Of a DNA stretch of 64,000 nucleotides, positions 1 to 64,000 are shown piece by piece (within the stretch, counting starts at the first letter, position 1; every line of letters begins with the position of its first letter). Location of the stretch: assembly GCF_024300625.1 (NCBI RefSeq), contig NZ_CP101322.1, positions 2,307,992 to 2,371,991 on the forward strand. Reading direction: 5' to 3'. This stretch comes from Halovivax gelatinilyticus (GTDB lineage Archaea; Halobacteriota; Halobacteria; Halobacteriales; Natrialbaceae). The notes under the pieces were generated by a model that made no database searches, had not been told where the DNA came from, and saw nothing but the letters and a program-made list of their open reading frames with translations. The position numbers and the translations under genes were made by a program.

Positions 1-309
1 CTAGCCGGGCGGCGACCGTTCGTCTGGACCGAGGCCGTTCGGGACGAGACCGGTCCGCCGATTCCGGCGATCGACGACCTCCGCGGGACCGATCGGGTGA
101 TCGACGAGTTCCTCGCGCTCGCGGACGAATTCGACGACGCGGCGAGAGACCGCTTTCGCGACGAGGTCGGCATGCTCTGGCAACCGGTTGACGACCACGA
201 GGAGGGCCGACCGGACGAACTGGCGTTGACCGACGATCGACTCGACGAACTCGTCGACCGCGCCAGAGAGCGGGTGTTAGGGGAGTTGGCGCGACGGAGG
301 GCCGACTGA
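1..309 (+). CDS. C-terminal fragment, probable SbcD/YhaO-like metallophosphoesterase (partial)
   Basis: The frame is open from the first base of the window and ends at TGA 307-309, so only the last 102 residues are seen. They contain a FVWTEAVRDETGPP stretch and an acidic helical tail, which resembles the C-terminal end of YhaO/SbcD-type exonuclease subunits. No catalytic metal-binding motif lies inside the window, so the assignment rests mainly on the neighbour: an SMC-like ATPase starts 24 bp downstream on the same strand, the usual arrangement of nuclease and ATPase subunits. Alternative: an unrelated acidic protein in the same operon. Confidence 0.6.
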   Translation, partial: LAGRRPFVWTEAVRDETGPPIPAIDDLRGTDRVIDEFLALADEFDDAARDRFRDEVGMLWQPVDDHEEGRPDELALTDDRLDELVDRARERVLGELARRRAD

Positions 310-333
310 ATGTCGCTGCGGAGGACCACCTGA

Positions 334-3210
334 ATGCACCTACACGAGCTTCGAATCGACGATTTCGGCTGTTTTAGAGGGGCGAGACTCGACTCGCTCG
401 GCGACTCGCTCGTCGTCATCGGCGGTCCGCAACGGGCCGGCAAGACGACGTTCGTGGAGGCGCTGCGCCAGTTCCCCGACGGCGTCGGTCGCGGCGACGG
501 GCTCCCGCCGGCGACCGATACCTACCGCGTCGACGCCGAACTCACCCGCGACGGCCACCGGTACCGGTACGTCCTGAACGGCCACGCGACGCCCGCCGTC
601 TCACCGATCGACGGCGGCCCGGGGATCGACGCCGACGACGTGTTCGGTCCCGTCTCGGCGCGACAGTACCGCACCCTCTATACGATCAGTCTCGACGAAC
701 TCCGCCGGCTGCCGCCGGGGATCGACGACGCGGAGGATCTGGCGCGAATTCTCCTCGGCGGGGCCTACGGCGATCTCGCCGAGATCCCGGACGTCGAGGC
801 GACCTTCGCCGATCGGGCTGACGAGATCGGGCTGTCGAAGGGCAATCCGAACACCAAGAGTTCGAAACTCTACGAACCCTACCGGACGATCGAGCGGGGA
901 ATCGACCAGCGAGCGGCGGCGAACGAACAGGTCGACGACCACCGTCGGGTGACCGCGGAACTCGAGAAAACTCGATCCGATCTCTCCGAGATCGACGCCG
1001 AAATCGAGCGGAAACGGCTGGCGCGCGATCGGCTAACTATTCTCGAGGAACTCTTCGAGCAGGTCAACCGCGTCGAGGCGTTAGATGCGCAGCTCGACGC
1101 CGTCGACGGCGACCGGATCGACGCGTTTCCGACGGAACTCTCGGGTCGGCTCGAACACGTCGAGGCGGAGTTCGAGACGGCGACGCGGGAGTTGACCGCC
1201 GCGAAACGGGCGTTCGATCGGGAGGCGTCGATCGAGTCGACCGAGCGCTACCTGGCGTGGCTCTCCGAGAACGAGCGTCGGATCGAATCCCTGCGCGAGC
1301 AACTGCCGGTGTGGCGGCGGACGCGAGAGCAACTGATCACGAAACGGGAGAAGATAGAATCGACGCGGGACGATCTCGAACGCGAGATTGCGACGCTCCA
1401 CTCGGAGTGGGGTCGATCGTTCGGCCGCGTCGACGCCGTCGAAACGAGCGCCGTCGAGACGGCGCGGGTCGAGGCGCTCGCCTCGCGCGTCGAAACCCGC
1501 CGCCGGGCGCGAGACGAGCTGGCGACCGAGATCAGAGCGGACCGGACGCGTCTCGCCGACCTCGAATCGAAACTCGAGCGCCTCGAGGACGACCGCGAGG
1601 AAACCAGCGAGGTGCCCGTTTCGACGCGCGAGCCGGCGATCGTCGCGGCCGTCGCGATCGCCGCGGGGACGGCCGTCGCCCTCGTGGCGCCGCCGGTGGC
1701 GGGCGGCGTCGTCGCGCTCGCGGTCCTCGCCGTCGGGCTGGCGGCGATCGACTCGACGGTGACGGTGGAGACGACGGTCGACGCCGAGCCGTACCGAGAA
1801 CTCGCGGGGCAGGTGGCGACGATCGAGAGCGACGTCGCGGCCGCGCGAGACCGGCTGGACGCGGTCGACGAGGAACTCGCGGCCGCCGACGAGGACCTCG
1901 AGACCCTCGTCGGGGACCTCGGGTTGCCGGAATCGCTTCCACCGGGCGAGGTTGCGGATTTCTACGACCGGGTCGTCGACCTCGCGGCGGCGATCGACGA
2001 CTATCGAGGCGAACGACGCGAGTGGGAATCGGAGACCGAGGAGTTCGGACAGGACCTGGAGCGGGTCGCGTCGTCGATCGAGGCGGTGACCGACGTCACG
2101 TGGTCGGAGACGGACCCGCTCGCGGGAGCCGAAACGTTGTTGTCGACGCTCGAATCGGTGGCGTCGGACCTCGAACTGGCCCGCGAGGTCCGTCGGGCCG
2201 AGCGCGAGCGAGCCGACCGGGTTTCGGATATCGACGCCGTCCTGACGGCGTGGGACGCGGATCGATCGATCGACGCAGCCGCGCCGGACGAGCGGGTCCT
2301 GCGGTCGATCCGGGCGTTCGCAGACGAAGCCGATCGGGTCGCCCGACTCGAGGCGCTGGCCGACGAACGCGAGCAGCTCACCGCGGGAATCTCGGCCAGA
2401 CTCGAGACGGCGTCGGCGAGCGCGGCGTTCGACCCGATTCGGGATGGCGACGAACCGTTGACGGCGGTGGTCCGCGAGGCGGTGACGGCGTACGCCGACA
2501 TCGGTGCGATCGAAGCCGAACGACGAGCGCAGCGGGCGCGGATCGACGAGCTTCGCGAGCGTCGCCGATCGCTCCAGGAGACGCAGGTCGACCTCGAACG
2601 TCGTCGTGACGCCCTCGCCTCGGAGGACGATCTGCGCGAGGCTCGCGCGACGATCGACGAGGGGCGAGTCGCGTTCGAACGTCTCGGCGAAGCCTACGCC
2701 GTCAACCGGATCGCCGCGTCGATGGTCGGCCAGCTTCACGACCGACTGCTCGCGGACGTCGTCCACTCGCTCGTCGACGACGCGAGCGAGATCTTCAGCG
2801 AGATCACCCGAGAGTACGAGGGAATCGAACTCGACGGTGACCTCAGATCGCTCGAGTTTCGTGCACTTTGCGAGGACGGGCCGGACCACGGCGTCGGCGA
2901 GTTGAGCCGGGCGACGGCCGAGCAGCTCTTTCTCGCCGTCCGACTGGCCCGGATTCGCCGGACGGACGTTCAGCTTCCGGTGGTGCTCGACGACGCTGCG
3001 ACGAACTTCGATCCACACCACATGGCTCGCGTCTTTCGCGTGATCGACGAGTTGAGCGCGACGACGCAGGTGTTCTTTCTCACCTGCCATCCCCAGTGCG
3101 TGAAGATGGCGGCCAAGGGTGAGTCGGTACAGTACTGGTCGCTCGACGACGGTCGCTTCACGCGCCGCGACACCGCCACCGACCTCGAACGCCACCTCGC
3201 GGCGGAGTGA
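334..3210 (+). CDS. YhaN/SbcC-like SMC-family AAA ATPase
   Basis: A 958-residue ATPase of the RecF/SMC type, probably the ATPase partner of the upstream nuclease in DNA end processing. The N-terminus has a Walker A loop GPQRAGKT at residues 31-38. The C-terminus has a signature-like GVGELSRATAEQLFLA and a Walker B LPVVLDDAATNFD, followed by a TCHP switch. Between them are long Glu/Arg/Asp-rich coiled coils. Two hydrophobic segments at about residues 431-471 interrupt the coiled coil; this is known for YhaN proteins but not for Rad50, and no zinc-hook CxxC is present. A GGAGG Shine-Dalgarno at 320-324 supports the ATG at 334. A seven-codon minicistron (ATG 310 to TGA 331-333) lies in the gap. 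Confidence 0.85.
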   Translation: MHLHELRIDDFGCFRGARLDSLGDSLVVIGGPQRAGKTTFVEALRQFPDGVGRGDGLPPATDTYRVDAELTRDGHRYRYVLNGHATPAVSPIDGGPGIDADDVFGPVSARQYRTLYTISLDELRRLPPGIDDAEDLARILLGGAYGDLAEIPDVEATFADRADEIGLSKGNPNTKSSKLYEPYRTIERGIDQRAAANEQVDDHRRVTAELEKTRSDLSEIDAEIERKRLARDRLTILEELFEQVNRVEALDAQLDAVDGDRIDAFPTELSGRLEHVEAEFETATRELTAAKRAFDREASIESTERYLAWLSENERRIESLREQLPVWRRTREQLITKREKIESTRDDLEREIATLHSEWGRSFGRVDAVETSAVETARVEALASRVETRRRARDELATEIRADRTRLADLESKLERLEDDREETSEVPVSTREPAIVAAVAIAAGTAVALVAPPVAGGVVALAVLAVGLAAIDSTVTVETTVDAEPYRELAGQVATIESDVAAARDRLDAVDEELAAADEDLETLVGDLGLPESLPPGEVADFYDRVVDLAAAIDDYRGERREWESETEEFGQDLERVASSIEAVTDVTWSETDPLAGAETLLSTLESVASDLELAREVRRAERERADRVSDIDAVLTAWDADRSIDAAAPDERVLRSIRAFADEADRVARLEALADEREQLTAGISARLETASASAAFDPIRDGDEPLTAVVREAVTAYADIGAIEAERRAQRARIDELRERRRSLQETQVDLERRRDALASEDDLREARATIDEGRVAFERLGEAYAVNRIAASMVGQLHDRLLADVVHSLVDDASEIFSEITREYEGIELDGDLRSLEFRALCEDGPDHGVGELSRATAEQLFLAVRLARIRRTDVQLPVVLDDAATNFDPHHMARVFRVIDELSATTQVFFLTCHPQCVKMAAKGESVQYWSLDDGRFTRRDTATDLERHLAAE

Positions 3211-3225
3211 CCTCGTCGGCGGCTC

Positions 3226-3807
3226 TCACGTCCCCGGATCGGGGTCCGAACCCGGCGGCGCGACGCCCAGCCGTCCCTCGGCGAAGGCCGCGACGTCGGC
3301 GGCGAACGCGTCGACCTCGTCCCAGTCGGTGAATTCGACGTCGGTCGAGACGTCCTCGTCGGGAAGCCGTCGTTTCGCGATCTGTTTCATCACCAGTCTC
3401 GTCAGAAATCCGTACTCCGAGTAGCGAAGCGCCCCACCGAAGAGACCGATGCGATCGGGATGCCAGCCGGTCTTCTCGACGAACGTCTGGACGTACGCCG
3501 CGGCCTCTTCTCGCCCTTCCTCCGTGGCGGACGCGAGCGAGACCTGGAAGAACGCCGTCGGTTTCGACGCGAGGACGTCGCGGTGTGTCTCGACGAACCG
3601 ATGGATTGCCCGTTGATGCTTGGTCCGGTGGACGGACGCCCCGACGAGTACCGCGTCCGTCGACTCGACGTCCAGATCCGAGGGCCCCTCGCTCGCGTCT
3701 ACCGTCCGTACGTCGTGGCCGCGATCGGCGAGCACCGACGAGATCCGTTCGGCGACGGCCGCCGTCTGTCCTTCGCCGGTTCCGTAGCAGACGAGAAACG
3801 AACTCAC
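3226..3807 (-). CDS. Flavodoxin domain protein (HemG-like)
   Basis: A 193-residue protein with a flavodoxin FMN phosphate-binding loop near the N-terminus (YGTGEGQTA, residues 8-16), a second flavin loop region around VLVGASVHRTKH, and the conserved FGGALRYSEYG segment found in menaquinone-dependent protoporphyrinogen oxidase HemG and related flavodoxins. It likely binds FMN and carries electrons or oxidises a small substrate in the cytoplasm. The start is GTG at 3805-3807, supported by a GGTGA Shine-Dalgarno (complement of 3814-3818). It converges with the ATPase gene. A role in haem synthesis is possible but is not shown by context. Confidence 0.8.
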   Translation of the reverse strand: MSSFLVCYGTGEGQTAAVAERISSVLADRGHDVRTVDASEGPSDLDVESTDAVLVGASVHRTKHQRAIHRFVETHRDVLASKPTAFFQVSLASATEEGREEAAAYVQTFVEKTGWHPDRIGLFGGALRYSEYGFLTRLVMKQIAKRRLPDEDVSTDVEFTDWDEVDAFAADVAAFAEGRLGVAPPGSDPDPGT

Positions 3808-3924
3808 GAATAGTCACCTGGTAGCACGTCGGCTCACCAGAAACCGTACCTCGTCGAGGTCGATAAATCCGGGCCCTGATACGGACTCTTCGATCGGTGT
3901 CGTTCGGTCACCACGCCTTGGCCG

Positions 3925-4989
3925 TCACCCGACCGGCTCGAAGTCCTGATCGCCGACGCGATAGCCGTCGAACTCGCCCGCGGCGATCTCGGCTTCGATG
4001 ACGTCGTACGTCTCCTCGTCGAGTTCGAGGAAGTGACAGAGCGGGTGTCCGGGGAGCGCGACGGGATTCTCCCTGAACCCGACGATCAGGCCGGAGAACG
4101 GAGCCGTGACCGTTTGTTCGACGGTCCCGAAGTGGTCGACGATCGAGCAGATGGGGTCGTCGGCGGTGACGAGCGGATACGGTCCCCACTGCATCTCGAC
4201 GAGGCCGCCCTCGTCGGCGCGTAACCACCGGCGTCGCGCGTCGTCGTCATCGATCGTAACCCAGCTCGGTCGACTCACGTCGTGATCCGGCAGACAGTCG
4301 AACTCGCTGAGAACGTTTTCGATCCCTCGGACCGCCCGCTCGATGAGCACCGGCTGGAACTGCTGGGCGCGCCCCATCTCGACGGCGATCGTCGGAACCC
4401 CGTCGTAAGTCGCCGTTCGCCGGAGCGATCCCTCCGCACCCGTCCCGTCCAGGACCACGTTCGCGCCGAAGGCGCTGGCGAGTCGGTCGACGTCGGGATC
4501 GCGCAAGTCAGCGCGGACGTGGTACATCGTCGTCCGGTTGCGCGTCGAGGTGTGTAGGTCGATCCCCAGGTCGCACGGTTCGACGAAGCGGTCGTAGAGG
4601 ATCTTCGCCATCCGACTGGCCGTGTTCCCCCCTTCGAGACCTGGGAACGCCCGGTTCAGGTCGAGATCGTATATCGGAACGTATCGTTGCTGGGCTTTGA
4701 GGGCCGGCGGATTGGCGACGTGGACGCAGACGAGCGTGCCACGCAGCTCGGTGGGATCGTACCGATTTGCGACGCGCTGGACGACTTCGACGCCGTTTAG
4801 CTCGTCGCCGTGAACCGCCGCCACGAGGAAGACGCACGGTCCGTCGCGCTCGCCGTTGAGTACGGTGACCGGAACGGTGACCGGGTCTCCGAGGTAGTTT
4901 ATTCCGACTTCGAACCGAAACTGGTGCGTTTCGCCGGGGTCGACGCGTCCGCGGCCGTAATCGAACGGCTCGGGGGTCGTTTCGTTCAT
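3925..4989 (-). CDS. Succinylglutamate desuccinylase/aspartoacylase family zinc hydrolase
   Basis: A 354-residue member of the M14-related AstE/AspA family. The zinc ligands expected for the family are visible: AVHGDELNG (His60, Glu63) and IDLHTST (His146). A C-terminal beta-rich domain (about residues 260-350) follows, as in the family. These enzymes remove an acyl group from an N-acyl amino acid, or in some cases act as deacylases on other small amides. The substrate cannot be read from sequence. It is divergent from the acetamidase gene across a 259-bp shared upstream region, which would fit a small amide/nitrogen catabolism locus (inference). Confidence 0.85.
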   Translation of the reverse strand: MNETTPEPFDYGRGRVDPGETHQFRFEVGINYLGDPVTVPVTVLNGERDGPCVFLVAAVHGDELNGVEVVQRVANRYDPTELRGTLVCVHVANPPALKAQQRYVPIYDLDLNRAFPGLEGGNTASRMAKILYDRFVEPCDLGIDLHTSTRNRTTMYHVRADLRDPDVDRLASAFGANVVLDGTGAEGSLRRTATYDGVPTIAVEMGRAQQFQPVLIERAVRGIENVLSEFDCLPDHDVSRPSWVTIDDDDARRRWLRADEGGLVEMQWGPYPLVTADDPICSIVDHFGTVEQTVTAPFSGLIVGFRENPVALPGHPLCHFLELDEETYDVIEAEIAAGEFDGYRVGDQDFEPVG

Positions 4990-5123
4990 ACGTCGCCGTT
5001 GGCTGTCCGCGAGTAAGTAGTACCCTCATCGAACCGCTACGGCGATATTTCGTCCGAAGCGCCCGCGAAGACCCTCGGTCACACGGTTCGTCCTCGCGAG
5101 TGAGGCGGCCGTCGAAAGCGCCT

Positions 5124-5220
5124 CTGTATATCGGCTTGTCGATGTGTGGCGGCGCCACCATCTCTACAGGCCAGTCGCCCGCACCTATCCCGGTGTGCGG
5201 GAGTTTGACTGTGCGTTTAT
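5124..5220 (+). promoter_or_regulatory. Upstream region of the acetamidase gene with two inverted repeats and a TATA-like box
   Basis: A TATA-like GTTTAT at 5215-5220 lies about 30 bp before the ATG at 5249, so the transcript is probably leaderless. Upstream are a 13-bp palindrome GTGGCGGCGCCAC at 5146-5158 and an inverted repeat with arms CCCGCAC (5178-5184) and GTGCGGG (5195-5201). A second TATA-like TGTATATC lies near 5124-5131. The position just upstream of the box fits operator sites. Confidence 0.45.
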
Positions 5221-5248
5221 CTCCGTGGACGACTAAGTCTGGTATGTT

Positions 5249-6556
5249 ATGGCACAACAAGAAGTGAGCGAGACGCTATTCGTCGACCGGTACACGCTCG
5301 GGCTCGTCGGGCCCGACCAGGAGTGGGCGGGAACGGTCGCCGACGGGGGAACGATCGAGACGTACACGCCACCGGCGTGCTGGGGGCCGATGATCACCCC
5401 GGAGTTTCGTGGCGGCCACGAGGTCACGCGGCCGATCCGGGTCGAGAACGCCGAGGTTGGGGACGCGGTGGCGCTGAAGATCAGGGAGGTAGAGGTGACG
5501 AGCATGGCGACGAGCACGGGGTCGATGCGCGAGCGAGAGGGTGCGTTCGGCGACGATCCGTTCGTCGACCACCGGTGTCCGGAGTGTGGCACCGAGTGGC
5601 CCGCGTCGGTCGTCGACGGCGTTGGTGAGGACGCGATCCGGTGTGCTGAGTGCGGGGCGAACGCCTCCGCGTTCGGTTTCGAGTACGGCTTCACAGTCGC
5701 CTTCGACGAGGACCACACCGTCGGGATCACGATGGACGACGAGCGAGCGACCGAACTCGCCGAGGACGCCGAGACGCTCATGGACATCCCAGAGAACGCC
5801 CGTCAGCACCCCATTTTGCTCTACGCGCCGTCGGAGATGCCAGGCACCCTGGGTCGGCTCCGCCCCTTCGTCGGGAACGTCGGCACGACGCCGTCCATCG
5901 AACTCCCAGACTCGCACAACGCCGGCGACTTCGGTCAGTTCCTGATCGGCGCCGATCACGAGTGGGGCTTAGAAAGCGAAGCGGAACTCGAGGCCCGCAC
6001 CGACGGCCACATGGACATCTCCGAGGTTCGGGCGGGCGCGACGCTACTCTGTCCGGTGAAAATCGACGGGGCCGGCGTTTACGTCGGCGACCTTCACGCG
6101 AATCAGGGCGACGGCGAACTTTCCTTGCACACGACCGACGTCAGCGGCATCGTTCGGATGGACGTCGAGGTGATCGAGGGCCTCGAACTCGACGGCCCGA
6201 TTCTCCTGCCCAACGAGGAGGACCTGCCGTTCATCTCGAAACCCTACACAGACGAGGAACGCGAGACGGGACGGGAACTCGCCGACTCTCACGGGGTCGC
6301 CATCGAGGAGGATATGGGGCCGATTCAGGTGATCGGATCCGGCGCCACGATCAACGACGCGACCCAGAACGCGTTCGACCGTGCGAGCGACCTGCTCGGG
6401 ATGGGCGAGGGAGAAGTCCGCGCGCGGTGTACGTTCACCGGCGGGGTGCAGGTCGGCCGCCTGCCGGGCGTCGTCCAGCTGGACGTTCTCGCGCCGATGG
6501 ACGTGCTCGAAGACCGCGCCATTGCACATCTCGTGGCCGAGCAGTACGGCCTGTAG
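5249..6556 (+). CDS. Acetamidase/formamidase family amidohydrolase with zinc-ribbon insertion
   Basis: A 435-residue protein matching the acetamidase/formamidase family through the HANQGDGELS motif (about residues 282-291) and the ARCTFTGGVQVGRLPGVV segment near the C-terminus. The family hydrolyses short amides to ammonia and the carboxylate. Unlike typical members, it carries two CxxC pairs (CPECG ... CAECG) at about residues 110-140, arranged as a zinc ribbon inserted in the N-terminal half. The divergent neighbour is an aspartoacylase-like hydrolase. The ATG at 5249 follows a TATA-like box by about 30 bp. Confidence 0.85.
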   Translation: MAQQEVSETLFVDRYTLGLVGPDQEWAGTVADGGTIETYTPPACWGPMITPEFRGGHEVTRPIRVENAEVGDAVALKIREVEVTSMATSTGSMREREGAFGDDPFVDHRCPECGTEWPASVVDGVGEDAIRCAECGANASAFGFEYGFTVAFDEDHTVGITMDDERATELAEDAETLMDIPENARQHPILLYAPSEMPGTLGRLRPFVGNVGTTPSIELPDSHNAGDFGQFLIGADHEWGLESEAELEARTDGHMDISEVRAGATLLCPVKIDGAGVYVGDLHANQGDGELSLHTTDVSGIVRMDVEVIEGLELDGPILLPNEEDLPFISKPYTDEERETGRELADSHGVAIEEDMGPIQVIGSGATINDATQNAFDRASDLLGMGEGEVRARCTFTGGVQVGRLPGVVQLDVLAPMDVLEDRAIAHLVAEQYGL

Positions 6557-6614
6557 TGGACGCCATCGCTTTCACGGAGTTCGGCCTCGCCCGTCTCGAA
6601 CGGTGCGATACCTT

Positions 6615-6800
6615 CTATTCGCTCTCTTCTGAGCCCTGCATCCGAGAGAGCGTCCAGTAGAGAACGACGAACATGACGACGAAGACGGTCGCGCCCTGGA
6701 GGAATTTGGTTCGACGCGACTTTCCGTCGGTCGCCTCTCCGTCTTCATCCGCAGATTCGACGCGTTCCTCGCCAGAACTACCAGTTAGTGGAAGTTTCAT
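6615..6800 (-). CDS. Small single-pass membrane protein
   Basis: A 61-residue protein with an acidic N-terminal half (EERVESADEDGEATDG), a basic KSRRTK stop-transfer-like patch, one hydrophobic helix (FLQGATVFVVMFVVLYW, about residues 33-49) and a short acidic tail. This composition is normal for haloarchaeal small membrane proteins. No function can be assigned. It converges on the acetamidase gene. Confidence 0.6.
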   Translation of the reverse strand: MKLPLTGSSGEERVESADEDGEATDGKSRRTKFLQGATVFVVMFVVLYWTLSRMQGSEESE

Positions 6801-6961
6801 GAGCGGATGGAGGTACGTCGCTGTCGCTGGTAAATCGCCGTGATCGTTCTCCGCACGCGAGAACGACTCTGGTCGCCGGCGTTCGTGTCGGTCGACCGGT
6901 CACGCCACCACACGAGGTGTCGGGAGCGACGACTAAGGGTCGTCGCGACGTACGAACCATC

Positions 6962-7177
6962 ATGCGCCCCTCACAGCGACTGTTATTTTCCCTCGCGCTG
7001 GTCGGCTGGGCTGGCGCGATCCGCGCACACGTCGCCGGCGGACTGACCAGCGACGAGGCGGCTCGAATCCGCTGGACGCTCGCGCGAAATCGGTGGCTCT
7101 TGCTGTCGAGTATATCGATGAACGCCTTCGTCTTCCGGGCGATCTATCGGTACGTGAACGCCCACCGTCGGCGGTAG
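6962..7177 (+). CDS. Small hypothetical protein
   Basis: A 71-residue basic protein with an N-terminal hydrophobic stretch (LLFSLALVGWAGAI) and a second moderately hydrophobic region (LLLSSISMNAFVFRAIY). The ATG at 6962 is preferred over an upstream GTG at 6917 because the hydrophobic N-terminus begins there. Its family is not recognised. It may be a two-helix membrane protein. Confidence 0.5.
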   Translation: MRPSQRLLFSLALVGWAGAIRAHVAGGLTSDEAARIRWTLARNRWLLLSSISMNAFVFRAIYRYVNAHRRR

Positions 7178-7225
7178 AACGGCGTTCAATTGTCGGCCGG
7201 GCCATCTCGACGCTTTTTGGAGGAT

Positions 7226-8287
7226 CTAGCCCAGCCGTCTCGTCACGAAGAGCCCGATCGAGAGCGCCAGCACGGCGACCAGAACGCCGAATCCGGGCAT
7301 CCCGTCGTCGGATTCGTATTCGGTGTCGTCGCTATCGCCGCCCACGACGACCGAGTCGGCGTCTTCGTTGGCATCGTCCGTATCGTCCGAATCGTCCGCG
7401 CCGCCTGTATCGTCTGAACGGTCCTCGGAGCCGTTCTCATCACCGTCGCCTTCGTCTTCGGGCGGATCGAGCTGTAGCACGACGACGGCCTGGCCGTGCG
7501 AGGCGTTCTCCTCGTAGGTCCAGCCGCCGCCGGCCTCCTCGTAGGAGACGGCGTCCCCGATCGGATCGACGTCGGTGTCCCAGGCGGCGTGGGCCTGCTG
7601 GATGTAGCCGACGACGTCGACGTGATCTGCGTACTCGCCGTCGATCTCGACCTCGCCGTAGGAGACGCTGTCGGTCTCAGAGAGACCGTGCCACTCCATG
7701 CAGTGGCTATCGAGGTAGCCGTCTCCCTGGGGGATATCGTCCGAGGTGCCGAACTGATCGCTGTCGAGCGGCCGGTCGTAGTGTTCTGTCAACGAGTACT
7801 CGACGACGAACGGATCGGCCCGCGTGTGCCACTCGATCGACGAGCCGGTCGGGACCGTGACGCTCGTCCCCGGGATCGACTCGCCGGTGATCGGCTCGCC
7901 GGCCTCGTTCACCATGGTCACGCACAGTTTTCCGGAGCCGTCGCCCAGGTACGGGTTTCGGTACTCGTCGCGCGGATTGACGTAGCTGATCCACTCGCCG
8001 TCGGGATCTTCGGCCTCGAAGTACGGATCGCCGGGTTCGGGGACGGGCATCTCCGCGGCCGCCTCCGAAACGTTATCGGTCGTGTGATTGTCTACGGCCA
8101 TCGTGAGTTCGCCGGTCGGCGCCGCGGTGGCCTCGATCCGGTCGCCACCGGACGAAACCTGATCCCCGGTCGAGCTCGTTGACGCGTTCGCCGCGAGAGC
8201 GACCCCGCTCGCGAGGAGCGCTCCGACGATGGCAATACCCAGGACGAGCTGTACGCGATGCCGAAACGTATCGGATCTCGATGTCAT
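7226..8287 (-). CDS. Secreted surface protein with PGF-CTERM anchor
   Basis: A 353-residue exported protein. It has an N-terminal signal/TM segment (about residues 14-33, LVLGIAIVGALLASGVALAA), a beta-rich ectodomain with N-glycosylation sequons (NHTT, NVS, NAS), then a roughly 60-residue Asp/Glu/Ser-rich stalk. The C-terminus is a classic PGF-CTERM signal: MPGFG, a hydrophobic helix, then RRLG. In haloarchaea such proteins are processed by archaeosortase A and lipid-anchored, with the acidic stalk spanning the S-layer. The ectodomain function is not recognised; two Cys residues could form a disulfide or bind metal. Confidence 0.85.
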   Translation of the reverse strand: MTSRSDTFRHRVQLVLGIAIVGALLASGVALAANASTSSTGDQVSSGGDRIEATAAPTGELTMAVDNHTTDNVSEAAAEMPVPEPGDPYFEAEDPDGEWISYVNPRDEYRNPYLGDGSGKLCVTMVNEAGEPITGESIPGTSVTVPTGSSIEWHTRADPFVVEYSLTEHYDRPLDSDQFGTSDDIPQGDGYLDSHCMEWHGLSETDSVSYGEVEIDGEYADHVDVVGYIQQAHAAWDTDVDPIGDAVSYEEAGGGWTYEENASHGQAVVVLQLDPPEDEGDGDENGSEDRSDDTGGADDSDDTDDANEDADSVVVGGDSDDTEYESDDGMPGFGVLVAVLALSIGLFVTRRLG

Positions 8288-8412
8288 GAAATGGTGACCT
8301 ATCCGAAGTCATCAACGTCGTCGATTTGGACATGTGCCGCGTACCGGCCGGTACGGAATCGCTACTCGCGGGCATCGGTGTGGTAGGGCCGGAGAAACCC
8401 GTCGATCGACGG

Positions 8413-10023
8413 CTACTCGAGGTAGCCGAGGTCCGCCAGCCGCCGCTCGACGCGGTCGTTCGCGGTCGATTCGTCGCGATCGCTCTCGAATCGCGGGTAG
8501 GCGGTGGTTGCGATGGGGTGGACGCAGGGCAGGACGGTGCCGTCCATCCGCTCGTCGGCCGGGATCCCGAGCGTGGCGAGGACCGTCGGCGCGACGTCGG
8601 TGAGGTGGGCGGCGCCGACGCCCTCTCGCACGTCGACGCGTTCTCCCGAGACGGCGACTACGCCCTGTGATTTGTGGTTCCACGGCTCGGTCGGCTCGCC
8701 GAACTGCTCGGCCCGGAGCGTCGCCGAGAGGAAGTGGTCGTACTCGGCGGGAACGGTGACGATGTCGACCGCGCAGTCGCTCTCCGGTCCGTGGAAGTAC
8801 GCCTCACGGGGCGCGACGGTTTCGAACACGGGATCGCCGTCGGGCGTGGTGAGCGCCCGGAGTTCGTTCATCAGCGAGATCCGGACGTCGTCGTACGCCG
8901 AGGGTGGGACCACGCCGTTCGGCTCGCGCCCCTGGAGGTTGAGCCGAACGCCGAGTTCGATCCGGGAGCGCACGTAGGCGGCCGAGGCGGGGAAATCGAC
9001 CTGCTCGGTCCCCGCGCTGACGAGCGAGTCCGGGACGCGCCTGGCCACCGGCTCGGCGAGTCCGACCCGGTCGAGCGCCGCGCCGATGCGCTGGCTCGTC
9101 AGTCCGACCGAGGCGAGCGCGGCCATCGACCGCTCTAGCGCGCCGGGTGAGCTCGAATCGGTCCCGTCGTCGCGTCCGTCCTTCAACCCGTCCTCGCGGG
9201 CCTGGGACCAGGTGGGCATGCCGCGACCGCCGCGAACCGTCTCGACGAGCCCTTTCTCGCGGAGGAACGAGTTGACGCGAAACTCGTAGCCGTCGTACGG
9301 CCCCATGCCGTGGTCGCTCGCGACGACGATCGTCTCCGGATCGCAGGCGTCGATGACGTCGGCGACCTGCCGGTCCACCTCGCGGTAGATCGCGTTCACG
9401 ACGTCGTCGGCACCCGGTCGCTCGTGAAAGACGGTGTCGGTCACCTGGAACTGGAGAAAGCCGAAATCGGGGTCGAACCGGTCGGACAGGTACCGGAACG
9501 CCTCGCCGCGGAATTCGACGCACTCGCGGTAGTCGTCGGCCGAATCGCCCGCGGGGTAGACGCGGTAGTCGCCGATCTCCGCCCGGACCTCATCTAGCAA
9601 CCCCGACGGGTGACACTCGGGATTCTCCGGGGCGGTGTAGCCGGGGATCAACGCCCCGTCGAATTCCCGCGGCGGGTGGGTGACCGGCGCGTTCACGACG
9701 ACGCTTCGCTTGCCGTGGCGGGAGAGCAACTCCCAGAGCGTCCGCTCTTTGACGTCCGTCGCGTTGACCACGTCCCAGTCGTAGCCTTCGAACGAGAGGA
9801 AGCTGAACACGCCGTGCTTGCCGGGATTCATCCCGGTGTACATCGACGGCCACGCGCTCGCGGTCCACGGCGGCACCTGCGACTCCAGCGGCCCGCTCGC
9901 GCCGCGCCCGAAGATGGACGCGAGCGTCGGCAGTTCGTCGGCGGCGAACAGCGGATCGAGCACGCGCTCGCAAGCGGCGTCGATCCCCACGAGCAGCGTC
10001 TCCAGCCCGGTATCTCCTGTCAT
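8413..10023 (-). CDS. Alkaline phosphatase superfamily protein (type I phosphodiesterase-like)
   Basis: A 536-residue protein of the nucleotide pyrophosphatase/phosphodiesterase branch of the alkaline phosphatase superfamily. Metal-site motifs are visible: VGIDAACERVLDP (Asp14), the nucleophile region PPWTASAWPSMYTG (probable Thr54), and VASDHGMGPYDGYEF near residue 237, with a late His near AHLTDVAPTVLATLG. Such proteins recur in haloarchaeal and bacterial glycan clusters, where they probably transfer or remove phospho-substituents on glycans or lipids. No signal peptide is seen, so a cytoplasmic role is likely. A TATA-like box (complement of 10051-10060) sits about 30 bp before the ATG. Confidence 0.85.
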   Translation of the reverse strand: MTGDTGLETLLVGIDAACERVLDPLFAADELPTLASIFGRGASGPLESQVPPWTASAWPSMYTGMNPGKHGVFSFLSFEGYDWDVVNATDVKERTLWELLSRHGKRSVVVNAPVTHPPREFDGALIPGYTAPENPECHPSGLLDEVRAEIGDYRVYPAGDSADDYRECVEFRGEAFRYLSDRFDPDFGFLQFQVTDTVFHERPGADDVVNAIYREVDRQVADVIDACDPETIVVASDHGMGPYDGYEFRVNSFLREKGLVETVRGGRGMPTWSQAREDGLKDGRDDGTDSSSPGALERSMAALASVGLTSQRIGAALDRVGLAEPVARRVPDSLVSAGTEQVDFPASAAYVRSRIELGVRLNLQGREPNGVVPPSAYDDVRISLMNELRALTTPDGDPVFETVAPREAYFHGPESDCAVDIVTVPAEYDHFLSATLRAEQFGEPTEPWNHKSQGVVAVSGERVDVREGVGAAHLTDVAPTVLATLGIPADERMDGTVLPCVHPIATTAYPRFESDRDESTANDRVERRLADLGYLE

Positions 10024-10050
10024 TAGTACTCTGCGGGCGCGGACAGTCCT

Positions 10051-10060
10051 TGGTTATGAA
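10051..10060 (-). promoter_or_regulatory. TATA-like box for the alkaline phosphatase-superfamily gene
   Basis: On the minus strand the sequence reads TTCATAACCA, about 28-37 nt upstream of the ATG at 10023. This is the expected distance for a leaderless haloarchaeal transcript. Confidence 0.4.
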
Positions 10061-10160
10061 AGGACTTCTGGCGGAGTATTCACCGACTATGTGCGATCGA
10101 TTCCACCGCGAGCCAAAAAAGTCGGACCGCGCCACGTTCGTCTTCGAGGAGTACACTCAT

Positions 10161-10409
10161 CGGAGCGGACATAGCCCAACTCCGCGAGAGCAGAAACCAC
10201 TCGCACGAACACACTCCTGGCGGTTGCGACGGTGCGGTAGCGGAGCGGTCGCTTCGATGTGTTGTCCCGGCGGAGCGGACACAGCTCACTTCCGTGAAAG
10301 CAGACACCATTCGCACGAACACGCTCCTGGCGGTTGCGACGGTGCGGTAGCGGAGCGGTCGCTTCGATGTGTTGTCCCGGCGGAGCGGGCGTAGCCCGCG
10401 GAGACGGCC
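10161..10409. repeat. 110-bp tandem direct repeat, two full copies plus a partial third
   Basis: The unit begins CGGAGCGGAC and recurs at 10161, 10271 and 10381, a period of exactly 110 bp. Copies 1 and 2 are nearly identical in their last ~65 bp (from CTCCTGGCGGTTGCGACGG to GTTGTCCCGG) and more diverged in the first 40 bp. The third copy ends after about 29 bp in a GCGGGC-GTA-GCCCGC hairpin followed by a T6 run at 10410-10415. It lies in a 456-bp gap (10024-10479) without a convincing gene; ORFs inside it on both strands are by-products of the repeat. Confidence 0.85.
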
Positions 10410-10436
10410 TTTTTTCATCGAAGTTTTTCAAGGAGT

Positions 10437-10468
10437 GGTTCGCCTTCGGCGAACCCGACGCAGAAAAA
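10437..10468 (-). terminator. Probable transcription termination region of the FemAB-like gene
   Basis: Immediately past the stop of the minus-strand gene is a T5 run (complement of 10464-10468), then an 8-bp stem with a 3-nt loop, GGTTCGCC-TTC-GGCGAACC (10437-10455). A second oligo-A/T run follows at 10424-10428. Archaeal termination mostly needs the U-rich tract; the hairpin may be a separate element. Confidence 0.35.
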
Positions 10469-10479
10469 GTTCGTTGGTG

Positions 10480-11487
10480 TTACTTAACGGTGTTGTACAG
10501 GTGTGCGAGCGTCTGCATCCCCCACGAGCCGCGCTCGATCGCGTAGTACTCGGCGAGGTCGGGGTTGAACTTCGACTTGTAGCGGTTGATGCGCTGGTTG
10601 TCCGCGCCGACGAGGTCGTACGTCGAGAGACCGCGTTCGTGGGCGTCGCGCATGATCGTCCAGTCGAGCAGGTCGTTTACGGGGACGTCGACGTCGCGGT
10701 CGGTCCGGACGCCGCCCATCCACCGGCCGATGGTGTCGCCGAACTCGATGGCGAGGATGCCGCCGACGAACTCGCCGTCGACGCGACAGACGTAGGGACG
10801 GACGTACCCGCCCTCGATCCGGTCGTAGAGGTCGACGACGAAGTCGGCGGGCACGTCGAACGAGACGTTCTGGGCGGCGTAGCGGGCGGCGACCTGCTCG
10901 ACGATAGCGTCGATGGCGTCGCGATCGCCCTCGTCGATCTCGTAGGCGTCTTCGGGCGTGTTCGTCACGTTCCGCCGGGCGTCGCTGCTGAATCGTGAGA
11001 GCAGCGTCTCCGGCTCGGGCGTGACGTCGACGTGGTAGGTGTATTCGGGCGTGACGTCGTAGCCGGACCAGGTGAACGACCGGGCGTCGGCGAAGCCGGT
11101 CGCGGTCCGAACGTGGACGTACTTCGGCGAGAGTTCGTCGTCGATCCACTCGAAACAGCCCTCGGCGAATCGTTCGCGTCGCTTCTCGCGCTTTCGCTGC
11201 TTCAACTTCTCGAGGTTGCAGTAGGCCGGGCCGAGCGACGGTACGCGAAGGTGTGGCGGCGGCGAGAACGCCGTCGTGATCGGTCCCTTCCGCAGCGAGA
11301 AGACCGGAAAGAGGCCGACGGGTTCCTGACCCTTGTATCCGATCAACGGGTGGAGTCGCGCGCCAGCGTGTTCGGCGAGGACGCAGAGCGCTTCGTACTC
11401 GTGAAAGAGCGTTCCCTGGGGCGACCGGCCGACGATTCGATTCCACCGATCGAGGTCGTCGTCGGTCGCGACGCGGACGCTCACCAT
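10480..11487 (-). CDS. FemAB/FemX-like GNAT-fold transferase
   Basis: A 335-residue protein with the tandem GNAT layout of FemAB-type transferases: an N-terminal domain (GTLFHEYEALCVLAEHAG, then GYKGQEPVGLFPVF) and a C-terminal domain with DGEFVGGILAIEFGDTIGRWMGG and the typical ending YDLVGADNQRINRYKSKFN. In bacteria FemX/FemAB transfer amino acids from tRNA to peptidoglycan precursors. Archaea lack that polymer, so the acceptor here is probably a glycan or other surface precursor (inference). A paralogue lies at 14453-15475. Related proteins occur in exopolysaccharide/exosortase clusters. Confidence 0.8.
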   Translation of the reverse strand: MVSVRVATDDDLDRWNRIVGRSPQGTLFHEYEALCVLAEHAGARLHPLIGYKGQEPVGLFPVFSLRKGPITTAFSPPPHLRVPSLGPAYCNLEKLKQRKREKRRERFAEGCFEWIDDELSPKYVHVRTATGFADARSFTWSGYDVTPEYTYHVDVTPEPETLLSRFSSDARRNVTNTPEDAYEIDEGDRDAIDAIVEQVAARYAAQNVSFDVPADFVVDLYDRIEGGYVRPYVCRVDGEFVGGILAIEFGDTIGRWMGGVRTDRDVDVPVNDLLDWTIMRDAHERGLSTYDLVGADNQRINRYKSKFNPDLAEYYAIERGSWGMQTLAHLYNTVK

Positions 11488-11809
11488 GGTCGGCTGCGGT
11501 TCGACGGGCGGTCGGTTCGGGTCGGTCGTGCGGTCATACGTCAGCGTTCGTGGGAAATACGCTTTGTAATCGCGCCCTTTCCACCGCGACCGGCAGAGTG
11601 AGCCAGGCCCCGGCGGGCCTCGACGTTCGAGTCACTTCCACGGTAGGCAGCGACTTCTCGGCGTCTACCGGCAATCGTTCGGCGCTCTCGGGCGGAGACG
11701 CGACCCTTGCCCCGTCGATTTCGTCTGAATCGATGACGGTCCCGATTCGCCGAGCGATCGGTATTCGAGTATTAACAAACCGCGTACCCGTAATTGACCC
11801 GGCCGACGA
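11488..11809. other. Intergenic region with divergent promoters
   Basis: A 322-bp gap between the FemAB-like gene (minus) and the DUF1616 gene (plus). No convincing gene is seen; a GTG-initiated 87-codon frame at 11550-11813 has unlikely composition. An AT-rich stretch at 11768-11780 (AGTATTAACAAAC) is a good TATA candidate for the ATG at 11810. Confidence 0.5.
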
Positions 11810-12898
11810 ATGAAGTGGTTGTTTCCCCGTTCGGACGCGACGGCGTACGAAGCCGCCGAGTCGCGACGGTCGCTCGTCCCGGCAGATCTGGCGCTCGTCG
11901 TCGCCTTCGTCGCCGTCGCCCTCGCCGTCTTGCTCGTCTGGAATCCCGCGTCGGCACCGATCAGGGGGCTGGTCGGCCTGCCGCTGTTGTTTCTGGCGCC
12001 CGGGTACGCCCTCGTCTCGGTCCTGTTCCCGCGCAGCGCTGACGCGGTCGCGCGCGACGAACGCTGGTCGCGTGGCGATTCGACTCGCCTCCGGTCGACG
12101 GTGATGGCGCCATCTCGTCACCTCGGCGGGTCGAACGCGAGTCGGCACGCGCGGGGGCTCACTGACGCGGAGCGCCTCGCCCTCTCGTTCGGGGCGAGCC
12201 TGGCCGTCCTGCCGTTTTTCGGTCTCCTGATCGCGACCGTCTACGGCTTTTCGCCGGTGACGGTCATCGTGACCGTCTCCGCGTTCGTCCTGGGGTGTTC
12301 GCTTCTCGCGTTCGTTCGACGCCTGCGAGTCGCCCCGGGCGACCGGTACCGTCTCGATCCGGGATCCCGATTCGAGGCGGTCCGATCGGCAGTCTCGCCA
12401 CACCGGTCGTTCGCGCTGGCCGTGGTGAACGTCGTCCTGGCGGTGAGCGTCCTCCTCGCGCTCGGAACGGCCGGGTACGCCCTTCTCGCGCCCCAGAGCG
12501 GTGAAGCCTACACCGGGGTGCAGCTGCTCACCGAGGACGATTCGGGCGAGTACGTCGCGGCGGGCTATCCTGACGCGATCGAACCCGGCGAGTCGGTCCC
12601 GCTCACGGTCGCCGTCGAGAACCAGGAGGGTACCTCGATGACGTACACGCTCGTCGTCCAGCAACAGCACGTCGTCGACGGGTCGATCGTCGATCGAACG
12701 GAGGTGGATCGCCTTCAGTACGATCTCGCGGACGGTGAGACCGGATACGGCGACCGGACGATCACGCCGACCGTCGAGGACGGCCAGGTTCGTCTCGTCT
12801 TCATGCTCTTTCCCGACGGCAACGTCCCCGAGGAGCCGACGACCAGTGACGCCTACCGCTACACGCACCTCTGGATCGACGTCGGAGACGGCGCGTGA
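11810..12898 (+). CDS. DUF1616 family membrane protein
   Basis: A 362-residue protein. The N-terminal half has several TM helices (about residues 25-45, 50-70, 125-145, 147-167 and a helix near 200-225), including the GLPLLFLAPGYALVSVLFP segment typical of DUF1616. The C-terminal ~140 residues form a beta-rich domain (YVAAGYPDAIEPGESVPLTVAVENQEG), expected outside the cell. DUF1616 proteins are common in archaeal glycosylation and surface clusters; the molecular role is not established. A low-complexity loop occurs at about residues 75-120. A TATA-like box near 11771 gives a leader of only about 10 nt. Confidence 0.8.
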   Translation: MKWLFPRSDATAYEAAESRRSLVPADLALVVAFVAVALAVLLVWNPASAPIRGLVGLPLLFLAPGYALVSVLFPRSADAVARDERWSRGDSTRLRSTVMAPSRHLGGSNASRHARGLTDAERLALSFGASLAVLPFFGLLIATVYGFSPVTVIVTVSAFVLGCSLLAFVRRLRVAPGDRYRLDPGSRFEAVRSAVSPHRSFALAVVNVVLAVSVLLALGTAGYALLAPQSGEAYTGVQLLTEDDSGEYVAAGYPDAIEPGESVPLTVAVENQEGTSMTYTLVVQQQHVVDGSIVDRTEVDRLQYDLADGETGYGDRTITPTVEDGQVRLVFMLFPDGNVPEEPTTSDAYRYTHLWIDVGDGA

Positions 12899-13093
12899 GC
12901 CGAGTAGGCGGTCATTACGGGCCAGGATATCGCGTTCGGTCGACTCTGTTGACGGTTTGGGGGCTGTGACGGTTCTCCCTGTGCGAGTGAAATTGACTCC
13001 AACCGCTTTCGTAATCCAACGTAGAACCACCGTACCTCGGAGACAGTTCCAGCATAACAAATCTCCGAAAGGCTGTCGATTCGCTGGCACGGC

Positions 13094-14179
13094 ATGAATC
13101 TCAACAGTCGAACGGTCGGTGTCGTCGGGGGGACGGTCCTCCTCGTCGTTGCGGTCGCCGCGATCCTGGCGATGGCCGCATCCGGCGGTGTCTCCGCGAA
13201 CGAGACCGACGGCCTGTCCCTCTACGAATACAACGATGACGACGACCGGTACGTCGCCGTCCAGGGCGATCGATGCATCCCCATCGAACCGCTCGGTGAC
13301 GGCCACCGAACCGCAGAAGAGTACTACGACTATCGCAACCCGAACACCTCTCCCCCGGCGTACGACTACAGCTCACACGGAACGACGCACCTGCAGGAGG
13401 ACGACACGAGCCTGCTGTTCCTCCACGAGGGGAGCGACGGCCTCAGTATCGTGTTCGTTCACGACCGCCTCGAGGGTGACACCGAAGGCGGTGCGGCGAC
13501 GCTCGTATTCACCGGGCTGCCCGCCGAGGGTGAGTGGGTCGTCGAGGACGACAACTACGACGGCGCCGATTCGGAGTGGGACCACCGCGACACCTCCAGT
13601 CGCATCACCTCCGTCTGGACCGAAGGACGAACCGACGGCGGTGCGTTCAACGGCGGACTCGACGGGGAGTTCGCCGTCGAAGTCACACCGGCGTTCAACG
13701 AAATGGCCGACTTCCGCCTCTACGACGGTGAGGTGACCGAGTGGCAGCTGCTTTCGGGCACCGATCACGATCCGGAACGGACGACACTCGACATGACCGA
13801 ACCGGTTCAGCTCAGGACGGGCGGCTGTGCGATGGTCTCGGACGTGTCCGTCAACGAGACGGCGACCGTCGGCGAGTCAGTCGACGTCGAGGCGACGATC
13901 ACGAACGCCGGCGAACGCGAAGAGACGGTCACCGTCCCCATCGCCATCGACGGCGAGGTCGTCGCAGAGGAGGACGTGACTATCGCAGCGAACTCCACGG
14001 AAGCGCTCTCGACGACCGTTTCGCTGGAGAACGAAGGCGAACAGTCACTCTCCGTCGGTGGCGTCTCCGCTCCCATCGACGTCGAAGGTGACGACAGCGA
14101 CGAACTGCCCGGCTTCGGCGTCGCGGTGGCACTCGTCGCGATCCTGGCTGCACTCGCCGTCGCGAGACTGCGAGGGTAG
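13094..14179 (+). CDS. Secreted PGF-CTERM protein with CARDB-like domain (paralogue 1)
   Basis: A 361-residue exported protein. It has an N-terminal hydrophobic signal (about residues 8-30), a conserved ectodomain (QGDRCIPIEPLGDGH, then LLFLHEGSDGLS, then TPAFNEMADFR), and a beta-sandwich region like CARDB/NEW domains (VSVNETATVGESVDVEATI, about residues 250-330). The C-terminus is a PGF-CTERM anchor beginning LPGFG near residue 338 and ending ARLRG. The protein at 16779-17867 is a close paralogue over its whole length. Likely a lipid-anchored surface protein; the ligand is unknown. It lies inside the glycan region, so recognition of surface polymers is possible (inference). Confidence 0.85.
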   Translation: MNLNSRTVGVVGGTVLLVVAVAAILAMAASGGVSANETDGLSLYEYNDDDDRYVAVQGDRCIPIEPLGDGHRTAEEYYDYRNPNTSPPAYDYSSHGTTHLQEDDTSLLFLHEGSDGLSIVFVHDRLEGDTEGGAATLVFTGLPAEGEWVVEDDNYDGADSEWDHRDTSSRITSVWTEGRTDGGAFNGGLDGEFAVEVTPAFNEMADFRLYDGEVTEWQLLSGTDHDPERTTLDMTEPVQLRTGGCAMVSDVSVNETATVGESVDVEATITNAGEREETVTVPIAIDGEVVAEEDVTIAANSTEALSTTVSLENEGEQSLSVGGVSAPIDVEGDDSDELPGFGVAVALVAILAALAVARLRG

Positions 14180-14452
14180 CCGAGTCCACGAGTCGAATCG
14201 CTTTTTCGGGTGACGGTGCGCGACGCCCGCTAGCGCCCCGTCCGTACGGTCTCCACCGAACAGTACGATCGCCGACGAGGCCGGTCGCGTGACGTGTTCG
14301 TCGGATCCGTCGACTAGGTGGACCGAGCTGTCGACCGGTCCGTCCGTTCTGTGGAGAACTGTCCACCGTCGGTCCTGCCGGCGAGTTCCGTTTCGATACG
14401 CTGAGTAACGTGGTTCTAACAAAGCAACCGGTTCTGATAGGTGTCTTCGAGC

Positions 14453-15475
14453 ATGGACGTAGTAGAAATCAGTCTCGACGATTGGCGCGAGGCGCTCCCC
14501 TCGCGCGGCTACGAACTCTTTCACGAACCGGCGGCTCTCTCGGTCCTGGAAAATCACGTCCCCGGCGAGCTCCGACTCTTCGGCGCGTACAAGGGCGAGC
14601 ATCCGGTCGGATTGCTCCCGGTGTTCGTCACCGAGCGACCGGTGGGGACGACGGTCGTCTCGCCGCCGACGACGATGGGCGTTCCCCGCCTCGGCCCGCT
14701 CATCAATCCGAACAGCCCGAAGCGGAGCAAGCACGAGCGGATCAACCGGACGCTCGCTGAGGGCGTGACGGACGCACTCGGGACCGACGGTCGGACGACG
14801 CTCTTTCGGATGGTCTGTCCGCTGGATTTCACCGACCCCCGACCGTACGAGTGGCAGGACTTCGCCGTCTCGCCGCGGTTTACCTACGTGGTCGACGTCG
14901 ACGAACCCGATCTCGACGGCGTGCTCTCCGGGTTCAGCCGAAGTCTCAGAAACGAGATGCGTCGGCTGGACGATACCGAGGTCGAGATCACGACCGAAGG
15001 GATCGATTCCGCGCTCCGGGTATACGACGACGTCGAAGCGCAGTACGACGCCCACGACGACGTCGCACCCATGTCCCGTGCGTTCGTCTCGGATCTGCTC
15101 GCCGAACTCGACGAGGACGCCTGGCGCGTCTACGTCGCGCGTGATGCGGACGGCGAGTACCTGAGCGGCATCGTCACCCTGTTCGCGCCCGATCTGGCGT
15201 ACTTCTGGATCGGTGGCGTCGTCGCGACGTTCGAGGGCGTCAGCGTCAACAACCTGCTCCACCGTGCGATTCTCGACGACCTGGTGAACGACCCCGCACT
15301 CGACTCGATCGAGGGATACGACCTCGTCGGGGCCAACACCGAGCGCCTCTGTGAGTACAAGGCGAAGTTCAACGGTCGATTGCGACCGTACTACGTGATC
15401 GAGTCGCCCGGCGTCGAGATGCAGGTCGCGAAGTACACCTACCGGAAGGTCGGTGGTGTGCTTGGTAACGGGTGA
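14453..15475 (+). CDS. FemAB/FemX-like GNAT-fold transferase (paralogue 2)
   Basis: A 340-residue protein with the same architecture as the gene at 10480-11487: GAYKGEHPVGLLPVF in the N-terminal GNAT domain, DGEYLSGIVTLFAPDLAYFWIGG in the second, and the ending YDLVGANTERLCEYKAKFNG. The ATG at 14453 is preferred over a GTG at 14441, because the homologous part of paralogue 1 begins at the equivalent position. Probable role: transfer of an acyl or aminoacyl group onto a surface-polymer precursor. It sits between two PGF-CTERM genes and converges on a glycosyltransferase gene. Confidence 0.8.
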   Translation: MDVVEISLDDWREALPSRGYELFHEPAALSVLENHVPGELRLFGAYKGEHPVGLLPVFVTERPVGTTVVSPPTTMGVPRLGPLINPNSPKRSKHERINRTLAEGVTDALGTDGRTTLFRMVCPLDFTDPRPYEWQDFAVSPRFTYVVDVDEPDLDGVLSGFSRSLRNEMRRLDDTEVEITTEGIDSALRVYDDVEAQYDAHDDVAPMSRAFVSDLLAELDEDAWRVYVARDADGEYLSGIVTLFAPDLAYFWIGGVVATFEGVSVNNLLHRAILDDLVNDPALDSIEGYDLVGANTERLCEYKAKFNGRLRPYYVIESPGVEMQVAKYTYRKVGGVLGNG

Positions 15476-15495
15476 GGTAGTTCTCGACAATCGTC

Positions 15496-15558
15496 TCGAC
15501 TCGACCGATCTACCGAACGGATGGGGTCATCTTCTGATTCGACTCGACCGATCTACCG
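15496..15558. repeat. Short direct repeat at the glycosyltransferase 3' end
   Basis: A 20-bp sequence TCGACTCGACCGATCTACCG occurs at 15496-15515 and again at 15539-15558, 43 bp apart. The second copy lies within the last codons of the minus-strand glycosyltransferase gene, whose tail is low-complexity. Confidence 0.7.
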
Positions 15559-16597
15559 TTCGGAGAGCCGTCACCGGATCCGACTCTATCGAATCCGCGT
15601 TCGAACGGTTCTCCGATTCGTCGGCGACTCGGTCCTCGTCCATCCGATCGGCGTGCGGTCTCGTCCGGACCGATCGCTCGTCTGCGACCGATCGGTAGAC
15701 GGCCTCCAGATCCGCCGCCATCCGCTCGGCGTCGATTTCGGTCGCTTGCGCCCGACCGTTCGATCGTTCGCCGCGCTCGACGATCGTCTGGACGGCCTGG
15801 CGGAGGGCGCCGTCGGTTTCGCAGACGGCCGACGGGACGACCCCGTCGATCCGCTCGCGAACGTCGCCGACGTCGGTCGAGACGACCGGCAGGTTACACG
15901 CGAGCGCCTCCTTGACGACGTTCGGCGATCCTTCCCGCCGGGAGGTCAGAAGCAGGCAGTCGGCCGCGTTCATGTACGTCGACATGCGCTCGTGGGGAAC
16001 CCCTTCGGCGGTCTGGAGCGTGACGGGCGTCGCACACGCGTCGTCGACGGCCTCGACGATGCGCGCCGCTCGCTCGTAGTGTTTGACCGTCCGATCCGGT
16101 TTGTACGGAAAGAGGACGTGTCGAGCGTCGGGATCCCAGTCGAGTTCTGCCACGGCCGAAGATCGGGGCTGCGGGCGAAAGACGTCCAGGTCGACGCCGT
16201 GTGGTATCACGTGTGCGGGTCGACCGAGGCTGTGGCGCATCCGCTCTGACATCACGATCGTCGCCTCGCAAAAGCGCGCCGCGTGCCGGCTGATCCAGCC
16301 AAGCTCGCCGTCGAGGTCGGAGCCCCAGAGCGAGCAGACGACCGGTAGGCGCGGCTGTGCGAGCGCGAACGGAACTGTGAGCCCGTAGTTCGCGTGTACC
16401 AGGTCGTACGATCCGAACGACTCGCGAAGGACCGCCGGGTGAAAGCGCAGGTAGTCGACGACCGACCGAGACGTGTTCGGACCGACCGATCCGGGAACCG
16501 TCACCGTCGTACACTCGATACCCCGCGCTTCGAGCGCCCGAACCTGGAGTTCGAACGGTGGCGAGTCGTCCTGCGGCGCGAGCTGGAGAATACGCAT
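15527..16597 (-). CDS. Glycosyltransferase, GT4-like (GT-B fold)
   Basis: A 356-residue GT-B glycosyltransferase. It has an N-terminal Rossmann domain (MRILQLAPQ start, SYDLVHANYG), a C-terminal donor-binding domain with HVLFPYKPDRTVKHYERA, and the family E-x7-E motif in REGSPNVVKEALACNLPVVSTD. It would transfer a sugar from a nucleotide donor to a growing glycan on the cytoplasmic face. The start at 16597 (MRILQ) is chosen because the 59-residue upstream extension is Arg/Ser-rich and unlike the family. The last ~45 residues are Asp/Ser/Arg-rich, probably dispensable, and overlap a direct repeat. Confidence 0.85.
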   Translation of the reverse strand: MRILQLAPQDDSPPFELQVRALEARGIECTTVTVPGSVGPNTSRSVVDYLRFHPAVLRESFGSYDLVHANYGLTVPFALAQPRLPVVCSLWGSDLDGELGWISRHAARFCEATIVMSERMRHSLGRPAHVIPHGVDLDVFRPQPRSSAVAELDWDPDARHVLFPYKPDRTVKHYERAARIVEAVDDACATPVTLQTAEGVPHERMSTYMNAADCLLLTSRREGSPNVVKEALACNLPVVSTDVGDVRERIDGVVPSAVCETDGALRQAVQTIVERGERSNGRAQATEIDAERMAADLEAVYRSVADERSVRTRPHADRMDEDRVADESENRSNADSIESDPVTALRTVDRSSRIRR

Positions 16598-16778
16598 TCG
16601 ATCGGGCTGACATTCGCGGAATCCGGGTTTTGTTATGGTGCGATTGGGCGAGCGGTCCGACCGGGTCCACCAGCTGAAATCGAACAGCTCCGACCGGTCG
16701 CTCCGAGAATCGCGTGATCGGTGAGAAACTCGTCCGTAACTAACCCCGAGCGAACAGTCACCTCGGTCACACACTCAC

Positions 16779-17867
16779 ATGATGTCACACGAATCGAATC
16801 GAATCTTCCGTCTCGGCGTGCTCTGTGCGCTGTTCGCCTGCGTCGCGATCGTCCTCGTCGCGTCGGTCGTCGTCGCCTCGGCCGGCTCGTCGTCGGCGAA
16901 CACCAGCGTCGAACCGGTGGAATCAGACGCATACGCCGTCGTGCAGGGCGACCGGTGTCTCCCGATCGAACCGCTCGGCGACGGCCATCAGACCGTCTCC
17001 GAGTTCTACGACTACCGAAATCCGGCGACCGACCCCGAGTCTTACACCTACAGCTCGTACGGAACGACCCAGCTCCAGGAGGATGACACGAGCCTGCTCT
17101 TCCTCCACGAGGGGAGCGACGGGCTCAGCCTCGTCCTGCTTCACGACCGCCTCGACGGCGACACCAACGGCGGCGCGGTGACGATGCAGATCGACGACCT
17201 GCCCGCCGAGGGCGAGTGGGTCGTGGAGGACGACGACTACGAGGGCCGAGACGACGAGTTCGATCACGCGGAGACGTCGAGCCGGATCACCTGGGTCTGG
17301 TCGGCGGGCCGCACCGACGGCGCCGCGTTCAACGGCGGCCTCGACGACTCCTTCGAGATCGACATCACCCCCGCGTTCAACGAAATGGCCGACTTCCGGT
17401 ACGACACCGGCGGCTACGATGGCCAGATCACCGACTGGCAGGTTCTCACCGGCGACGATCACGACCCGGAGCGAGTGTCGCTCGCGCTCGACGAGTCGGT
17501 GACCGTTCGCTCGGCCGGCTGCACCGGCGTAACCGACCTCGACGTCGCCGAGTCGACGACCGTCGACGGCGACGTCACGATCAACGCGACCGTGACGAAC
17601 GACGGCGAGCGCGAGGAGACGGTGACGGTTCCGTTCACGGTAGACGGAACGGTCGTCGACGAGCAGGAACTGACCCTCGGTGCGGGCGAGTCGACGACGG
17701 TGACGACGACGGTGTCGGCCGACGAGGTCGGGACGCTTGCGATCGCGGCGGGCGAGGTCGAGGCGACCGTCGAGGTCGTCGAGGCGGAGGACGAACTGCC
17801 CGGGTTCGGCCCGATCGTCGCGCTGGTGGCCGCACTGAGCGTCGTTGCCTACCTGGGGCGTCGGTAG
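16779..17867 (+). CDS. Secreted PGF-CTERM protein with CARDB-like domain (paralogue 2)
   Basis: A 362-residue exported protein closely similar to the one at 13094-14179. It shares QGDRCLPIEPLGDGH, LLFLHEGSDGLS, LPAEGEWVVEDDDYEG and TPAFNEMADFR, then a CARDB-like segment (DLDVAESTTVDGDVTINATV). The signal/TM is at about residues 11-35. The PGF-CTERM anchor begins LPGFG near residue 340 and ends LGRR. Two ATG codons (16779 and 16782) are adjacent; either may start. The gene is divergent from the glycosyltransferase across 181 bp. Function outside the cell is unknown. Confidence 0.85.
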   Translation: MMSHESNRIFRLGVLCALFACVAIVLVASVVVASAGSSSANTSVEPVESDAYAVVQGDRCLPIEPLGDGHQTVSEFYDYRNPATDPESYTYSSYGTTQLQEDDTSLLFLHEGSDGLSLVLLHDRLDGDTNGGAVTMQIDDLPAEGEWVVEDDDYEGRDDEFDHAETSSRITWVWSAGRTDGAAFNGGLDDSFEIDITPAFNEMADFRYDTGGYDGQITDWQVLTGDDHDPERVSLALDESVTVRSAGCTGVTDLDVAESTTVDGDVTINATVTNDGEREETVTVPFTVDGTVVDEQELTLGAGESTTVTTTVSADEVGTLAIAAGEVEATVEVVEAEDELPGFGPIVALVAALSVVAYLGRR

Positions 17868-18038
17868 GTCGAGCGGTGGCATAGATCAGGACGATCTCGA
17901 CCGATTGACCCGCTCGCGCTGCAGTTTTAGGCGAGCGATAGGGTGGGTAGTTCACACCGCCTACGACTCGGTACGCATCCCTTGTTCCTCGACATGGATT
18001 CTAGAACGAAATGGGTGTCTCTCGATCGTCTGTTATCG

Positions 18039-18986
18039 ATGACCGATGGCGAGACGATTCGCGTCGGACTCGTAACCGACCCGCACTGTTACGAGTGGCA
18101 GGTCAGAGCCGTCGAGCGGCTCGTCCGTGACCATCGCGTCGAAATCTCGATGGTGGTCTACGACGACAGCGACGGCCGATCGAGCGAGCCGTCCGCCGCG
18201 GGCGGTCCGCTCGGATTTCTCGGCCGACTCGTCGAGACGCTGCGACGCGAACGAGCCTGGACGCTTCTCGTTGCCGATCGAACGCTCTCGAGAACCGTCG
18301 GCGGCGATCGTCCGCTGTGGCGCTATCGGTCCGTCGACTCGATCGATTCGATCGTCGACGCGACCGTCGTCCCGTGTGAGCCCCGCGTCGACGGCTGCTG
18401 GTACGAACTGCCGGACGACGCCGTCGCCCAGCTGGCCGCGCGCTGTGACGTTCTCGTTCGATTCGGATTCGGATTACTCCGCGGAGACGTACTCACGGCA
18501 CCCGAACACGGCGTACTTAGCTTTCATCCGGCGGACATCCGACGCTACCGGGGGCTCGGTCCGCCGGCGATCTTTTTCGACGGTCGCGCCCGCGCTGGCT
18601 CGACGTTGCAGCGTCTCGACGAATCCATCGACGGGGGTGAGATCGTCGCCTACGACGAGGTATCGCTCGACGACTGTTACACCCTCTGGGACGTCTACGA
18701 CCGCCTGGCGACGGTGCAGATCGACCTCTTGGCCGAGGGCGTCGCCAACGTGGCCGATCCCGCCTTCGAACCCGAGTCCGTCCCCGACGACGAACTCGGC
18801 GAGTACCACTCGCTCTCTCGCCGGCGTTCGCTCTCGTTTTCGGGTCGCCTCATCGCGAAGAACCTCGCCGGACGCATCCGTCGACGGTTCGACCGACATC
18901 GCGGTCCGTTCGTCGGCGGCGATGACGTCGTCGACGATCCTTCGGAGCCGGCCGTCGAGCCCGGTTCGCCAGTCCAACGTGAGTAA
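18039..18986 (+). CDS. Formyltransferase-like protein with altered active site
   Basis: A 315-residue protein with the methionyl-tRNA/sugar formyltransferase fold: FHPADIRRYRGLGPPAIFFDG corresponds to the conserved N-x-H-x-S-LP-x-x-RG-x-x-P region, followed by STLQRLDESIDGGEIV. In classical enzymes the triad is Asn-His-Asp. Here the Asn position reads Ser (LSFHP) and the Asp position reads Glu (GGE). It may act on a different nucleotide sugar, or be inactive. The ATG at 18039 starts just before the first beta strand (IRVGLVTDPH); ATG 17994 or GTG 17943 are alternatives. The glycan-cluster context favours a sugar substrate. Confidence 0.65.
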   Translation: MTDGETIRVGLVTDPHCYEWQVRAVERLVRDHRVEISMVVYDDSDGRSSEPSAAGGPLGFLGRLVETLRRERAWTLLVADRTLSRTVGGDRPLWRYRSVDSIDSIVDATVVPCEPRVDGCWYELPDDAVAQLAARCDVLVRFGFGLLRGDVLTAPEHGVLSFHPADIRRYRGLGPPAIFFDGRARAGSTLQRLDESIDGGEIVAYDEVSLDDCYTLWDVYDRLATVQIDLLAEGVANVADPAFEPESVPDDELGEYHSLSRRRSLSFSGRLIAKNLAGRIRRRFDRHRGPFVGGDDVVDDPSEPAVEPGSPVQRE

Positions 18987-19087
18987 CGTCGGTCTCGGCG
19001 TCGCGGTCACCGGTTCGGTTTCGATCACCCGACCGGCCGCTCGCACCCGTCCCGCACATTCATTGTCGAGTGAACGTATCGTCTGGC

Positions 19088-19627
19088 ATGAGTCTCCTCG
19101 GGGCGCTGGTCACGTTCGTCACGTTTCCCGGCGTGGTCGCTCACGAACTGGCCCACGAGAAGACGTGCGACTGGTCCGGGGTTCCGGTCTTCGAAGTGTG
19201 TTACTTCCGGTTCGGGAACCCGGCCGGATACGTCGTCCACGCTGAGCCGGCGAAATACCGCCACGCGGTGGCGATCAGCCTCGCGCCGTTCGCCTTCAAC
19301 TCGATCCTCGCCGTCTCCGCGTTCGCCGGGCTGGCGCTGTTGCTCCCTGAGGGTAGCTCTCTGTCCCAGATCGGATACGTCGAGGTCATCGTGTGCTGGC
19401 TCGGGCTGAGCTTCGGGATGCACGCGTTTCCGAGTTCTGGAGATGCCTCGGCGCTCTGGGGCCAGACGAAGTCGCGCTGGCGTCGCTCGCCGAGCGCGTT
19501 GCTCGGCGTCCCGGTGATCGCGCTGATCTACGTGGTGAACGTTCTGAGCGCGCTCTGGCTGGATCTATTCTACGCGATCGCGCTGTTACTGCTCGTGCTG
19601 GAACTGTTCTCGATGGGCGTCGTCTGA
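19088..19627 (+). CDS. M50-like membrane metalloprotease family protein
   Basis: A 179-residue polytopic membrane protein. HELAH (in VVAHELAHEKTCDW, about residues 17-28) is a zinc-protease HExxH motif embedded in the first helix, as in site-2/M50-like or DUF3267 proteins. Several further TM helices follow (about residues 62-82, 98-114, 136-156, 158-178). FGMHAFPSSGDASALW may supply the third zinc ligand region. The ATG at 19088 is preferred over GTG 19070. The substrate is unknown; such proteases cleave membrane-spanning or signal segments. Confidence 0.7.
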   Translation: MSLLGALVTFVTFPGVVAHELAHEKTCDWSGVPVFEVCYFRFGNPAGYVVHAEPAKYRHAVAISLAPFAFNSILAVSAFAGLALLLPEGSSLSQIGYVEVIVCWLGLSFGMHAFPSSGDASALWGQTKSRWRRSPSALLGVPVIALIYVVNVLSALWLDLFYAIALLLLVLELFSMGVV

Positions 19628-19829
19628 GGCGGTGACGCCGAAACCGTCGGCCGGTTGCTGAACATATTTGATCTGACACGAACTCGGAAACGGATCCCTT
19701 CCGCGACGAACCCTGGCCGACCGCACCGACTCCGTCGAACGGCGCGGGTGGTTCACGGCCGCCTAACCCGTCTCATTCCGTGAAGATCCCGACAACTCAC
19801 TTATCCGCGTTGCTGGTTCCCACACGACG

Positions 19830-20813
19830 ATGACGGGTACCGTCACCATCAGCATCGAAGTCGAACTCGGGTGGGGACTCGCACACTGGGGGAAACTGGA
19901 CAAACTGAGCGAGGACCGGCGCGAGGAGACCCGCTACCTCACGCACCTGCTCGAACGCTGTGACGACCACGACGTTCCGATCACGTTCGACGTCGTTGCT
20001 CACCTCTTTCACGACTCGTGCGACGGGCAGCACGACGGTCCGCACGAACACGGCTGGTGGGACGTCGATCCGGGTACCTCCGTCGTCGAGGACCCGGAGT
20101 TCTACGCGCCGGACATGATCGAGTCTATCAGGTCCAGCCTGACGGATCACGAACTCTGTACGCACACGTATTCGCACGTCGAGTGCGACGACGTCGACCC
20201 CGAGGTCGTCGAGTGGGAACTGGATCGAGCCGACGAGATTCACCGCCGACACGGCGTGGCCGAGAGCGAATCGATCGTCCCTCCGCGACACAGCCCGCCG
20301 CCGTCGGCCGTCCTCGCGGACGGCGGCATCGGCGTCAAACGCGTCCCGCACTACCGCGCCGACGGCGAAGAACGCCCGTCGACCCCGGTCGGAAAGCTCT
20401 ACGAGATCCTCTTCGATCGCCACCCCGCGATCGATCCCAGCGAGACGGACGACGTCGTCGAGACCTACAGCACGGAGTACACGTCGTTCGCCGTTCCGTA
20501 CCTTCAGACCGGCACGTACGAACCGCACCCAGTCTATCGGACGATTCCTCGTTCGATTCGTCGCCGCCTCCACGCGTGGAACCTCCGTCGCGGCGTCGAC
20601 GCCGCGGCCGACGGCGATGACGTCCACTTCTGGTGTCACCTCTACGACCTCGCGAACGACGAGCAGTGGCCCCAGATCGACTCGTTTCTCGGCTACCTCG
20701 CGAAACGACGCGACGCCGGCGACGTCGAGATTCGGACCATGCGCGAACTTGGTCGGTCGGCAGACACTACTGACGCCAGACCGGTTCCCATTACAATCGA
20801 CCGGGCGAAGTAG
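19830..20813 (+). CDS. Polysaccharide deacetylase-like (NodB-fold) protein
   Basis: A 327-residue protein related to the polysaccharide deacetylase family. The HTYSHV segment (in CTHTYSHVEC, about residues 110-119) is the H-x3-H zinc motif. The first catalytic motif, usually TFDD, reads ISIEVELGWG, so the usual Asp base is replaced by Glu. The later PPRHSPPPSAVLADGGI segment matches the family's R-x-P region. Probable role: N- or O-deacetylation of a glycan precursor inside the cell; no signal peptide. An AT-rich stretch near 19664 is the best upstream promoter candidate. Confidence 0.7.
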   Translation: MTGTVTISIEVELGWGLAHWGKLDKLSEDRREETRYLTHLLERCDDHDVPITFDVVAHLFHDSCDGQHDGPHEHGWWDVDPGTSVVEDPEFYAPDMIESIRSSLTDHELCTHTYSHVECDDVDPEVVEWELDRADEIHRRHGVAESESIVPPRHSPPPSAVLADGGIGVKRVPHYRADGEERPSTPVGKLYEILFDRHPAIDPSETDDVVETYSTEYTSFAVPYLQTGTYEPHPVYRTIPRSIRRRLHAWNLRRGVDAAADGDDVHFWCHLYDLANDEQWPQIDSFLGYLAKRRDAGDVEIRTMRELGRSADTTDARPVPITIDRAK

Positions 20814-21024
20814 CGACGAGCGAGTCGTCCAACGGCTGGCGGCGACGCCGGACTGACGGTTGACTCGCCCACTCAACGGCGAATTAGGGGGTACTTGCTC
20901 GGCCAGATAACGCTACACTCGTTCACCGGTCGGTGAGTCTCGCCCGTTCGGACAGGTAGCCGACCGTTACGTTCATCCACACGCTCCATTACAAGGTGCG
21001 TCTCGGCTGACCGTCGGACAACGA

Positions 21025-22815
21025 ATGCCGGGACAGCGTTCGCCGAAAGCGATGGTTCGCGATCGAATACTCCTCGCAGTCGGCTTTTTCGCACTAACGG
21101 GGGCGATCGTCGGCGCACACAGGTCGCCAGCGAGCGGGTACGAACTGTCGCTGTATTCGCACACGCCAACCGTCGTCTGGGTGCTTCTTGGACTGGCGAT
21201 CAGTCTCTCGCTGGCCGTCGCGGTCGCCACTGCCTCGATCTGGACGCGACGGGTTTCGCTCGGTCTCGGGGCCGGATCGACGCTGGCCGTCGTCGGAATG
21301 CCGGTCCTCAGAGGATACTGGTTCATCTCCGGTGGTGACGCTCACACCCACCTCGGCTGGGCGCGAGGAATGGCGGCGGCCGACTTTCACCCGGCCGAGC
21401 TCCGCTATCCCGGACTTCACACGACGACGATTCTCGTAGAGCGAATCCTCGGCATCGGCCTCGAACAGGCAATGATGCTGGTGATCCTCGCTCTGTGTGG
21501 GCTGTTCGTCGTCTTCGTCTCGCTCTCGACCTCGCGCGTCGTCGATTCCCACCGAAGCGTCGCAATCGGGGTGTTCTCGGCGTGTCTGTTTCTCCCAATC
21601 ACGAATCTGAGCACCTTCACGACGCCGCACCCGATGACCCAGGCGATCCTCGTCTCGTCGTTCGTCGTGTATCTCCTGCTTCGCTACATTCGAACCGAAC
21701 GGTCGGTCTCGGCGCTAGGGGGATTGCTCGCGCTCTCACTCCTCTCTCTGGTGCTCTATCACCCGCAACTGGCGGCCCACCTCCTCGTCGTGTTCGTTGG
21801 AATCTCTCTCGTTCAATTCTACCACCGGCGGGTTCGCCCGTCACACCCGGTTGCGTCACACCGACCGGTCTACGGGCAGACAGTCTTTCTCGGCGGGGCG
21901 TTTCTCGTCTGGTCTATGGGACACGACGTGATCCAGAACGTGATCGGCTTTCACCTCACCTCCACCTTCGAGTACTTCGTCGGCGACGGGGGATCGGCCG
22001 GAGATTCCGTCGATGCGCAGGGCGACTCGCTGACGGCGATCGGTGGAAGCGTCGCCGAAGTCGGATTGAAGCTCCTGGGTCCGGCGCTCGTCTTTTGCCT
22101 TCTCACCGCCGCTGTCGTGGTCTGGCTCTGGCTGGATGTCGGCGACCGATTTCGGCGCGAGACCGACGGGATGATCCACTACTTCGTCGTCGGGCTGATC
22201 GGGCTGAGCGGGCTCTTCGGCATCTACTTCTTCGGATCGGCCGGTCAGATGTACTTCCGTGTTCTCGGGCTCATGATGCTGTTTATCACTATCATCGGAG
22301 CGGTGGCGATTACCTACGCTGCAGACACCGTCTCCCGGATCACCGGATCGACGGCGGTCCACGGTGCTCTCGGCGTCGGGTTCGCGATCCTTCTCGTAGT
22401 GTCGTTGCTCGCGCTCTATCCGTCGCCGTACGTTTACAATCCCTCGACGCACGTAACCGAGGGATCGATGTCCGGTCACGAACTCGCCCTGGAGTCGACG
22501 CCCGCGGATGCGACGTTCGTCGGCATTCGAGCCGGGCCGAATCGATTCGCAGACGCGACGGACCCGCAACTCGACCGGACGAAACGACACGGCGCGATCA
22601 CCGGAGAGGAGATCGACGACGGCATCGCGAGCATCTACGACGAACCTCGCTATCTCAGCGTCACCCGACTGGACTGGGAACGAGAGGTGCGAACGTATCA
22701 GGGCTTGCGCTACTCGGACGAGCAGATCGAGTCCATTCCGCGGCAGGTGGGGGTCAACCGAATACAGACGAACGGCGACGTGACGATCTACTACGTCGAC
22801 GGACAGCAGGCCTGA
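21025..22815 (+). CDS. Polytopic membrane protein, possible GT-C-like glycosyltransferase
   Basis: A 596-residue protein with about 11-12 TM helices across residues 10-470 and a C-terminal soluble domain (about 480-596). An extracytoplasmic loop after the third helix holds GGDAHTHLGWARGMAAADF, acidic/His residues in the position where GT-C enzymes carry their catalytic Asp. Similar proteins in archaeal glycan clusters are annotated as membrane glycosyltransferases or unknown. The role could be transfer of a lipid-linked sugar outside the membrane (inference). No Wzy or AglB WWDYG motif is visible. Confidence 0.6.
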   Translation: MPGQRSPKAMVRDRILLAVGFFALTGAIVGAHRSPASGYELSLYSHTPTVVWVLLGLAISLSLAVAVATASIWTRRVSLGLGAGSTLAVVGMPVLRGYWFISGGDAHTHLGWARGMAAADFHPAELRYPGLHTTTILVERILGIGLEQAMMLVILALCGLFVVFVSLSTSRVVDSHRSVAIGVFSACLFLPITNLSTFTTPHPMTQAILVSSFVVYLLLRYIRTERSVSALGGLLALSLLSLVLYHPQLAAHLLVVFVGISLVQFYHRRVRPSHPVASHRPVYGQTVFLGGAFLVWSMGHDVIQNVIGFHLTSTFEYFVGDGGSAGDSVDAQGDSLTAIGGSVAEVGLKLLGPALVFCLLTAAVVVWLWLDVGDRFRRETDGMIHYFVVGLIGLSGLFGIYFFGSAGQMYFRVLGLMMLFITIIGAVAITYAADTVSRITGSTAVHGALGVGFAILLVVSLLALYPSPYVYNPSTHVTEGSMSGHELALESTPADATFVGIRAGPNRFADATDPQLDRTKRHGAITGEEIDDGIASIYDEPRYLSVTRLDWEREVRTYQGLRYSDEQIESIPRQVGVNRIQTNGDVTIYYVDGQQA

Positions 22816-22908
22816 GATTCGACGGCCGGAGTCTCGAGACCTCGACGATCACTCCACACGGGGGATAGATTTGTGAAACCGAGTGCGGGGGACCGGGCGG
22901 GAACGTGT

Positions 22909-25227
22909 TCAGGGGTGGTCGAGTTCCTCGCCGTCGACGGCGAGCGTGCGGATCTCGGTTTCGCCGTCGTGGTCGTCGATCTCGAGGCTCGTGATCTCGC
23001 CGGTGAACTCCCAGACGGTGCGGGCTTCGTCCGAGCCCGACAGCCACCACTCGGCCCAGTCGTCGCCGTAGGCCTCGCCTTCGGTGAGCCAGCGGGCGTG
23101 CGCCTCTGCGGGCTGAATGTCCCCCGAAACCTCGATCCGGTAGGCGAACTGGCCGGCGACTTCGAGTCGGTGCGGACCATGGTCTTCTTCGCTCTCGTCC
23201 GCGTTTTCGCCTTCGAGGTCGCCGCCGGTCCGTTCGATAAGTTCCTCCTCGCTCACCTCTTCGCCATCGAGTTCGATCCACATGGCGTCGGGTTGGTCGA
23301 CCGAGACGGCCTGGACGGGGCCGTGAACCTCGTAGGCGTCGCCGTGGCCACCGCCGGAGAGCGAGGCGACGGTCGAGAGACCGTCTTCCTCTTCGACGGT
23401 CTCGCGGTGGGCGGCGATGCGCCCGCCGGAGGGACTTTCGTAGGGCGCTTCGGTCGGGACGAGCTCACCCTCGACGGCGAGTTCGTACTCGGCGAGTTCG
23501 GCGTCGGGCTCGGTGACGAACGCGACGAGGTTCGCCTCCGGCGGTTCGTCCGGTTCGTCTTCATCGTCGCCGCTGGTCCGCTCGACGAGTTCTTCCTCGC
23601 TCACCCGCTCGCCGTTGAGTTCGATCCACATGACGTCGGGTTGGTCGACCGAGACGGCCTGGACGGGGCCGTGAACCTCGTAGGCGTCGCCGTGGCCACC
23701 GCCGGAGAGCGAGGCGACGGTCGAGAGACCGTCTTCCTCTTCGACGGTCTCGCGGTGGGCGGCGATGCGCCCGCCGGAGGGACTTTCGTAGGGCGCTTCG
23801 GTCGGGACGAGCTCACCCTCGACGGCGAGTTCGTACTCGGCGAGTTCGGCGTCGGGCTCGGTGACGAACGCGACGAGGTTCGCCTCCGGCGGTTCGTCCG
23901 GTTCGTCTTCATCGTCGCCGCTGGTCCGCTCGACGAGTTCTTCCTCGCTCACCCGCTCGCCGTTGAGTTCGATCCACATGACGTCGGGTTGGTCGACCGA
24001 GACGGCCTGGACGGGGCCGTGAACCTCGTAGGCGTCGCCGTGGCCACCGCCGGAGAGCGAGGCGACGGTCGAGAGACCGTCTTCCTCTTCGACGGTCTCG
24101 CGGTGGGCGGCGATGCGGCCGCCGGAGGGGCTCTCGTAGGGTGCTTCGGTCGGGATCAACTCGCCGTCGACGGCGAGTTCGTACTCGGCGAGTTCGGCGT
24201 CAGGTTCAGTGACGAACGCGACGAGGTGAGCGTCCTCAGGGAACTCCGGCTCGGGTTCGGGTTCCTCGCCGGCCGCGCGACCGCTGGCCGCTGCCTCGGC
24301 GCTCGTCGGGGCGCCGACGTCAGCTGGATCGGTTCGTGGATTGCCGGACGGTGAACCCCTGACATACGACGAACACGAACCGTCGACGGTTCTCGAGACG
24401 TTCGCCCGGCAGTTGTCGAGCGTGAGCTGACTGCACGAGAACGTGTTAGACCACGTGCCGCTGCCATTGTTCCACCCGACGTACTCCGGAGCGTAGACGT
24501 CGCAATTGATGAACTCGACGCCCGCCGAGAAGTAATCGCGAAACGCACGTGGCGTCCCTTTCTGCTGGGGGCCGTCGAGGACGCTGATACAATTGTTGCA
24601 GTACGATCCGTCGGAACCGAGGCGGAAGTTCCACCCGCAGTTTTCGATGTAACTGTCGTAGATGCGAACCGTCCCGCCATCACCCGTCGAGGGGTGGCCG
24701 GGTGGCGAGCCAGGATCGGACGCGTAGATGCCGTTGTCGGGCATCTGGGCGATGTAGGCGTTTCGGATCTCGAGATCGCCTGCGTGATCGTTGTGAACGT
24801 AAATTCCCGTCGGGTTGCCCCAGCTGTGATAGCCGGGCGACTCGGCGCCGGGCAGGTGGATATTCTCGATGCGGATTTTCCCGCTCGAACTCGGCGCACG
24901 AACGGTGAACGGACTCGACGAGGGTTCGTGATCCCACAGCCCTCGGACACCGACGTTTCGGATTGTGGTGTCGTTTCTGTGACAGCGGATGGCGTAGCCC
25001 GCCCCGTCGGCCGTGATATCGATTATCTTGTTCTCCCAGGTTTCGCCCGCCGAGAGCCGTTTGGTGTACGTTTCTCCTGGTCCGACTTCGATTACGTCGT
25101 AGTCGTCGTTGGAAGCCGCTCCGTTCATCGCGAGCGCCGCGACGCCTGTCGCACTCAACGCGGCCTTCAAATACGTTCGGCGATCGAACAGGGTCGCCGG
25201 ATATCGTTCGTTGGAGTCCTCATTCAT
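22909..25227 (-). CDS. Tat-exported beta-helix protein with three A modules and one B module
   Basis: A 772-residue secreted protein. The Tat signal RRTYLKAALSATGVAALA lies near residue 17. Residues about 40-300 form a right-handed parallel beta-helix, pectate-lyase-like (TIRNVGVRGLWDH, GIYVHNDHAGDLEIRNAYI, DNGIYASDPG). Then follow a Glu/Pro linker, three A modules starting near residues 332, 448 and 564 (each 116 residues, LVAFVTEPDAELAEYEL), and one B module from about 686 to the end (LEVAGQFAYRIEVSG, WAEWWLSGSDEARTVWEF). Modules 1 and 2 differ at only three residues. Paralogues at 29190 and 30632 combine the same modules differently. Likely a surface glycan-binding or lyase protein. Confidence 0.85.
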   Translation of the reverse strand: MNEDSNERYPATLFDRRTYLKAALSATGVAALAMNGAASNDDYDVIEVGPGETYTKRLSAGETWENKIIDITADGAGYAIRCHRNDTTIRNVGVRGLWDHEPSSSPFTVRAPSSSGKIRIENIHLPGAESPGYHSWGNPTGIYVHNDHAGDLEIRNAYIAQMPDNGIYASDPGSPPGHPSTGDGGTVRIYDSYIENCGWNFRLGSDGSYCNNCISVLDGPQQKGTPRAFRDYFSAGVEFINCDVYAPEYVGWNNGSGTWSNTFSCSQLTLDNCRANVSRTVDGSCSSYVRGSPSGNPRTDPADVGAPTSAEAAASGRAAGEEPEPEPEFPEDAHLVAFVTEPDAELAEYELAVDGELIPTEAPYESPSGGRIAAHRETVEEEDGLSTVASLSGGGHGDAYEVHGPVQAVSVDQPDVMWIELNGERVSEEELVERTSGDDEDEPDEPPEANLVAFVTEPDAELAEYELAVEGELVPTEAPYESPSGGRIAAHRETVEEEDGLSTVASLSGGGHGDAYEVHGPVQAVSVDQPDVMWIELNGERVSEEELVERTSGDDEDEPDEPPEANLVAFVTEPDAELAEYELAVEGELVPTEAPYESPSGGRIAAHRETVEEEDGLSTVASLSGGGHGDAYEVHGPVQAVSVDQPDAMWIELDGEEVSEEELIERTGGDLEGENADESEEDHGPHRLEVAGQFAYRIEVSGDIQPAEAHARWLTEGEAYGDDWAEWWLSGSDEARTVWEFTGEITSLEIDDHDGETEIRTLAVDGEELDHP
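23205..24235 (-). repeat. Three in-frame tandem repeats of 348 bp (A modules)
   Basis: The unit encodes 116 residues and repeats with a period of exactly 348 bp at about 24235-23888, 23887-23540 and 23539-23205 (minus strand). Large stretches are identical at DNA level between copies, including synonymous positions, which indicates recent duplication or ongoing gene conversion. A fourth, more diverged copy lies in the paralogue at 30632-32515. Confidence 0.9.
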
Positions 25228-25673
25228 ACCACCTGATCGCTAGTTGGTCCGTAGCGTGAACGTTCACGTTCACATGATACATCTATTTATGAGAAGGAAC
25301 GTGCGCACACGAAAGAGTGACAATATATTTTTGTTGTCTTATTCGAGATAGTGTGGCGTAAACTAACAGCTTCTCCGCCCGCCCGCTCGGTTATTTCTGC
25401 CGCCGAATTTGGACCGAAACCGCTGTTTGTCCCCGATCGTGAATAATCCGGGCTGGTGTTTTGAAGACCTGTATTACGCGGTTCGGATGGCTGCTGATTC
25501 TGTCCGTTCAGCGCACCATCACCAGCCGATGGTAGTACGCGATTAACCAATGTAGTCGAACCTGATAGGTCAGTGAGTGATATGAAACCGACGACGAACT
25601 ACATCCGACGTCTTCACCGGTCAGTCACGGCTACGGTAGTCGAAACGCTGGACGGGGTCAGACCGACTGTACG
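25228..25673. other. AT-rich divergent promoter region between beta-helix and flippase genes
   Basis: A 446-bp gap. For the minus-strand beta-helix gene, a TATA-like ATAAATAGAT (complement of 25281-25290) and a perfect palindrome CGTGAACGTTCACG (25255-25268) near the expected transcription start are visible. Another AT-rich block (ATATATTTTTGTTG) lies at 25323-25337. A 87-codon minus-strand frame (25287-25550) has unlikely composition and is not called. No other gene is seen. Confidence 0.5.
25255..25268. promoter_or_regulatory. 14-bp perfect palindrome, candidate operator
   Basis: CGTGAACGTTCACG is a perfect palindrome, followed by a further TTCAC half-site. It lies about 25 bp downstream of a TATA-like box (complement of 25281-25290) and 28 bp before the ATG of the 772-residue beta-helix gene, so a bound protein would block initiation. 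Confidence 0.5.
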
Positions 25674-27137
25674 ATGACCGAACGGGGGCGCTTGCGCTCT
25701 CGCTTTACGTTCGAGTTTGGCGGTCGAATACTCGCGACCACAGCTGGCGGTCTACTGATGGTCGTACTCGCGAGGTTGCTTGGACCCGAGGATTACGGGC
25801 TTCTATTCCTCGCGATCGCCGTGTTCGGTGTGTTGGGGGTGGCTAGCAAACTCGGAATTGCGAAATCCTGTGCCAGATACGTCGCCGAGTACAAAGAGTC
25901 AGATCCAGCGCAACTACCGCACATTCTCCGTGTCGCTCTACTGTTCAATGTAGGCGCCGTCGTCACCGTCTGTGTCGCCCTCTTGATCGGTCACCGACAC
26001 CTGGCTGCGTTCCTCGACGAGCCGTCGTTGACGCCGTTGTTGTTGCTCGGTCTGGGGTACCTCGTCTTCGAGGCGCTGGCGACGTTTGCCAGGCTCGTGT
26101 TGCAGGGGTTAGAGGAGATCGAACTCGCCGCGACCGTCCACGTGACCAATCGAATCACTCGGCTCATCTTCGTCGTCGGGTTCGCCGTCCTCGGTTTCGG
26201 CGCTCTCGGCGCCCTCGTTGGCTACATTATGAGTTTCGCCATCTCGTCGCTGCTCGGCCTCTGGCTCGTCTATCGCTACTGTCTGCGAGGCATCGAACCG
26301 GCGACCTCAGTCGAATCCGGGCTGAAACGCCGCATCGGTGAATACACCGTGCCACTGACGGCGACGAGTACGGCGAACGTCCTCGACAAGCAAATCGACA
26401 CCGTCCTCGTAGGCCTGTTTCTCTCGCCGATCGCCGTCTCCGCGTACGTCCTCAGCAAACAGATCGTCGAATTCCTCGAGGCACCCGTTTCGGCGCTCGG
26501 GTTCACCCTTTCGCCCACGTTTGCCGCGCAGAAAGCCGACGGGAATACGGATCGGGCAGCGCGCCTCTACGAAACCGCGCTCACTCATGCGTTGTTACTG
26601 TACGTGCCCGCCGCGGCTGGACTCGTCCTCGTCGCTGAACCAACTATCACCCTCGTCTTCGGGTCCGACTATCTGGGCGCGGTTCCCGTATTGCAGGTGC
26701 TCTCGCTGTACGCGATCTTGTTGTCCGTCACGAAGATAACGAGCAACGCGCTCGATTTCCTCGGGCGTGCGAAGGCTCGAGCGATCGTTAAGGGTTCGAC
26801 GGCCCTGTTGAACGTCGCCTTGAACCTCGTGTTGATCCCGCTGATCGGCGTCGTCGGCGCCGCAATCGCCACGGTGATCACCTACTCGATCTACACCGGG
26901 GCGAATCTCTATATTATCCACCGGGAACTCGATTTGCGCCTCGGACTGGTCGCCCGAAGAACCGGGGCGATCATCGGTGTGGCTGCGGTGATGACCGGTA
27001 CCATCTACCCGATGTACGGTAGCATCGATGGCTGGCCATCCCTACTTGGAGTCGTCCTGTTCGGTGTCGTCGTGTGGGCGCTGTGCTCACAACTGGCCGG
27101 ACTCCTCGAACTTCCACGAACCCAGATCAACTCATGA
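25674..27137 (+). CDS. Oligosaccharide flippase, MATE/Wzx-like (paralogue 1)
   Basis: A 487-residue polytopic membrane protein of the polysaccharide-biosynthesis (Wzx/RfbX) family, with about 12-14 TM helices. Conserved segments are ARLLGPEDYGLLFLAIAVFG near the N-terminus, SCARYVAEYKESD after the second helix, and PLTATSTANVLDKQIDTVLVG at the start of the second half. It should flip a lipid-linked glycan across the membrane. The stop overlaps the ATG of the next gene by 4 bp (ATGA), so the two are translationally coupled. A paralogue is at 34381-35850. Confidence 0.85.
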   Translation: MTERGRLRSRFTFEFGGRILATTAGGLLMVVLARLLGPEDYGLLFLAIAVFGVLGVASKLGIAKSCARYVAEYKESDPAQLPHILRVALLFNVGAVVTVCVALLIGHRHLAAFLDEPSLTPLLLLGLGYLVFEALATFARLVLQGLEEIELAATVHVTNRITRLIFVVGFAVLGFGALGALVGYIMSFAISSLLGLWLVYRYCLRGIEPATSVESGLKRRIGEYTVPLTATSTANVLDKQIDTVLVGLFLSPIAVSAYVLSKQIVEFLEAPVSALGFTLSPTFAAQKADGNTDRAARLYETALTHALLLYVPAAAGLVLVAEPTITLVFGSDYLGAVPVLQVLSLYAILLSVTKITSNALDFLGRAKARAIVKGSTALLNVALNLVLIPLIGVVGAAIATVITYSIYTGANLYIIHRELDLRLGLVARRTGAIIGVAAVMTGTIYPMYGSIDGWPSLLGVVLFGVVVWALCSQLAGLLELPRTQINS

Positions 27138-29020
27138 CACAAACGTATCCCTTCACGACCGAACGTGCGGACCGACCATCCACCGAAATACTCGTCTGCC
27201 CGGACTGTTCGGACCGTGTTTCACTCCGACAGCAATCCTGTACGGGTTGTGAGACGACGGTGATCGATCTCCAGGGCGTTATCTCGTTCACCGAGGACGA
27301 CCATCGTGGAGATGTTCCCGATCACGATGTCGACCTCGCTTCGTTTACCGACGCGCTCCGATCGAACTCGATGCGCACGGCCATCGACCACGTCGCTATC
27401 GACGCCAGTGAGTGCGAGACGTTCCTGACAGATCTCCTTGACGTCCGCCGCGACGTCTGGCACGCGCTCGTAGACGGCCACATTAGTGGACGCTGTCTCG
27501 ATCTCTACGCAGGGTACGGTCGACGTTCGATTGCCCTTTCGGCGCGTGCTGAATCCGTCCACGCTGTCGATCCGTCCCTGTCGAAACTCACGATCGCCTC
27601 GCTACGCGAAGACGCACCGAGGCACAGTCGTATCGTCCCGGTACACACCGAACTGAACCGGTTACCGTTCGCCCCGGCTTCATTCGATACCATCGTCGTG
27701 GATCTCTCGGGCCGATCGAACGTGAAAGAGACGCTACGGGAGCTTTCGCCCTATCTCAGAGACGGCGGCTCTCTCCTCGCTATCGTGGATGGCTGGTCGA
27801 AGAGAACCGGGATCGCGTCACTTGCGGGTCTCGTGAGCGACGAGGTACGTCTGTCGAGTGGCGTGCGTCCCGGAACGCCGAGCGGCTATCGATCCGTTGC
27901 GTCCGATCTCGGCTTCGACGCGTGTTCCGTCTATGCGCTATTCCCGAGCGCGTCGCGCCCACTCTACGCGTACGAAGTCGGCTGTGACCGTGCGTCCCGG
28001 TGGCTGTTCGAATCGGAACTGCCGAATCGGGATCGACTCGCATCGGCGATCGATCCGGTTCTTCCGCTGGTCCGGAACAGCGGCATTCTCGAAGGGAGCC
28101 TGCCGAGTTACCTCCTCGCGTGCTCGAAGACGCCGACACGCGACGCTCCGTCGAGATTCGACGCACCGGTTGCTGTTGCTGGTCGCGCCCGATCCGTCGT
28201 TCTCGACGTCGGGGTAGACGGTATCACCGACGTCTGGAAGCTTCCGAATCGTCCCGGACACGCACTGCTCACGGAGCGGGAAAATTCGCTGTTGTGGCGG
28301 CTCCACGAACTAGATGTCGACGTGACCGAGACGCTTCCCGATGGCGAACCGGTCGAGTCTCCGATCGGAGTAGCCCGCCACGAACGTCCTGTTCGTGGGC
28401 GGCCGCTCGACGAGTCACTCGCCGATCACCCCGACGACTTCGAACAGGTCCTCGAAACCGGATACGAGTGGCTAGCGTCGTTCCAGCGAACCGTTCGCGG
28501 TGACTCGATCGAACGATCACCGACGTCGGTTCGTGACGAACTCTCATTCGACCCCGCCGGCGTGGACCCGCCCCAGATCGAGACACCCGTTGTAACGTTC
28601 GAAACGCCGATTCATGGCGACTTCATCGCCCGTAACATCCACGTCGAGAACGGATCGATAACCGGCGTAATCGATTGGGAGTACGGTATTCCAGACGGGT
28701 GTCCGGTCGTCGATGCGGGCCGTCTCTTGATAGATGCGGCCCTTCAGACCGTTGGCGACTTCGATGGGGCTGTTCGCACCGTACTCTGTGGGGATACCGA
28801 GTACGCAGTTCGAGCGAGAGCGGCCGTTCAGGAGTACTGTGATGCGGTCGATCTGCCATACCGAACCTTCGAACGGTGTCTTCCGGCGACGTACGTCCAC
28901 CGCCTCGAACTCGACTTCCAGGTCGATGCCCCGAGCACGTACGGGTCGCGCGTGGCGGAGCGAGCCCGACGCGCGCAACGTCTCGCCGACTCTGTGGGAG
29001 AGATGACACTATCGGTGTGA
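27134..29020 (+). CDS. Zinc ribbon-methyltransferase-APH-type kinase fusion
   Basis: A 628-residue three-domain protein. Residues about 22-39 form a zinc ribbon (CPDC ... CTGC). Residues about 115-270 are a class I SAM-dependent methyltransferase: CLDLYAGYGRRSIALSA (motif I, about 121-137), HAVDPSLSK (motif II), FDTIVVDLSG and YLRDGGSLLAIVDG. The C-terminal half, from about 350, is an aminoglycoside phosphotransferase/choline-kinase-like domain with the Brenner motif HGDFIARN (about 494-501) and GVIDWEYG (about 512-519). The ATG overlaps the flippase stop by 4 bp. A methyltransferase plus kinase in one chain recalls bacterial WbdD, which caps O-antigen chains with a methylphosphate; this role is inferred. 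An ATG further upstream (27074) is less likely. Confidence 0.75.
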   Translation: MTQTYPFTTERADRPSTEILVCPDCSDRVSLRQQSCTGCETTVIDLQGVISFTEDDHRGDVPDHDVDLASFTDALRSNSMRTAIDHVAIDASECETFLTDLLDVRRDVWHALVDGHISGRCLDLYAGYGRRSIALSARAESVHAVDPSLSKLTIASLREDAPRHSRIVPVHTELNRLPFAPASFDTIVVDLSGRSNVKETLRELSPYLRDGGSLLAIVDGWSKRTGIASLAGLVSDEVRLSSGVRPGTPSGYRSVASDLGFDACSVYALFPSASRPLYAYEVGCDRASRWLFESELPNRDRLASAIDPVLPLVRNSGILEGSLPSYLLACSKTPTRDAPSRFDAPVAVAGRARSVVLDVGVDGITDVWKLPNRPGHALLTERENSLLWRLHELDVDVTETLPDGEPVESPIGVARHERPVRGRPLDESLADHPDDFEQVLETGYEWLASFQRTVRGDSIERSPTSVRDELSFDPAGVDPPQIETPVVTFETPIHGDFIARNIHVENGSITGVIDWEYGIPDGCPVVDAGRLLIDAALQTVGDFDGAVRTVLCGDTEYAVRARAAVQEYCDAVDLPYRTFERCLPATYVHRLELDFQVDAPSTYGSRVAERARRAQRLADSVGEMTLSV

Positions 29021-29189
29021 TCGGACGAGACTCTGCCTCGACGACCGACGATCTACCACGTCCACGGTCATGGGTCCGACAGCGCTCCAGTCGAGGAACT
29101 CGGCGGATCTCGGTGACCCGGAGAACCCGCTAGTCCCGATCGACGCGATCTCGGGGCCGGCCCGACCACCGGTCGAGTTCCGGTTCGAT

Positions 29190-30398
29190 TCAGACCGGAT
29201 CGATCGATTCGCCGTCGACGGCGAGCGTGCGGATCTCGGTTTCGCCGTCGTGATCGTCGATCTCGAGGGTGGTGATCTCGCCGGTGAACTCCCAGGCGGT
29301 CCGGGCTTCGTCCGACCCGGAGAGCCACCACTCGGCCCAGTCGTCGCCGTAGGCGTCTCCTTCTTCGAGCAACTCGGCGTGTTCTGCGGCCGGACGAATC
29401 TTCTCAGTGACCTCGATTCGGTAGGCGAATTGTCCTGCGACGTCGAGCGTTCGAGGCTCGTGAGGGTCTTCGACCCCACCGCCGTTCGCCGCTTCTTCGG
29501 CCGTCCGCGGACAGCCCTCGGGGATGGAGTCCCACGGCACGCCCGCCGAGGTCCCGCTGACGCTCGACGATCTCGCGCCGCCGTGGGCGGTTTCTGACTC
29601 CCATCGCGCATCGACCATCGTCAGCGAGGCGTCGTCGGATTTGTTCCAGACGGCGTCGCCGAGTGCGAGGTCGCTCTCGTGTCCGCCGATGTCACAGTCG
29701 ACGATCTCGGCGTCCTCGTAAAACTGCCAGTGCCCGCGCTGGGAGCCGCCCGCGGCGCAGCTGTTCTCGAGCGTCGACCCGCGGGTTCCGAGCCGAAAGT
29801 TCGAGACGTCGTTGTTCTTCGCGTAGGAATTTCTGATCGCGACCGTCCCGCCAGCCCCGGGGATCGGGTGCTGGTTCGAATTTCCCGGTCCGGAGGCGTA
29901 GATGCCGTTGTCGGTCCAGTTCTGGACGTTGACACGGTCTATCTCCAGGTGACCGGCGTGGTCCCAGTAGACGTAGAGACCGGTCGCGTTCCCGTCCCCG
30001 CAGGTGACGTCGAGACAGACGTTCTCGATGGTTCCCGTCCCGTCTGGATCGGTCACCCGAGCGCGAAACGGTTCTGCGTGTCCACCCTCGAAGTGGCCGG
30101 TGATTCCGACGTTGCGGATCGTCCAGTCGGTTCCGTCGGCCTGGATGTCGTAGACGGCCCCGGGTTCGGAGATGTCGATCAGGACGTTCTCCCACGTTTC
30201 ACCGCTTCCGACGGTCTTTCGGAACGTTTCGCCGGCGCCCACGGTGATCGTCTCGTAGTCCGTCGCGGCGGCGACTCGCCCGCTCGCCCCGTTCAACAGT
30301 CCGAACGATCCCAGCATCGCACCGGCGCCGAGAAGGTATCCGCGTCGACTCGTTTCACGTGTGTCAGTACGTCGATCGGTCGCGTCAGCTTCGTCCAT
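29190..30398 (-). CDS. Tat-exported beta-helix protein with one B module
   Basis: A 402-residue paralogue of the proteins at 22909 and 30632, the shortest of the three. The twin-arginine signal is SRRGYLLGAGAMLGSFGLL near residue 18. The beta-helix spans about residues 45-290 (TIRNVGITGHFEGGH, GIYASGPGNSNQHP, NFRLGTRGSTLENS). A single B module runs from about residue 314 (LDVAGQFAYRIEVTEKI) to the end (ETEIRTLAVDGESIDPV). The ATG at 30398 is preferred over GTG 30422 because it gives a normal Tat n-region. A TATA-like GCAATATACC (minus strand) lies near 30452-30461. Confidence 0.8.
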   Translation of the reverse strand: MDEADATDRRTDTRETSRRGYLLGAGAMLGSFGLLNGASGRVAAATDYETITVGAGETFRKTVGSGETWENVLIDISEPGAVYDIQADGTDWTIRNVGITGHFEGGHAEPFRARVTDPDGTGTIENVCLDVTCGDGNATGLYVYWDHAGHLEIDRVNVQNWTDNGIYASGPGNSNQHPIPGAGGTVAIRNSYAKNNDVSNFRLGTRGSTLENSCAAGGSQRGHWQFYEDAEIVDCDIGGHESDLALGDAVWNKSDDASLTMVDARWESETAHGGARSSSVSGTSAGVPWDSIPEGCPRTAEEAANGGGVEDPHEPRTLDVAGQFAYRIEVTEKIRPAAEHAELLEEGDAYGDDWAEWWLSGSDEARTAWEFTGEITTLEIDDHDGETEIRTLAVDGESIDPV

Positions 30399-30631
30399 TC
30401 GTCTCTCCGGAACGGTGGACACCCCTAACCAGTTGAGCTTCAGGTGTTGATGGTATATTGCCCAGTGGATACTCTCGTCGCCTGTTAACTAGGCGCCACT
30501 GTGGTACGTTCGCATTCGTTCGCGGGGGCGGTCCAAGGCGGGGTGGCTCCGGTACACCGTAGATTCTGCCCCGGCCCACCCGCCCAGTCCCGGTCCGATT
30601 CAGACCGGATCGATGTTCGGGCGGAACTCCT

Positions 30632-32515
30632 TCAGGGACGGTCGAGTTCCTCGCCGTCGACGGCGAGCGTTCGAATCTCGGTCTCTCCGTCGTAGTCGTC
30701 GATCTGGAGGTTCGTTATATCGCCCGTGAACTCCCAGACGGTTCGCGCCTCGTCCGAGCCCGACAGCCACCACTCCGCCCAGTCGTCGCCGTAGGCATCG
30801 CCCTCGGAGAGCCACTGCGCGTGGGCGTCAGTCGGTCGAATCTCGCCGGAGACGTCGACGCGATATTCGAACTGGCCGGCGACTTCGAGTCGGTGCGGGC
30901 CATCGTCCTCTTCGACGTACTCGCTGTGGTCGAGTTCCTCGCCGTCGATGGCGAGCGTGCGGATCTCGGTTTCGCCGTCGTGATCGTCGATCTCGAGAGT
31001 CGTGATCTCGCCGGTGAACTCCCAGACCGTCCGTGCCTCGTCCGAACCGGAGAGCCACCACTCGGCCCAGCCGTCGCCGTAGGCGTCTCCTTCCTGAAGC
31101 CAGCGGGCGTGCGCCTCGGCGGGCTGAATCTCGCCAGAGACCTCGATCCGGTATTCGAACTGACCGGCGACCTCGAGGGTGGACGGTCCGTCGTCTTCGT
31201 CCTCGTCGCCGCCAGTTCGCTCGATCAGCTCTCCCTCGCTCACCCGTTCGCCGTCGAGTTCGATCCACATGGCGTCGGGCTGGTCGACGGTGACGTCGCG
31301 GACGGGACCGTGAACCTCGTAGGCGTCGCCGTGGCCGCCGCCCGATAGCGAGGCGACGGTCGAGAGGCCGTCCTCTTCTTCGACGGTCTCGCGGTGGGCG
31401 GCGATGCGGCCACCGGAGGGACTCTCGTAGTGTGCTTCGGTCGGAACCAACTCGCCGTCGACGGCCAGTTCGTACTCGGCGAGTTCGGCGTCGGGTTCGG
31501 TGACGAACGCGACGAGGTGGGCGTCCTCGGGCAACTCCGGCTCCGGTTCGGGTTCTTCGCTGGCCGAGCCACCGTTCGCGGCCGCTTCGGCGCTCGTCGG
31601 ACAACCCGCCGGGACGCGATCTCGGGGGCTTCCGACCGACGAGCCGTTGATGTTCGAACGCGTGTTGCCGCCGTGGGCGGCTTCGGTCTCCCACCGCGAC
31701 CCGGTGAGCGAGACGCGCGCCCTGTCGGCTTTCGACCACGCCGAGTCGCCGACGGCGACGTCGCTGCCGTTCGATCCCAGGTCGGAGTCGTACACGTCGG
31801 TCTCCTCGTAGGCGGCCCACAGCCCGCGGTGGCGGCCGCCGACGGCCACGCAGTTGTCGAGGTACGAACCCGTGCTGCCGAGTCGGTACGCGGACGTGTT
31901 GCAGTCTTTGACGTAGGAGTTAGAGATGTGGACCTCGCCGCCGTGACCGGGGGTCGGGTGCGCGCTGGAGTTACCCGGCTCGCTCGCGTAGAAGCCGTTG
32001 TCCGGGAAGTTCTGCATGTAGATGCGATCCATCTCGAGGGTGCCGACGTGGTTCGGCCAGACGTAGATACCCGTCTCGCCGTGGTGTTCGCCCGAACTAC
32101 GCCGCGTTCGGGTCGTCACCTCGAAGCAGACGTTCTCGATCACGCCGGTGCCATTCGAATCGGTTACGCGCACCCTGAACGGGTCTTCGTTCCGGCCCGT
32201 ATCTTCCAGGTGGCCGCGGATGCCGACGTTCCTGATCGCCCAGTTCGAACCGGACGCGCTGATGTCGTAGCGCGCGCCGGATGCGGAGACATCGAGCAGG
32301 ACGTTCTCCAGTGTGTCACCGCTACCGAGTCGAATCGTGTGGGTCTGGCCGGACGGAACGACGATCTCCTCGTATCCGTCGTCGCCCGACGCCGCGGCGC
32401 TTCCCGCGTTCAGGAGAGCGAGCGAGCCGATGAGCGAGCCAGCACCGAGTAAGTACGATCGACGGCTGGTTTCGTTCCCGACCGACTGTCGGTCGGACGA
32501 GTGTGTCTCTTTCAT
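30632..32515 (-). CDS. Tat-exported beta-helix protein with one A and two B modules
   Basis: A 627-residue paralogue. Tat signal SRRSYLLGAGSLIGSLALL near residue 18. Beta-helix at about residues 45-310 (AIRNVGIRGHLED, GIYVWPNHVGTLEMDRI, DNGFYASEPGNSSAHP). A Glu/Pro linker is followed by an A module from about 332, then two B modules from about 443 and 541. The A module begins at the same residue number as in the 772-residue protein, so the N-terminal part is colinear and only the tail differs. The ATG at 32515 is preferred to the upstream start at 32560, which lies within the putative promoter (TATA-like CTATATAAG, complement of 32569-32577). Confidence 0.85.
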   Translation of the reverse strand: MKETHSSDRQSVGNETSRRSYLLGAGSLIGSLALLNAGSAAASGDDGYEEIVVPSGQTHTIRLGSGDTLENVLLDVSASGARYDISASGSNWAIRNVGIRGHLEDTGRNEDPFRVRVTDSNGTGVIENVCFEVTTRTRRSSGEHHGETGIYVWPNHVGTLEMDRIYMQNFPDNGFYASEPGNSSAHPTPGHGGEVHISNSYVKDCNTSAYRLGSTGSYLDNCVAVGGRHRGLWAAYEETDVYDSDLGSNGSDVAVGDSAWSKADRARVSLTGSRWETEAAHGGNTRSNINGSSVGSPRDRVPAGCPTSAEAAANGGSASEEPEPEPELPEDAHLVAFVTEPDAELAEYELAVDGELVPTEAHYESPSGGRIAAHRETVEEEDGLSTVASLSGGGHGDAYEVHGPVRDVTVDQPDAMWIELDGERVSEGELIERTGGDEDEDDGPSTLEVAGQFEYRIEVSGEIQPAEAHARWLQEGDAYGDGWAEWWLSGSDEARTVWEFTGEITTLEIDDHDGETEIRTLAIDGEELDHSEYVEEDDGPHRLEVAGQFEYRVDVSGEIRPTDAHAQWLSEGDAYGDDWAEWWLSGSDEARTVWEFTGDITNLQIDDYDGETEIRTLAVDGEELDRP

Positions 32516-32830
32516 GTGATTGTTCGAACCGCCAGAGCGCCAGTATCTCTTGACCTTCAAGATTGCATCTTATATAGCGGGTCGGTACGGTCCGGCTACT
32601 ATGAGGGTTGAAACCACGTGAAGGGTCACCACCGTGCGTGATTTCGTTCGTGAACGCGGTCTCTCTCGCGACCGACGTCGCATCGGGATCGAATCAGCTC
32701 TCTGCAGACGTTTTGGCGTGTCCTTCCCGGAGGCGCTCTCCGGGTATCGGTCGGCCACCGACGCCCGACGGGCGGGTAACTGGGAGATTACTATGCGCGT
32801 CGCTGGTCGACCGAACGAATATCTCGAAAC
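32516..32830. other. Divergent intergenic region with TATA-like box
   Basis: A 315-bp gap between the beta-helix gene (minus) and the sulfatase-like gene (plus). CTATATAAG (complement of 32569-32577) is a strong TATA candidate for the minus gene, giving a leader of about 27 nt. AGATTACTATGCG near 32785-32797 may serve the plus gene. A 66-codon plus-strand frame at 32634-32834 is not convincing as a gene. Confidence 0.5.
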
Positions 32831-34300
32831 ATGAGTGAACGTGATCCCAACGTATTCGTCCTGACCGTCGACTCGCTTCGGTGGGACGCCTACGATCGAT
32901 TGATGTCTGAGGTCGGCGAGGTCGTCCCGGGCACGACGTTCACCCGGGCGTTCGCGACGGCGAGCAACACCGGGAGTTCGATGCCGACGCTGGCGGCGGG
33001 CGTCTACTGCGACGAAGTGGCCGACGGCACGCCGAACCTGGACCTCGGCGAGACGAGCGAGGACGACGGCCTCACGACGCTTGCCGAGGCGCTCTCGGCG
33101 GCCGGATACGACGCCTCCCTCTGGAGTGACAACGTCATCTTCGGCGAGGCGCGAAACTACGATCGGGGCTTTAGCGACGGTCGGACCGGGACGCCGAGCT
33201 GGAAGAAGCGCGCGCAGACCGTCGTCCAGGGAACCGGCTCGGCTCGGCTGTTCAACGCCTGTCGCTGGGCGTACTTCAACGTCTTCGACCGAATCGAATC
33301 GACCCTCTCCTCGAATTCCAGCTACTACGTCCCGGCGAAAACGCACCACCAATCGGTTCTCGACGCGCTCTCGGGAACGGACGGCGGCCAGGCTCACTGG
33401 ATCCACTACATGGACGTCCACCACCCGTTCGAACCGCCCGCCGAGTACCTGGCCAAGCGTGATCTCAACGCGCCGCGGCGGCCGGCGGAACTCGCGGAAC
33501 TCTCCTCGTCTGCCATCATCCAGAACGCGGGCGGCGAGACGACGCACGGGGACGTCGAAGACATCGAGCAGGCCTACCTGGCCGCATGCGAACACCTCCG
33601 CGACGAACTCGTCTCGTTCGTCGAGACGCTTCGCGACCGGGGTCACTACGACCCGGGCCACGACGTGCTGGTACTCACCGCAGACCACGGCGAGGGGTTC
33701 GACCGCGACCTCCACGGCATGCTCGGGCACACGCCGACCCCGGCGTTCTGGGACGACCTCGTCCACGTCCCGCTGCTCGTCTCGCTTCCCGACTGGGAGC
33801 ACGAGCGGGTCGACTACCAGGTGAGTCTGATCGACGTCGTCCCGACGATTCTGTCTGCGCTCTCCCTGTCGGTTCCGGACTCGTGTCAGGGCGTGGCCGC
33901 CTCGTCACCAGCGGAGCTCCACCGCTCGCACGTCTACTTCACGGCGACCGGTCCCTACCGATCCTATCACGGCGTTCGTAACGAACACGGCTGGAAGCTG
34001 TTCGCCGACCGCATCAGCGAGTCGAGCGGGATCGAACTCATGGGGACCGACGAGCGCGACGACCACGAACGCGTCCTGCTCACGACGGTCGACGACGGCG
34101 AGGAGACGATCCGCTACGAGCGATCGCTCGACGAAGATGGGGTGCCGACGGAATCGACGGCGTCGACGCGCTGGCGCGGCTTACACGAACGGCTGTCCGA
34201 CCAGCGCGGCGGGGTCGCCACTCGACGGTTCGACGCCCAGCTCTCGGCGGAGACCGTCGAACAGTTAGAACAGCTCGGCTACGTCGACAACGTCCGGTGA
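32831..34300 (+). CDS. Sulfatase-like alkaline phosphatase superfamily protein without the usual sulfatase motif
   Basis: A 489-residue protein of the sulfatase/phosphoglycerol-transferase branch. It begins FVLTVDSLRWDAYD (metal-site Asp), has VLTADHGEGFDRDLHGMLGHT for the second metal site and a late VSLIDVVPTILSALSL. True sulfatases have C/S-x-P-x-R for formylglycine formation; here the segment is SNTGSSMPTLAAG, without the Arg and with a Ser/Thr nucleophile. A phosphotransferase or phosphodiesterase role on a surface polymer is more likely than sulfate removal. No signal peptide is seen. It is followed by a flippase gene 80 bp downstream. Confidence 0.8.
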   Translation: MSERDPNVFVLTVDSLRWDAYDRLMSEVGEVVPGTTFTRAFATASNTGSSMPTLAAGVYCDEVADGTPNLDLGETSEDDGLTTLAEALSAAGYDASLWSDNVIFGEARNYDRGFSDGRTGTPSWKKRAQTVVQGTGSARLFNACRWAYFNVFDRIESTLSSNSSYYVPAKTHHQSVLDALSGTDGGQAHWIHYMDVHHPFEPPAEYLAKRDLNAPRRPAELAELSSSAIIQNAGGETTHGDVEDIEQAYLAACEHLRDELVSFVETLRDRGHYDPGHDVLVLTADHGEGFDRDLHGMLGHTPTPAFWDDLVHVPLLVSLPDWEHERVDYQVSLIDVVPTILSALSLSVPDSCQGVAASSPAELHRSHVYFTATGPYRSYHGVRNEHGWKLFADRISESSGIELMGTDERDDHERVLLTTVDDGEETIRYERSLDEDGVPTESTASTRWRGLHERLSDQRGGVATRRFDAQLSAETVEQLEQLGYVDNVR

Positions 34301-34380
34301 CGGGGACGTCGTACCGGTCGGTCGGGTTCCGGTCGCTCCGCCGGCGTCACGGTTCGTCTGACTTCAGGTGATCACTCGAC

Positions 34381-35850
34381 ATGCCGATCAGCACCGAACA
34401 GATTCGAGATATCAAGGCGTCGTTCGTCGCTCGAATCGTCCACACGGTGACGAACGGGCTCCTCGTCGTCGCGCTCGCGAGTTACCTCCTCGGACCCGAC
34501 GAGTACGGATTGCTGTTTCTGGTACTCTCGATACTGGTGGTGGCGCAGGTGTTCGCCGACCTGGGCGTCTCCCGATCGGCCGCGCGGTACGTCTCGGAGT
34601 ACAAGGAGACCGATCCCGGACAGGTTCCACACATCGTCCGCGTCTCGCTCGCGTTTCGGGTGATGATGCTCGCCGTCGTCTGTCTCGCGGTCGTACTCGC
34701 CCGACCGTGGATCGCGGCGGTGCTCGACGAACCCGCGCTGGCCTCGTTGCTCGTCGTCGGCGTCTGCTACCTGGCGTTCAAGTCGCTGACGGCCTACCAC
34801 GTCGGCCTCTTTCAGGGATTCAGTCGACTCGAGTACAGCGCGGCGGTCGGCATCGTCGACAACGTCGGCCGACTCGTCTTCGTCGTCGGGTTCGTCGCCC
34901 TCGGCTTCGGGGTGGTCGGAGCGCTCGCCGGCTACGTCGTCGGGGCGGTGCTCGCGACGGCGCTCGGGCTCGCGATCCTGTACTGGAAGTGCTACCGCCC
35001 CTGCGAGCGAGCCGAACGGGCGGAGCCCGGACTCAAACGCCGCATCCTCGAGTACAGCGTCCCGCTGACGGCCTCCGAGAGTGCGAACGTCGTCGATCGC
35101 CGGGTCGACATTCTCCTGGTCGGGTTCTTCCTGACGCCGGCCGCCGTGGGATTCTACACCCTCGCAAAGCAGATCACGGAGTTCGTCGAGGCGCCCGCGG
35201 GCTCCGTCGGGTTCGCCCTCTCGCCGGCCTACGGCGAGGAGAAGGCGAGAGATCGACTCGATCACGCGGCCCGGATCTACGAAACCTCGTTCTCGTACGT
35301 CCTCTTGCTGTACGTTCCGGCAGCCGTCGGCATGGTCCTGCTCGCCGAACCGGGGATCACGATCGTCTTCGGCGACGAGTACGCCGGAGCGGTGCCCGTC
35401 CTCCAGATACTCTCGCTCTTCGTGCTCTTTAAGGCGATAAACAGCATCACGACCCAGTCGATCGACTACCTCGGTCGCGCCAGAACGCGCGCCATCGTCA
35501 AGGGCATCACCGCCGCGGGGAACGTCGCGTTGAACATCGTGCTCATCCCGACGATGGGCCTCGTCGGGGCGGCGATCGCGACCGTCGTGACGTTCGGCGC
35601 CTACACGCTGGCGAACGTCGCCATCATGCACGCCGAGTTGCCGATCCGAACGAAACGGTTCGTCGGCGTCGCCGCGGGCACGACGGCCATCTCGATCCTG
35701 ATGGGCTTTGTCGTCCTCGCGCTCGCACCGTTCATCTCCGGCTACCTCACGCTGTTCGGCGTCGTCGGCGTCGGCGTCGGGATCTGGGCGGCGCTCGTCA
35801 CCGCGACCGGCCTGGTCGACCTGCGCGAATCGATCGCGACCTTCGTCTGA
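34381..35850 (+). CDS. Oligosaccharide flippase, MATE/Wzx-like (paralogue 2)
   Basis: A 489-residue polytopic membrane protein closely similar to the flippase at 25674-27137: SYLLGPDEYGLLFLVLSIL, RSAARYVSEYKETDPGQVPH and PLTASESANVVDRRVDILLVG correspond segment by segment. About 12-14 TM helices. It should translocate a lipid-linked glycan. It lies in a same-strand run with the sulfatase-like gene upstream and the DUF354 gene downstream. Two flippases in one region suggest two lipid-linked substrates or a recent duplication. Confidence 0.85.
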   Translation: MPISTEQIRDIKASFVARIVHTVTNGLLVVALASYLLGPDEYGLLFLVLSILVVAQVFADLGVSRSAARYVSEYKETDPGQVPHIVRVSLAFRVMMLAVVCLAVVLARPWIAAVLDEPALASLLVVGVCYLAFKSLTAYHVGLFQGFSRLEYSAAVGIVDNVGRLVFVVGFVALGFGVVGALAGYVVGAVLATALGLAILYWKCYRPCERAERAEPGLKRRILEYSVPLTASESANVVDRRVDILLVGFFLTPAAVGFYTLAKQITEFVEAPAGSVGFALSPAYGEEKARDRLDHAARIYETSFSYVLLLYVPAAVGMVLLAEPGITIVFGDEYAGAVPVLQILSLFVLFKAINSITTQSIDYLGRARTRAIVKGITAAGNVALNIVLIPTMGLVGAAIATVVTFGAYTLANVAIMHAELPIRTKRFVGVAAGTTAISILMGFVVLALAPFISGYLTLFGVVGVGVGIWAALVTATGLVDLRESIATFV

Positions 35851-36013
35851 CGGTCGTGTCGATAAACCGGTGCCGTGGGGCCGGTACGTGGTCCGTACGA
35901 CGGGCGTTCTGCGACCGCGACGGGGGCACGCGGTCGTTTCTTTCGTCGACGATTCTACGCGCACCGACTACGACCTCGCTAACAAAACCCTCACCGGACG
36001 TGGCGTTCTCCGA

Positions 36014-37162
36014 ATGCGGTATCTCGTATACACCAACACGCCGGCGCACGTCCACCTCTATCGAAACGCCGTGGCCCGACTCGAAGCGGCGGGCCACGAC
36101 GTCCTCGTGCTCGGGCGCGATTACGGTTGCACCGTCGCCCTCCTGGAGTGGTACGACCTGCCCCACGAGGTCTACGGCTACTGCGATACCTCGAAGTGGT
36201 CGCTGTTCGCGCGGCTGCCATCCCACTACACGCGTGCCATCCGCACCGCCAGGAACTTCGATCCCGATCTCATCTTCGGAATGGGCGGCTACGCCGCACA
36301 CACCGGTGCGCTCCTCAGAACGCCGGTGGCGCTGCTCATCGACTCGGAAGTAACCGGGCTCGATCACGCTGTTTCGACGCCGTTCGCCCGCGCCGTCCTC
36401 ACGCCCGATACGTTCCAGACGCGGCTCTGTGACGATCACTTCGTCTTCCCCGGGCTCAAAGAGTGCGCGTACCTCCACCCGAAGGAGTTCGCGTATCAGT
36501 CGACGCGCGACGGTGGACCGTCCATCCGCGACCGTCTCGGGCTGGCCGCCGACGAACCGTTCGTCATCGTCCGGTTGAACGCGTTCGGTTCCCACCACGA
36601 CGTGGGCAAAGGCGGGTTCACGCCCGCTCGCCGTCGCCGCCTGATCGACCGACTCGCCCAGCACGCGACCGTCCTCGTCTCGGACGAGGGCGGCGATATG
36701 ACCTACGACGGCGTTCCGGCCAGACCGTTCTCGGTCCACCCGGCCCTGTTGCACGACGCGCTCGCGGAGGCGTCGCTCCTGGTCGCGGACACGCAGACGA
36801 TGGTCACGGAGGCCGCCCTCCTCGGGACGCCCGCCGTGCGCTCGAACTCGTTCGTCGGCGACGAAGACATGGGCAACTTCCGCGCGCTTTCGCGCCACGG
36901 ATTGATCTTCAACGAGGCCGAGTTCGACGCGGCCATCGAGCGCGCCGAGACGCTGCTCTGTGCGGACGGAATCGACGCCGAGTGGCGCCGTCGACGCGAC
37001 GCCTACCTCGCCGACCGGTGTAACCTGACCGACGTCATCGTCGACGTCGCCACGGCTGAAGGGAGAGCCGAACGCGTCGCTACTCTCAGCCCGTTCGGCG
37101 AACGCGACCGAGCGGCGGTCCCAGCAGAAGCCACCCGGGCGGACGCCCCGATCCCGAAGTAA
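36014..37162 (+). CDS. DUF354 family GT-B-like protein
   Basis: A 382-residue protein with a GT-B-like layout: MRYLVYTNTPAHVHLYRNAV at the N-terminus, DYGCTVALLEWYDLPHEVYG, a middle segment FVIVRLNAFGSHHDVGKGG, and a C-terminal domain with ADTQTMVTEAALLGTPAVRSN. This is the DUF354 family, found in archaeal and bacterial glycan clusters and distantly related to UDP-GlcNAc epimerase/glycosyltransferases. The reaction is not established. The ATG at 36014 begins the first beta strand; the long upstream open frame is out-of-frame read-through over the flippase end. Confidence 0.8.
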   Translation: MRYLVYTNTPAHVHLYRNAVARLEAAGHDVLVLGRDYGCTVALLEWYDLPHEVYGYCDTSKWSLFARLPSHYTRAIRTARNFDPDLIFGMGGYAAHTGALLRTPVALLIDSEVTGLDHAVSTPFARAVLTPDTFQTRLCDDHFVFPGLKECAYLHPKEFAYQSTRDGGPSIRDRLGLAADEPFVIVRLNAFGSHHDVGKGGFTPARRRRLIDRLAQHATVLVSDEGGDMTYDGVPARPFSVHPALLHDALAEASLLVADTQTMVTEAALLGTPAVRSNSFVGDEDMGNFRALSRHGLIFNEAEFDAAIERAETLLCADGIDAEWRRRRDAYLADRCNLTDVIVDVATAEGRAERVATLSPFGERDRAAVPAEATRADAPIPK

Positions 37163-37175
37163 ACGGTCACCGAGT

Positions 37176-37264
37176 GAGTTCGCTCACCGAGAGAGATCTC
37201 TCGCCACCGGCGTTCGCTCACCGACCGAGATTCCGAATTGACGAGTTCGCTCGCCGACCGAGAT
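37176..37264. repeat. Three imperfect 22-bp direct repeats
   Basis: GAGTTCGCTCACCGAGAGAG (first 20 bases) begins at 37176, with related copies at 37210 and 37243 (spacing 34 and 33 bp). The shared core is GTTCGCTC(A/G)CCGA followed by GAGAT. They fill most of the 209-bp gap between the DUF354 gene and the GNAT gene. Confidence 0.7.
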
Positions 37265-37371
37265 GGCCTCGCCAAGCGACGTCTTTCCCCACGGTATCGA
37301 CCTCGTACCGACCCGTCCGAGCGGGAATGCCTCGCGTAACGAAACGGGATCATCTCGAACGCTGATACGAC

Positions 37372-38532
37372 ATGACGACCGTCGGCGAGCGGACGGACGA
37401 GACGCCCCGGTCGGACGAATCCAAGCCGCCCCGGTCGGACGAATCCGATCCGTACCAAATACGCCCGTTTCGTGACGGGGACGCGGACGGCTACCGCCAG
37501 CTGTACGAGGACGTGTTCGACGACGAAGCGTCCCGGGACTGGTTCGCCTGGAAGTACCGGGAGAACCCCTTCGCAGACCACGTTCCGATTTTCGTCGCGA
37601 CGGCCGACGGCGAGGTGGTTGGTGCGCGCTCGTTCTTCGCTCTCCCGTTGCGCGTCGGCGACCGAACGATCCGGTCGCTCCAGCCCTGCGACACGATGGT
37701 GGCGCCCGACCACCGTCGTCGCGGGATCTTCACCCGCCTGACCGAACGAGCGCTCGCGACGTACCGGGCGGACGAGACGCGACTGTGTTTCAACTTTCCG
37801 AACGCGAAGACGCTCCCCGGCAACCTGAAACTCGGCTGGCGGGTGGTCTCGCCCCAGCCCGTCTGGTACCGAATCCAGGATCCGCGGGCGCTCGCCCGCA
37901 CCGTGAGTGACCGCCGATCGGTGCGTCTCGGCGCGGCCCTAGGCGCGCCGGTGCTCGCGGGCTACACGAAAACGAGGGCGACACTCGGCCGGCTGGGCCG
38001 CGGATACGTCACCGTCGAACGCCACGAGTCGGTCCCGGCCGAGCGACTCGCCGCCCTCTCCGATCGAACCGACCGATCCGGCATCCGCGTCCCGCGAACT
38101 GAACGATTTCTCGAGTGGCGCTATCGCAACCCTCGCTGGGCGTACCGAACCTACTTCCTCCGGTCGAACGGTCGCGACGCGGCGGCGATGGTGGTCGGAA
38201 CCCGCGACGAATCCGAACTCACCAAGACGAAACTCCTCGACGTTCTCGCCCCGCCGTCGAACCGCACCGACGCGGCCGCCCGCTTCATTCCCGACGTTCT
38301 CGACGACTGTCGCGAATCGACCCTCGTCGCCTCGCTCGCCGATTCCGTCCCCCCGGATGCGCTGGCGCGCTACGGCTTCCTGCCGGACGACCGACTCCCG
38401 CTCGATCGCCTCACGGCCACCACGACGCTCGTCGCGCGTCCGCTCGAAGACGACGGGTGGACCGTAGACGGCGTTCCCATCGACGACCCCTCGTCGTGGA
38501 CGCTCTCGTTCGCCGACCAGGACCGAAACTGA
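37372..38532 (+). CDS. GNAT family N-acetyltransferase (paralogue 1)
   Basis: A 386-residue protein with a GNAT domain in the N-terminal half: QIRPFRDGDADGYRQLY, then VGARSFFALPLRVGDRTIRSLQPCDTMVAP and the acetyl-CoA-binding DHRRRGIFTRL (about residues 115-125). A second half of unknown fold (LEWRYRNPRWAYRTYFL) follows. A close paralogue is at 61986-63290. The substrate is likely a sugar or amino sugar, given the cluster (inference). The first 25 residues are Asp/Ser/Pro-rich with a repeated (P)RSDES. Confidence 0.75.
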   Translation: MTTVGERTDETPRSDESKPPRSDESDPYQIRPFRDGDADGYRQLYEDVFDDEASRDWFAWKYRENPFADHVPIFVATADGEVVGARSFFALPLRVGDRTIRSLQPCDTMVAPDHRRRGIFTRLTERALATYRADETRLCFNFPNAKTLPGNLKLGWRVVSPQPVWYRIQDPRALARTVSDRRSVRLGAALGAPVLAGYTKTRATLGRLGRGYVTVERHESVPAERLAALSDRTDRSGIRVPRTERFLEWRYRNPRWAYRTYFLRSNGRDAAAMVVGTRDESELTKTKLLDVLAPPSNRTDAAARFIPDVLDDCRESTLVASLADSVPPDALARYGFLPDDRLPLDRLTATTTLVARPLEDDGWTVDGVPIDDPSSWTLSFADQDRN

Positions 38533-38581
38533 ACCGCGAGCTGGTGGCGCGTCGAAGTAATGCGGTTTCAGGTTCGTTCGT

Positions 38582-38736
38582 TTCGACCCGCGCTGCTCAC
38601 GGTTCGCATGCGCTCACCGTTCGCCAATACGCGGTTCTCGGCCCTTCGGGATTGAAAATATGCACCCTTCGACCCGCGCTGCTCACGGTTCGCATGCGCT
38701 CACCGTTCGCCAATACGCGGTTCTCGGCCCTTCGGG
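38582..38736. repeat. 69-bp direct repeat, two copies 86 bp apart
   Basis: A 69-bp sequence starting TTCGACCCGCGCTGCTCACG and ending CGGCCCTTCGGG occurs at 38582-38650 and 38668-38736 with no visible mismatch. The 17-bp spacer (ATTGAAAATATGCACCC) is AT-rich. The second copy overlaps the 3' end of the minus-strand deacetylase gene and encodes its last dozen residues. Confidence 0.85.
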
Positions 38737-40010
38737 CCTCGAATCGCGTTATCCACCAACGCCGGATCGCCGCCGTCGATCGGCGTCGCTTCGGTCTCGT
38801 CCACCTCGTCGAACGCAGAAAGCAGCGCACTCGGCGTACCGACCCAGGCGCCCAGTTCCTGAGCGCGTTCGACGAGCCAGCGGTAGAGCCACCGGTGGCC
38901 CGGAAACTCGCGCTCGTTGAAGTACCGGGGGTGCCAGAGTACGGTCATGACGGCCTCGTTCGCAGCCGCTTCGAGCAGGAGTTCCTCGCAGGTCATCCGG
39001 GCCGCCTCGGGCTTTCGGTCCGGATCGGGCAGCGCCTGCTCCATGATCGTGAGCGGGAAGACGCGAAAGTCGTCGCCGAACGGCCTGATCGGCCGGTAGC
39101 CGTTGTGAAAACCACACCGGGTGCCGGAGCCGAGGCTGGCGTCGTATCGCAGCCCGATCTCCCGGTGATGGCGCCACGTCTCGGGGATCGAACACCGGAG
39201 GTAGTGCTGACGGCCGCCGACGACCGCGGAATCGATGTCCGCCGACAGGCCGTCGATACCTTCGTCCACCGATCGACCATCGATATCGACGTCCGCCGAC
39301 CGACTGCCGGTACCTTCGTCCGCCGAGTGGCCGTCGGTCTCGGCGTCCGTCGCCTCTTCGGCATCCATCTCTTCGAGGATCGATTCGAGCACGTCCACCT
39401 CGTGGGCGAGGCGGTCCCGGTCCAGTGCGGAGTGGTACGAGCCGTGAAGACCGACCTCCCACCCGCCTTCGGCCAGCGACCGAATCGCCTCGGCGACGTC
39501 CGAACTCGCCGGATCGTACCGGCCGAGGTGTTGAACCCAGTTCGTCGGTGAGAGCCAGTCGCGAACCGGTCGTTCCGAAAGCAGGTGCTGCTCGTTGAGG
39601 AAGTAAAACGCGGAGCGAACCCCGAGTTCGGCTTCGAGGTCGGCGATCTCCTCGAACTGCCAGTAGGGGTTTTCTCCCGATACCAGCGTCTTCAGGTGGT
39701 AGCCAGAGCGCTCCGCCAGACCGTAGTACAGCGAGCGAATTCCCTTGTACGGCCGGTCGACGTCGTGGGTGAGACACAGCGCGAACGCGGCGTCGTCGGG
39801 TAACGGCGACCAGTCCCAGCACGCGTCCGGCGGGAGACTGGGTTCGTCTTCGAGCGGCCGCTCGATCGTCTCTCCCGGCGAACCGGTGGCGTTCGTCCCG
39901 TCTCGATCCGATCGACGGCCGAGCGCGACCTGTTCTGCCGACTCGCGCTCGACCGGGTTCGGCAGTCGGCCGAACGGGGACACTGTGCGGTTCGAACCTG
40001 ACTCACGCAT
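38700..40010 (-). CDS. Polysaccharide deacetylase family protein with low-complexity insertion
   Basis: A 436-residue protein with deacetylase motifs CLTHDVDRPYKG (catalytic Asp region, about residue 80) and VGLHGSYHSALD (H-x3-H, about residue 193), plus MTVLWHPRYFNE near the C-terminus. Between the H-x3-H motif and the next core strand lies an Asp/Ser/Gly-rich insert of about 45 residues with repeated (S)VDEGIDG/ADxDID units. The first 60 residues are also low-complexity. The last residues (GPKGREPRIGER) are encoded by a 69-bp direct repeat. The ATG overlaps the stop region of the upstream epimerase gene by 8 bp, so they form an operon. Confidence 0.8.
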   Translation of the reverse strand: MRESGSNRTVSPFGRLPNPVERESAEQVALGRRSDRDGTNATGSPGETIERPLEDEPSLPPDACWDWSPLPDDAAFALCLTHDVDRPYKGIRSLYYGLAERSGYHLKTLVSGENPYWQFEEIADLEAELGVRSAFYFLNEQHLLSERPVRDWLSPTNWVQHLGRYDPASSDVAEAIRSLAEGGWEVGLHGSYHSALDRDRLAHEVDVLESILEEMDAEEATDAETDGHSADEGTGSRSADVDIDGRSVDEGIDGLSADIDSAVVGGRQHYLRCSIPETWRHHREIGLRYDASLGSGTRCGFHNGYRPIRPFGDDFRVFPLTIMEQALPDPDRKPEAARMTCEELLLEAAANEAVMTVLWHPRYFNEREFPGHRWLYRWLVERAQELGAWVGTPSALLSAFDEVDETEATPIDGGDPALVDNAIRGPKGREPRIGER

Positions 40011-41163
40011 CCGTTCTCACCCGCGATTCGAGGTCGTCGACGATGCGCTCGGCGGCCGTCCCACCCCCGTACAGCGCCGGTTTTTCGGGCGGATCGCTCG
40101 CCGCTTCGATGGCCGAGACGATCCGGCACTCGTCCGCGCCGACGAGCGTGTTCCAGCCCGCTTCGACGGTCTCGACCCACTCGGTCGTCTCGCGGAGGGT
40201 GACGCAGGGCGTATCGAGGTAGAACGCCTCCTTCTGGACGCCGCCCGAGTCCGTCGCGACGCACTCGGCTCGCGTGAGTAACCAGAGGAACGTCCGGTAG
40301 CCGACCGGATCGACGATCATCAATTCATTCGTCGCCCGCTCCCACAGGCCGTCCCGACGCAGCGCGTCGACGGTACGCGGGTGGGCGGGAAGGACGACCG
40401 GTCGATCTAGCCGGACGAGCCCCTCGACGATCGAGCGCAGTCGCGCCGGCTCGTCCGTGTTTCCCGCGCGGTGGACCGTCGCCAGCACGAACGATTCGGG
40501 CAGGTTCGCGGGATCGATCGACCCGTTCGGACCGGCGAGTTCGTCGGCCGGTTCGATCAGTCCCGAGGACAGCCGGTCGTGGACGGCCAACAACGTGTCG
40601 TACATCACGTCCCCGGTCTGGACGACGGATTCGGTGATCCCCTCGCCTGATAGATTCGTAACGGCGTCCTCGCTCGGCGCGTAGCAGACGTCGGCCAGGT
40701 GGTCCGTCCCGATCCGATTGATCTCCTCGGGCATCCGTCGGTCGCCCGAGCGCAACCCCGCTTCGACGTGGACAAGCGTCGTCGGTCGCTTCGCCGCCGC
40801 GAGCGCGGCCGCCAGCGTGGAGTTCGTATCGCCGTAGACCAGGACGGCGTCCGGGCGCTCCTCGTCGATCAATCGTTCGACCTCGACCATGACGGCCGCC
40901 GTCTGGGCGGCGTGCGTGTCCGAGCCGACGTCTAAGTTGTAGTCGGGCTCGGCGAGATCGAGTTCGTCGAAGAACACGGCCGAGAGCTCGGGATCGTAGT
41001 GCTGACCGGTGTGAACGATCGTCTCCTCGATTCGACCGCTGAGCGCCCTGGAGACGGCCGCCGCCTTGACGAATTGCGGGCGCGCCCCGACGACCGTGAG
41101 GATCTGTGGTGGCTCCGAAGACGTGCGGACGGCCTCGTTCGATCCGTCGCCCGTCCGACTCAC
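40003..41163 (-). CDS. wecB: UDP-N-acetylglucosamine 2-epimerase (non-hydrolysing)
   Basis: A 386-residue enzyme that interconverts UDP-GlcNAc and UDP-ManNAc for surface glycan synthesis. The family signature runs throughout: VGARPQFVKAAAVSRAL at the N-terminus, HTGQHYDPELS, VYGDTNSTLA, HVEAGLRSGD, PEEINRIGTDHL, ATVHRAGNTD and DSGGVQKEAFYLDTPCVTLR. The length is normal for the family. The gene overlaps the upstream GT2 gene by 4 bp and the downstream deacetylase gene by 8 bp, forming a three-gene operon on the minus strand. Confidence 0.93.
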   Translation of the reverse strand: MSRTGDGSNEAVRTSSEPPQILTVVGARPQFVKAAAVSRALSGRIEETIVHTGQHYDPELSAVFFDELDLAEPDYNLDVGSDTHAAQTAAVMVEVERLIDEERPDAVLVYGDTNSTLAAALAAAKRPTTLVHVEAGLRSGDRRMPEEINRIGTDHLADVCYAPSEDAVTNLSGEGITESVVQTGDVMYDTLLAVHDRLSSGLIEPADELAGPNGSIDPANLPESFVLATVHRAGNTDEPARLRSIVEGLVRLDRPVVLPAHPRTVDALRRDGLWERATNELMIVDPVGYRTFLWLLTRAECVATDSGGVQKEAFYLDTPCVTLRETTEWVETVEAGWNTLVGADECRIVSAIEAASDPPEKPALYGGGTAAERIVDDLESRVRTDA

Positions 41164-42464
41164 GTTCGTTCACCTCCGATCGGGGGTCTGGGATCGGGAC
41201 CGAACGGTTCGCTACACCACCGATCGCCGGCGATCGCGAGCGCGAGCATGGCGGCTCCGAGGACCCCGATGAGGAGCGACTGGACGACGATACCAGAGCC
41301 GAACCCAGCGGTCACGAGGCCAACGCTGAGTCCGACCAGCCCAGAAACACCGGCGAGGACGCCGACGATCAACGCGACCGCGAGCGGATGGGGGCCCGTA
41401 GCGACGTACTGCCGGCCGTACCGCCAGGCGGCCCGGCGGACGAGCAGCCACGAGAGCGACGGAACGAACCGCGAGTACCGAATGTGACTCTGCTCGTCGC
41501 CGTAACGGGCGGCCATCGGTACGTCCTCGATGCGGAATCCGGCGACGTTCAGGTGTACGAGGACGTCGTTACAGAAGCCGTAGCCCTCGTAGAGGCGGTC
41601 GATCTCGATCGCTTCTAACGCCTCTCTGGAGATCGCCGTGTAGCCGTTCTGCGGATCGCTCATCCCCCAGTAGCCGCTGACACAGCGGGTGAGTCCCGTC
41701 AGTAGTCCGTTTCCGAACAGTCGCCAGGTTGGCATCGACTCGCGGTGGGTCGAACTCGAGAGCCGATTCCCCTTCGCGTACGCCGCCCGCCCGTCCGTGA
41801 CGGGTTCGACGATCTGTGCCAGGTGGGCCGGATCCATCTGGCCGTCTCCGTTCATGACGGCGACGACGTCGATGCCGTCGGCGAGCGCGAGCTGATAGCC
41901 GGTCTTGATCGCGCCGCCGACGCCGCGGTTTCGATCGTGACGGACGGCGATGGCCTGCGGAGCGTCCTCCGCGCCTGCTCCGCCGCGCGGGACACCCGGG
42001 ACGGCTGAATCCGACTCGACAGCCGCATTCGGTGTCTCGACCGCTTCGGTCGTGTCGGGGCGGCTCACGCCTTTCGCTCCGGCGTCGTCCGGTCGAACTC
42101 GGCCGCCATCGGTCGAGAGGCGCCACGCACGCCGGGTCGGATGCGCCGTCTCGAATTCCCTGTCCGTCTCGTCGTCTCGACTCCATCTCGAATCGCCGGT
42201 CGATACCGTCGTGTCTTCAGTTGCTCCGACCAATCTCCCGACCGCATCGCCGCTCGGCGGTGAGCCGTCGATCGCGCCCCCGGTCGATCGCTCGTTGACC
42301 GTCACCACGGCGGCTTCGATCTCCGACCAGGTGTCGTCGGTCGAGCAGTCGTCGACGACGTAGGCTCGATCGACGATCGCGGGGAGGGTTTCGATTACGT
42401 CCCCGACGAATCCCGACTCGTTGTACGCGGGGATCACGACGCCAACTGTCTGGCCATCGTACAT
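41160..42464 (-). CDS. Glycosyltransferase family 2 (dolichyl-phosphate-sugar synthase-like) with a ~110-residue insertion
   Basis: A 434-residue GT-A enzyme. GVVIPAYNESGFVGDVIETLP starts the fold at residue 8, YVVDDCSTDDTW is the first nucleotide motif, MNGDGQMDPAHLAQIVEP holds the D-x-D-like metal site, and two to three C-terminal TM helices follow (about residues 345-420). Residues about 58-168 are a hydrophilic low-complexity insert between two core strands; the fold resumes at AIAVRHDRNRGVGGAIKTGY. Likely product: a polyprenyl-phosphate-linked sugar. The ATG at 42464 (MYDGQTVGV) is preferred over 42518. First gene of the operon with the epimerase. Confidence 0.85.
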   Translation of the reverse strand: MYDGQTVGVVIPAYNESGFVGDVIETLPAIVDRAYVVDDCSTDDTWSEIEAAVVTVNERSTGGAIDGSPPSGDAVGRLVGATEDTTVSTGDSRWSRDDETDREFETAHPTRRAWRLSTDGGRVRPDDAGAKGVSRPDTTEAVETPNAAVESDSAVPGVPRGGAGAEDAPQAIAVRHDRNRGVGGAIKTGYQLALADGIDVVAVMNGDGQMDPAHLAQIVEPVTDGRAAYAKGNRLSSSTHRESMPTWRLFGNGLLTGLTRCVSGYWGMSDPQNGYTAISREALEAIEIDRLYEGYGFCNDVLVHLNVAGFRIEDVPMAARYGDEQSHIRYSRFVPSLSWLLVRRAAWRYGRQYVATGPHPLAVALIVGVLAGVSGLVGLSVGLVTAGFGSGIVVQSLLIGVLGAAMLALAIAGDRWCSEPFGPDPRPPIGGERT

Positions 42465-42712
42465 GCTGTTGAACCGTTCTGACGGTGCGAGAAACACGGG
42501 GTTAGTAACGAACGCCATTCCCGATCGTCCGCCGACGCGATCCGTCGAGACGGGTCGGGTATGTGGCGAGTAACCGAGGTCATCCGGCCCGAACGACGTC
42601 CGTTCGTCGGCCCCGTTACGCCTCGTTGAGCGCGAAACGGCCCTCGCGGTCGCACGCGACGAGGTGGTAACCGTCGCCTTCGCCCCGCTGACTCACCCGG
42701 CTCCCGTCCAGT

Positions 42713-42718
42713 CTTATT
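42713..42718 (+). promoter_or_regulatory. TATA-like box for the P1B ATPase
   Basis: CTTATT lies 24-29 bp before a GTG at 42742. This spacing favours GTG 42742 as a leaderless start over the GTG at 42664, which lies upstream of the box. Confidence 0.4.
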
Positions 42719-42741
42719 CCGACGGCGGACGTAGGGTCGGT

Positions 42742-45273
42742 GTGACCGAGGGCGATCCGTCCCACTCGGCGACCTGTTCGTACTGCGGGGAGTCGACTCC
42801 CCGACCCGACAGCGACGGCTGGTGTTCGACGGGCTGTCGACGCCTCCGGTCTGCGTTCGATCCGGTCCCAGATCGCCGCGCATCCGAACCGGCGGGAGTG
42901 GACGAAGCGCTCTCGCGAACCTTCGTCCGAGTCGACGGGATGCACTCCGCTCACTGCGAGCGGTATCTGGAGCGGGTCGCGACCGCTCACGATGCCGTCG
43001 TCGATGCCAGCGCCAGCTACGTGACGGAGACTGTCCGGGTCGATCACGACCCGGATCGCCTGTCGCCCGACGCCCTCGCGGATCGACTCAGCCGACTCGG
43101 CTACACGGCATACAGACGAGACGGGAGCGACGAACCTGCTGGCGAACGGTCGACCCGATCGGTCGGCGACCGGGGCGATGGCGAATCGGATCGACGAGAC
43201 GAACCGGTCGCTCGCGCCGACGACACCGAATCGCCGTACCGGTCGCGCGAGATGGCTGGCCACCGAAAGCGGCGACACGACGACTCGCTCGCGGTTCGGT
43301 ACGTCGTCGGCGTCGTTTTCGGTTCGTTCCTCCTCGTCCCGTACGTCGCCATCTTTTACCCGGTGTATCTCGCGGAACTCGTCAGCTGGGGGCCGCTCGC
43401 GCTGTACGAGGACGCGTTCGAGTCGCTCGATTCGATCGTCCTCCCGCTGTTTCTCGTCCTCACCGGTGCGGTGATCTACCTGACCGGTGCGCCGCTGGTG
43501 CGCGGGGCCGTCGTCGCCATTCGCCTCCGTCGGCCGAACGCCCAGCTCCTCGCCGTGTTGCCCGTCGCCGCGGCGTACGTGTACGCGACGATGGCAGTGC
43601 TCGGCGGGCGAAACGACGTCTACTTCGACTTCGCGATCGTGACGGCGACGCTCGTGATGGGTGCCATCTTCTGGGAGGCGAACGTCAAGCGCGACGCCTA
43701 CGCGCGACTCACCGACCTGACGCGGTCGACCGTCGACGCCGCCAGACGCTACGAGGACGACGGTTCGACCGACGTGGTCGCCGTCGAGCGCTTAAATCCC
43801 GGCGATCGCATCCTCGTCAGGCAAGGCGAGCGAATTCCGGTCGACGGGACGCTCGCGGACGGAACGTGTACGGTCGAGGAGGCGATCGTCACCGGCGAAT
43901 CGCTCCCGCGGCGTCGGTCCGCCGGCGACGCGGTGATCGGCGGTTCGGCGGTCACCGGCGGCGCGGCCGTCGTCTCGGTCGGGGATCGGACGACGAGCCG
44001 TCTCGATCGGCTTACGCGGACCGTCTGGAACCTCCAGAGCGCCCGTCACGGGGCGACGGTGCGAGCCGACGCCGTTGCGGAGCGGGTGCTCGCGATCGTC
44101 GTCGTCGCGGCCGTCGTCGTCGCGGCGGCGAGCCTGTTCTTCGGGGCCGACGCGTTGGATGCCGCGCGTGCGTCCCTGCTGACCGTTCTCGTCGCGAGCC
44201 CCTGGGCCATCGCGTTCGCGACGCCCGTCGCCGTCGCCACGACTATCCGCGAGGCGGCCGAGGCGGGGATCGTCGTCTTCGACGAGACCGTCTTCGACCG
44301 ACTCCGCGCGGTCGACACCGTCGTCTTCGACAAGACGGGGACGCTCACGACTGGTGAGATGACGGTCGTCGACGCGTGGGGACCCGCGTCGGCGCTAACG
44401 GCGGCGGCCGCACTCGAACGACGGGCCGCTCACCCGGCCGGCGAGGCGATCGCTGACGCGTTTTCGCCCGACGGTGACGGCGGCGTCGACGGTCGGACCG
44501 CGTCGACGGACGGCGGGGCGGTCTCCGACGACGCCGACCGGGCGCCGACGATCGAGGCGTACGAGGCGCACGCGACGGGTGTCGGCGGCGTCGTCGACGG
44601 TCGTCACACCCTGGTCGGCCATCCGACGCTGTTCGACGAGCGGAGGTGGACGGTCGACGGTGACCTCGCCGAACGCGTGGATTCGATCCGCGGTGACGGA
44701 CTGCTTCCCGTGGTCGTCGGGCGCGACGGCGCGGTCGAGGGCGTGATCGCCGTCGGAGATCGACCCCGCGAGGCGTGGGCGGCGACGATCGACGCGCTCT
44801 CAGATCGGGAGGTGATCGTCCTCACCGGCGACGACGAGCGGGCGACGGACTTTCTCGCGCACCACGACGCCGTGGACCGGATTTTCGCCGGGGTGAGCCC
44901 GGCGGCGAAGACGGAGACGATTCGTCGCCTTTCGGCCGAGGGTTGCGTCGCGATGGTCGGCGACGGGACGAACGATGCGCCGGCGCTCGCCGCGTCGGAC
45001 CTCTCGATCTCGCTCGGCGGGGCGAGCGCACTCGCCGCCGACGCGGCGGATTTAGCGCTCGCGAACGACGATCTCCGGGGGGTCGACCGGGCGTTTTCGC
45101 TCGCGGAGACGGCCCGCAGGCGCCGACGAGGGGCCCTCGCACTCGCGTTCGTCTACCCGGCCATCGCCGTTCCAGCGGCCGTCGTCGGGGCGGTGAATCC
45201 GCTGGTGACGACGGCCGCGATCGTCGCCACCGCGACGGCGATCGTCGTCCACTCGTCGCGTTCGGGTCGGTGA
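42742..45273 (+). CDS. P1B-type heavy-metal ATPase with altered membrane metal-binding site
   Basis: An 843-residue P-type ATPase. The N-terminus has a treble-clef-like Cys cluster (C12, C15, C28, C32) as in CcoI/FixI-type pumps, then a degenerate HMA domain (GMHSAHC, residues 66-72, with one of the two Cys replaced by Ser). The catalytic core is intact: TGES, DKTGTLTTG (Asp near 531), the HP motif in RRAAHPAGEA and GDGTNDAPAL. The TM6 motif, CPC in copper pumps, reads S486-P487-W488; the TM7 YN reads YP and the TM8 MxSS is absent. Acidic insertions lie at about residues 115-165 and in the N-domain. Metal specificity cannot be inferred. Confidence 0.88.
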   Translation: MTEGDPSHSATCSYCGESTPRPDSDGWCSTGCRRLRSAFDPVPDRRASEPAGVDEALSRTFVRVDGMHSAHCERYLERVATAHDAVVDASASYVTETVRVDHDPDRLSPDALADRLSRLGYTAYRRDGSDEPAGERSTRSVGDRGDGESDRRDEPVARADDTESPYRSREMAGHRKRRHDDSLAVRYVVGVVFGSFLLVPYVAIFYPVYLAELVSWGPLALYEDAFESLDSIVLPLFLVLTGAVIYLTGAPLVRGAVVAIRLRRPNAQLLAVLPVAAAYVYATMAVLGGRNDVYFDFAIVTATLVMGAIFWEANVKRDAYARLTDLTRSTVDAARRYEDDGSTDVVAVERLNPGDRILVRQGERIPVDGTLADGTCTVEEAIVTGESLPRRRSAGDAVIGGSAVTGGAAVVSVGDRTTSRLDRLTRTVWNLQSARHGATVRADAVAERVLAIVVVAAVVVAAASLFFGADALDAARASLLTVLVASPWAIAFATPVAVATTIREAAEAGIVVFDETVFDRLRAVDTVVFDKTGTLTTGEMTVVDAWGPASALTAAAALERRAAHPAGEAIADAFSPDGDGGVDGRTASTDGGAVSDDADRAPTIEAYEAHATGVGGVVDGRHTLVGHPTLFDERRWTVDGDLAERVDSIRGDGLLPVVVGRDGAVEGVIAVGDRPREAWAATIDALSDREVIVLTGDDERATDFLAHHDAVDRIFAGVSPAAKTETIRRLSAEGCVAMVGDGTNDAPALAASDLSISLGGASALAADAADLALANDDLRGVDRAFSLAETARRRRRGALALAFVYPAIAVPAAVVGAVNPLVTTAAIVATATAIVVHSSRSGR

Positions 45274-45373
45274 CGAGCCGGTCTCACCGGAGAGCCTACC
45301 AATTTAGAAGTTCAGACCAAATCAGAGTATAATAAAGAGGATAAAGACGCTAACGTAAGTTATTCGAATTATC

Positions 45374-45424
45374 TTAACTGTATAGGGGGCCAAACCTTCA
45401 TTATATGCTGGTGAGCAGGTGGGG
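45374..45424 (+). promoter_or_regulatory. Promoter and ribosome-binding region of the 190-residue membrane protein
   Basis: An AT-rich stretch (45300-45407) contains TTAACTGTATAG (45374-45385) and TTATATG (45401-45407). GGTGAG (45410-45415) and AGGTGGGG (45417-45424) precede the ATG at 45427. The second run is very close to the start; the first has a normal spacing. Confidence 0.4.
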
Positions 45425-45426
45425 TC

Positions 45427-45999
45427 ATGTCTACACAGGCACAATCAGGTGGATTGACAGATAAACTCCCAGTAAAAGAGGGAGGAATCGCCGGCGCAGT
45501 CGCGTTCGTCGCCGGACTCGCCGTCGTTTCCGTCTTCGCGTTCGTCGACTCTGAAATCGAGGTCGGCGAGAGTGAGATGGGAACGCTCACCGAACTCGGG
45601 CAGCTGTTTTATGCGAGCCATTACGTCGACATGGAGATGGACACGCCGCTCGGATCGGAAACCGGAAGCGTCTTCAGTGATACGTCGACGCAACTTCCGG
45701 AATTCCTCTTCTACGCGGTTCCGGCGGTCGTCCTTATCGGCGTGGGTTACTGGCTGGCGAGCAATTTCACCGACCTCTCTGAGACTAACGAGAGCGTCAT
45801 GGCGGGTGCATCTGTGGTCGTCGGTTACCTGCCGCTCGTCGTCGTCGGCACGTTCGTCTTCGAGCACTCGGAATCGGCGGAAGGAATGTCGGTCTCGTTT
45901 GGTCCGGATCTCACCCAGTCGCTGATGTTCGCGGGCGTCGCGTTCCCGCTCATCTTCGGTGCGATCGGCGGATTCATCGCTTACCAGCAGGCGCAGTAA
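45427..45999 (+). CDS. Four-helix haloarchaeal membrane protein, unknown function
   Basis: A 190-residue protein with TM helices at about residues 20-40, 90-110, 120-142 and 163-185 and an acidic extracytoplasmic loop after the first helix (EIEVGESEMGTLTE). The family is not recognised beyond its resemblance to uncharacterised haloarchaeal membrane proteins. It lies between the P1B ATPase and the SafE-like gene, so a link to metal handling is possible, but nothing in the sequence shows it. Confidence 0.7.
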   Translation: MSTQAQSGGLTDKLPVKEGGIAGAVAFVAGLAVVSVFAFVDSEIEVGESEMGTLTELGQLFYASHYVDMEMDTPLGSETGSVFSDTSTQLPEFLFYAVPAVVLIGVGYWLASNFTDLSETNESVMAGASVVVGYLPLVVVGTFVFEHSESAEGMSVSFGPDLTQSLMFAGVAFPLIFGAIGGFIAYQQAQ

Positions 46000-46042
46000 G
46001 GCGTTCGACGATCCGAATTTCGATTTTTCGACGGTCCACACC

Positions 46043-46885
46043 CTACAGCGGCTGGTAGAACGGCAGCGGCGGGTGTGGCAGGTGGATCCCGTAGAGCATC
46101 AGGCCGTGCTGGAGCGGGACGTAGCCGAGGACGAGAAACGCCACGCCGAGCGCGCGGTGGAGGCGGACCCGACTCTTCGGGCCGATCGAACTCAAGAGCG
46201 TTCCGTAGAAAAAGAGCGTCGGGATGGTTCCGAGGCCGAGGACGGCGAGCGAGAGCGCGCCACGAAGCGGATCGCCCAGCGCGAACGCGTAGAGGTAGGC
46301 CGGGTAGATGATCGGACACGGGAGCAGGCCGTGGACGGAGCCGAGGAGGGCGATGCCGGGACCAGCGGCCAGCCGATCGATCCGCGCCGTGAGGACGCCC
46401 GATACGCGCGCGAAGACCGCGCCGATCACCGGAAGGTCGTGGCCGGGGACGCCGGCCCGCCCGCGGACGTAGTAGAGCCCGCTGGCGAGAATGGCGATTC
46501 CGACCAGGATGCCCGTCGTCGCGCGAACCCGATCGCCCATCGCGACCGTGGCGTCCATCGAGGCGAACGCCACCGCGCCGAGGAGCGCGGCGAGACCCCC
46601 GATGAGGGCGTAACTCGCCGTCCGACCCAGGTTGAACAGCAGGTGCTGGCGCACCTCGAAGAGCGAGAGGTCGTCGGTTCGCCGACCGGGTTTTTTGGCC
46701 GCCATGCGATCGCCGTAGGCGGTCACGAGCGGGCCGCACATCCCCAGACAGTGGGCGCCGGCGAGCAGTCCGATTACGAGAAAGACCGCCAGGTCCGCGT
46801 GGTCGGTCACCGCCGACGTCCCGTGGTCGCCGTGGAGGGCGACGTCGACCATTCCGCTGGCGAGAACCGCCGCGACTGTGCTCAT
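46043..46885 (-). CDS. SafE/COG2836-like membrane protein (sulfite exporter TauE/SafE family)
   Basis: A 280-residue polytopic protein. AGAHCLGMCGPLVTAYG in the first helix (about residues 43-59) is the signature of the COG2836 group, which in bacteria is found beside CcoI-type copper ATPases and is linked to cytochrome oxidase copper supply. LLPCPIIYPAYLYAFALGD (about residues 188-206) is a second Cys-Pro helix. About six to seven TM helices. Its location opposite a P1B ATPase fits metal handling at the membrane (inference from known gene neighbourhoods). Confidence 0.8.
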   Translation of the reverse strand: MSTVAAVLASGMVDVALHGDHGTSAVTDHADLAVFLVIGLLAGAHCLGMCGPLVTAYGDRMAAKKPGRRTDDLSLFEVRQHLLFNLGRTASYALIGGLAALLGAVAFASMDATVAMGDRVRATTGILVGIAILASGLYYVRGRAGVPGHDLPVIGAVFARVSGVLTARIDRLAAGPGIALLGSVHGLLPCPIIYPAYLYAFALGDPLRGALSLAVLGLGTIPTLFFYGTLLSSIGPKSRVRLHRALGVAFLVLGYVPLQHGLMLYGIHLPHPPLPFYQPL

Positions 46886-47255
46886 TAGCCGACTCCAGGA
46901 ACGGATCGCCTATCGGTCTTGCGTTCTCGTCGCGCCCATTCACCGAATTCGTTCGGCTCACATGGTTCAATCGTCGAAATAGCTGGTTCGGATGGTTCAA
47001 TCGTCGAAATAGCTGGTTCGGATGGTTCAATCGTCGAAATAGCTGGTTCGGATGGTTCAATCGTCGAAATAGCTGATTCGGATGGTTCAATCGTCGACGT
47101 AGTCGGTTCGTCCGTCGTGAGTTGTGCTCACCGCTCCCCGTCAAACTAGGGACTCGTCGGACTGGGGGCGCCGTCAACCAGAGACTCGCGTCGGACTGGC
47201 GCATTCCTCGAACGGGACGAACAGCGTTATGGCCCCGTCGCGTCTCTGCGCCGGT
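46886..47255. other. Intergenic region holding a 30-bp minisatellite
   Basis: A 370-bp gap between the SafE-like gene (minus) and the enoyl-CoA hydratase-family gene (plus). The first 230 bp are dominated by the tandem repeat; the rest contains no convincing gene. TTATGG-like AT-poor sequence precedes the ATG at 47256. Confidence 0.6.
46964..47113. repeat. 30-bp minisatellite, five tandem copies
   Basis: The unit begins GGTTCAATCGTCGAAATAGC and starts at 46964, 46994, 47024, 47054 and 47084. The first three copies look identical, the fourth has one change (CTGATTC for CTGGTTC), and the fifth diverges after TCGTCGA. There is no spacer between copies. Because the unit is a multiple of three, both strands stay open (for example GSIVEIAGSD repeated on the plus strand), but no start site or flanking gene supports translation. 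Confidence 0.95.
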
Positions 47256-48029
47256 ATGGGATCCATCCGCGTCGAACGCCACGACGACGAGCCCGTCGCG
47301 ACGGTCGTCATCGCGAATCCGGAGCGACGAAACGCCATCTCCCGCGAGGACGCGCGGGCGCTCGCCGACGCGTTCCGAGAGATCGACGCCGACGAGGCGA
47401 TCCGCGGGGCGATACTCACCGGCGAGGGGAGCGCGTTCTGCGCCGGTCTCGACCTCACCACCGTCGAGGGAGAACCCTCGGCGGATCTCGTCGATCGAAG
47501 CTTCCACGCCGCGGTGCGCGAGATCGCCACCTGTTCGGTCCCCGTCGTCGCCCGGGTCGACGGGCCGGCCGTCGGGGCTGGCGCGTCGCTCGCGGTCGCC
47601 TGCGACCTCGTCTTCGCGGCCGAGGACGCTCGCATCGGCTTTTCGTTCACGAAGATCGGACTCACGGCGGATACGGGCGCCACCTGGACCTTGCCCCGAC
47701 TCGTCGGCGCGCAGACGGCGTTCGACCTGCTCGCCTCCGGGCGAATTCTAGACGCACCCGAAGCGGCCGACCTCGGCCTCGTGACGGAGACCGCGTCGGC
47801 CGACGAACTGGACGCGCTCGTCGACAGACGGGCGACCGCTCTCGCGAACGGACCCACGCGCGCCATCTCCGCGATACGCCGACTCCTCCGGCGGGCCAAC
47901 GCCAACACGATTGAAGAGCACCTCGAACTCGAAGCCGGCGCCCAGATCGACACCTATCACACCGCGGATTCGACCGAGGGGGTGCTCGCATTTACCGAGA
48001 ATCGCGACCCCGAGTTCGAAGGGCGGTGA
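47256..48029 (+). CDS. Enoyl-CoA hydratase/isomerase family protein
   Basis: A 257-residue crotonase-fold protein. The oxyanion-hole segment GSAFCAGLDLTTVEG (about residues 60-75) and the second loop VDGPAVGAGASLAVACDLVFA (about residues 100-120) are typical, as is the FTKIGLTADTGATWTLPRLVG helix. The family acts on CoA thioesters (hydration, isomerisation). The residues that distinguish hydratase from isomerase are not decisive here. The ATG at 47256 begins the conserved N-terminus; the upstream extension runs through repeat DNA. Confidence 0.9.
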   Translation: MGSIRVERHDDEPVATVVIANPERRNAISREDARALADAFREIDADEAIRGAILTGEGSAFCAGLDLTTVEGEPSADLVDRSFHAAVREIATCSVPVVARVDGPAVGAGASLAVACDLVFAAEDARIGFSFTKIGLTADTGATWTLPRLVGAQTAFDLLASGRILDAPEAADLGLVTETASADELDALVDRRATALANGPTRAISAIRRLLRRANANTIEEHLELEAGAQIDTYHTADSTEGVLAFTENRDPEFEGR

Positions 48030-48208
48030 CGAAGCCGATTCGACGAAACTCGCGTCGGATCGGTCGGCCTGAACGACCGTAATCGACGCGATACTGCGTT
48101 TTATCGGATACCGAACGAGCGCCAAGAAGTCTCTATTGCTTCGATTTCAACCCCGAGCGTGCTAACTTCCTTCGCAAATTATCGGTGATATCCTGAATTA
48201 TCCAAATG

Positions 48209-48214
48209 CTTAAG
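48209..48214 (+). promoter_or_regulatory. TATA-like box of the lipoprotein-ABC operon
   Basis: GCTTAAG lies about 25-29 bp before the ATG codons at 48232/48238, consistent with a leaderless transcript. Confidence 0.35.
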
Positions 48215-48237
48215 CGACGTCCCTCGGATCAATGGGT

Positions 48238-49233
48238 ATGCAACAATCGACTGAGAGCGGACTCTTTGCGGGTGGAAATAGACGTTTCGTCCTGGCTGCG
48301 GTGTTCGTCGCGGCCCTCGTGTTGACGGCCGGCTGTACCGGCATCCTCTCGAGTTCGGCCGACAGCCAGTCGCAAGTCGAGAAGGTTCCGGAGGGTACGG
48401 AACTGATGGTTCACCTCGATATGGCGGTCCTCACCGATAGCACCGTCCAGGAGTACGTCGAGGAAGTAGACGAAGCGGAGGCCGAGGACGTAGAGGACGT
48501 CGACGAGCTAACCGAGGAATTCTACGCCGAGACGGGCCTGGATCCGACCGAAGTCGATCAGGCGCTCTTCTTCGGCTCGATGGCTGATAGCTTCATGGGT
48601 GAGGAGTCGTTCGGCGTCATCCTCGATACGAGCTGGGACGCGGAAGCGTTCATCGACGTACTCGAAGACGAAGAGGGGATGTCCTACGTCCAGACCGAAT
48701 ACCACGGTGAAGCCGTCCTATGGGAACCAGCCGACCCTGACGAGGTCTGGGATCCGGTCTACGTCGGCGTTCACGACGACGGACAGCTCGTCCTCGGCGA
48801 TCGCGACGCGGTGACGGCTTCGCTGGACGTGACCTACGGCGGCGAGAACGCCGTCTCGGGGACGGTTCTCGAAGCGTTCAACGACGCGCCCGACGGCCTC
48901 GTGACGTTCGCTATGGGCATGGACGACGCCGATCCAACCGATGCGCCAGTCGACGAGTTCGCGATGTTCGACGGCCTGACGGCGATCAGCGGTTCCTTTT
49001 ACACCTCCGGAAGCAGCGTGGGCGTCGAAGCACACGTCCACTTCGCGAGCAGCGATCAGGCAGACGACATGGCCGGCACGATCAACTTCATGCTCTCCGG
49101 AATGATGGGCGATCTTCCGCCGGAAGAGCAAGAGCTGCTCGATTCCATCGACGTCGATTCGAGCGGGAACGCCGTCGTCATCGTGTGGGAAGACGCCCCC
49201 GACGGCTCGTCCGGCCCGTTCGCCCTCCCGTAA
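48238..49233 (+). CDS. Predicted lipoprotein, first gene of an ABC-transporter operon
   Basis: A 331-residue exported protein. The N-terminal helix ends in a lipobox LTAGCTG, so the mature protein should be lipid-anchored at Cys near residue 33. The rest is acidic and alpha/beta with no recognised domain; it reads as two related halves (EGTELMVHLDMAV and DGLVTFAMGMDDA). Starts at 48232 or 48238. The permease gene begins 6 bp downstream, so this is probably an accessory or sensor subunit of the same transporter (inference). Confidence 0.75.
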   Translation: MQQSTESGLFAGGNRRFVLAAVFVAALVLTAGCTGILSSSADSQSQVEKVPEGTELMVHLDMAVLTDSTVQEYVEEVDEAEAEDVEDVDELTEEFYAETGLDPTEVDQALFFGSMADSFMGEESFGVILDTSWDAEAFIDVLEDEEGMSYVQTEYHGEAVLWEPADPDEVWDPVYVGVHDDGQLVLGDRDAVTASLDVTYGGENAVSGTVLEAFNDAPDGLVTFAMGMDDADPTDAPVDEFAMFDGLTAISGSFYTSGSSVGVEAHVHFASSDQADDMAGTINFMLSGMMGDLPPEEQELLDSIDVDSSGNAVVIVWEDAPDGSSGPFALP

Positions 49234-49239
49234 CCGACC

Positions 49240-50307
49240 GTGGATCTCCCGACGCTGCTTCGCAAGGAGGCGCTGACCGTCCGACGGAACGTCGGGCTGT
49301 TCGTGGTCCTCCTGATCCTCATTCCGGCGATGCTCGCCGGCGTCACCGGCGTCTACGAACGGACGATCCCCGAGGACGTTCCCGTCGGCGTCGTCGCGGC
49401 CGACGAGGAGACGACCGACGAGGAACTGGCCGTCGTTCGGACCGGTGTCAGATTCTTCGCGACACCGGTGAGTTACGACTCGATGGACGAGGCGAAAGCG
49501 GGACTCGAACGCGAGGAGGTATACCTCGTCATCGAGGTGCCGTCGGGACTGTCGGAGGAGGGCGAACCGGCGAACTTCACCGTCGTCTCCGACCGGACGA
49601 TCGTTCCCTTCTCCGAGCCGGCAAACATGTCGGCGAACATCTTAGACTCCGAGCTCGACCGGCAGTTCCCGGCGGACGTCTCCGTCGAACAGGAGCGGAT
49701 GAACGAAGATCGCGTCCTGACGGAGTACCTGATGGCGGCCGCGCTGGTAGCGTTCATCTTCGTCTACGCGATGGTCTTCGTACCGTACCAGGTTCGCGGC
49801 GAGCGGCTGGTGTTAGATCGGCTCCAGACCACCTCGCGTCTCGAGACGGTCGTCGCCAGCAAAGTCCTCTTCTACGGAGCGTTGACGACGGTTCCGGTGG
49901 TGAGCGTCGGTCTGGTCGGACGGTGGATGGGCTTCGACATGGCGATTCTCTCGCCGTTGACCCTCGTGACCGTCGCGCTGACGTTCGTCTTCCTCTCGGC
50001 GGTCGGCCTGGCGATTCTGTTCGCGCTTCGACTCGGTCGGTCGGCGCTGTTCGCCAACGTCGGACTCGTCTTCGGGCTGGTCGGCCTCTCGAGTCTGGTC
50101 TATCCGGTCGGGTTCTTCTCGACGACGCGAAAGGCCATCGCCCGCGCGCTGCCGACGCACTACGCGACCATCACCACTCGAAGCGGTATGTTACGCGATA
50201 CGCCGGCCACGCTGTACGCCGACTACGTCCTCATACTGCTCGGATCGGCCCTCGCGGGCCTGTTCGTTTGCTGGCTATCGATCCAGTACTACACGCGGAG
50301 GCGATGA
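49240..50307 (+). CDS. ABC-2 type transporter permease
   Basis: A 355-residue permease with the ABC-2 layout: one TM helix near residues 17-37, a large extracytoplasmic domain (about 40-160), then five to six helices (about 165-350) including the VPYQVRGERLVLDRLQTT cytoplasmic coupling segment. The GTG start at 49240 follows the lipoprotein stop by 6 bp. The ATPase gene begins 3 bp after its stop. The substrate is unknown. Confidence 0.85.
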   Translation: MDLPTLLRKEALTVRRNVGLFVVLLILIPAMLAGVTGVYERTIPEDVPVGVVAADEETTDEELAVVRTGVRFFATPVSYDSMDEAKAGLEREEVYLVIEVPSGLSEEGEPANFTVVSDRTIVPFSEPANMSANILDSELDRQFPADVSVEQERMNEDRVLTEYLMAAALVAFIFVYAMVFVPYQVRGERLVLDRLQTTSRLETVVASKVLFYGALTTVPVVSVGLVGRWMGFDMAILSPLTLVTVALTFVFLSAVGLAILFALRLGRSALFANVGLVFGLVGLSSLVYPVGFFSTTRKAIARALPTHYATITTRSGMLRDTPATLYADYVLILLGSALAGLFVCWLSIQYYTRRR

Positions 50308-50310
50308 TCG

Positions 50311-51069
50311 ATGTCCGACGGACCACTCCCCACCACGAACGCCCCGGCCGACGCGGCCGAGCTGGCCGACCTGGAAGCCGATTCGGCGGTCGAGGCGACC
50401 GTCGAGGACCCGACTGACGAGTCGATCGTCATCGAGGAACTCACCAAGCGCTACGGTGAGACGGTCGCACTCGACGGGATCACGCTCACCGTCACGCCGG
50501 GCGTCCACGGACTGATCGGCCCGAACGGTTCGGGAAAGACGACGCTCTTTCACGTGATCGCGGGTCTATCGAACCCCACGGCGGGGCGCATCGAGCGACC
50601 GCCCGACGCGGTCGGGTACAGCTTTCAGGAGCCCCGGTTTTACCCCGAGCTCACCGTCCGCGAGAACCTCTCGGTCTTTCGTTCGCTCGACGACGATCCG
50701 GCGCCGGTCGACTGGATCGAGACGCTGCTCTCTGAACTCCGTCTCGAACCGGCCGTCGACCGCCGTGCCGGCGACCTCTCCGGGGGTTTTCGTAAGAAGT
50801 TAGACCTCGCGCTCGCGTTTCTCTCTCGACCGACGGTCCTCCTGCTCGACGAACCGCTCGCGGACGTCGACGAGTACTCGCGCCGGAAGATCCTCGCCTT
50901 CTTCGAAGACTACAGCGACGACGACCGGACGATCGTCGTCTCCTCGCACAACGCCGCCGCCTTCGAGGGACTGTACGATCGCATCACGATCCTCTTCGAC
51001 GGCGAGATTCGCGCCGACGGACCGCCCGACGATCCCGACGTCGCCCGCTATCGGCGATTTTTCGGGTGA
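50311..51069 (+). CDS. ABC transporter ATP-binding protein
   Basis: A 252-residue ATPase. Walker A GPNGSGKTT is at about residues 70-78, the Q-loop YSFQEPRFYPELTV at about 106-119, the signature LSGGFRKKLDLALAFLSRP at about 153-171, then Walker B VLLLDEPLADVDEY and the switch His in SSHNAAA. The 40-residue acidic N-terminal extension is typical of halophiles. Third gene of the operon with the lipoprotein and permease. Confidence 0.92.
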   Translation: MSDGPLPTTNAPADAAELADLEADSAVEATVEDPTDESIVIEELTKRYGETVALDGITLTVTPGVHGLIGPNGSGKTTLFHVIAGLSNPTAGRIERPPDAVGYSFQEPRFYPELTVRENLSVFRSLDDDPAPVDWIETLLSELRLEPAVDRRAGDLSGGFRKKLDLALAFLSRPTVLLLDEPLADVDEYSRRKILAFFEDYSDDDRTIVVSSHNAAAFEGLYDRITILFDGEIRADGPPDDPDVARYRRFFG

Positions 51070-51323
51070 GTAAGAGAACGGTCGCTGTCCGAGGCGACTG
51101 TCACGCTGTGAGAATCGAAGAATGCAATCCCTGACGTTCGATTCACGCCTGCGACACGTCGTTTCGCGGAGACCAGTTCGCGGGCACGAAACCTGAGCCG
51201 ATCGACGTGCGCGAGCCGTCGGGCACCTCGACCACCCGTGACCGTCGGGCGATGGCCGTATCCGCCCTGACGGCCGACCCCGTCACCGGAACGCTATAGT
51301 GACTGTCCGATCCAGCAACACGC

Positions 51324-51710
51324 ATGATAGAGACCGAACCGTCGCTGGTGCTGTCGCTCCTGACGATCGCCGCGGTGGCGTACTTCGTCGCCGATCTCGT
51401 GCCGCGGGTCGACGCGCTCGACCGGAGCTACCGAAAGTTTCTCGCGTTGACGACGCTCGGCGTGACCTACCTGCTCTTGCTCCCCGTGATGCTGACCATC
51501 CTCACCGAAGTGGACGCTGGCGAGCCCATCGGCCAGGTGCTCGCGATCGCCGTCGCCGCGCACGTGCTGTTCGGTCTCACGCTGCTGTACGACGTCTTCG
51601 ACGACTGGATCCGCATGTTCGCCGATCCCGAGTACAAGACCTGGGTGGAGGCGTCGCTCGTCCTCGCGGTCGTCGTTCTTCTCGCGGTGTTGTTCTTACT
51701 CTCGCCGTAG
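51324..51710 (+). CDS. Four-helix membrane protein, unknown function
   Basis: A 128-residue protein with TM helices at about residues 5-25, 42-62, 72-92 and 110-127. No family is recognised. The ATG at 51324 lies about 25 bp after an AT-containing CTATAG, a possible promoter. The 254-bp gap upstream holds no convincing gene. Confidence 0.65.
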   Translation: MIETEPSLVLSLLTIAAVAYFVADLVPRVDALDRSYRKFLALTTLGVTYLLLLPVMLTILTEVDAGEPIGQVLAIAVAAHVLFGLTLLYDVFDDWIRMFADPEYKTWVEASLVLAVVVLLAVLFLLSP

Positions 51711-51734
51711 CTGACGATCGCTTCGTCGCTCGAT

Positions 51735-51832
51735 TCTTCCCGGCTCCTATCGACCCTGCACACGTTCCTCCCCGGCTCCTATCGACCCTGCATACGTTCC
51801 TCCCCGGCTCCTATCAACCCTGCACACGTTCA
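51735..51832. repeat. 32-bp direct repeat, three tandem copies
   Basis: CGGCTCCTATCGACCCTGCA recurs at 51741, 51773 and 51805 (period 32 bp) with one or two changes per copy (TGCATACG, ATCAACC). There is no spacer. It lies between the 128-residue membrane protein and the Hsp20-like gene. Confidence 0.9.
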
Positions 51833-51840
51833 CCCGACGA

Positions 51841-52176
51841 GTGAGGCGGGTCCGATACGGACTACCGCTCGTGTCAATCGCCCCTCCACAATCCGAGCAC
51901 CGACCGACCCAGTACTACTACGACTCGGCGACCGACCGGGTCGACGTCGTCGTGGACGTCTCACCCGCCGGGCGCGACGATCTCACCGTCCTCGTCGGCG
52001 GCGAGACCCTGGAGGTCACCATCGACGGTCACGACGGGACCGACACGCGTTCGTTCCGGACCCCGTCCGCCGACTGGACGTTCGGCGACGATCACGAGGC
52101 CGTCTACAACAACGGCGTGCTGACCGTCTCCGTCGAGACGAGCGACGGCGAGGACGCCGAAATCGTAGACGGCTGA
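51841..52176 (+). CDS. Hsp20/alpha-crystallin-like small protein
   Basis: A protein of up to 111 residues matching the Hsp20-like beta-sandwich of halophiles: DRVDVVVDVSPAGRDDLTVL, then VGGETLEVTIDG and a final strand NNGVLTVSVET. Such proteins act as small chaperones or gas-vesicle-like accessory proteins. The start is unclear: GTG at 51841 or 51871. The 32-bp repeat ends just before the first candidate start. Confidence 0.65.
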   Translation: MRRVRYGLPLVSIAPPQSEHRPTQYYYDSATDRVDVVVDVSPAGRDDLTVLVGGETLEVTIDGHDGTDTRSFRTPSADWTFGDDHEAVYNNGVLTVSVETSDGEDAEIVDG

Positions 52177-52194
52177 GTCCTTCGACGCCGTTTC

Positions 52195-53292
52195 TCACGA
52201 CCGCTCGTCGCGATCGGACATCGATGCGACGGTCGGCGCGACGATAACTGCCGCCGCGCCGAGCGCCGCCGCCGGGGCGGTTACGACGGGGTTGTCCAGC
52301 TTAGCGAGCAGCGACGCCGAGGGGATCGTTGCTCCTGTCGCGCCGACGACGCCGATCGCCCCGAGCGCGAGCACGCCGCCTGCGCCCCACGTCACCGCGA
52401 GACGAAGCGGCGAGCGCCGTCGGGTACGCGTGGCCGCGATATCGATCCCGCGGACGAGCGCGGAGACGGCGGCTGCGATTCGGACGGTAAACCCGGTCGC
52501 GACTCGACCGGCGAACCGTCGCAAACGGGCTCTCTGACCGACGCAGTTCCGTGATTCGTTCTCGTTACGGTGATCCGCTTCGGCGTGACGTCCGCGTTCG
52601 GGCAGCGTCGTCGCCCCCTCGGTGGCCCGCCAGCACAACAGCGCCCCGATCGCCGCGCCGGCGACGACCGGCGGGCTCGACCCGCCGGCGAGCGTGCCGA
52701 GAATACCGACGACGAACGCGAACCCGAACAGCGCCGCCGTGGGGTCGCGAACGTGCGTTCTGGCGAGCTGTATCACGACGAGCGCCAGCGCACCGACGAC
52801 GAACCCGCCGACGACGTCGCCGAGGTAGTGGGCGCCCAGAACGATCCGCGAGGCGGCGACGATCGCGACGATCCCGGCGACGGTCGCCCACCGCCGGGCT
52901 CGCGTTCCGATGTCCAATTCGATCGCCAGCAGCGCCCAGAAGACGAAGACGGCGAGGGCGTGGCCGCTCGGAAAGCTTCCGGTGTCGAGGACGGCCGCGT
53001 GGTCGTAGATCGGCCGGAACACGAGGGGGACCTCCGCGACCGGGATCGGCGGCTCGACGCCGGGGCGCTCGGTCGACGCGAACGCCTTCGACGTCGTCAT
53101 CACCGCGTAGAGGAACGCCACGGCCCCGAGCATTGGCGCGGCGACGTTCCGATCGCCCCGGAGGTACCACGCGGTGACCATCGGCACGATGAGGACGGCG
53201 CTCCCGAGGAACGAGAGGACGGCGAGCGTCAGGATCAGCCACGTTGGGGAGAGCTCGCCGGCCGCCCTGACGAAGTCCGAGTCGAACCACAT
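52195..53292 (-). CDS. PAP2 superfamily phosphatase
   Basis: A 365-residue membrane protein with the three PAP2 motifs: KAFASTERP (motif 1, about residues 60-68), GSFPSGHALAVFVF (motif 2, about 102-115) and SRIVLGAHYLGDVVGG (motif 3, about 143-158). About six TM helices in the first 215 residues, followed by an unusual extension of about 140 residues with two further hydrophobic segments. It likely dephosphorylates lipid phosphates such as polyprenyl diphosphate or phosphatidate. The ATG at 53292 precedes the first helix. Confidence 0.85.
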   Translation of the reverse strand: MWFDSDFVRAAGELSPTWLILTLAVLSFLGSAVLIVPMVTAWYLRGDRNVAAPMLGAVAFLYAVMTTSKAFASTERPGVEPPIPVAEVPLVFRPIYDHAAVLDTGSFPSGHALAVFVFWALLAIELDIGTRARRWATVAGIVAIVAASRIVLGAHYLGDVVGGFVVGALALVVIQLARTHVRDPTAALFGFAFVVGILGTLAGGSSPPVVAGAAIGALLCWRATEGATTLPERGRHAEADHRNENESRNCVGQRARLRRFAGRVATGFTVRIAAAVSALVRGIDIAATRTRRRSPLRLAVTWGAGGVLALGAIGVVGATGATIPSASLLAKLDNPVVTAPAAALGAAAVIVAPTVASMSDRDERS

Positions 53293-53570
53293 GTCCGTTC
53301 GTGACGGGACGGACCGGGGTATGTATTTGCATCTGACATGTTTGGTGACTATGATGGAGTCCTGACGGTGTGACGAATTGAGTGATTCGACCGGCCTGAG
53401 TGACGATTGTCGAATACCCAGTGGTGTCGATGGGTCGGGCGATAGGCCTGCAGACCTACGGTCTCGGCGGTCGTTGGAGACGGTTACGCCGACAACGGAC
53501 GAAGCGTCGAATCCCGGCACACCACCGGAAGCGGGACACTCATAGTGGTGGCACACACTGGGTGGAGACG

Positions 53571-54353
53571 ATGAGCTGGGAGGACCAGTGGCCCGGCGAG
53601 CCGTATCAGGTCGACGAAGCCGGCCGGGTGCCGGACGCCTCGCCGTTTCGCGTTGCGTTAAAGCGCTCTGCGTGTGCGGCCGCCCCGGAGATCGAAACGT
53701 TACGTCAGAGTGCCGGCGAGGTACTCAGTTACGAGGGTCGTGCGGACGCCGTGGCGAAGCTGATCCACGCCGTCGACTGCCCGGGACTTCGGTTTCAGGC
53801 GCCCGCGCCGAACGATCCGGCCGACGTGGACGCCTACCTCGTGAAGGTGCGAGATCCCAGACCCGACCTCGCCTCGCGCGGCGATCCGGCGACCGGGTGG
53901 ACGTTCGACGCCCGCGCCCAGCAGGTCGGCGCGCTCGCCGAATCCCTCTTTACGGCCTACCGGTTCGATCCGCCGCCGATCGTCGCCTACGCCGCGCGCG
54001 ACCTCGACCTGGATCCCGACGACCTCCGCGTCGTGGTCGACGACGATCCCGAGCGCGTCGGCGCCCTCGATCCCGACGTCGACGGCGGCTGGCACCCGGA
54101 CGTCGCGTTCACCGTCAGAGAACGGGAGACGGACGACGCCGCCGGAGACGCCGGTTCGGTACTCAAACGCTACGTCGCGGAGGTGAAACACGGCTCGACC
54201 AGCTTCGAGCGCAACCAGCGAGCCGGAATGCAGCGGCTGGCCGAACGCGACGAGAAACTGGACGTCATCATCGTCCGCGTCGACCTCGCCGAGATCCCGC
54301 AGTCGTACGATTTGACGATCCGATCGATCGGCGAGACCGGGCTGTCGGGATAG
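53571..54353 (+). CDS. PD-(D/E)XK nuclease-like protein of unknown function
   Basis: A 260-residue acidic protein. HPDVAF (Asp177) followed by YVAEVKHGSTSFERNQRAG (Glu204, Lys206) matches the D-x(n)-E-x-K layout of restriction-endonuclease-like nucleases. The N-terminal 130 residues are not recognised. It could be a DNA repair or defence nuclease, or a non-catalytic relative. The ATG at 53571 follows a GGAGACG that resembles a weak Shine-Dalgarno. No methylase or restriction partner lies beside it. Confidence 0.6.
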   Translation: MSWEDQWPGEPYQVDEAGRVPDASPFRVALKRSACAAAPEIETLRQSAGEVLSYEGRADAVAKLIHAVDCPGLRFQAPAPNDPADVDAYLVKVRDPRPDLASRGDPATGWTFDARAQQVGALAESLFTAYRFDPPPIVAYAARDLDLDPDDLRVVVDDDPERVGALDPDVDGGWHPDVAFTVRERETDDAAGDAGSVLKRYVAEVKHGSTSFERNQRAGMQRLAERDEKLDVIIVRVDLAEIPQSYDLTIRSIGETGLSG

Positions 54354-54436
54354 GAAAGACGGTACCACCGCCCCGGTGTTCGGCTCGCCCGGCCGGTGGC
54401 CCGGCTGGACGGTCGTCTCGGTCACCTCACCGTCGC

Positions 54437-54646
54437 TCAGGGTTCTTCTTCCAGCAGTCCGAGATCCTCGACGACGAGATCGGCGAGCTGTGCTTTGAGG
54501 TCCGGGTCCACCTCGGCGATCGTCTCGCCGTCGTGGTGGTTGTCGTTGTGGCGCTCGACGCTCTCGGCGACGGCGTCGAGCGGGACGCGCGAGGTGGTCT
54601 CACACTCGCTGCAGACGATCGGCACGGTGGGCTCGTCGTCGCTCAT
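54437..54646 (-). CDS. Small zinc-finger protein
   Basis: A 69-residue acidic protein with one CxxC pair (IVCSECETTSRVP) and a His/Asp-rich segment (ERHNDNHHDGE) that could complete a metal site. Haloarchaea carry many such short zinc proteins of unknown function. The ATG at 54646 gives the shortest sensible form; an upstream extension to 54682 is Cys-rich and unlikely. Confidence 0.65.
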   Translation of the reverse strand: MSDDEPTVPIVCSECETTSRVPLDAVAESVERHNDNHHDGETIAEVDPDLKAQLADLVVEDLGLLEEEP

Positions 54647-54789
54647 TATTCGAGTGGTTGTCAGGCAGGGACAAAACTGCACTGGTTAGGTGGGTCGTTG
54701 GAGCTGCCGAGTCGGTCCTTCGGGGGTGACTCGACCGGGTTGGCTATGCAAGGTCTCCGTATACCCGGCGCTTCGTCCATTGTGGGCGT

Positions 54790-55212
54790 ATGTACGATCA
54801 CGTCCTGGTTCCGACAGACGGGAACGAGACCGCACGCCGGGCGGCAGAACACGCGATCGCCCTCGCGAGCGAACTCGACTCGACCGTTCACGCCATCTCC
54901 GTCGTCGAGTCCGCCGGCGCTGTCCAGCGCGATCAGATGCGCGCCGACCCCGAAGCCGAGGCCGAGGAGGCCGTCGGCGAGGTGAAGCGTGGCGCGACCG
55001 AGGCCGGGGTCGAGGCGTCGACGACGGTCCGCGAGGGACCGGCCGCAGACGAGATCCGCGATCACATCGCCGAACACCGCTTCGACCTGATCGTCATGGG
55101 GACCGACAACCGCACCGGTCTCGACCGCGTACTCGATCACAGCGTCGCCGAGGACGTCCTCGAGAACTCGACCGTGCCCGTGTTGACGGTGCCGAATCCG
55201 GAACCCGAGTAG
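54790..55212 (+). CDS. Universal stress protein (UspA family)
   Basis: A 140-residue protein with the full UspA fold: MYDHVLVPTDGNETARRAAE at the N-terminus, and the ATP-binding motif VMGTDNRTGLDRVLDHSVAEDVL with a final strand STVPVLTVP. The G-x2-G-x9-G(S/T) motif is close to the consensus. Cytoplasmic; the binding partner is unknown. Confidence 0.92.
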   Translation: MYDHVLVPTDGNETARRAAEHAIALASELDSTVHAISVVESAGAVQRDQMRADPEAEAEEAVGEVKRGATEAGVEASTTVREGPAADEIRDHIAEHRFDLIVMGTDNRTGLDRVLDHSVAEDVLENSTVPVLTVPNPEPE

Positions 55213-55270
55213 GCGCGCGGTCCAGTACCGTCTTCTCGCGGCCGAACTGGCGTTTCGAGATTACGGTGCC

Positions 55271-56131
55271 TCAGGCCGTCTGCTCCACCGAAATCGCACC
55301 CGACAGTTCGGTGTTGTGATACGGCATGTCGATCCCTTCCGCGTCGAAGCGTTTCTTGACGGCCTCGACGAACGCGAACTGCGTCGGTTTGTAGCCGTGT
55401 TCGGTTGGATCGATCCAGAGCCGACCGGAGAGGACGACGGCCGAATCGCCGAGGTCGACGACCGGTGCGGACGGGGCGGGCGCTTCGAGCGTGGCGTCGA
55501 GCGAGCGAGCCTCGTCGAGGATTACCTCGCGCGCGTGATCGATGTCGTCGTCGTAGCCGATGCCGAAGTCGTACCGGACCCGGACGCGATCGTTCGCGAC
55601 GGGGTTCGTAACCGGTGAATCGGCGAGATCGGCGTTCGGAACCGTGACGAGTTCGTTATCGAACGTCTCGACTTTCGTCACGCGCAGTTTGATGTCGCGA
55701 ACGCGGCCCTCGCCGTCGTCCCACATGATCCAGTCGCCGATCGAGAAGGGTTTATCCTGGAGGATGAAGATCCCGGCGACGAAGTTCGCGATGAGGTTCT
55801 GCGTTGCGAAGCCGACCGCCAACGCCAGGGCACCGCCGAAGATGGCGAACGCCGACAGAACCACGCCGAACCCGGCGATCGTCGCGCCCAGCGCGAGGGC
55901 GACCGCGGCGGCCACGATGACCGTCACTCGCACGGCCGTGTTGACGATTGCCGGCTCGTAGCCTCGCCGTTCGAGCCCGCTACGGACGAGGCGAACTCCC
56001 ATCAGCTTTCCTAGCGAGTAAACGACGACGAACGCGACGAGAAACGTCGCGATCGTGATCGCGGCGTCTACGGCCAACGGGACGTACGTCTCGGGGTCGA
56101 GCGCCTCGTCGACTTCGAGTGGAACGAACAT
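55271..56131 (-). CDS. Small-conductance mechanosensitive channel (MscS family)
   Basis: A 286-residue membrane protein with N-terminal helices at about residues 22-42, 65-85 and 90-110, the Gly/Ala-rich pore helix (LAVGFATQNLIANFVAGIFI), and the conserved beta-domain start PFSIGDWIMWDDGEGRV with VPNADLADSPVTN. It opens under membrane tension to release solutes on hypo-osmotic shock, important for a halophile. Confidence 0.92.
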   Translation of the reverse strand: MFVPLEVDEALDPETYVPLAVDAAITIATFLVAFVVVYSLGKLMGVRLVRSGLERRGYEPAIVNTAVRVTVIVAAAVALALGATIAGFGVVLSAFAIFGGALALAVGFATQNLIANFVAGIFILQDKPFSIGDWIMWDDGEGRVRDIKLRVTKVETFDNELVTVPNADLADSPVTNPVANDRVRVRYDFGIGYDDDIDHAREVILDEARSLDATLEAPAPSAPVVDLGDSAVVLSGRLWIDPTEHGYKPTQFAFVEAVKKRFDAEGIDMPYHNTELSGAISVEQTA

Positions 56132-56189
56132 CTCTCGTGACCCTCAGTTCTACCGATAGTTAGGCGTTTGGTCGTCGAACTGGTGGAAT

Positions 56190-56927
56190 TCAGGCCAGAC
56201 TGATGAGCACGAACAGTCCGAGCGGAACGCCGGTACAGAGCGCGGCGGCCGGTCGGGAGAGTTCACCCTCGTGGATCATTCCGCCGGTAAGCAGCCGCCA
56301 CTGGATCGCCGCCGTGAGAAGCGAGACGAACACGAGGATCGGATCGATCGGCTCCATCGCTACGCGCAGCGTTTCGACCGCGTTCTCGGGATCCGTGAGC
56401 GTCACGCCGTCGAGGCCGACCCAGAGGCCACCGAGGCCGACGGCCAGCCGACCGAACTCGGGAAGCGCCGCCCAGCCGGCCAGCGCCAGCGATCCGCGAA
56501 ACGACGGTGTGCCGCCCGCGAGGCGGCCGCCGGCGTAGAGTACGCCACCAGCGAGCACCCACAGGACGAACGTCGAGACCAGGCCGATTCCGGCGTACCC
56601 ACTGACCGCGTCCATGATCGCGTCGCTCCCGTCTCGTTCGATCGTTTCGGGTTCGTCGCACCGATCGCCGTACGGCGAGTGGGGGTCGTCACCGTACTGT
56701 TCGCAGATGGCCTCCGACGGCCGATCCGGGTTGTCGACGGTCTCCGTGATTTCGGTCGAGTCGGCGAGGACGGTGCCCATCGTGAGGATGCTTATCGCCA
56801 GGGCGAACGCGAACACGGCCACGATTGCGAACGCGACGCCGAGCGTCTCGGCGGGCGGTCGATCGTCGAAGTACGATTCGGGCCGGACGAGGCCGTTCCA
56901 GAGCGAAGAGAGGGCGGGAACCATCAC
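56190..56927 (-). CDS. Yip1 domain membrane protein
   Basis: A 245-residue protein with a Yip1-like start (LWNGLVRPESYFDDRPP) and five TM helices (about residues 28-50, 110-135, 145-165, 195-215 and 225-243). A Cys-containing acidic loop (ICEQYGDDPHSPYGDRCDE) lies after the first helix. Function in archaea is not established. ATG at 56924 or 56927. Confidence 0.8.
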   Translation of the reverse strand: MMVPALSSLWNGLVRPESYFDDRPPAETLGVAFAIVAVFAFALAISILTMGTVLADSTEITETVDNPDRPSEAICEQYGDDPHSPYGDRCDEPETIERDGSDAIMDAVSGYAGIGLVSTFVLWVLAGGVLYAGGRLAGGTPSFRGSLALAGWAALPEFGRLAVGLGGLWVGLDGVTLTDPENAVETLRVAMEPIDPILVFVSLLTAAIQWRLLTGGMIHEGELSRPAAALCTGVPLGLFVLISLA

Positions 56928-57013
56928 CGTTACATTAACACTCCAACAGTATTATAATTCCGATCAAAGATAACGTAATTCAACCGGTCGGGTCGCCGGT
57001 CACCCGAAACGGT

Positions 57014-58396
57014 TCAGTCGGCCTCGGACGCCCGTTTCGGCGCCGCCTCCGCTCGCGCGCTCGGCTGGATGACGGTTCGGTCGGGCAGCGTCGGGTTGGG
57101 TTTTCGCCCGAGGGTGAGCAGCCGTTCGGTGAGCGTGAGTTCTTCCGGGGCGGGGTTCGGTTTCTCGATGGCCTCGTACTCGACGGCGATCCCGTCGGCC
57201 TCGGGGGCGATTCGCACCGCACACAGCTGGTAGGAGGGGTAGAACACCGGCGGGAGAAAGCCGGTGATACCGTCACGTCGGTGGAGGCGTTTGAGCCACG
57301 TCCCCGTGTTGACGAGCAGGCCGCCGTCGACCGACTCGACGCCGGGTCGGTGGGTGTGGCCGTAACAGAAGACGGCCGTCTCCGGCTCGTCTTCGAATAG
57401 CTCGCGGGCGGCCGTCTCGTACGGCGCGCTGGCGTCGACGGTCAGGTCGGTTTCGAAGACGCCGAACCGATCGATCGTTCGACTGATGTCGTGTTTGATC
57501 AGGTAAAGCGGCACGCCGAGCAGGAGGAGTAAGCCGGCGATCATGACGTTCGCGGCGATGATGCCGTAGATGGCGGTTCCTGCCAGGCCGAACTGTCCGA
57601 GAAACGTCTGAACGGCTTCGATTGGCATGCCGTAGATGCCGAGCCAGTCGAGCCCGACGAGAATCGCGACTAGCGCGCTGATGTTGAGCAAGAAGAGAAA
57701 CGGCACGAGCGCGTACCGCAAGATCGGGTTCATCTCCCGGTAGACGTACTTCGAGAGGATCCACAGCGGCATCCACTCCGTTGGCGTCACCGCCTGGACG
57801 TCTTTGAGCCAGTTGAACCGGCCGCGATCGGAGAGCTGGCCCGCGCGGCTGGTGACGTGCGTGTTGTAGTAGTAGCCGAGCGGGGAGGCGTGCGGATTGC
57901 CCCAGTCTTCGATGTGGTTGTTGGGATCGCGCTGGTGGCCGTGCTCGAAGTGGATGGCCGCGTCGCCGACGGGACGGCTAACGGACGGGTCCTGAATCAG
58001 GTCGACGTTGTACGCGGCGAAGCGCTCGACGTACTCGTCGTAGGCCGCCAGTTCGTGGTCGTGATTGCCCGGGAGCATCGTGATCGGGACGTTCTCGCCC
58101 GTCTTTCGGAACTGTTCGAACAGCCGAGGGTAGCTCGCTTCGAGCGCGTCGAACTTCTCGATCCCCTCGATCGTCGTAAATTCCCAGAGCCCGAACGCGT
58201 CGCCGTTGATCACGAGTTCGGCGTTCTCGTCGGTGGATTCCAGTTCTCCCAGGAACTCGAGCAGTTCGTCGAGGAACGGAACCTCCTCTAACTGCTCGTC
58301 GCCGCCGATGTGGAGGTCGCTAATGACGTAGTAGACGCGATCGTCGTCGTGACGTTCGTCGCCGGTCTCGCTGACTCCGTCGTCGGGCCCTCCCAT
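57014..58396 (-). CDS. Metallophosphoesterase with membrane helices
   Basis: A 460-residue protein. Calcineurin-like motifs are present: VISDLHIGGDEQL (about residues 24-36), INGDAFGLWEF, LPGNHDHE (about 107-114), FEHGHQRDPNNH and CYGHTHRPG (about 344-352). Two or three TM helices (about 217-237, 245-262, 272-300) are inserted between the motifs, which places the enzyme at the membrane. The substrate is probably a lipid phosphate or nucleotide-linked lipid. The C-terminal ~50 residues are low-complexity. Confidence 0.85.
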   Translation of the reverse strand: MGGPDDGVSETGDERHDDDRVYYVISDLHIGGDEQLEEVPFLDELLEFLGELESTDENAELVINGDAFGLWEFTTIEGIEKFDALEASYPRLFEQFRKTGENVPITMLPGNHDHELAAYDEYVERFAAYNVDLIQDPSVSRPVGDAAIHFEHGHQRDPNNHIEDWGNPHASPLGYYYNTHVTSRAGQLSDRGRFNWLKDVQAVTPTEWMPLWILSKYVYREMNPILRYALVPFLFLLNISALVAILVGLDWLGIYGMPIEAVQTFLGQFGLAGTAIYGIIAANVMIAGLLLLLGVPLYLIKHDISRTIDRFGVFETDLTVDASAPYETAARELFEDEPETAVFCYGHTHRPGVESVDGGLLVNTGTWLKRLHRRDGITGFLPPVFYPSYQLCAVRIAPEADGIAVEYEAIEKPNPAPEELTLTERLLTLGRKPNPTLPDRTVIQPSARAEAAPKRASEAD

Positions 58397-58879
58397 TGGA
58401 ACAGGTGTTTCGGCCCGGCCCCATAGGTTTTTCCTGTCGGGATATGCGTCGGAGTTGGGGCCGTGTGGCCGCGAACACTTCTCGTCGTGGTGGAGAATTC
58501 GGTGTCCGGCACTGACACGGATAGGTGAATCGCGATCGACATAGAGGGTGAGAGCGGGACGGCAACCTCGACCGATATTCCCCAGATGTGCCGTGAGGAA
58601 CCATAAAGTAATATTCTTATAGTGGCACTAGAATATTATCACTCCGTGGCCCGGGCGAGGTGCTCACCTGGTGCCACGATTCGATCGATGGGCACCTCGC
58701 TTCCGGTTATCTCTCCCGTAACCTGGGCCACACTTCCGTCCGACTCTCGACGCGCCCACCCGCTGACACTCGCTTCGACCGGTGGCCCTCGATCGGTTAC
58801 GTGTCTTCGTTCGCACCACTGGCTCGGCGAACCCGCTGGAGTACGAACGTTTTTGGTGGTCGTCTCGGTCAGAGACGAC
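58397..58879. other. Intergenic region with AT-rich block and inverted repeat
   Basis: A 483-bp gap between the metallophosphoesterase gene (minus) and the nuclease-like gene (plus). At 58603-58640 is an AT-rich block containing a 9-bp inverted repeat, TAATATTCT (58609-58617) and AGAATATTA (58630-58638). It lies about 240 bp from either gene start, farther than a promoter needs. A minus-strand frame of about 80 codons (58639-58881) has lower GC3 than the neighbouring genes and is not called; no other gene is convincing. Confidence 0.5.
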
Positions 58880-60121
58880 ATGAGCACCTCGGCGGATTCG
58901 CTCTCCGAACCACACGTGCTCGCGCACGCGAAGCAGGCGCTCTTTCCCGACGGGCCGACGGAGGGGTCCTACGCCGTCGTCGACACCCAGTTCGCCAGGG
59001 CCGAGTGGCTCCCCGGCCAGCCGGTTCCCCGCGAGACCCGGGAGCGTCTCTCGCCGTTCAACCACGTCCGCGTCGGCGGCGGGTATCCGGATCTCGTCGG
59101 CGTTCGGGCGCTCGAGGCCGAGTTTTACTCGGTCGACCGACTCGGTCGCGAGCCGCCGTTGATCGTCGTCGAGGCGAAGGGCTATACGGACGCCGGGGTC
59201 GACACCGAACGCGGAATCGTCCAGGCCCACGAGCGCCTGGGGGAGGCGAACGTCGCGTACCTGGCCGCGCCGGCGCAGACGATAACGCCGTCCGATCGAA
59301 CGCTGGCGCGCGAACTCAACGTGGGCGTTCTCGGCGTGAACCCGAGCGGTGACGTCTCCCCGCTGGAGGTCCCGCGCGTCGTCGGCAATCGAACGACGAG
59401 CGAGGCGAACGCGATCCGGTTTCAGGCGAGCGCGCGGGGCGTCGCCGAGAAGTCGTTCTCGTTGAACCACCCGAAGAATTACCTCGGATACGTCCTCTCG
59501 TGGTACGCACCCGATGATACGGCCGCACTCCAGCGCAAGTACGTCGTCGGCGACGTGGCCGGATCCGAACGCGGCGCGCGGTTTCTCGGATTACTCTGCG
59601 AGCGAAACGGGCTCACCGAGCTGACCGGGCTCGGTCGCGAGGTGGTCCGGTTCGCCAATTCGAACTACGGATCCGTGGCGGCGGCGCTCGAAGCGTTCGA
59701 ACCCTGGAAGAATAGCCGGTCACGCTTCGCCGACGAGGCGCCGCTCTGGGGGCAACTCGCCCGTCGCGTTGTCTACGACTACCGGGCGACGACGCTCCTC
59801 GTGACCGAACTCCAGGCGATGTACGACGACGGGATTCCCGAGCCGACCCTTCCCGATCTGGTCACCTACCTCCACGCCCAGCATCCCACGTTCACGATCG
59901 AACTGTTCATCAGAGGCGACGAGTCGGTTCGCAGCCGGGTGCTGGACGAAGAGGGGAGGTTGCAGGAGTCGGCGTTAACGGACGGTTCCGTCTATCACTC
60001 GCCGACGGTCTTCCAGCTGAAGGCGATGTGCTACCACGCCGGAATTCTTTCCGACCGGGGCCGAGAACCGAACAGACTGGACCCGACGACGGACGTGTGG
60101 GCGCTTTGTGAACCCGTCTAA
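58880..60121 (+). CDS. PD-(D/E)XK nuclease-like protein, unknown function
   Basis: A 413-residue protein. GGGYPDLVGV (Pro70-Asp71) and PLIVVEAKGYTD (Glu98-Ala99-Lys100) form a clear PD-(D/E)XK motif in the N-terminal third, as in restriction-like nucleases. An upstream acidic residue (VVDTQFARAEW) could complete the site. The C-terminal ~240 residues are mostly helical with a possible winged helix (LLCERNGLTELTGLGREVVRFA). No partner gene of a known defence system lies next to it. A role as a standalone repair or defence effector is possible. Confidence 0.65.
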   Translation: MSTSADSLSEPHVLAHAKQALFPDGPTEGSYAVVDTQFARAEWLPGQPVPRETRERLSPFNHVRVGGGYPDLVGVRALEAEFYSVDRLGREPPLIVVEAKGYTDAGVDTERGIVQAHERLGEANVAYLAAPAQTITPSDRTLARELNVGVLGVNPSGDVSPLEVPRVVGNRTTSEANAIRFQASARGVAEKSFSLNHPKNYLGYVLSWYAPDDTAALQRKYVVGDVAGSERGARFLGLLCERNGLTELTGLGREVVRFANSNYGSVAAALEAFEPWKNSRSRFADEAPLWGQLARRVVYDYRATTLLVTELQAMYDDGIPEPTLPDLVTYLHAQHPTFTIELFIRGDESVRSRVLDEEGRLQESALTDGSVYHSPTVFQLKAMCYHAGILSDRGREPNRLDPTTDVWALCEPV

Positions 60122-60151
60122 CGGGCACGGTCGGTCCTCACGTCCGTCGAA

Positions 60152-60541
60152 TTACAACAGGTACACGGACGCCGGCGCGACCGGGTACCCGCAGGGCGTA
60201 ATCTGACTGTCGGCCGGTCCGGCGATGATGATCCCGATCACGGGTCCGCCACACCTCTGACAGTCAGGTGCCCACTCGGACCGTCTCGGATAGCCGTGTT
60301 CTTTCAAGCCCGGTGGCTCTTCATCGTCGTCCTCTGGCCGGATGGTCGGCAGATCCGGATTCCGGCCGTCGGGTGAGCCGTCGACCCGTGGTCGCGGTCC
60401 GTTTTTCGCGCCGGCGGGCTCGTCATCGCGGTCGCTCGACTCGGCGCGATCGCTGTATCCGTTGCTTTCGACCTCCTGTCGGCGTGTTTTGCGATCCGTA
60501 CTGCCGAGCCGCTTATCGGTGTGTGAACTGTATTCGGTCAT
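60152..60541 (-). CDS. Small zinc-binding protein
   Basis: A 129-residue protein with a long charged, low-complexity N-terminal part and a C-terminal zinc motif CQRCGG ... PCGYPVAPASVYLL. A GGAGG Shine-Dalgarno (complement of 60552-60556) ten bases before the ATG at 60541 decides the start over an upstream ATG at 60601. TATA-like sequence (CATATATTTGC on the minus strand) lies near 60648-60658. Function unknown. Confidence 0.65.
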   Translation of the reverse strand: MTEYSSHTDKRLGSTDRKTRRQEVESNGYSDRAESSDRDDEPAGAKNGPRPRVDGSPDGRNPDLPTIRPEDDDEEPPGLKEHGYPRRSEWAPDCQRCGGPVIGIIIAGPADSQITPCGYPVAPASVYLL

Positions 60542-60919
60542 GCTTTGGAATCCTCCGTGGGATTCGAAAGCACGTCTCGGGTGCTCCACCACCCGGGGCA
60601 TTCCGTACCCTTCTTCGCTGGAGACGGTGTCCCTTCTGTGTTACTGCGCAAATATATGCGTATATGTAATTAGTGGCATTATGGTTGTGTATGTATCTGG
60701 CTCCAGCACCTGAATGTTATGAAACGAATCCTCCTCGTCAGCGCTACTTTCGAAAATAGAGGGCCGAATCAACCACTGGTTCGACGAACGGGTTGCGTTC
60801 AACTGCTAATGGCGCGGAGATATTTTCGATGTCAATGTTATTGACCACTCCAGGAGCAGAATCTTGGGAAAACGCCCATCAGATTTTATATAATTCGGTC
60901 AAAATCCGGCATCGACTGT
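60542..60919. other. AT-rich intergenic region with a 41-codon frame
   Basis: A 378-bp gap. It contains the promoter of the zinc protein near 60650, a short plus-strand frame from ATG 60719 to the TGA at 60842-60844 (starts MKRILLVSATFENRG) that looks like the start of an alpha/beta protein but ends early, and a TATA box for the next gene at 60885-60893. The GC content is lower than in the rest of the window, which may mark old insertion or decay of a gene. Confidence 0.4.
60885..60893 (+). promoter_or_regulatory. TATA box of the bPH-like gene
   Basis: TTTATATAA lies 27-35 bp before the ATG at 60920, a near-consensus haloarchaeal TATA box for a transcript with almost no leader. Confidence 0.55.
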
Positions 60920-61459
60920 ATGAGTCAAACACAGGCGTCGACCACTGAACTCGACGGGTACACGTTGCCCGACGAGGAGGTGGAGACGGCGGTCGTGGGA
61001 ACGGGACGGACGGTGGCGGTGACCGACCGGCGCTACATCGAGATCAACGAAGGGACGACCTCGTCCGGTCGATCGGTGGAGACGGTCGAGGAGACGCTGT
61101 TCAGCGCGGTAGACAAGGTGAACGTCGACATCCGCAGCGCGACCACCGAGACCGACGGGACGATGATACTGCTCGCACTGATCTCTGGGATTCTGGGCTT
61201 TTTCGCCGCGGTCTACGGTGCCGACGAGGGCGGCTCGGGTGCCGTGTTCGTCGGGCTCCTCTTGCTCGGCGCCGCGGTCTGGCTCTACCTCAACGCGACC
61301 GAGAAGGTTCCCGGCGGTATCTCGATCCGATTCAAGTACGTCACCGACGACGGCTGGGTCCACGACAGCTACCAGTTACCCGAGGACAACATCGCGACGG
61401 CCCACGCGGCCGCCCGCGCGGTCGCCTCGCCACACGGCCCGGCCGACGGACCGAGTTGA
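60920..61459 (+). CDS. bPH-like domain membrane protein
   Basis: A 179-residue protein. The N-terminal half resembles bacterial PH-like domains (VVGTGRTVAVTDRRYIEI, then a DKVNVDI strand), two TM helices follow (about residues 78-95 and 100-118), and the end is acidic. Such proteins are membrane-associated and of unknown function. The start at 60920 fits the TATA box at 60885. Confidence 0.7.
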   Translation: MSQTQASTTELDGYTLPDEEVETAVVGTGRTVAVTDRRYIEINEGTTSSGRSVETVEETLFSAVDKVNVDIRSATTETDGTMILLALISGILGFFAAVYGADEGGSGAVFVGLLLLGAAVWLYLNATEKVPGGISIRFKYVTDDGWVHDSYQLPEDNIATAHAAARAVASPHGPADGPS

Positions 61460-61558
61460 CGCGGTGGGCGTGACCGACGGATAGCTCACGGCTGCGCGGG
61501 AGCCTTCGTGATACCTGCTGGTCTATCGTCACGACTGCATACGAACGACGCCGTCCGC

Positions 61559-61789
61559 TCACCTCCCGCCGGTTCGAATGCCCAACTCGTCGAACCGCGG
61601 CGTCGATTCGACCCGCTGCTCGCAGTTCGGACACGTTTCGAGGTCGTTCTGGATGTACGTGGTTCGACAGGCCGTACAGGAGTAGAGCTCGACCGACGGA
61701 TTCGTCTCCTCGCGCGAGGGCCGATCCGCGTCCGCCGAGTCGCCTCGATCGATATAACCGGAAAGCTGTTTGAGTATTCGTCCTGCCAT
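61559..61789 (-). CDS. Small zinc-ribbon protein
   Basis: A 76-residue protein with two CxxC pairs (YSCTACRTTY and TCPNCEQRV) forming a zinc ribbon; the N-terminal part (MAGRILKQLSGYI) is basic and helical. The ATG at 61789 is chosen because the longer frame upstream is Arg-rich. It could bind nucleic acid or protein; unknown. Confidence 0.7.
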   Translation of the reverse strand: MAGRILKQLSGYIDRGDSADADRPSREETNPSVELYSCTACRTTYIQNDLETCPNCEQRVESTPRFDELGIRTGGR

Positions 61790-61985
61790 ACGTGTGTACC
61801 GTAGTCGCAGTGCCGTCGGACGTAAACGGGACCCCTGATTCACAGCGCGTGCGACGAACGTGACGGTTTGTTGAGGATGATTGGGTGTGGCACGTGAGTA
61901 CCATCGGATGATGCGCGACAGACGGAAGCGAGCGACGAACGCGTGGCGGTCCACTGTTGGTGAACGAATCTCTCGTACCGCCCTC

Positions 61986-63290
61986 TCACGCCGTGTCCAG
62001 ATCGAGCCGGGTGAACCGCCAGTCGTCGATCGGTCGCGCCTCGACGTCCAGCTCCGAATCCAGCCCTCGCGCCAGCAGAGTTCGCGTCGTCGGTCGAATC
62101 ACCGCCGAGAGGGGCAGGCGCGTGTCCGGGTAGAAGCGGTGACGAAGCGCCGAAGGGATCGTCTCTCCGAACGCGCTCGCGTACGAGCGGTCACCGTACT
62201 CGCAGAGAACTGTCCGGACGAGCGTAGCCAGTTCCTCGCGCCGGTCGTCGAACGCCCGCGGCAGGCTCTCGACGATCCGGAGGTCGTCGCCGACCGGCGA
62301 GATAACGACGGCCGCCACCGCCTCGCCGTCGACGCGACCGACGTAGGTGACGTACTCTGGCGACGGGTTCGAGAGGCGCCAGCGGTAGAACTCGCTCGTC
62401 CGGTTCGCGTGGATCGCGTCGGGTACGTTCTGTCGATAGATGAACTCCAGGAGCTCGTACGGCGGCGTCTCGTGGCGCTCGACGACCATCGAACCGGCGC
62501 CGTTCCACGTCGCCGTCAACTCGTCAGATCGGGCGAGGGCGCCCGAAAGCGCACCCGAGAGGGTCCGCTTTACTTCAGAGGCGGCCCTCGCACCGAGGCT
62601 TGTCGGATTCAGCGTCGTCCGTTCGTCCCGCGTCGGGGCGGCCCCGCCGCTCGTCGCGGCTCCGTCGTCGACTGAACGTTCATCGGTTGTCGCGACTCCG
62701 CCGTCGGCCCTGCCTCCATCGCTCGTCGCGGCTCCACTACCGTCGTCCCGCGAGCCCGTTTCGCCCTCGCCGGCAGGTTCCTCCCGCGTCGAGTCTCTCA
62801 CGCCGATCGCGTCGGCGAGGGCCGCCGGATCCTGCAGGCGGTAGTACATCGGGACGGTCCCGATCTCCCGCCAGCCGTGTTTGAGGTTGCCCGGTTTCGA
62901 GTACTGGTTCGGGAAGTTGAAACACAGCGCCGGCGATCGCTCGGCGTAGTACTCGAGGGCGCGCTCGTTCATCCGGCTGAACAACCCCCGTCGGCGGTGA
63001 TCCGGATGGACCATCGTATCGCAGGGCTGGAACGCCAGTCGCGTCTCGCCGTCGATCCGAAGTTCCAGCGCGAAGAAGGCCCGACAGCCGACGATCTCGC
63101 CGTCGCGCGTCGCGACGAGGATCGGAACGTGGTCGACGTAGGGGTTGTCCACGAACTTCCAGCGGAACCACGCGCGTCCCCACTCGCGATCGAAGACCGA
63201 CGCGTGTAGCGACAGCAGCGGGTCCGTATCGCGCTCGCGGAAGTGCCGAATTCGGTAGGCATCCGGCGCCCGTGTGGTGTCGAGGCTCAC
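61986..63290 (-). CDS. GNAT family N-acetyltransferase (paralogue 2)
   Basis: A 434-residue protein similar to the GNAT at 37372-38532: RIRHFRERDTDPLLSLH, VGCRAFFALELRIDGETRLAFQPCDTMVHP and the acetyl-CoA motif DHRRRGLFSRM. It carries an Asp/Ser/Thr/Gly-rich insertion of about 60 residues (around residues 175-235) absent from paralogue 1, and the C-terminal half aligns again (FYRWRLSNPSPEYVTYV). GTG at 63290 (VSLDTTRAPDAYR) is taken as the start; the extension to 63353 is Arg-rich. Confidence 0.75.
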   Translation of the reverse strand: MSLDTTRAPDAYRIRHFRERDTDPLLSLHASVFDREWGRAWFRWKFVDNPYVDHVPILVATRDGEIVGCRAFFALELRIDGETRLAFQPCDTMVHPDHRRRGLFSRMNERALEYYAERSPALCFNFPNQYSKPGNLKHGWREIGTVPMYYRLQDPAALADAIGVRDSTREEPAGEGETGSRDDGSGAATSDGGRADGGVATTDERSVDDGAATSGGAAPTRDERTTLNPTSLGARAASEVKRTLSGALSGALARSDELTATWNGAGSMVVERHETPPYELLEFIYRQNVPDAIHANRTSEFYRWRLSNPSPEYVTYVGRVDGEAVAAVVISPVGDDLRIVESLPRAFDDRREELATLVRTVLCEYGDRSYASAFGETIPSALRHRFYPDTRLPLSAVIRPTTRTLLARGLDSELDVEARPIDDWRFTRLDLDTA

Positions 63291-63396
63291 GAGACTGAAT
63301 CCGAGTACAGGGTCACTACGCCGGTATAGCTGCTCCCTGCGACGGCAGGTCACACCCGTTACGCCCGACCGTGAACGCGAGTAATTTCGAACAGGC

Positions 63397-63564
63397 TTAG
63401 GCTACGGTGACGATCACCCCACGACGAGTGGGATCGACGAATTCGCCGTAGCCACGTTCGCTCGCGATTCGAACCGAGGACCGGTCGCGAAGGCGCGACC
63501 TACACCACTCGACCGCCGGCGTATCCTCGGCGTACGAGTACGTCCGCGTACACGTTCGTCTCAT
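63397..63564 (-). CDS. Small protein translationally coupled to the zinc-ribbon gene
   Basis: A 55-residue protein (MRRTCTRTYSYAEDTP at the start, GVIVTVA at the end). Its ATG overlaps the stop of the upstream gene by 4 bp (ATGA), which supports its reality despite its size. Two Cys residues. Function unknown. Confidence 0.55.
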   Translation of the reverse strand: MRRTCTRTYSYAEDTPAVEWCRSRLRDRSSVRIASERGYGEFVDPTRRGVIVTVA

Positions 63565-64000
63565 CCGATCGCACCGCGGTAACCGGCGCCGGAGTCGGCG
63601 ATCTCGGGATCGAACTCGAGCAGGCGACGCTCGCACTCGCGACACCGGAGCGTGTGTACCTCGGCGGCGAAGCAGCACGACTCGACCGTCGTCTCGTCCG
63701 TCGATATCGATCCGTCGCAGGCCGGACACCGCTCGAGAAGCGCCCGGATCGACTCGAGCAGCTCGACGCGCTGTTCGACGGGGACGTCGTACCAGCTCGG
63801 CGTTTCGTCATCAGCGCACGCCTCGCTCCGCTCCGCTAGTACGTCCTGACACGACAGGTCGACCTGCATGGCGAGTTCGGACGGCCACCGTCGAACGCGG
63901 TGGCCGACTCGGACGGCCGGGTACGAGCGATCGAGGTCGGCGATCGACGCCGGGTCCACCTCGAACAGTGCGGCGAGCGCTCGCCGTCGCTCCGCGGACA
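63561..64000 (-). CDS. Zinc-ribbon protein (partial, continues beyond the window)
   Basis: The frame is open through the right edge (ALAALFEVDPASIADLD at the edge side) and ends at the stop 63561-63563. The visible part has a helical N-terminal segment (YDVPVEQRVELLESIRALLE) and a zinc ribbon at the C-terminus (CPACDG ... CRECERRLLEFD, with a CC pair between). Family not recognised. The start lies outside the window. Confidence 0.65.
   Translation of the reverse strand, partial: SAERRRALAALFEVDPASIADLDRSYPAVRVGHRVRRWPSELAMQVDLSCQDVLAERSEACADDETPSWYDVPVEQRVELLESIRALLERCPACDGSISTDETTVESCCFAAEVHTLRCRECERRLLEFDPEIADSGAGYRGAIG

Follow-up and report, generated by a model that had tools for sequence, protein, structure and literature searches.

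Three neighbouring genes on the chromosome of Halovivax gelatinilyticus encode proteins that begin alike and end differently, and this locus raises the question of what such proteins do and how their tails came to differ. We examined it within a stretch of 64,000 nt (the window), which is part of a 3.70-Mb chromosome assembled as one contig. A first-pass annotation of the same DNA had described three paralogues with Tat signals, a common beta-helix and C-terminal tails built from two modules, A-A-A-B, B, and A-B-B, and the open reading frames, the residue positions, and the DNA repeats all agree with this description (table 1).

Table 1. Features of the Halovivax gelatinilyticus window discussed in the text (positions are those of the window)
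Feature	Position	Strand	Basis or remark
Polysaccharide deacetylase family protein	19830..20813	+	PF01522
596-aa multi-pass membrane protein, candidate polymerase or GT-C-type transferase	21025..22815	+	Commonest neighbour of helix proteins
P1, 772 aa: Tat signal, beta-helix, A-A-A-B	22909..25227	-	
P1 module B	22912..23172	-	DNA repeats, residue positions
P1 module A3	23233..23529	-	DNA repeats, residue positions, unit comparison
P1 module A2	23581..23877	-	Chimera: first 243 nt as A3, last 240 nt of the 348-nt unit as A1
P1 module A1	23929..24225	-	DNA repeats, residue positions, unit comparison
P1 beta-helix domain, residues 45-316	24280..25095	-	Profile match; homologous domain predicted by AlphaFold
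Wzx-type polysaccharide flippase	25674..27137	+	PF13440/PF01943
P2: Tat signal, beta-helix, B	29190..30422	-	
P2 module B	29193..29453	-	Residue positions; AlphaFold model
P2 beta-helix domain, residues 58-315	29478..30251	-	AlphaFold model; VIA-align Z up to 18.8
P3, 627 aa from ATG: Tat signal, beta-helix, A-B-B	30632..32515	-	
P3 module B2	30635..30889	-	Residue positions
P3 module B1 (WAEWWLSG strand)	30923..31177	-	Residue positions; predicted A-B model
P3 module A	31220..31516	-	Residue positions; predicted A-B model
P3 beta-helix domain, residues 48-316	31568..32374	-	Profile match
Sulfatase-family protein	32831..34300	+	PF00884
Second Wzx-type polysaccharide flippase	34381..35850	+	
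UDP-GlcNAc 2-epimerase and GT2 glycosyltransferase, same island	40003..42518	-	

A beta-helix common to three exported paralogues

P3 is encoded upstream of P2, on the strand that P2 also uses and with a gap of about 210 bp between them, and P2 comprises 410 residues if translated from a GTG or 402 from an internal ATG. The DNA repeat finder returned four A copies of 300 nt (89-97% identical) and four B copies of 292 nt (77-85% identical). The A modules of P1 begin at residues 335, 451, and 567 and that of P3 at residue 334, an offset of one residue instead of the identical number first reported; module B starts at residues 688 of P1, 326 of P2, and 447 and 543 of P3. A second locus of the same genome, at 3.22 Mb, encodes a helix-B-B protein (531 aa) and a tailless helix (311 aa). 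A weak A-module match elsewhere (G000:C1:2714913) was dropped, as it falls inside a substrate-binding protein of an unrelated operon.

The AlphaFold model of P2 (P2 and 68 relatives; pLDDT 90.1, mostly 93-98 in the helix part) is a right-handed parallel beta-helix, and we assign the N-terminal domains of P1-P3 to this fold class on the strength of the prediction. With VIA-align, 353 chains matched the P2 helix model at a Z score of at least 8; AlgE4 (Z 18.8, rmsd 3.1 over 223 residues), PL6, PL1, PL9, and GH28 enzymes, and phage tail spikes are tied at Z 17-19 with no winner, and these matches are at the level of the fold only. The same holds for Foldseek, whose best E-value against the PDB was 4.5e-3, and a profile search of PDB chains with the helix gave no convincing sequence match. 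P1-P3 have their general fold class in common with the Pfam Beta_helix (PF13229) and NosD-type beta-helix proteins, but P2 reaches only 13.4 bits against the curated PF13229 cut-off of 25.9, and P1 and P3 have no match to this family. Other sub-threshold Pfam and NCBIfam matches (e.g., PF04863 and NF052250) were judged to be due to chance. We found no characterised homologue of the helix, and no paper naming the helix/module family in the open-access subset of the literature.

The helices of P1-P3 share 42-53% amino-acid identity pairwise, with dS values of 0.9-1.2, near synonymous saturation; their common helix is real but old. Of 158 helix domains, 99% keep the twin-arginine pair of their Tat signal, and P1-P3 are accordingly predicted to be Tat substrates. 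Ten polar positions (N79, D83, R103, N104, E133, N134, N172, Y175, R210, and R229 in P2 numbering) are 94-100% conserved in the same 158 domains. These near-invariant residues are retained by P1-P3 and occur alike in helices with modules (105) and in naked ones (53). Such conserved polar positions along the helix have the appearance of a working groove, while a scan of 196 helix proteins for motifs revealed no recognised catalytic one.

One module family in ordered, recombining tails

Modules A and B had been described as two modules, and several observations argue against their being unrelated. An iterated profile begun with the four A copies picks up B modules, and the converse also holds; because iterated profiles may drift, the better evidence of homology is the direct comparison together with the fold. 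Profiles of the A and B clades aligned with hhalign at a probability of 74-82% and a score of 32-34, compared with 23.7 for the highest-scoring one among 100 column shuffles and 11.7 for a reversed profile. The predicted structure of the P3 A-B pair (pLDDT 89.7) displays A and B as separate foldable units with the same strand order, and not as parts of one fixed domain, in line with the modular description of the tails. A core of the form LSG...[YW]E[VF]xGx[VI]...DGE is common to both; B also includes an aromatic-rich strand, WAEWWLSG, and the linkers between modules are short and acidic. Sequence comparison and models together indicate that A and B are two subfamilies of one small beta-sandwich family. 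Neither Pfam nor NCBIfam yielded a match above cut-off for this family, and 62 two-module stretches were without a Pfam family above cut-off. Module fold searches gave nothing above noise (best Z 4.6, an archaeal chitin-binding domain), so that a glycan-binding role rests on the company that their partners provide. Copies of A share 91-98% amino-acid identity (dS 0.07-0.43) and copies of B 74-91% (dS 0.41-1.10), and both are under purifying selection (dN/dS about 0.1-0.3), a pattern more in keeping with a varying valency toward one ligand than with a shift in specificity.

The module family extends beyond the P1-P3 trio. Relatives were detected with the A profile in 99 of the 391 genomes of the class (E-value at most 0.01) and with the B profile in 19 genomes (E-value at most 0.001). 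Their carriers include S8 subtilases (loci L099, L109, L110, L124, L137, and L138), some with a PPC-like end, an S8 protein with a GH26 domain (L131), a PL14 polysaccharide lyase (L112), a VWA-PKD protein (L115), a CE4-type deacetylase on a viral contig (L218), and, at a Halovivax locus (L051), a PF14099-like lyase whose match (E-value 5.6e-5) is under the curated cut-off. Given the subtilases and the VWA-PKD protein, the ligand need not be a polysaccharide. In the subtilases of L109, L124, L137, and L138, the A modules sit between the catalytic domain and the PPC-like end. At L051 (positions 7841-9829; Halovivax G208), an A-B tail is joined to a different, lyase-like N-terminal domain in the same type of locus.

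Further module combinations were searched for in related genomes and found, and architectures differ between paralogues and between species. In five Halovivax genomes, that of the window included, the comparison gave AAAB, B, and ABB at the window locus and BB and 0 (no module) at the other locus of the same genome; AABB, BB, and 0 and BBB, 0, and 0 in G043; AB, B, and 0 and B and 0 in G208; ABB and A and BB and 0 in G101; and ABB and BB, 0, and 0 in G071, so that the related genomes display the tails 0, A, B, BB, BBB, AB, ABB, and AABB. In a single well-supported helix clade (100/99), P2 with its B tail falls together with two proteins of G208, one ending in B and one tailless, and with the ABB proteins from G071 and G101, which indicates that tails changed on one helix lineage. 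The idea of combinatorial shuffling therefore stands insofar as module number and type vary, but the combination is not free. Over all proteins collected, adjacent pairs were cc (183), Ac (20), AA (16), BB (10), and AB (6), c being another module, and A precedes B or c at 26 of 26 junctions; since BA and cA were never seen, A always lies toward the partner domain and B or c at the end. Moreover, in several Halovivax proteins the first B modules and the last ones fall into two distinct groups that span species, which implies that BB tails are in part passed on as ordered pairs. A naked helix lies close to a modular one in 50 of 109 loci (e.g., L172, L176, L179, and L184-L189), and this recurrent pairing suggests that the two forms work together.

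The A modules of P1 carry a footprint of recombination. DNA identity between P1 and P3 climbs from about 0.3-0.5 to 0.73-0.97 some 90 nt upstream of A. Within P1, A1 and A2 differ at 12 sites confined to the first 108 nt, whereas the 30 differences between A2 and A3 all fall after position 243; A2 is identical to A3 on its 5' side and to A1 on its 3' side, has no private base, and shares with both a 136-nt identical tract. An exact chimera of this kind is the outcome that one unequal crossover in an A-A-B gene would give, and such an event would be very recent. An assembly-graph loop would yield the same A3/A1 chimera, and the missing private bases and the 136-nt tract common to all three units are what such an artefact would produce; we nonetheless consider it improbable, given that the genome is a single contig and that AA and AAA tails exist in other genomes, and it would concern the crossover alone. 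The four A copies of this genome cluster apart from those of the sister species with modest support (81/73). The single A of P3 was rejected as the reciprocal product of the P1 crossover, as it has 22 private differences.

Gene neighbourhood, viral relatives, and comparable systems

Across Natrialbaceae, the helix proteins are located in polysaccharide export loci. P1-P3 are surrounded by the genes listed in table 1, together with a GNAT protein and glycosyltransferases. The 596-aa membrane protein has no Pfam family above cut-off, contains a GDAHTHLGW motif, and recurs next to helix proteins in many Natrialbaceae. In a GTDB scan, 47 of the 77 helix loci had a relative of it no farther than about 6 kb away, whereas by our own estimate chance would place one in about 1% of such stretches, the loci not being independent; where present, it occurs in just 1-3 copies per genome. 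Between P1 and P2 (27074-29020), a methyltransferase domain and an APH-like kinase domain are fused in one protein, an unusual arrangement.

Relatives of the helix are also encoded by viruses. The 134-kb IMG/VR contig IMGVR_UViG_3300021446_000176 contains three consecutive helix-family ORFs (L216: 2709-4736, 4740-5699, and 5703-6989; E-values 2.6e-32 to 1.2e-15) flanked by tape-measure and tail genes and a baseplate wedge gene. Elsewhere on the same contig (L218: 5842-9098), a helix protein with an apparent signal sequence adjoins a four-module polysaccharide deacetylase, and a second viral contig (L217) encodes a tail-fibre-like protein with the helix. P2 and the viral helix matched none of 50,697 annotated phage records, and a BFVD fold search returned generic viral beta-helix proteins only. 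We rejected P1-P3 as virion tail-spike proteins: their genes lie in a chromosomal polysaccharide locus and have Tat signals, and only relatives occur in viral tail regions.

The nearest parallel in organisation is provided by the mannuronan C-5 epimerases (AlgE) of Azotobacter, clustered and secreted enzymes that carry one to four R-modules after a beta-helix module; these R-modules bind alginate, have an influence on processivity, and are also found on a lyase, AlyA3 (PMC4444821). Both systems comprise clustered secreted paralogues with a variable count of small modules after the beta-helix (the active module in AlgE), both have accessory modules that occur on another enzyme too, and R-modules group by position, as do the first and last B modules of several Halovivax proteins; AlgE4 is moreover among the best fold matches of the P2 helix. 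Yet R-modules are calcium-binding beta-rolls whereas A and B are predicted beta-sandwiches, and P1-P3 are archaeal and Tat-exported. The catalytic motif of AlgE is of the YG-x-D/E-PH type. No such motif was found in any of the 196 helix proteins, and RTX-type nonapeptides are absent from the window proteins, with isolated matches in 3 of the 196 relatives; we therefore excluded P1-P3 from the AlgE family.

Another parallel is WceF of Pantoea stewartii, a glycosidase with a phage tailspike fold encoded in an exopolysaccharide cluster (PMC7949094). Like P1-P3, it is a beta-helix protein that resembles viral tail spikes and belongs to the cell's own exopolysaccharide cluster, and its structure (6tgf) is among the Foldseek matches of the P2 helix. 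WceF is, however, a tailspike-type trimer for which no repeated beta-sandwich modules are described, and we found no sequence relation between it and P1-P3. As for the modules, the C-terminal extension of halolysin (SptA), which helps substrate binding at high salt (PMC3158780), is likewise a beta-rich C-terminal domain on secreted haloarchaeal enzymes, but it has two conserved cysteines, unlike A and B. Neither module profile gave a match at an E-value of 10 or below in 38 candidate frames near S8 peptidase genes (halolysin-like proteins of two Natrinema genomes), and we discarded this assignment.

A proposed role in modifying the cell's own polysaccharide

We favour the view, with a probability of roughly 0.55, that P1-P3 are secreted modifiers of the cell's own polysaccharide, AlgE-like in their working but outside the AlgE family. 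The homology of the modules, their ordered variable architectures, the recombination footprint, the cluster linkage, and the Tat motif are established, and the fold is predicted. The proteins would be exported folded via Tat and would have as their extracellular target the polysaccharide that the surrounding cluster makes and exports. The beta-helix would be the active part, whether lyase-, epimerase-, or hydrolase-like, or would at least offer a glycan-binding groove, while the C-terminal modules, A beside the helix and B or c at the end, may add contacts to the same polymer or matrix, their number setting avidity and retention. Paralogues would come to differ as tails are gained, lost, or exchanged, and as unequal crossover takes place within near-identical module DNA. 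Such a role is suggested by the adjoining flippases, deacetylase, sulfatase-family protein, GT2, and UDP-GlcNAc 2-epimerase and by the linked 596-aa protein; by the conserved polar residues, the fold matches to glycan enzymes, and the presence of modules on lyases, a deacetylase, and subtilases; and by the tails varying in one helix clade, the A2 chimera, and the helix relatives between viral tail and baseplate genes. Against it speak the helix, which showed no recognised catalytic motif, no characterised homologue, and PDB matches at fold level only; the module folds, which matched nothing above noise; the modules on subtilases and on a VWA-PKD protein; and the many naked helices that do their work with no module.

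The proteins had initially been viewed as surface proteins of varying ligand-binding valency. Module number and type do vary, and purifying selection fits a varying valency for a putative ligand; as to a surface location, no membrane or S-layer anchor was seen, and this, along with the location in polysaccharide export loci, makes secreted polysaccharide-modifying proteins likelier. We regard it as rather unlikely that P1-P3 are non-enzymatic adhesins of the surface or matrix, in which the helix would be a rigid stalk or a lectin and the modules binding heads whose number sets adhesive valency. Modules that differ in number under purifying selection, the aromatic-rich strand of B, and a helix devoid of a textbook catalytic motif would all suit adhesins, but near-invariant polar residues along 158 helices, those of module-free proteins included, and the lack of a cell anchor would not, and clear enzymes carry the modules as well. 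The occurrence of one module family on partners as unrelated as subtilases, a VWA-PKD protein, and lyases, with short, acidic linkers, also recalls anchors or salt-stable spacers by which secreted proteins would be attached to the S-layer or matrix whatever their substrate. This seems improbable to us, since a plain spacer would not need the order observed at every junction, and the naked helices found beside modular ones would be left anchorless.

The three tandem ORFs in a viral tail region, and the signal-bearing helix protein beside a four-module deacetylase on the same contig, raise the further prospect that the helix proteins are viral tail spikes since domesticated by cells, or else decoys that serve in virus defence by modifying the receptor glycan. 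We consider this very doubtful because the cellular family found is far larger, is tied to polysaccharide export genes, and has Tat signals. The same observations could also belong to a joint reading, speculative at this stage and in our opinion improbable, in which a single glycan-active toolkit serves both haloarchaea and their viruses, namely a beta-helix, Tat-exported in the exopolysaccharide loci of cells and placed in the tail region of viruses, plus a recombining beta-sandwich cassette that cells and viruses alike join to different enzymes. If that were true, module number would be a fast, reversible means of tuning coat remodelling against viruses.

On the reading that we favour, secreted modification of the cell's own polysaccharide, these data bear on a process of which little is known, the assembly and modification of archaeal exopolysaccharides (PMC9943897). 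The helix family is a widespread candidate for an extracellular modification step, tied to two recurrent neighbours, a flippase and the 596-aa membrane protein. Its module family, absent from Pfam and NCBIfam matches, also tags proteases and lyases across Halobacteria, and the natural series, which runs from no module to 6 on a single kind of helix, offers a way to measure the effect of repeated modules at high salt.

What the first reader, a model, noticed from the sequence alone, without database searches (positions are those of the whole stretch)
25674..29020. Flippase coupled to a zinc ribbon-methyltransferase-kinase fusion: possible archaeal glycan chain terminator
The stop of an oligosaccharide flippase overlaps the ATG of a 628-residue protein by 4 bp. 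That protein has a SAM methyltransferase domain (motifs I, II, IV and V visible) followed by an APH-type kinase domain with intact HGDFIARN and IDWEYG motifs. In E. coli, WbdD joins a methyltransferase and a kinase and ends polymannan O-antigen chains by adding a methylphosphate, fixing chain length. A similar domain order beside a flippase suggests an archaeal enzyme that phosphorylates and methylates the end of a glycan before export. WbdD works with an ABC exporter and carries a coiled coil, neither seen here, so homology in function is an inference.
Basis: partly seen in the sequence, partly recalled or inferred. Interest (0 to 1): 0.75.

Follow-up and report, generated by a model that had tools for sequence, protein, structure and literature searches.

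The report
Archaeal flippase-paired methyltransferase-kinase fusion
In salt-loving archaea, a sugar-chain flippase gene is repeatedly found next to a gene for one protein that joins a methyl-adding domain to a phosphate-adding (kinase) domain, which suggests that surface sugar chains are phosphorylated, and sometimes methylated, just before export; no experiment has tested this.

Summary
A MOP-type flippase (25674-27137) overlaps by 4 bp (ATGA) a 628-aa protein (27134-29020) with a C4 zinc ribbon, a class I SAM methyltransferase (MTase) and an APH-family kinase. The pairing is not chance: the flippase is the next gene in 18 of 27 full-length homologues from 392 haloarchaeal genomes, and 10 of the 11 flippases most like this one (121 family genomes) adjoin a fusion. 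In 34 homologues every kinase catalytic residue is invariant. The SAM glycine motif is lost in nine, in at least four changes on the kinase tree, including this genome's own paralogue, and the zinc ribbon is absent from 15. The family is therefore a kinase first, with optional methylation. WbdD is the wrong yardstick: the kinase gives no sequence match to it, and the coiled coil and Wzt_C exporter are absent. A better analogue is the Klebsiella O7 terminator (MTase plus AmiN-like kinase), proven to add methylphosphate. Best reading: a dedicated pre-flipping glycan kinase/methylase. Terminal capping and length control are possible but unshown. I rate it a new archaeal, flippase-coupled variant of a known kind.

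The parts
25674..27137 (+). MOP/Wzx-type oligosaccharide flippase, 487 aa
   Evidence: Pfam Polysacc_synt_3/Polysacc_synt/MurJ; next to the fusion in 18 of 27 homologous loci
27134..27137 (+). 4-bp stop/start overlap (ATGA) between flippase and fusion, suggesting translational coupling
   Evidence: sequence; the same overlap in L036 and L037
27134..29020 (+). Zinc ribbon - SAM methyltransferase - APH-type kinase fusion, 628 aa
27197..27250 (+). C4 zinc ribbon, residues 22-39 (CPDC...CTGC); a C4-type motif is found in 19 of 34 homologues
   Evidence: sequence; model aligns from residue 19 with RlmA(I)
27446..28135 (+). Class I SAM methyltransferase domain, about residues 105-334; motif I LDLYAGYG at 122-129, acidic D146
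   Evidence: Pfam Methyltransf_25/11; VIA Z 14.7 to RlmA(I) 1p91
28145..29017 (+). APH-type kinase domain, residues 338-628; K369, H494-G495-D496, N501, D514-W515-E516
   Evidence: Pfam APH; domain model pLDDT 90.9; VIA Z 15.7 to APH(3')-Ia; catalytic residues invariant in 34 of 34
21052..22815 (+). Multi-TM (about 13) DUF6541-like protein, recurrent neighbour, function unknown
   Evidence: 9 of 26 fusion loci; annotated DUF6541 upstream of the pair in Halomontanus rarus; Pfam DUF6541 only E 0.08
22909..25227 (-). Tat-signal, probably beta-helix secreted protein, recurrent neighbour
   Evidence: cluster present in 13 of 26 loci; orthologous neighbours annotated right-handed parallel beta-helix
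29190..30317 (-). Second protein of the same secreted beta-helix family
30632..32515 (-). Third protein of the same secreted beta-helix family

Best explanation
The pair is a dedicated glycan modify-and-flip module. On the cytoplasmic face the fusion's APH-type kinase phosphorylates a hydroxyl of a lipid-linked glycan. In proteins whose SAM site is intact, as here, the N-terminal methyltransferase then adds a methyl group, most simply to that phosphate, as in the Klebsiella O7 terminator. The co-translated flippase then moves the modified glycan across the membrane. Shown here: intact kinase and MTase folds and motifs, conserved gene coupling with one flippase lineage, and kinase conservation with repeated loss of the SAM site. 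Inferred: that the substrate is a lipid-linked glycan, that the site is terminal, the order of the reactions, and that modification precedes flipping.
For: Both active sites are intact in the window protein. The kinase model matches small-molecule and sugar APH kinases, including amicoumacin kinase hAmiN (Z 13.8); AmiN was also the nearest DALI relative of the proven O7 methylphosphate-terminator kinase (PMC11231755). A flippase is adjacent in 18 of 27 homologues. Of the 11 flippases most like this one, 10 adjoin a fusion, against 8 of the next 138 listed (Fisher p 4e-10). ATGA overlaps occur in three loci. Neighbours include glycosyltransferases, a deacetylase, WecB, GNATs and a sulfatase fold. 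Kinase catalytic residues are invariant in 34 of 34 while the SAM motif is lost in nine, which fits kinase-first, methyl-optional chemistry; O7 methylation was also incomplete in vitro. Haloarchaea have a precedent for modification at the non-reducing end before export: transient methylation of the dolichyl-linked glycan in Halobacterium is needed for glycosylation (PMC4335974).
Against: No substrate, product or glycan structure is known. APH-fold kinases act on many small molecules, and fold does not set the substrate. Nine of 27 fusions have no adjacent flippase, and the deep MTase-minus clade sits in different clusters with an initiating sugar transferase. Some paired loci carry few glycosyltransferases nearby; none is annotated in the stretch shown around the Halomontanus pair.
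Confidence: 0.5

Rival explanations
1. A strict WbdD-like chain terminator and length ruler: the fusion caps the non-reducing end of a polysaccharide with methylphosphate, which fixes its length and licenses export.
For: Same MTase-kinase order; intact SAM and kinase sites in the window protein; co-translated exporter.
Against: No extended coiled coil (last helix 605-627); no Wzt_C ABC exporter in the genome; the kinase is APH-type, not eukaryotic-like (PMC3482155); the SAM site is lost repeatedly.
Confidence: 0.2
2. Precursor enzyme: the kinase is a sugar (for example anomeric) kinase and the MTase methylates a sugar, so the protein makes an activated or methylated building block rather than modifying the finished glycan.
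For: APH-fold kinases include small-sugar kinases such as maltokinase (Z 13.3) and methylthioribose kinase (Z 13.6); the MTase fold is generic.
Against: Tight coupling with one flippase lineage points to the export step; a precursor enzyme would be expected to pair with nucleotidyltransferases or glycosyltransferases.
Confidence: 0.15
3. Phosphocholine-type decoration: choline/ethanolamine kinase plus phosphoethanolamine N-methyltransferase.
For: LicA choline kinase aligns over 236 residues (Z 15.2); PMT-type N-methyltransferases are among the Foldseek hits of the MTase.
Against: No LicD phosphocholine transferase in the genome; PMT hits are mixed with many unrelated class I MTases.
Confidence: 0.06
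4. Small-molecule or antibiotic modification and export: an APH-like resistance kinase and an RlmA-like MTase next to a MATE/MOP transporter.
For: The best folds are APH(3') and RlmA(I).
Against: The transporter scores best as Polysacc_synt flippase; neighbours are glycan and cell-surface genes; these folds are shared by many non-resistance enzymes.
Confidence: 0.04

Closest known systems
Klebsiella pneumoniae O7 ORF6 N-terminal methyltransferase-kinase (PMC11231755)
   Same: N-terminal MTase followed by a kinase whose nearest structural relative is AmiN (APH group); glycan assembly cluster; experimentally adds phosphate and then methyl to terminal rhamnose.
   Different: O7 enzyme has a carbohydrate-binding domain, coiled coil and C-terminal GT modules, and works with an ABC exporter; the archaeal protein has a zinc ribbon instead and is paired with a flippase.
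E. coli O9a WbdD (PMC3482155)
   Same: MTase then kinase on one chain, in a glycan export setting.
   Different: WbdD's kinase is eukaryotic-like, with a coiled-coil ruler and ABC exporter; none of these was found here.
APH phosphotransferase family (PF01636)
   Same: Passes the Pfam cut-off; HGDxxxxN and IDWE motifs; APH fold, Z 15.7.
   Different: Fused to an MTase and paired with a flippase; only the catalytic region matches the profile; substrate unknown.
RlmA(I) 23S rRNA methyltransferase (1p91)
   Same: Zinc ribbon plus class I MTase fold, Z 14.7 over residues 19-334.
   Different: 16% identity; attached kinase and glycan-type context; no evidence for RNA as substrate.
Halobacterium salinarum transient methylation of dolichyl-linked glycan (Lechner 1985, cited in PMC4335974)
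   Same: Haloarchaeal modification at the non-reducing end of a lipid-linked glycan needed before or at export.
   Different: No phosphorylation reported; the proposed enzyme is an AglP homologue, not a kinase fusion.

Membership tests
WbdD chain terminators | N-terminal SAM MTase followed by a kinase in one chain | tested here: met
WbdD chain terminators | Kinase related to WbdD's eukaryotic-like kinase | tested here: inconclusive
   A profile of the kinase domain lists 27 PDB sequences at E up to 1, mostly APH/Mph/methylthioribose-kinase type, none named WbdD; structural rows are APH-type, but absence from that list does not exclude
WbdD chain terminators | C-terminal extended coiled-coil ruler | tested here: not met
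   The kinase reaches residue about 593 and the only element after it is helix 605-627
WbdD chain terminators | Paired ABC exporter with glycan-recognition domain (Wzt_C) | tested here: not met
   PF14524 has no match in the genome
WbdD chain terminators | Adds methylphosphate to the non-reducing glycan end | not testable with these tools
   needs biochemistry
Klebsiella O7 ORF6-type terminators | MTase plus AmiN/APH-like kinase | tested here: met
   hAmiN 6sum Z 13.8, 237 aligned, rmsd 4.3; fold level only
Klebsiella O7 ORF6-type terminators | Sequence orthology to ORF6-N | not tested
Klebsiella O7 ORF6-type terminators | Coiled coil and carbohydrate-binding module after the kinase | tested here: not met
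APH phosphotransferases (PF01636) | Pfam score over cut-off and catalytic HGDxxxxN / D(W)E residues | tested here: met
   26.3 bits against 23.2; invariant in 34 of 34 homologues
Class I SAM methyltransferases | Fold and SAM-binding glycine motif | tested here: met
   Methyltransf_25 33.5 bits against 27; G127 and G129 and D123/D146 present in the window protein; lost in nine relatives
MOP/Wzx flippases | Polysacc_synt family membership | tested here: met
   Polysacc_synt_3 99.6 bits

The most novel reading that the evidence does not exclude
Archaea cap lipid-linked surface glycans with phosphate or methylphosphate before a MOP flippase moves them, so that the cap acts as an export licence. 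This would carry the terminator principle known from bacterial ABC-exporter pathways over to flippase pathways, with lineages that dispense with the methyl step.
Probability: 0.28. Interest if true: 0.75.

Novelty: new variant of a known kind. Interest (0 to 1): 0.52.

Why it matters
To my knowledge, kinase-methyltransferase capping has been characterised only in bacterial glycans exported by ABC transporters. A conserved archaeal kinase-MTase fusion tied to one flippase lineage suggests that glycan phosphorylation before flipping may be a widespread haloarchaeal strategy. It would provide a genetic handle on the long-standing observation that a lipid-linked glycan must be chemically modified before it crosses the halobacterial membrane. 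It also shows a bifunctional enzyme whose MTase half is repeatedly dispensable while the kinase never is.

Tried and rejected
WbdD kinship: no WbdD entry in the complete 27-row kinase-profile list at E up to 1, nor in the shown rows of the whole-protein profile or of the structural comparisons; a missing structural row does not exclude it. Phosphocholine pathway: no LicD in the genome. Viral origin or carriage: no relative in viral contigs. The 13-TM neighbour: no PDB relative, only a sub-threshold DUF6541 hit in Pfam. Secreted beta-helix neighbours: no PDB relative by profile. Literature: none of the searches turned up a paper on this fusion or on its pairing with a flippase (open-access PMC only). 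NCBI names the Halomontanus homologue only 'phosphotransferase'. My simple gene caller gave poor calls in L043, L046 and L051, so open frames were used there.

Full report
Observation. The flippase ORF 25674-27137 and the 628-codon ORF 27134-29020 overlap as ATGA. Pfam assigns the first to Polysacc_synt_3/Polysacc_synt (E about 1e-27) and the second to Methyltransf_25 (122-212, E 7.2e-8) and APH (490-532, E 7.6e-6). The zinc-ribbon cysteines are C22, C25, C36 and C39.

Structure. AlphaFold2 with nine sequences gave mean pLDDT 83.9 and pTM 0.85; the kinase domain alone gave 90.9 and 0.90. Second-look structural alignment of the full model ranks RlmA(I), itself a zinc-ribbon MTase, first over residues 19-334 (Z 14.7, rmsd 7.0, 232 aligned), and APH(3')-Ia for residues 338-593 (Z 13.6, rmsd 3.3, 212 aligned). 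The kinase model alone aligns with APH(3')-Ia (Z 15.7), LicA (15.2), macrolide kinases (about 14) and amicoumacin kinase hAmiN (13.8). A kinase profile against PDB sequences returns 27 rows at E up to 1, mostly APH, Mph and methylthioribose-kinase type, with no WbdD. No long coiled coil follows the kinase.

Distribution. The own genome (3.7 Mb) holds the fusion and one paralogue, 28% identical. In 392 genomes of the order, about two dozen carry a full-length homologue; in 121 genomes of the family, 28 have a match at E up to 1e-20. Two loci are the same contigs as named records, Natrinema mahii and Natronosalvus hydrolyticus, which suggests that the family is Natrialbaceae. No viral relatives were found.

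Pairing with the flippase. A flippase is the next gene in 18 of 27 fusion genes from the order sample, upstream on the same strand in 15. Two further loci from the species collection (L063, L069) and Halomontanus rarus plasmid NZ_CP119800.1 show the same order. With 8 flippases in this genome the chance expectation is about 0.4% per fusion (related loci are not independent, so the binomial figure there is only indicative). The flippase lineage is specific: of the 11 non-self flippases above 580 bits, 10 adjoin a fusion, against 8 of the next 138 listed (one of these a fusion remnant), Fisher p 4e-10 (counts made by eye from the tables). The ATGA overlap recurs in L036 and L037.

Which half matters. 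Across 34 full-length homologues, K369, H494-G495-D496, N501 and D514-W515-E516 are invariant. The SAM glycine motif is destroyed in nine (L032, L040, L044, L053, L054, L055 twice, L056, L071) and altered at one glycine in a few more. On a kinase-domain tree this needs at least four changes (quick tree, many weak forks). A C4-type zinc ribbon is found in 19 of 34. In L040/L044 the MTase domain is decaying (33% pairwise identity against 58% for the kinase). In clade B (L032, L053, L055, L056) it stays as conserved as the kinase (51% against 46%) despite lacking the motif, and a Bac_transf gene lies nearby in all four. So phosphorylation is the constant activity and methylation is optional. In four genomes of another family (L057-L060) a zinc-ribbon MTase gene and a kinase gene lie side by side, overlapping by 4 bp: the unfused form.

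Context. The window cluster holds GT4, GT2 and DUF354-like glycosyltransferase candidates, a polysaccharide deacetylase, WecB, GNAT/FemAB-like acetyltransferases, a formyltransferase, a sulfatase-fold gene and a second flippase. Recurrent partners are a 13-TM DUF6541-like protein (9 of 26 loci) and Tat-secreted proteins probably of beta-helix type (13 of 26). Halomontanus shows the core: DUF6541 - two hypotheticals - flippase - fusion - beta-helix - hypothetical - deacetylase - beta-helix.

Comparison. WbdD phosphorylates and then methylates the terminal mannose, has a eukaryotic-like kinase and a coiled-coil domain (PMC3482155), and works with an ABC exporter; two of these features were tested and not met. 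The Klebsiella O7 ORF6-N enzyme combines an MTase with an AmiN-like kinase and was shown in vitro to add phosphate and then methyl, with incomplete methylation (PMC11231755); it is the better functional model, at fold level only. In Halobacterium a transient methyl group at the non-reducing end of the dolichyl-linked glycan is needed for glycosylation (PMC4335974), so modification tied to export has a haloarchaeal precedent, though without a kinase.

Verdict. Best explanation: a flippase-coupled glycan kinase with optional methylation (0.5). Methylphosphate capping as an export licence is possible (0.28). Strict WbdD membership is rejected on two tested features. The function remains inferred throughout.

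Noticed in passing
L032 8965-10728 (own genome, G000:C1 about 510.9-512.7 kb); L053, L055, L056: Paralogue clade with a pseudo-methyltransferase: SAM glycine motif replaced by a conserved GTHDES-like motif, yet the domain is as conserved as the kinase, with a Bac_transf initiating sugar transferase nearby in all four. What it binds is unknown.
   Followed up: partly
L057 8450-10443, L058 8998-11000, L059 9139-11120, L060 8980-10898: Zinc-ribbon MTase and APH kinase as two adjacent genes with a 4-bp overlap, an unfused form of the same pair, with the DUF6541-like gene nearby.
   Followed up: partly
window 22909-25227, 29190-30317, 30632-32515 (- strand): Three Tat-signal proteins of one probable beta-helix family flank the pair and recur in half of the homologous loci; possible glycan-acting surface enzymes.
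   Followed up: partly
window 32831-34300 and 34381-35850: A sulfatase-fold gene sits next to a second flippase; in Halobacterium such sulfatase-fold proteins were shown to be glycan sulfotransferases (PMC11980604).
   Followed up: no
L061 9925-10215 (- strand): Remnant of the fusion (only part of the kinase region) next to an intact paired-type flippase: apparent gene decay with the flippase kept.
   Followed up: partly
L071 1794-3296: A divergent homologue on a short contig binned as Nitriliruptoraceae (bacterium) from soda-lake sediment; possible mis-binning or transfer.
   Followed up: no
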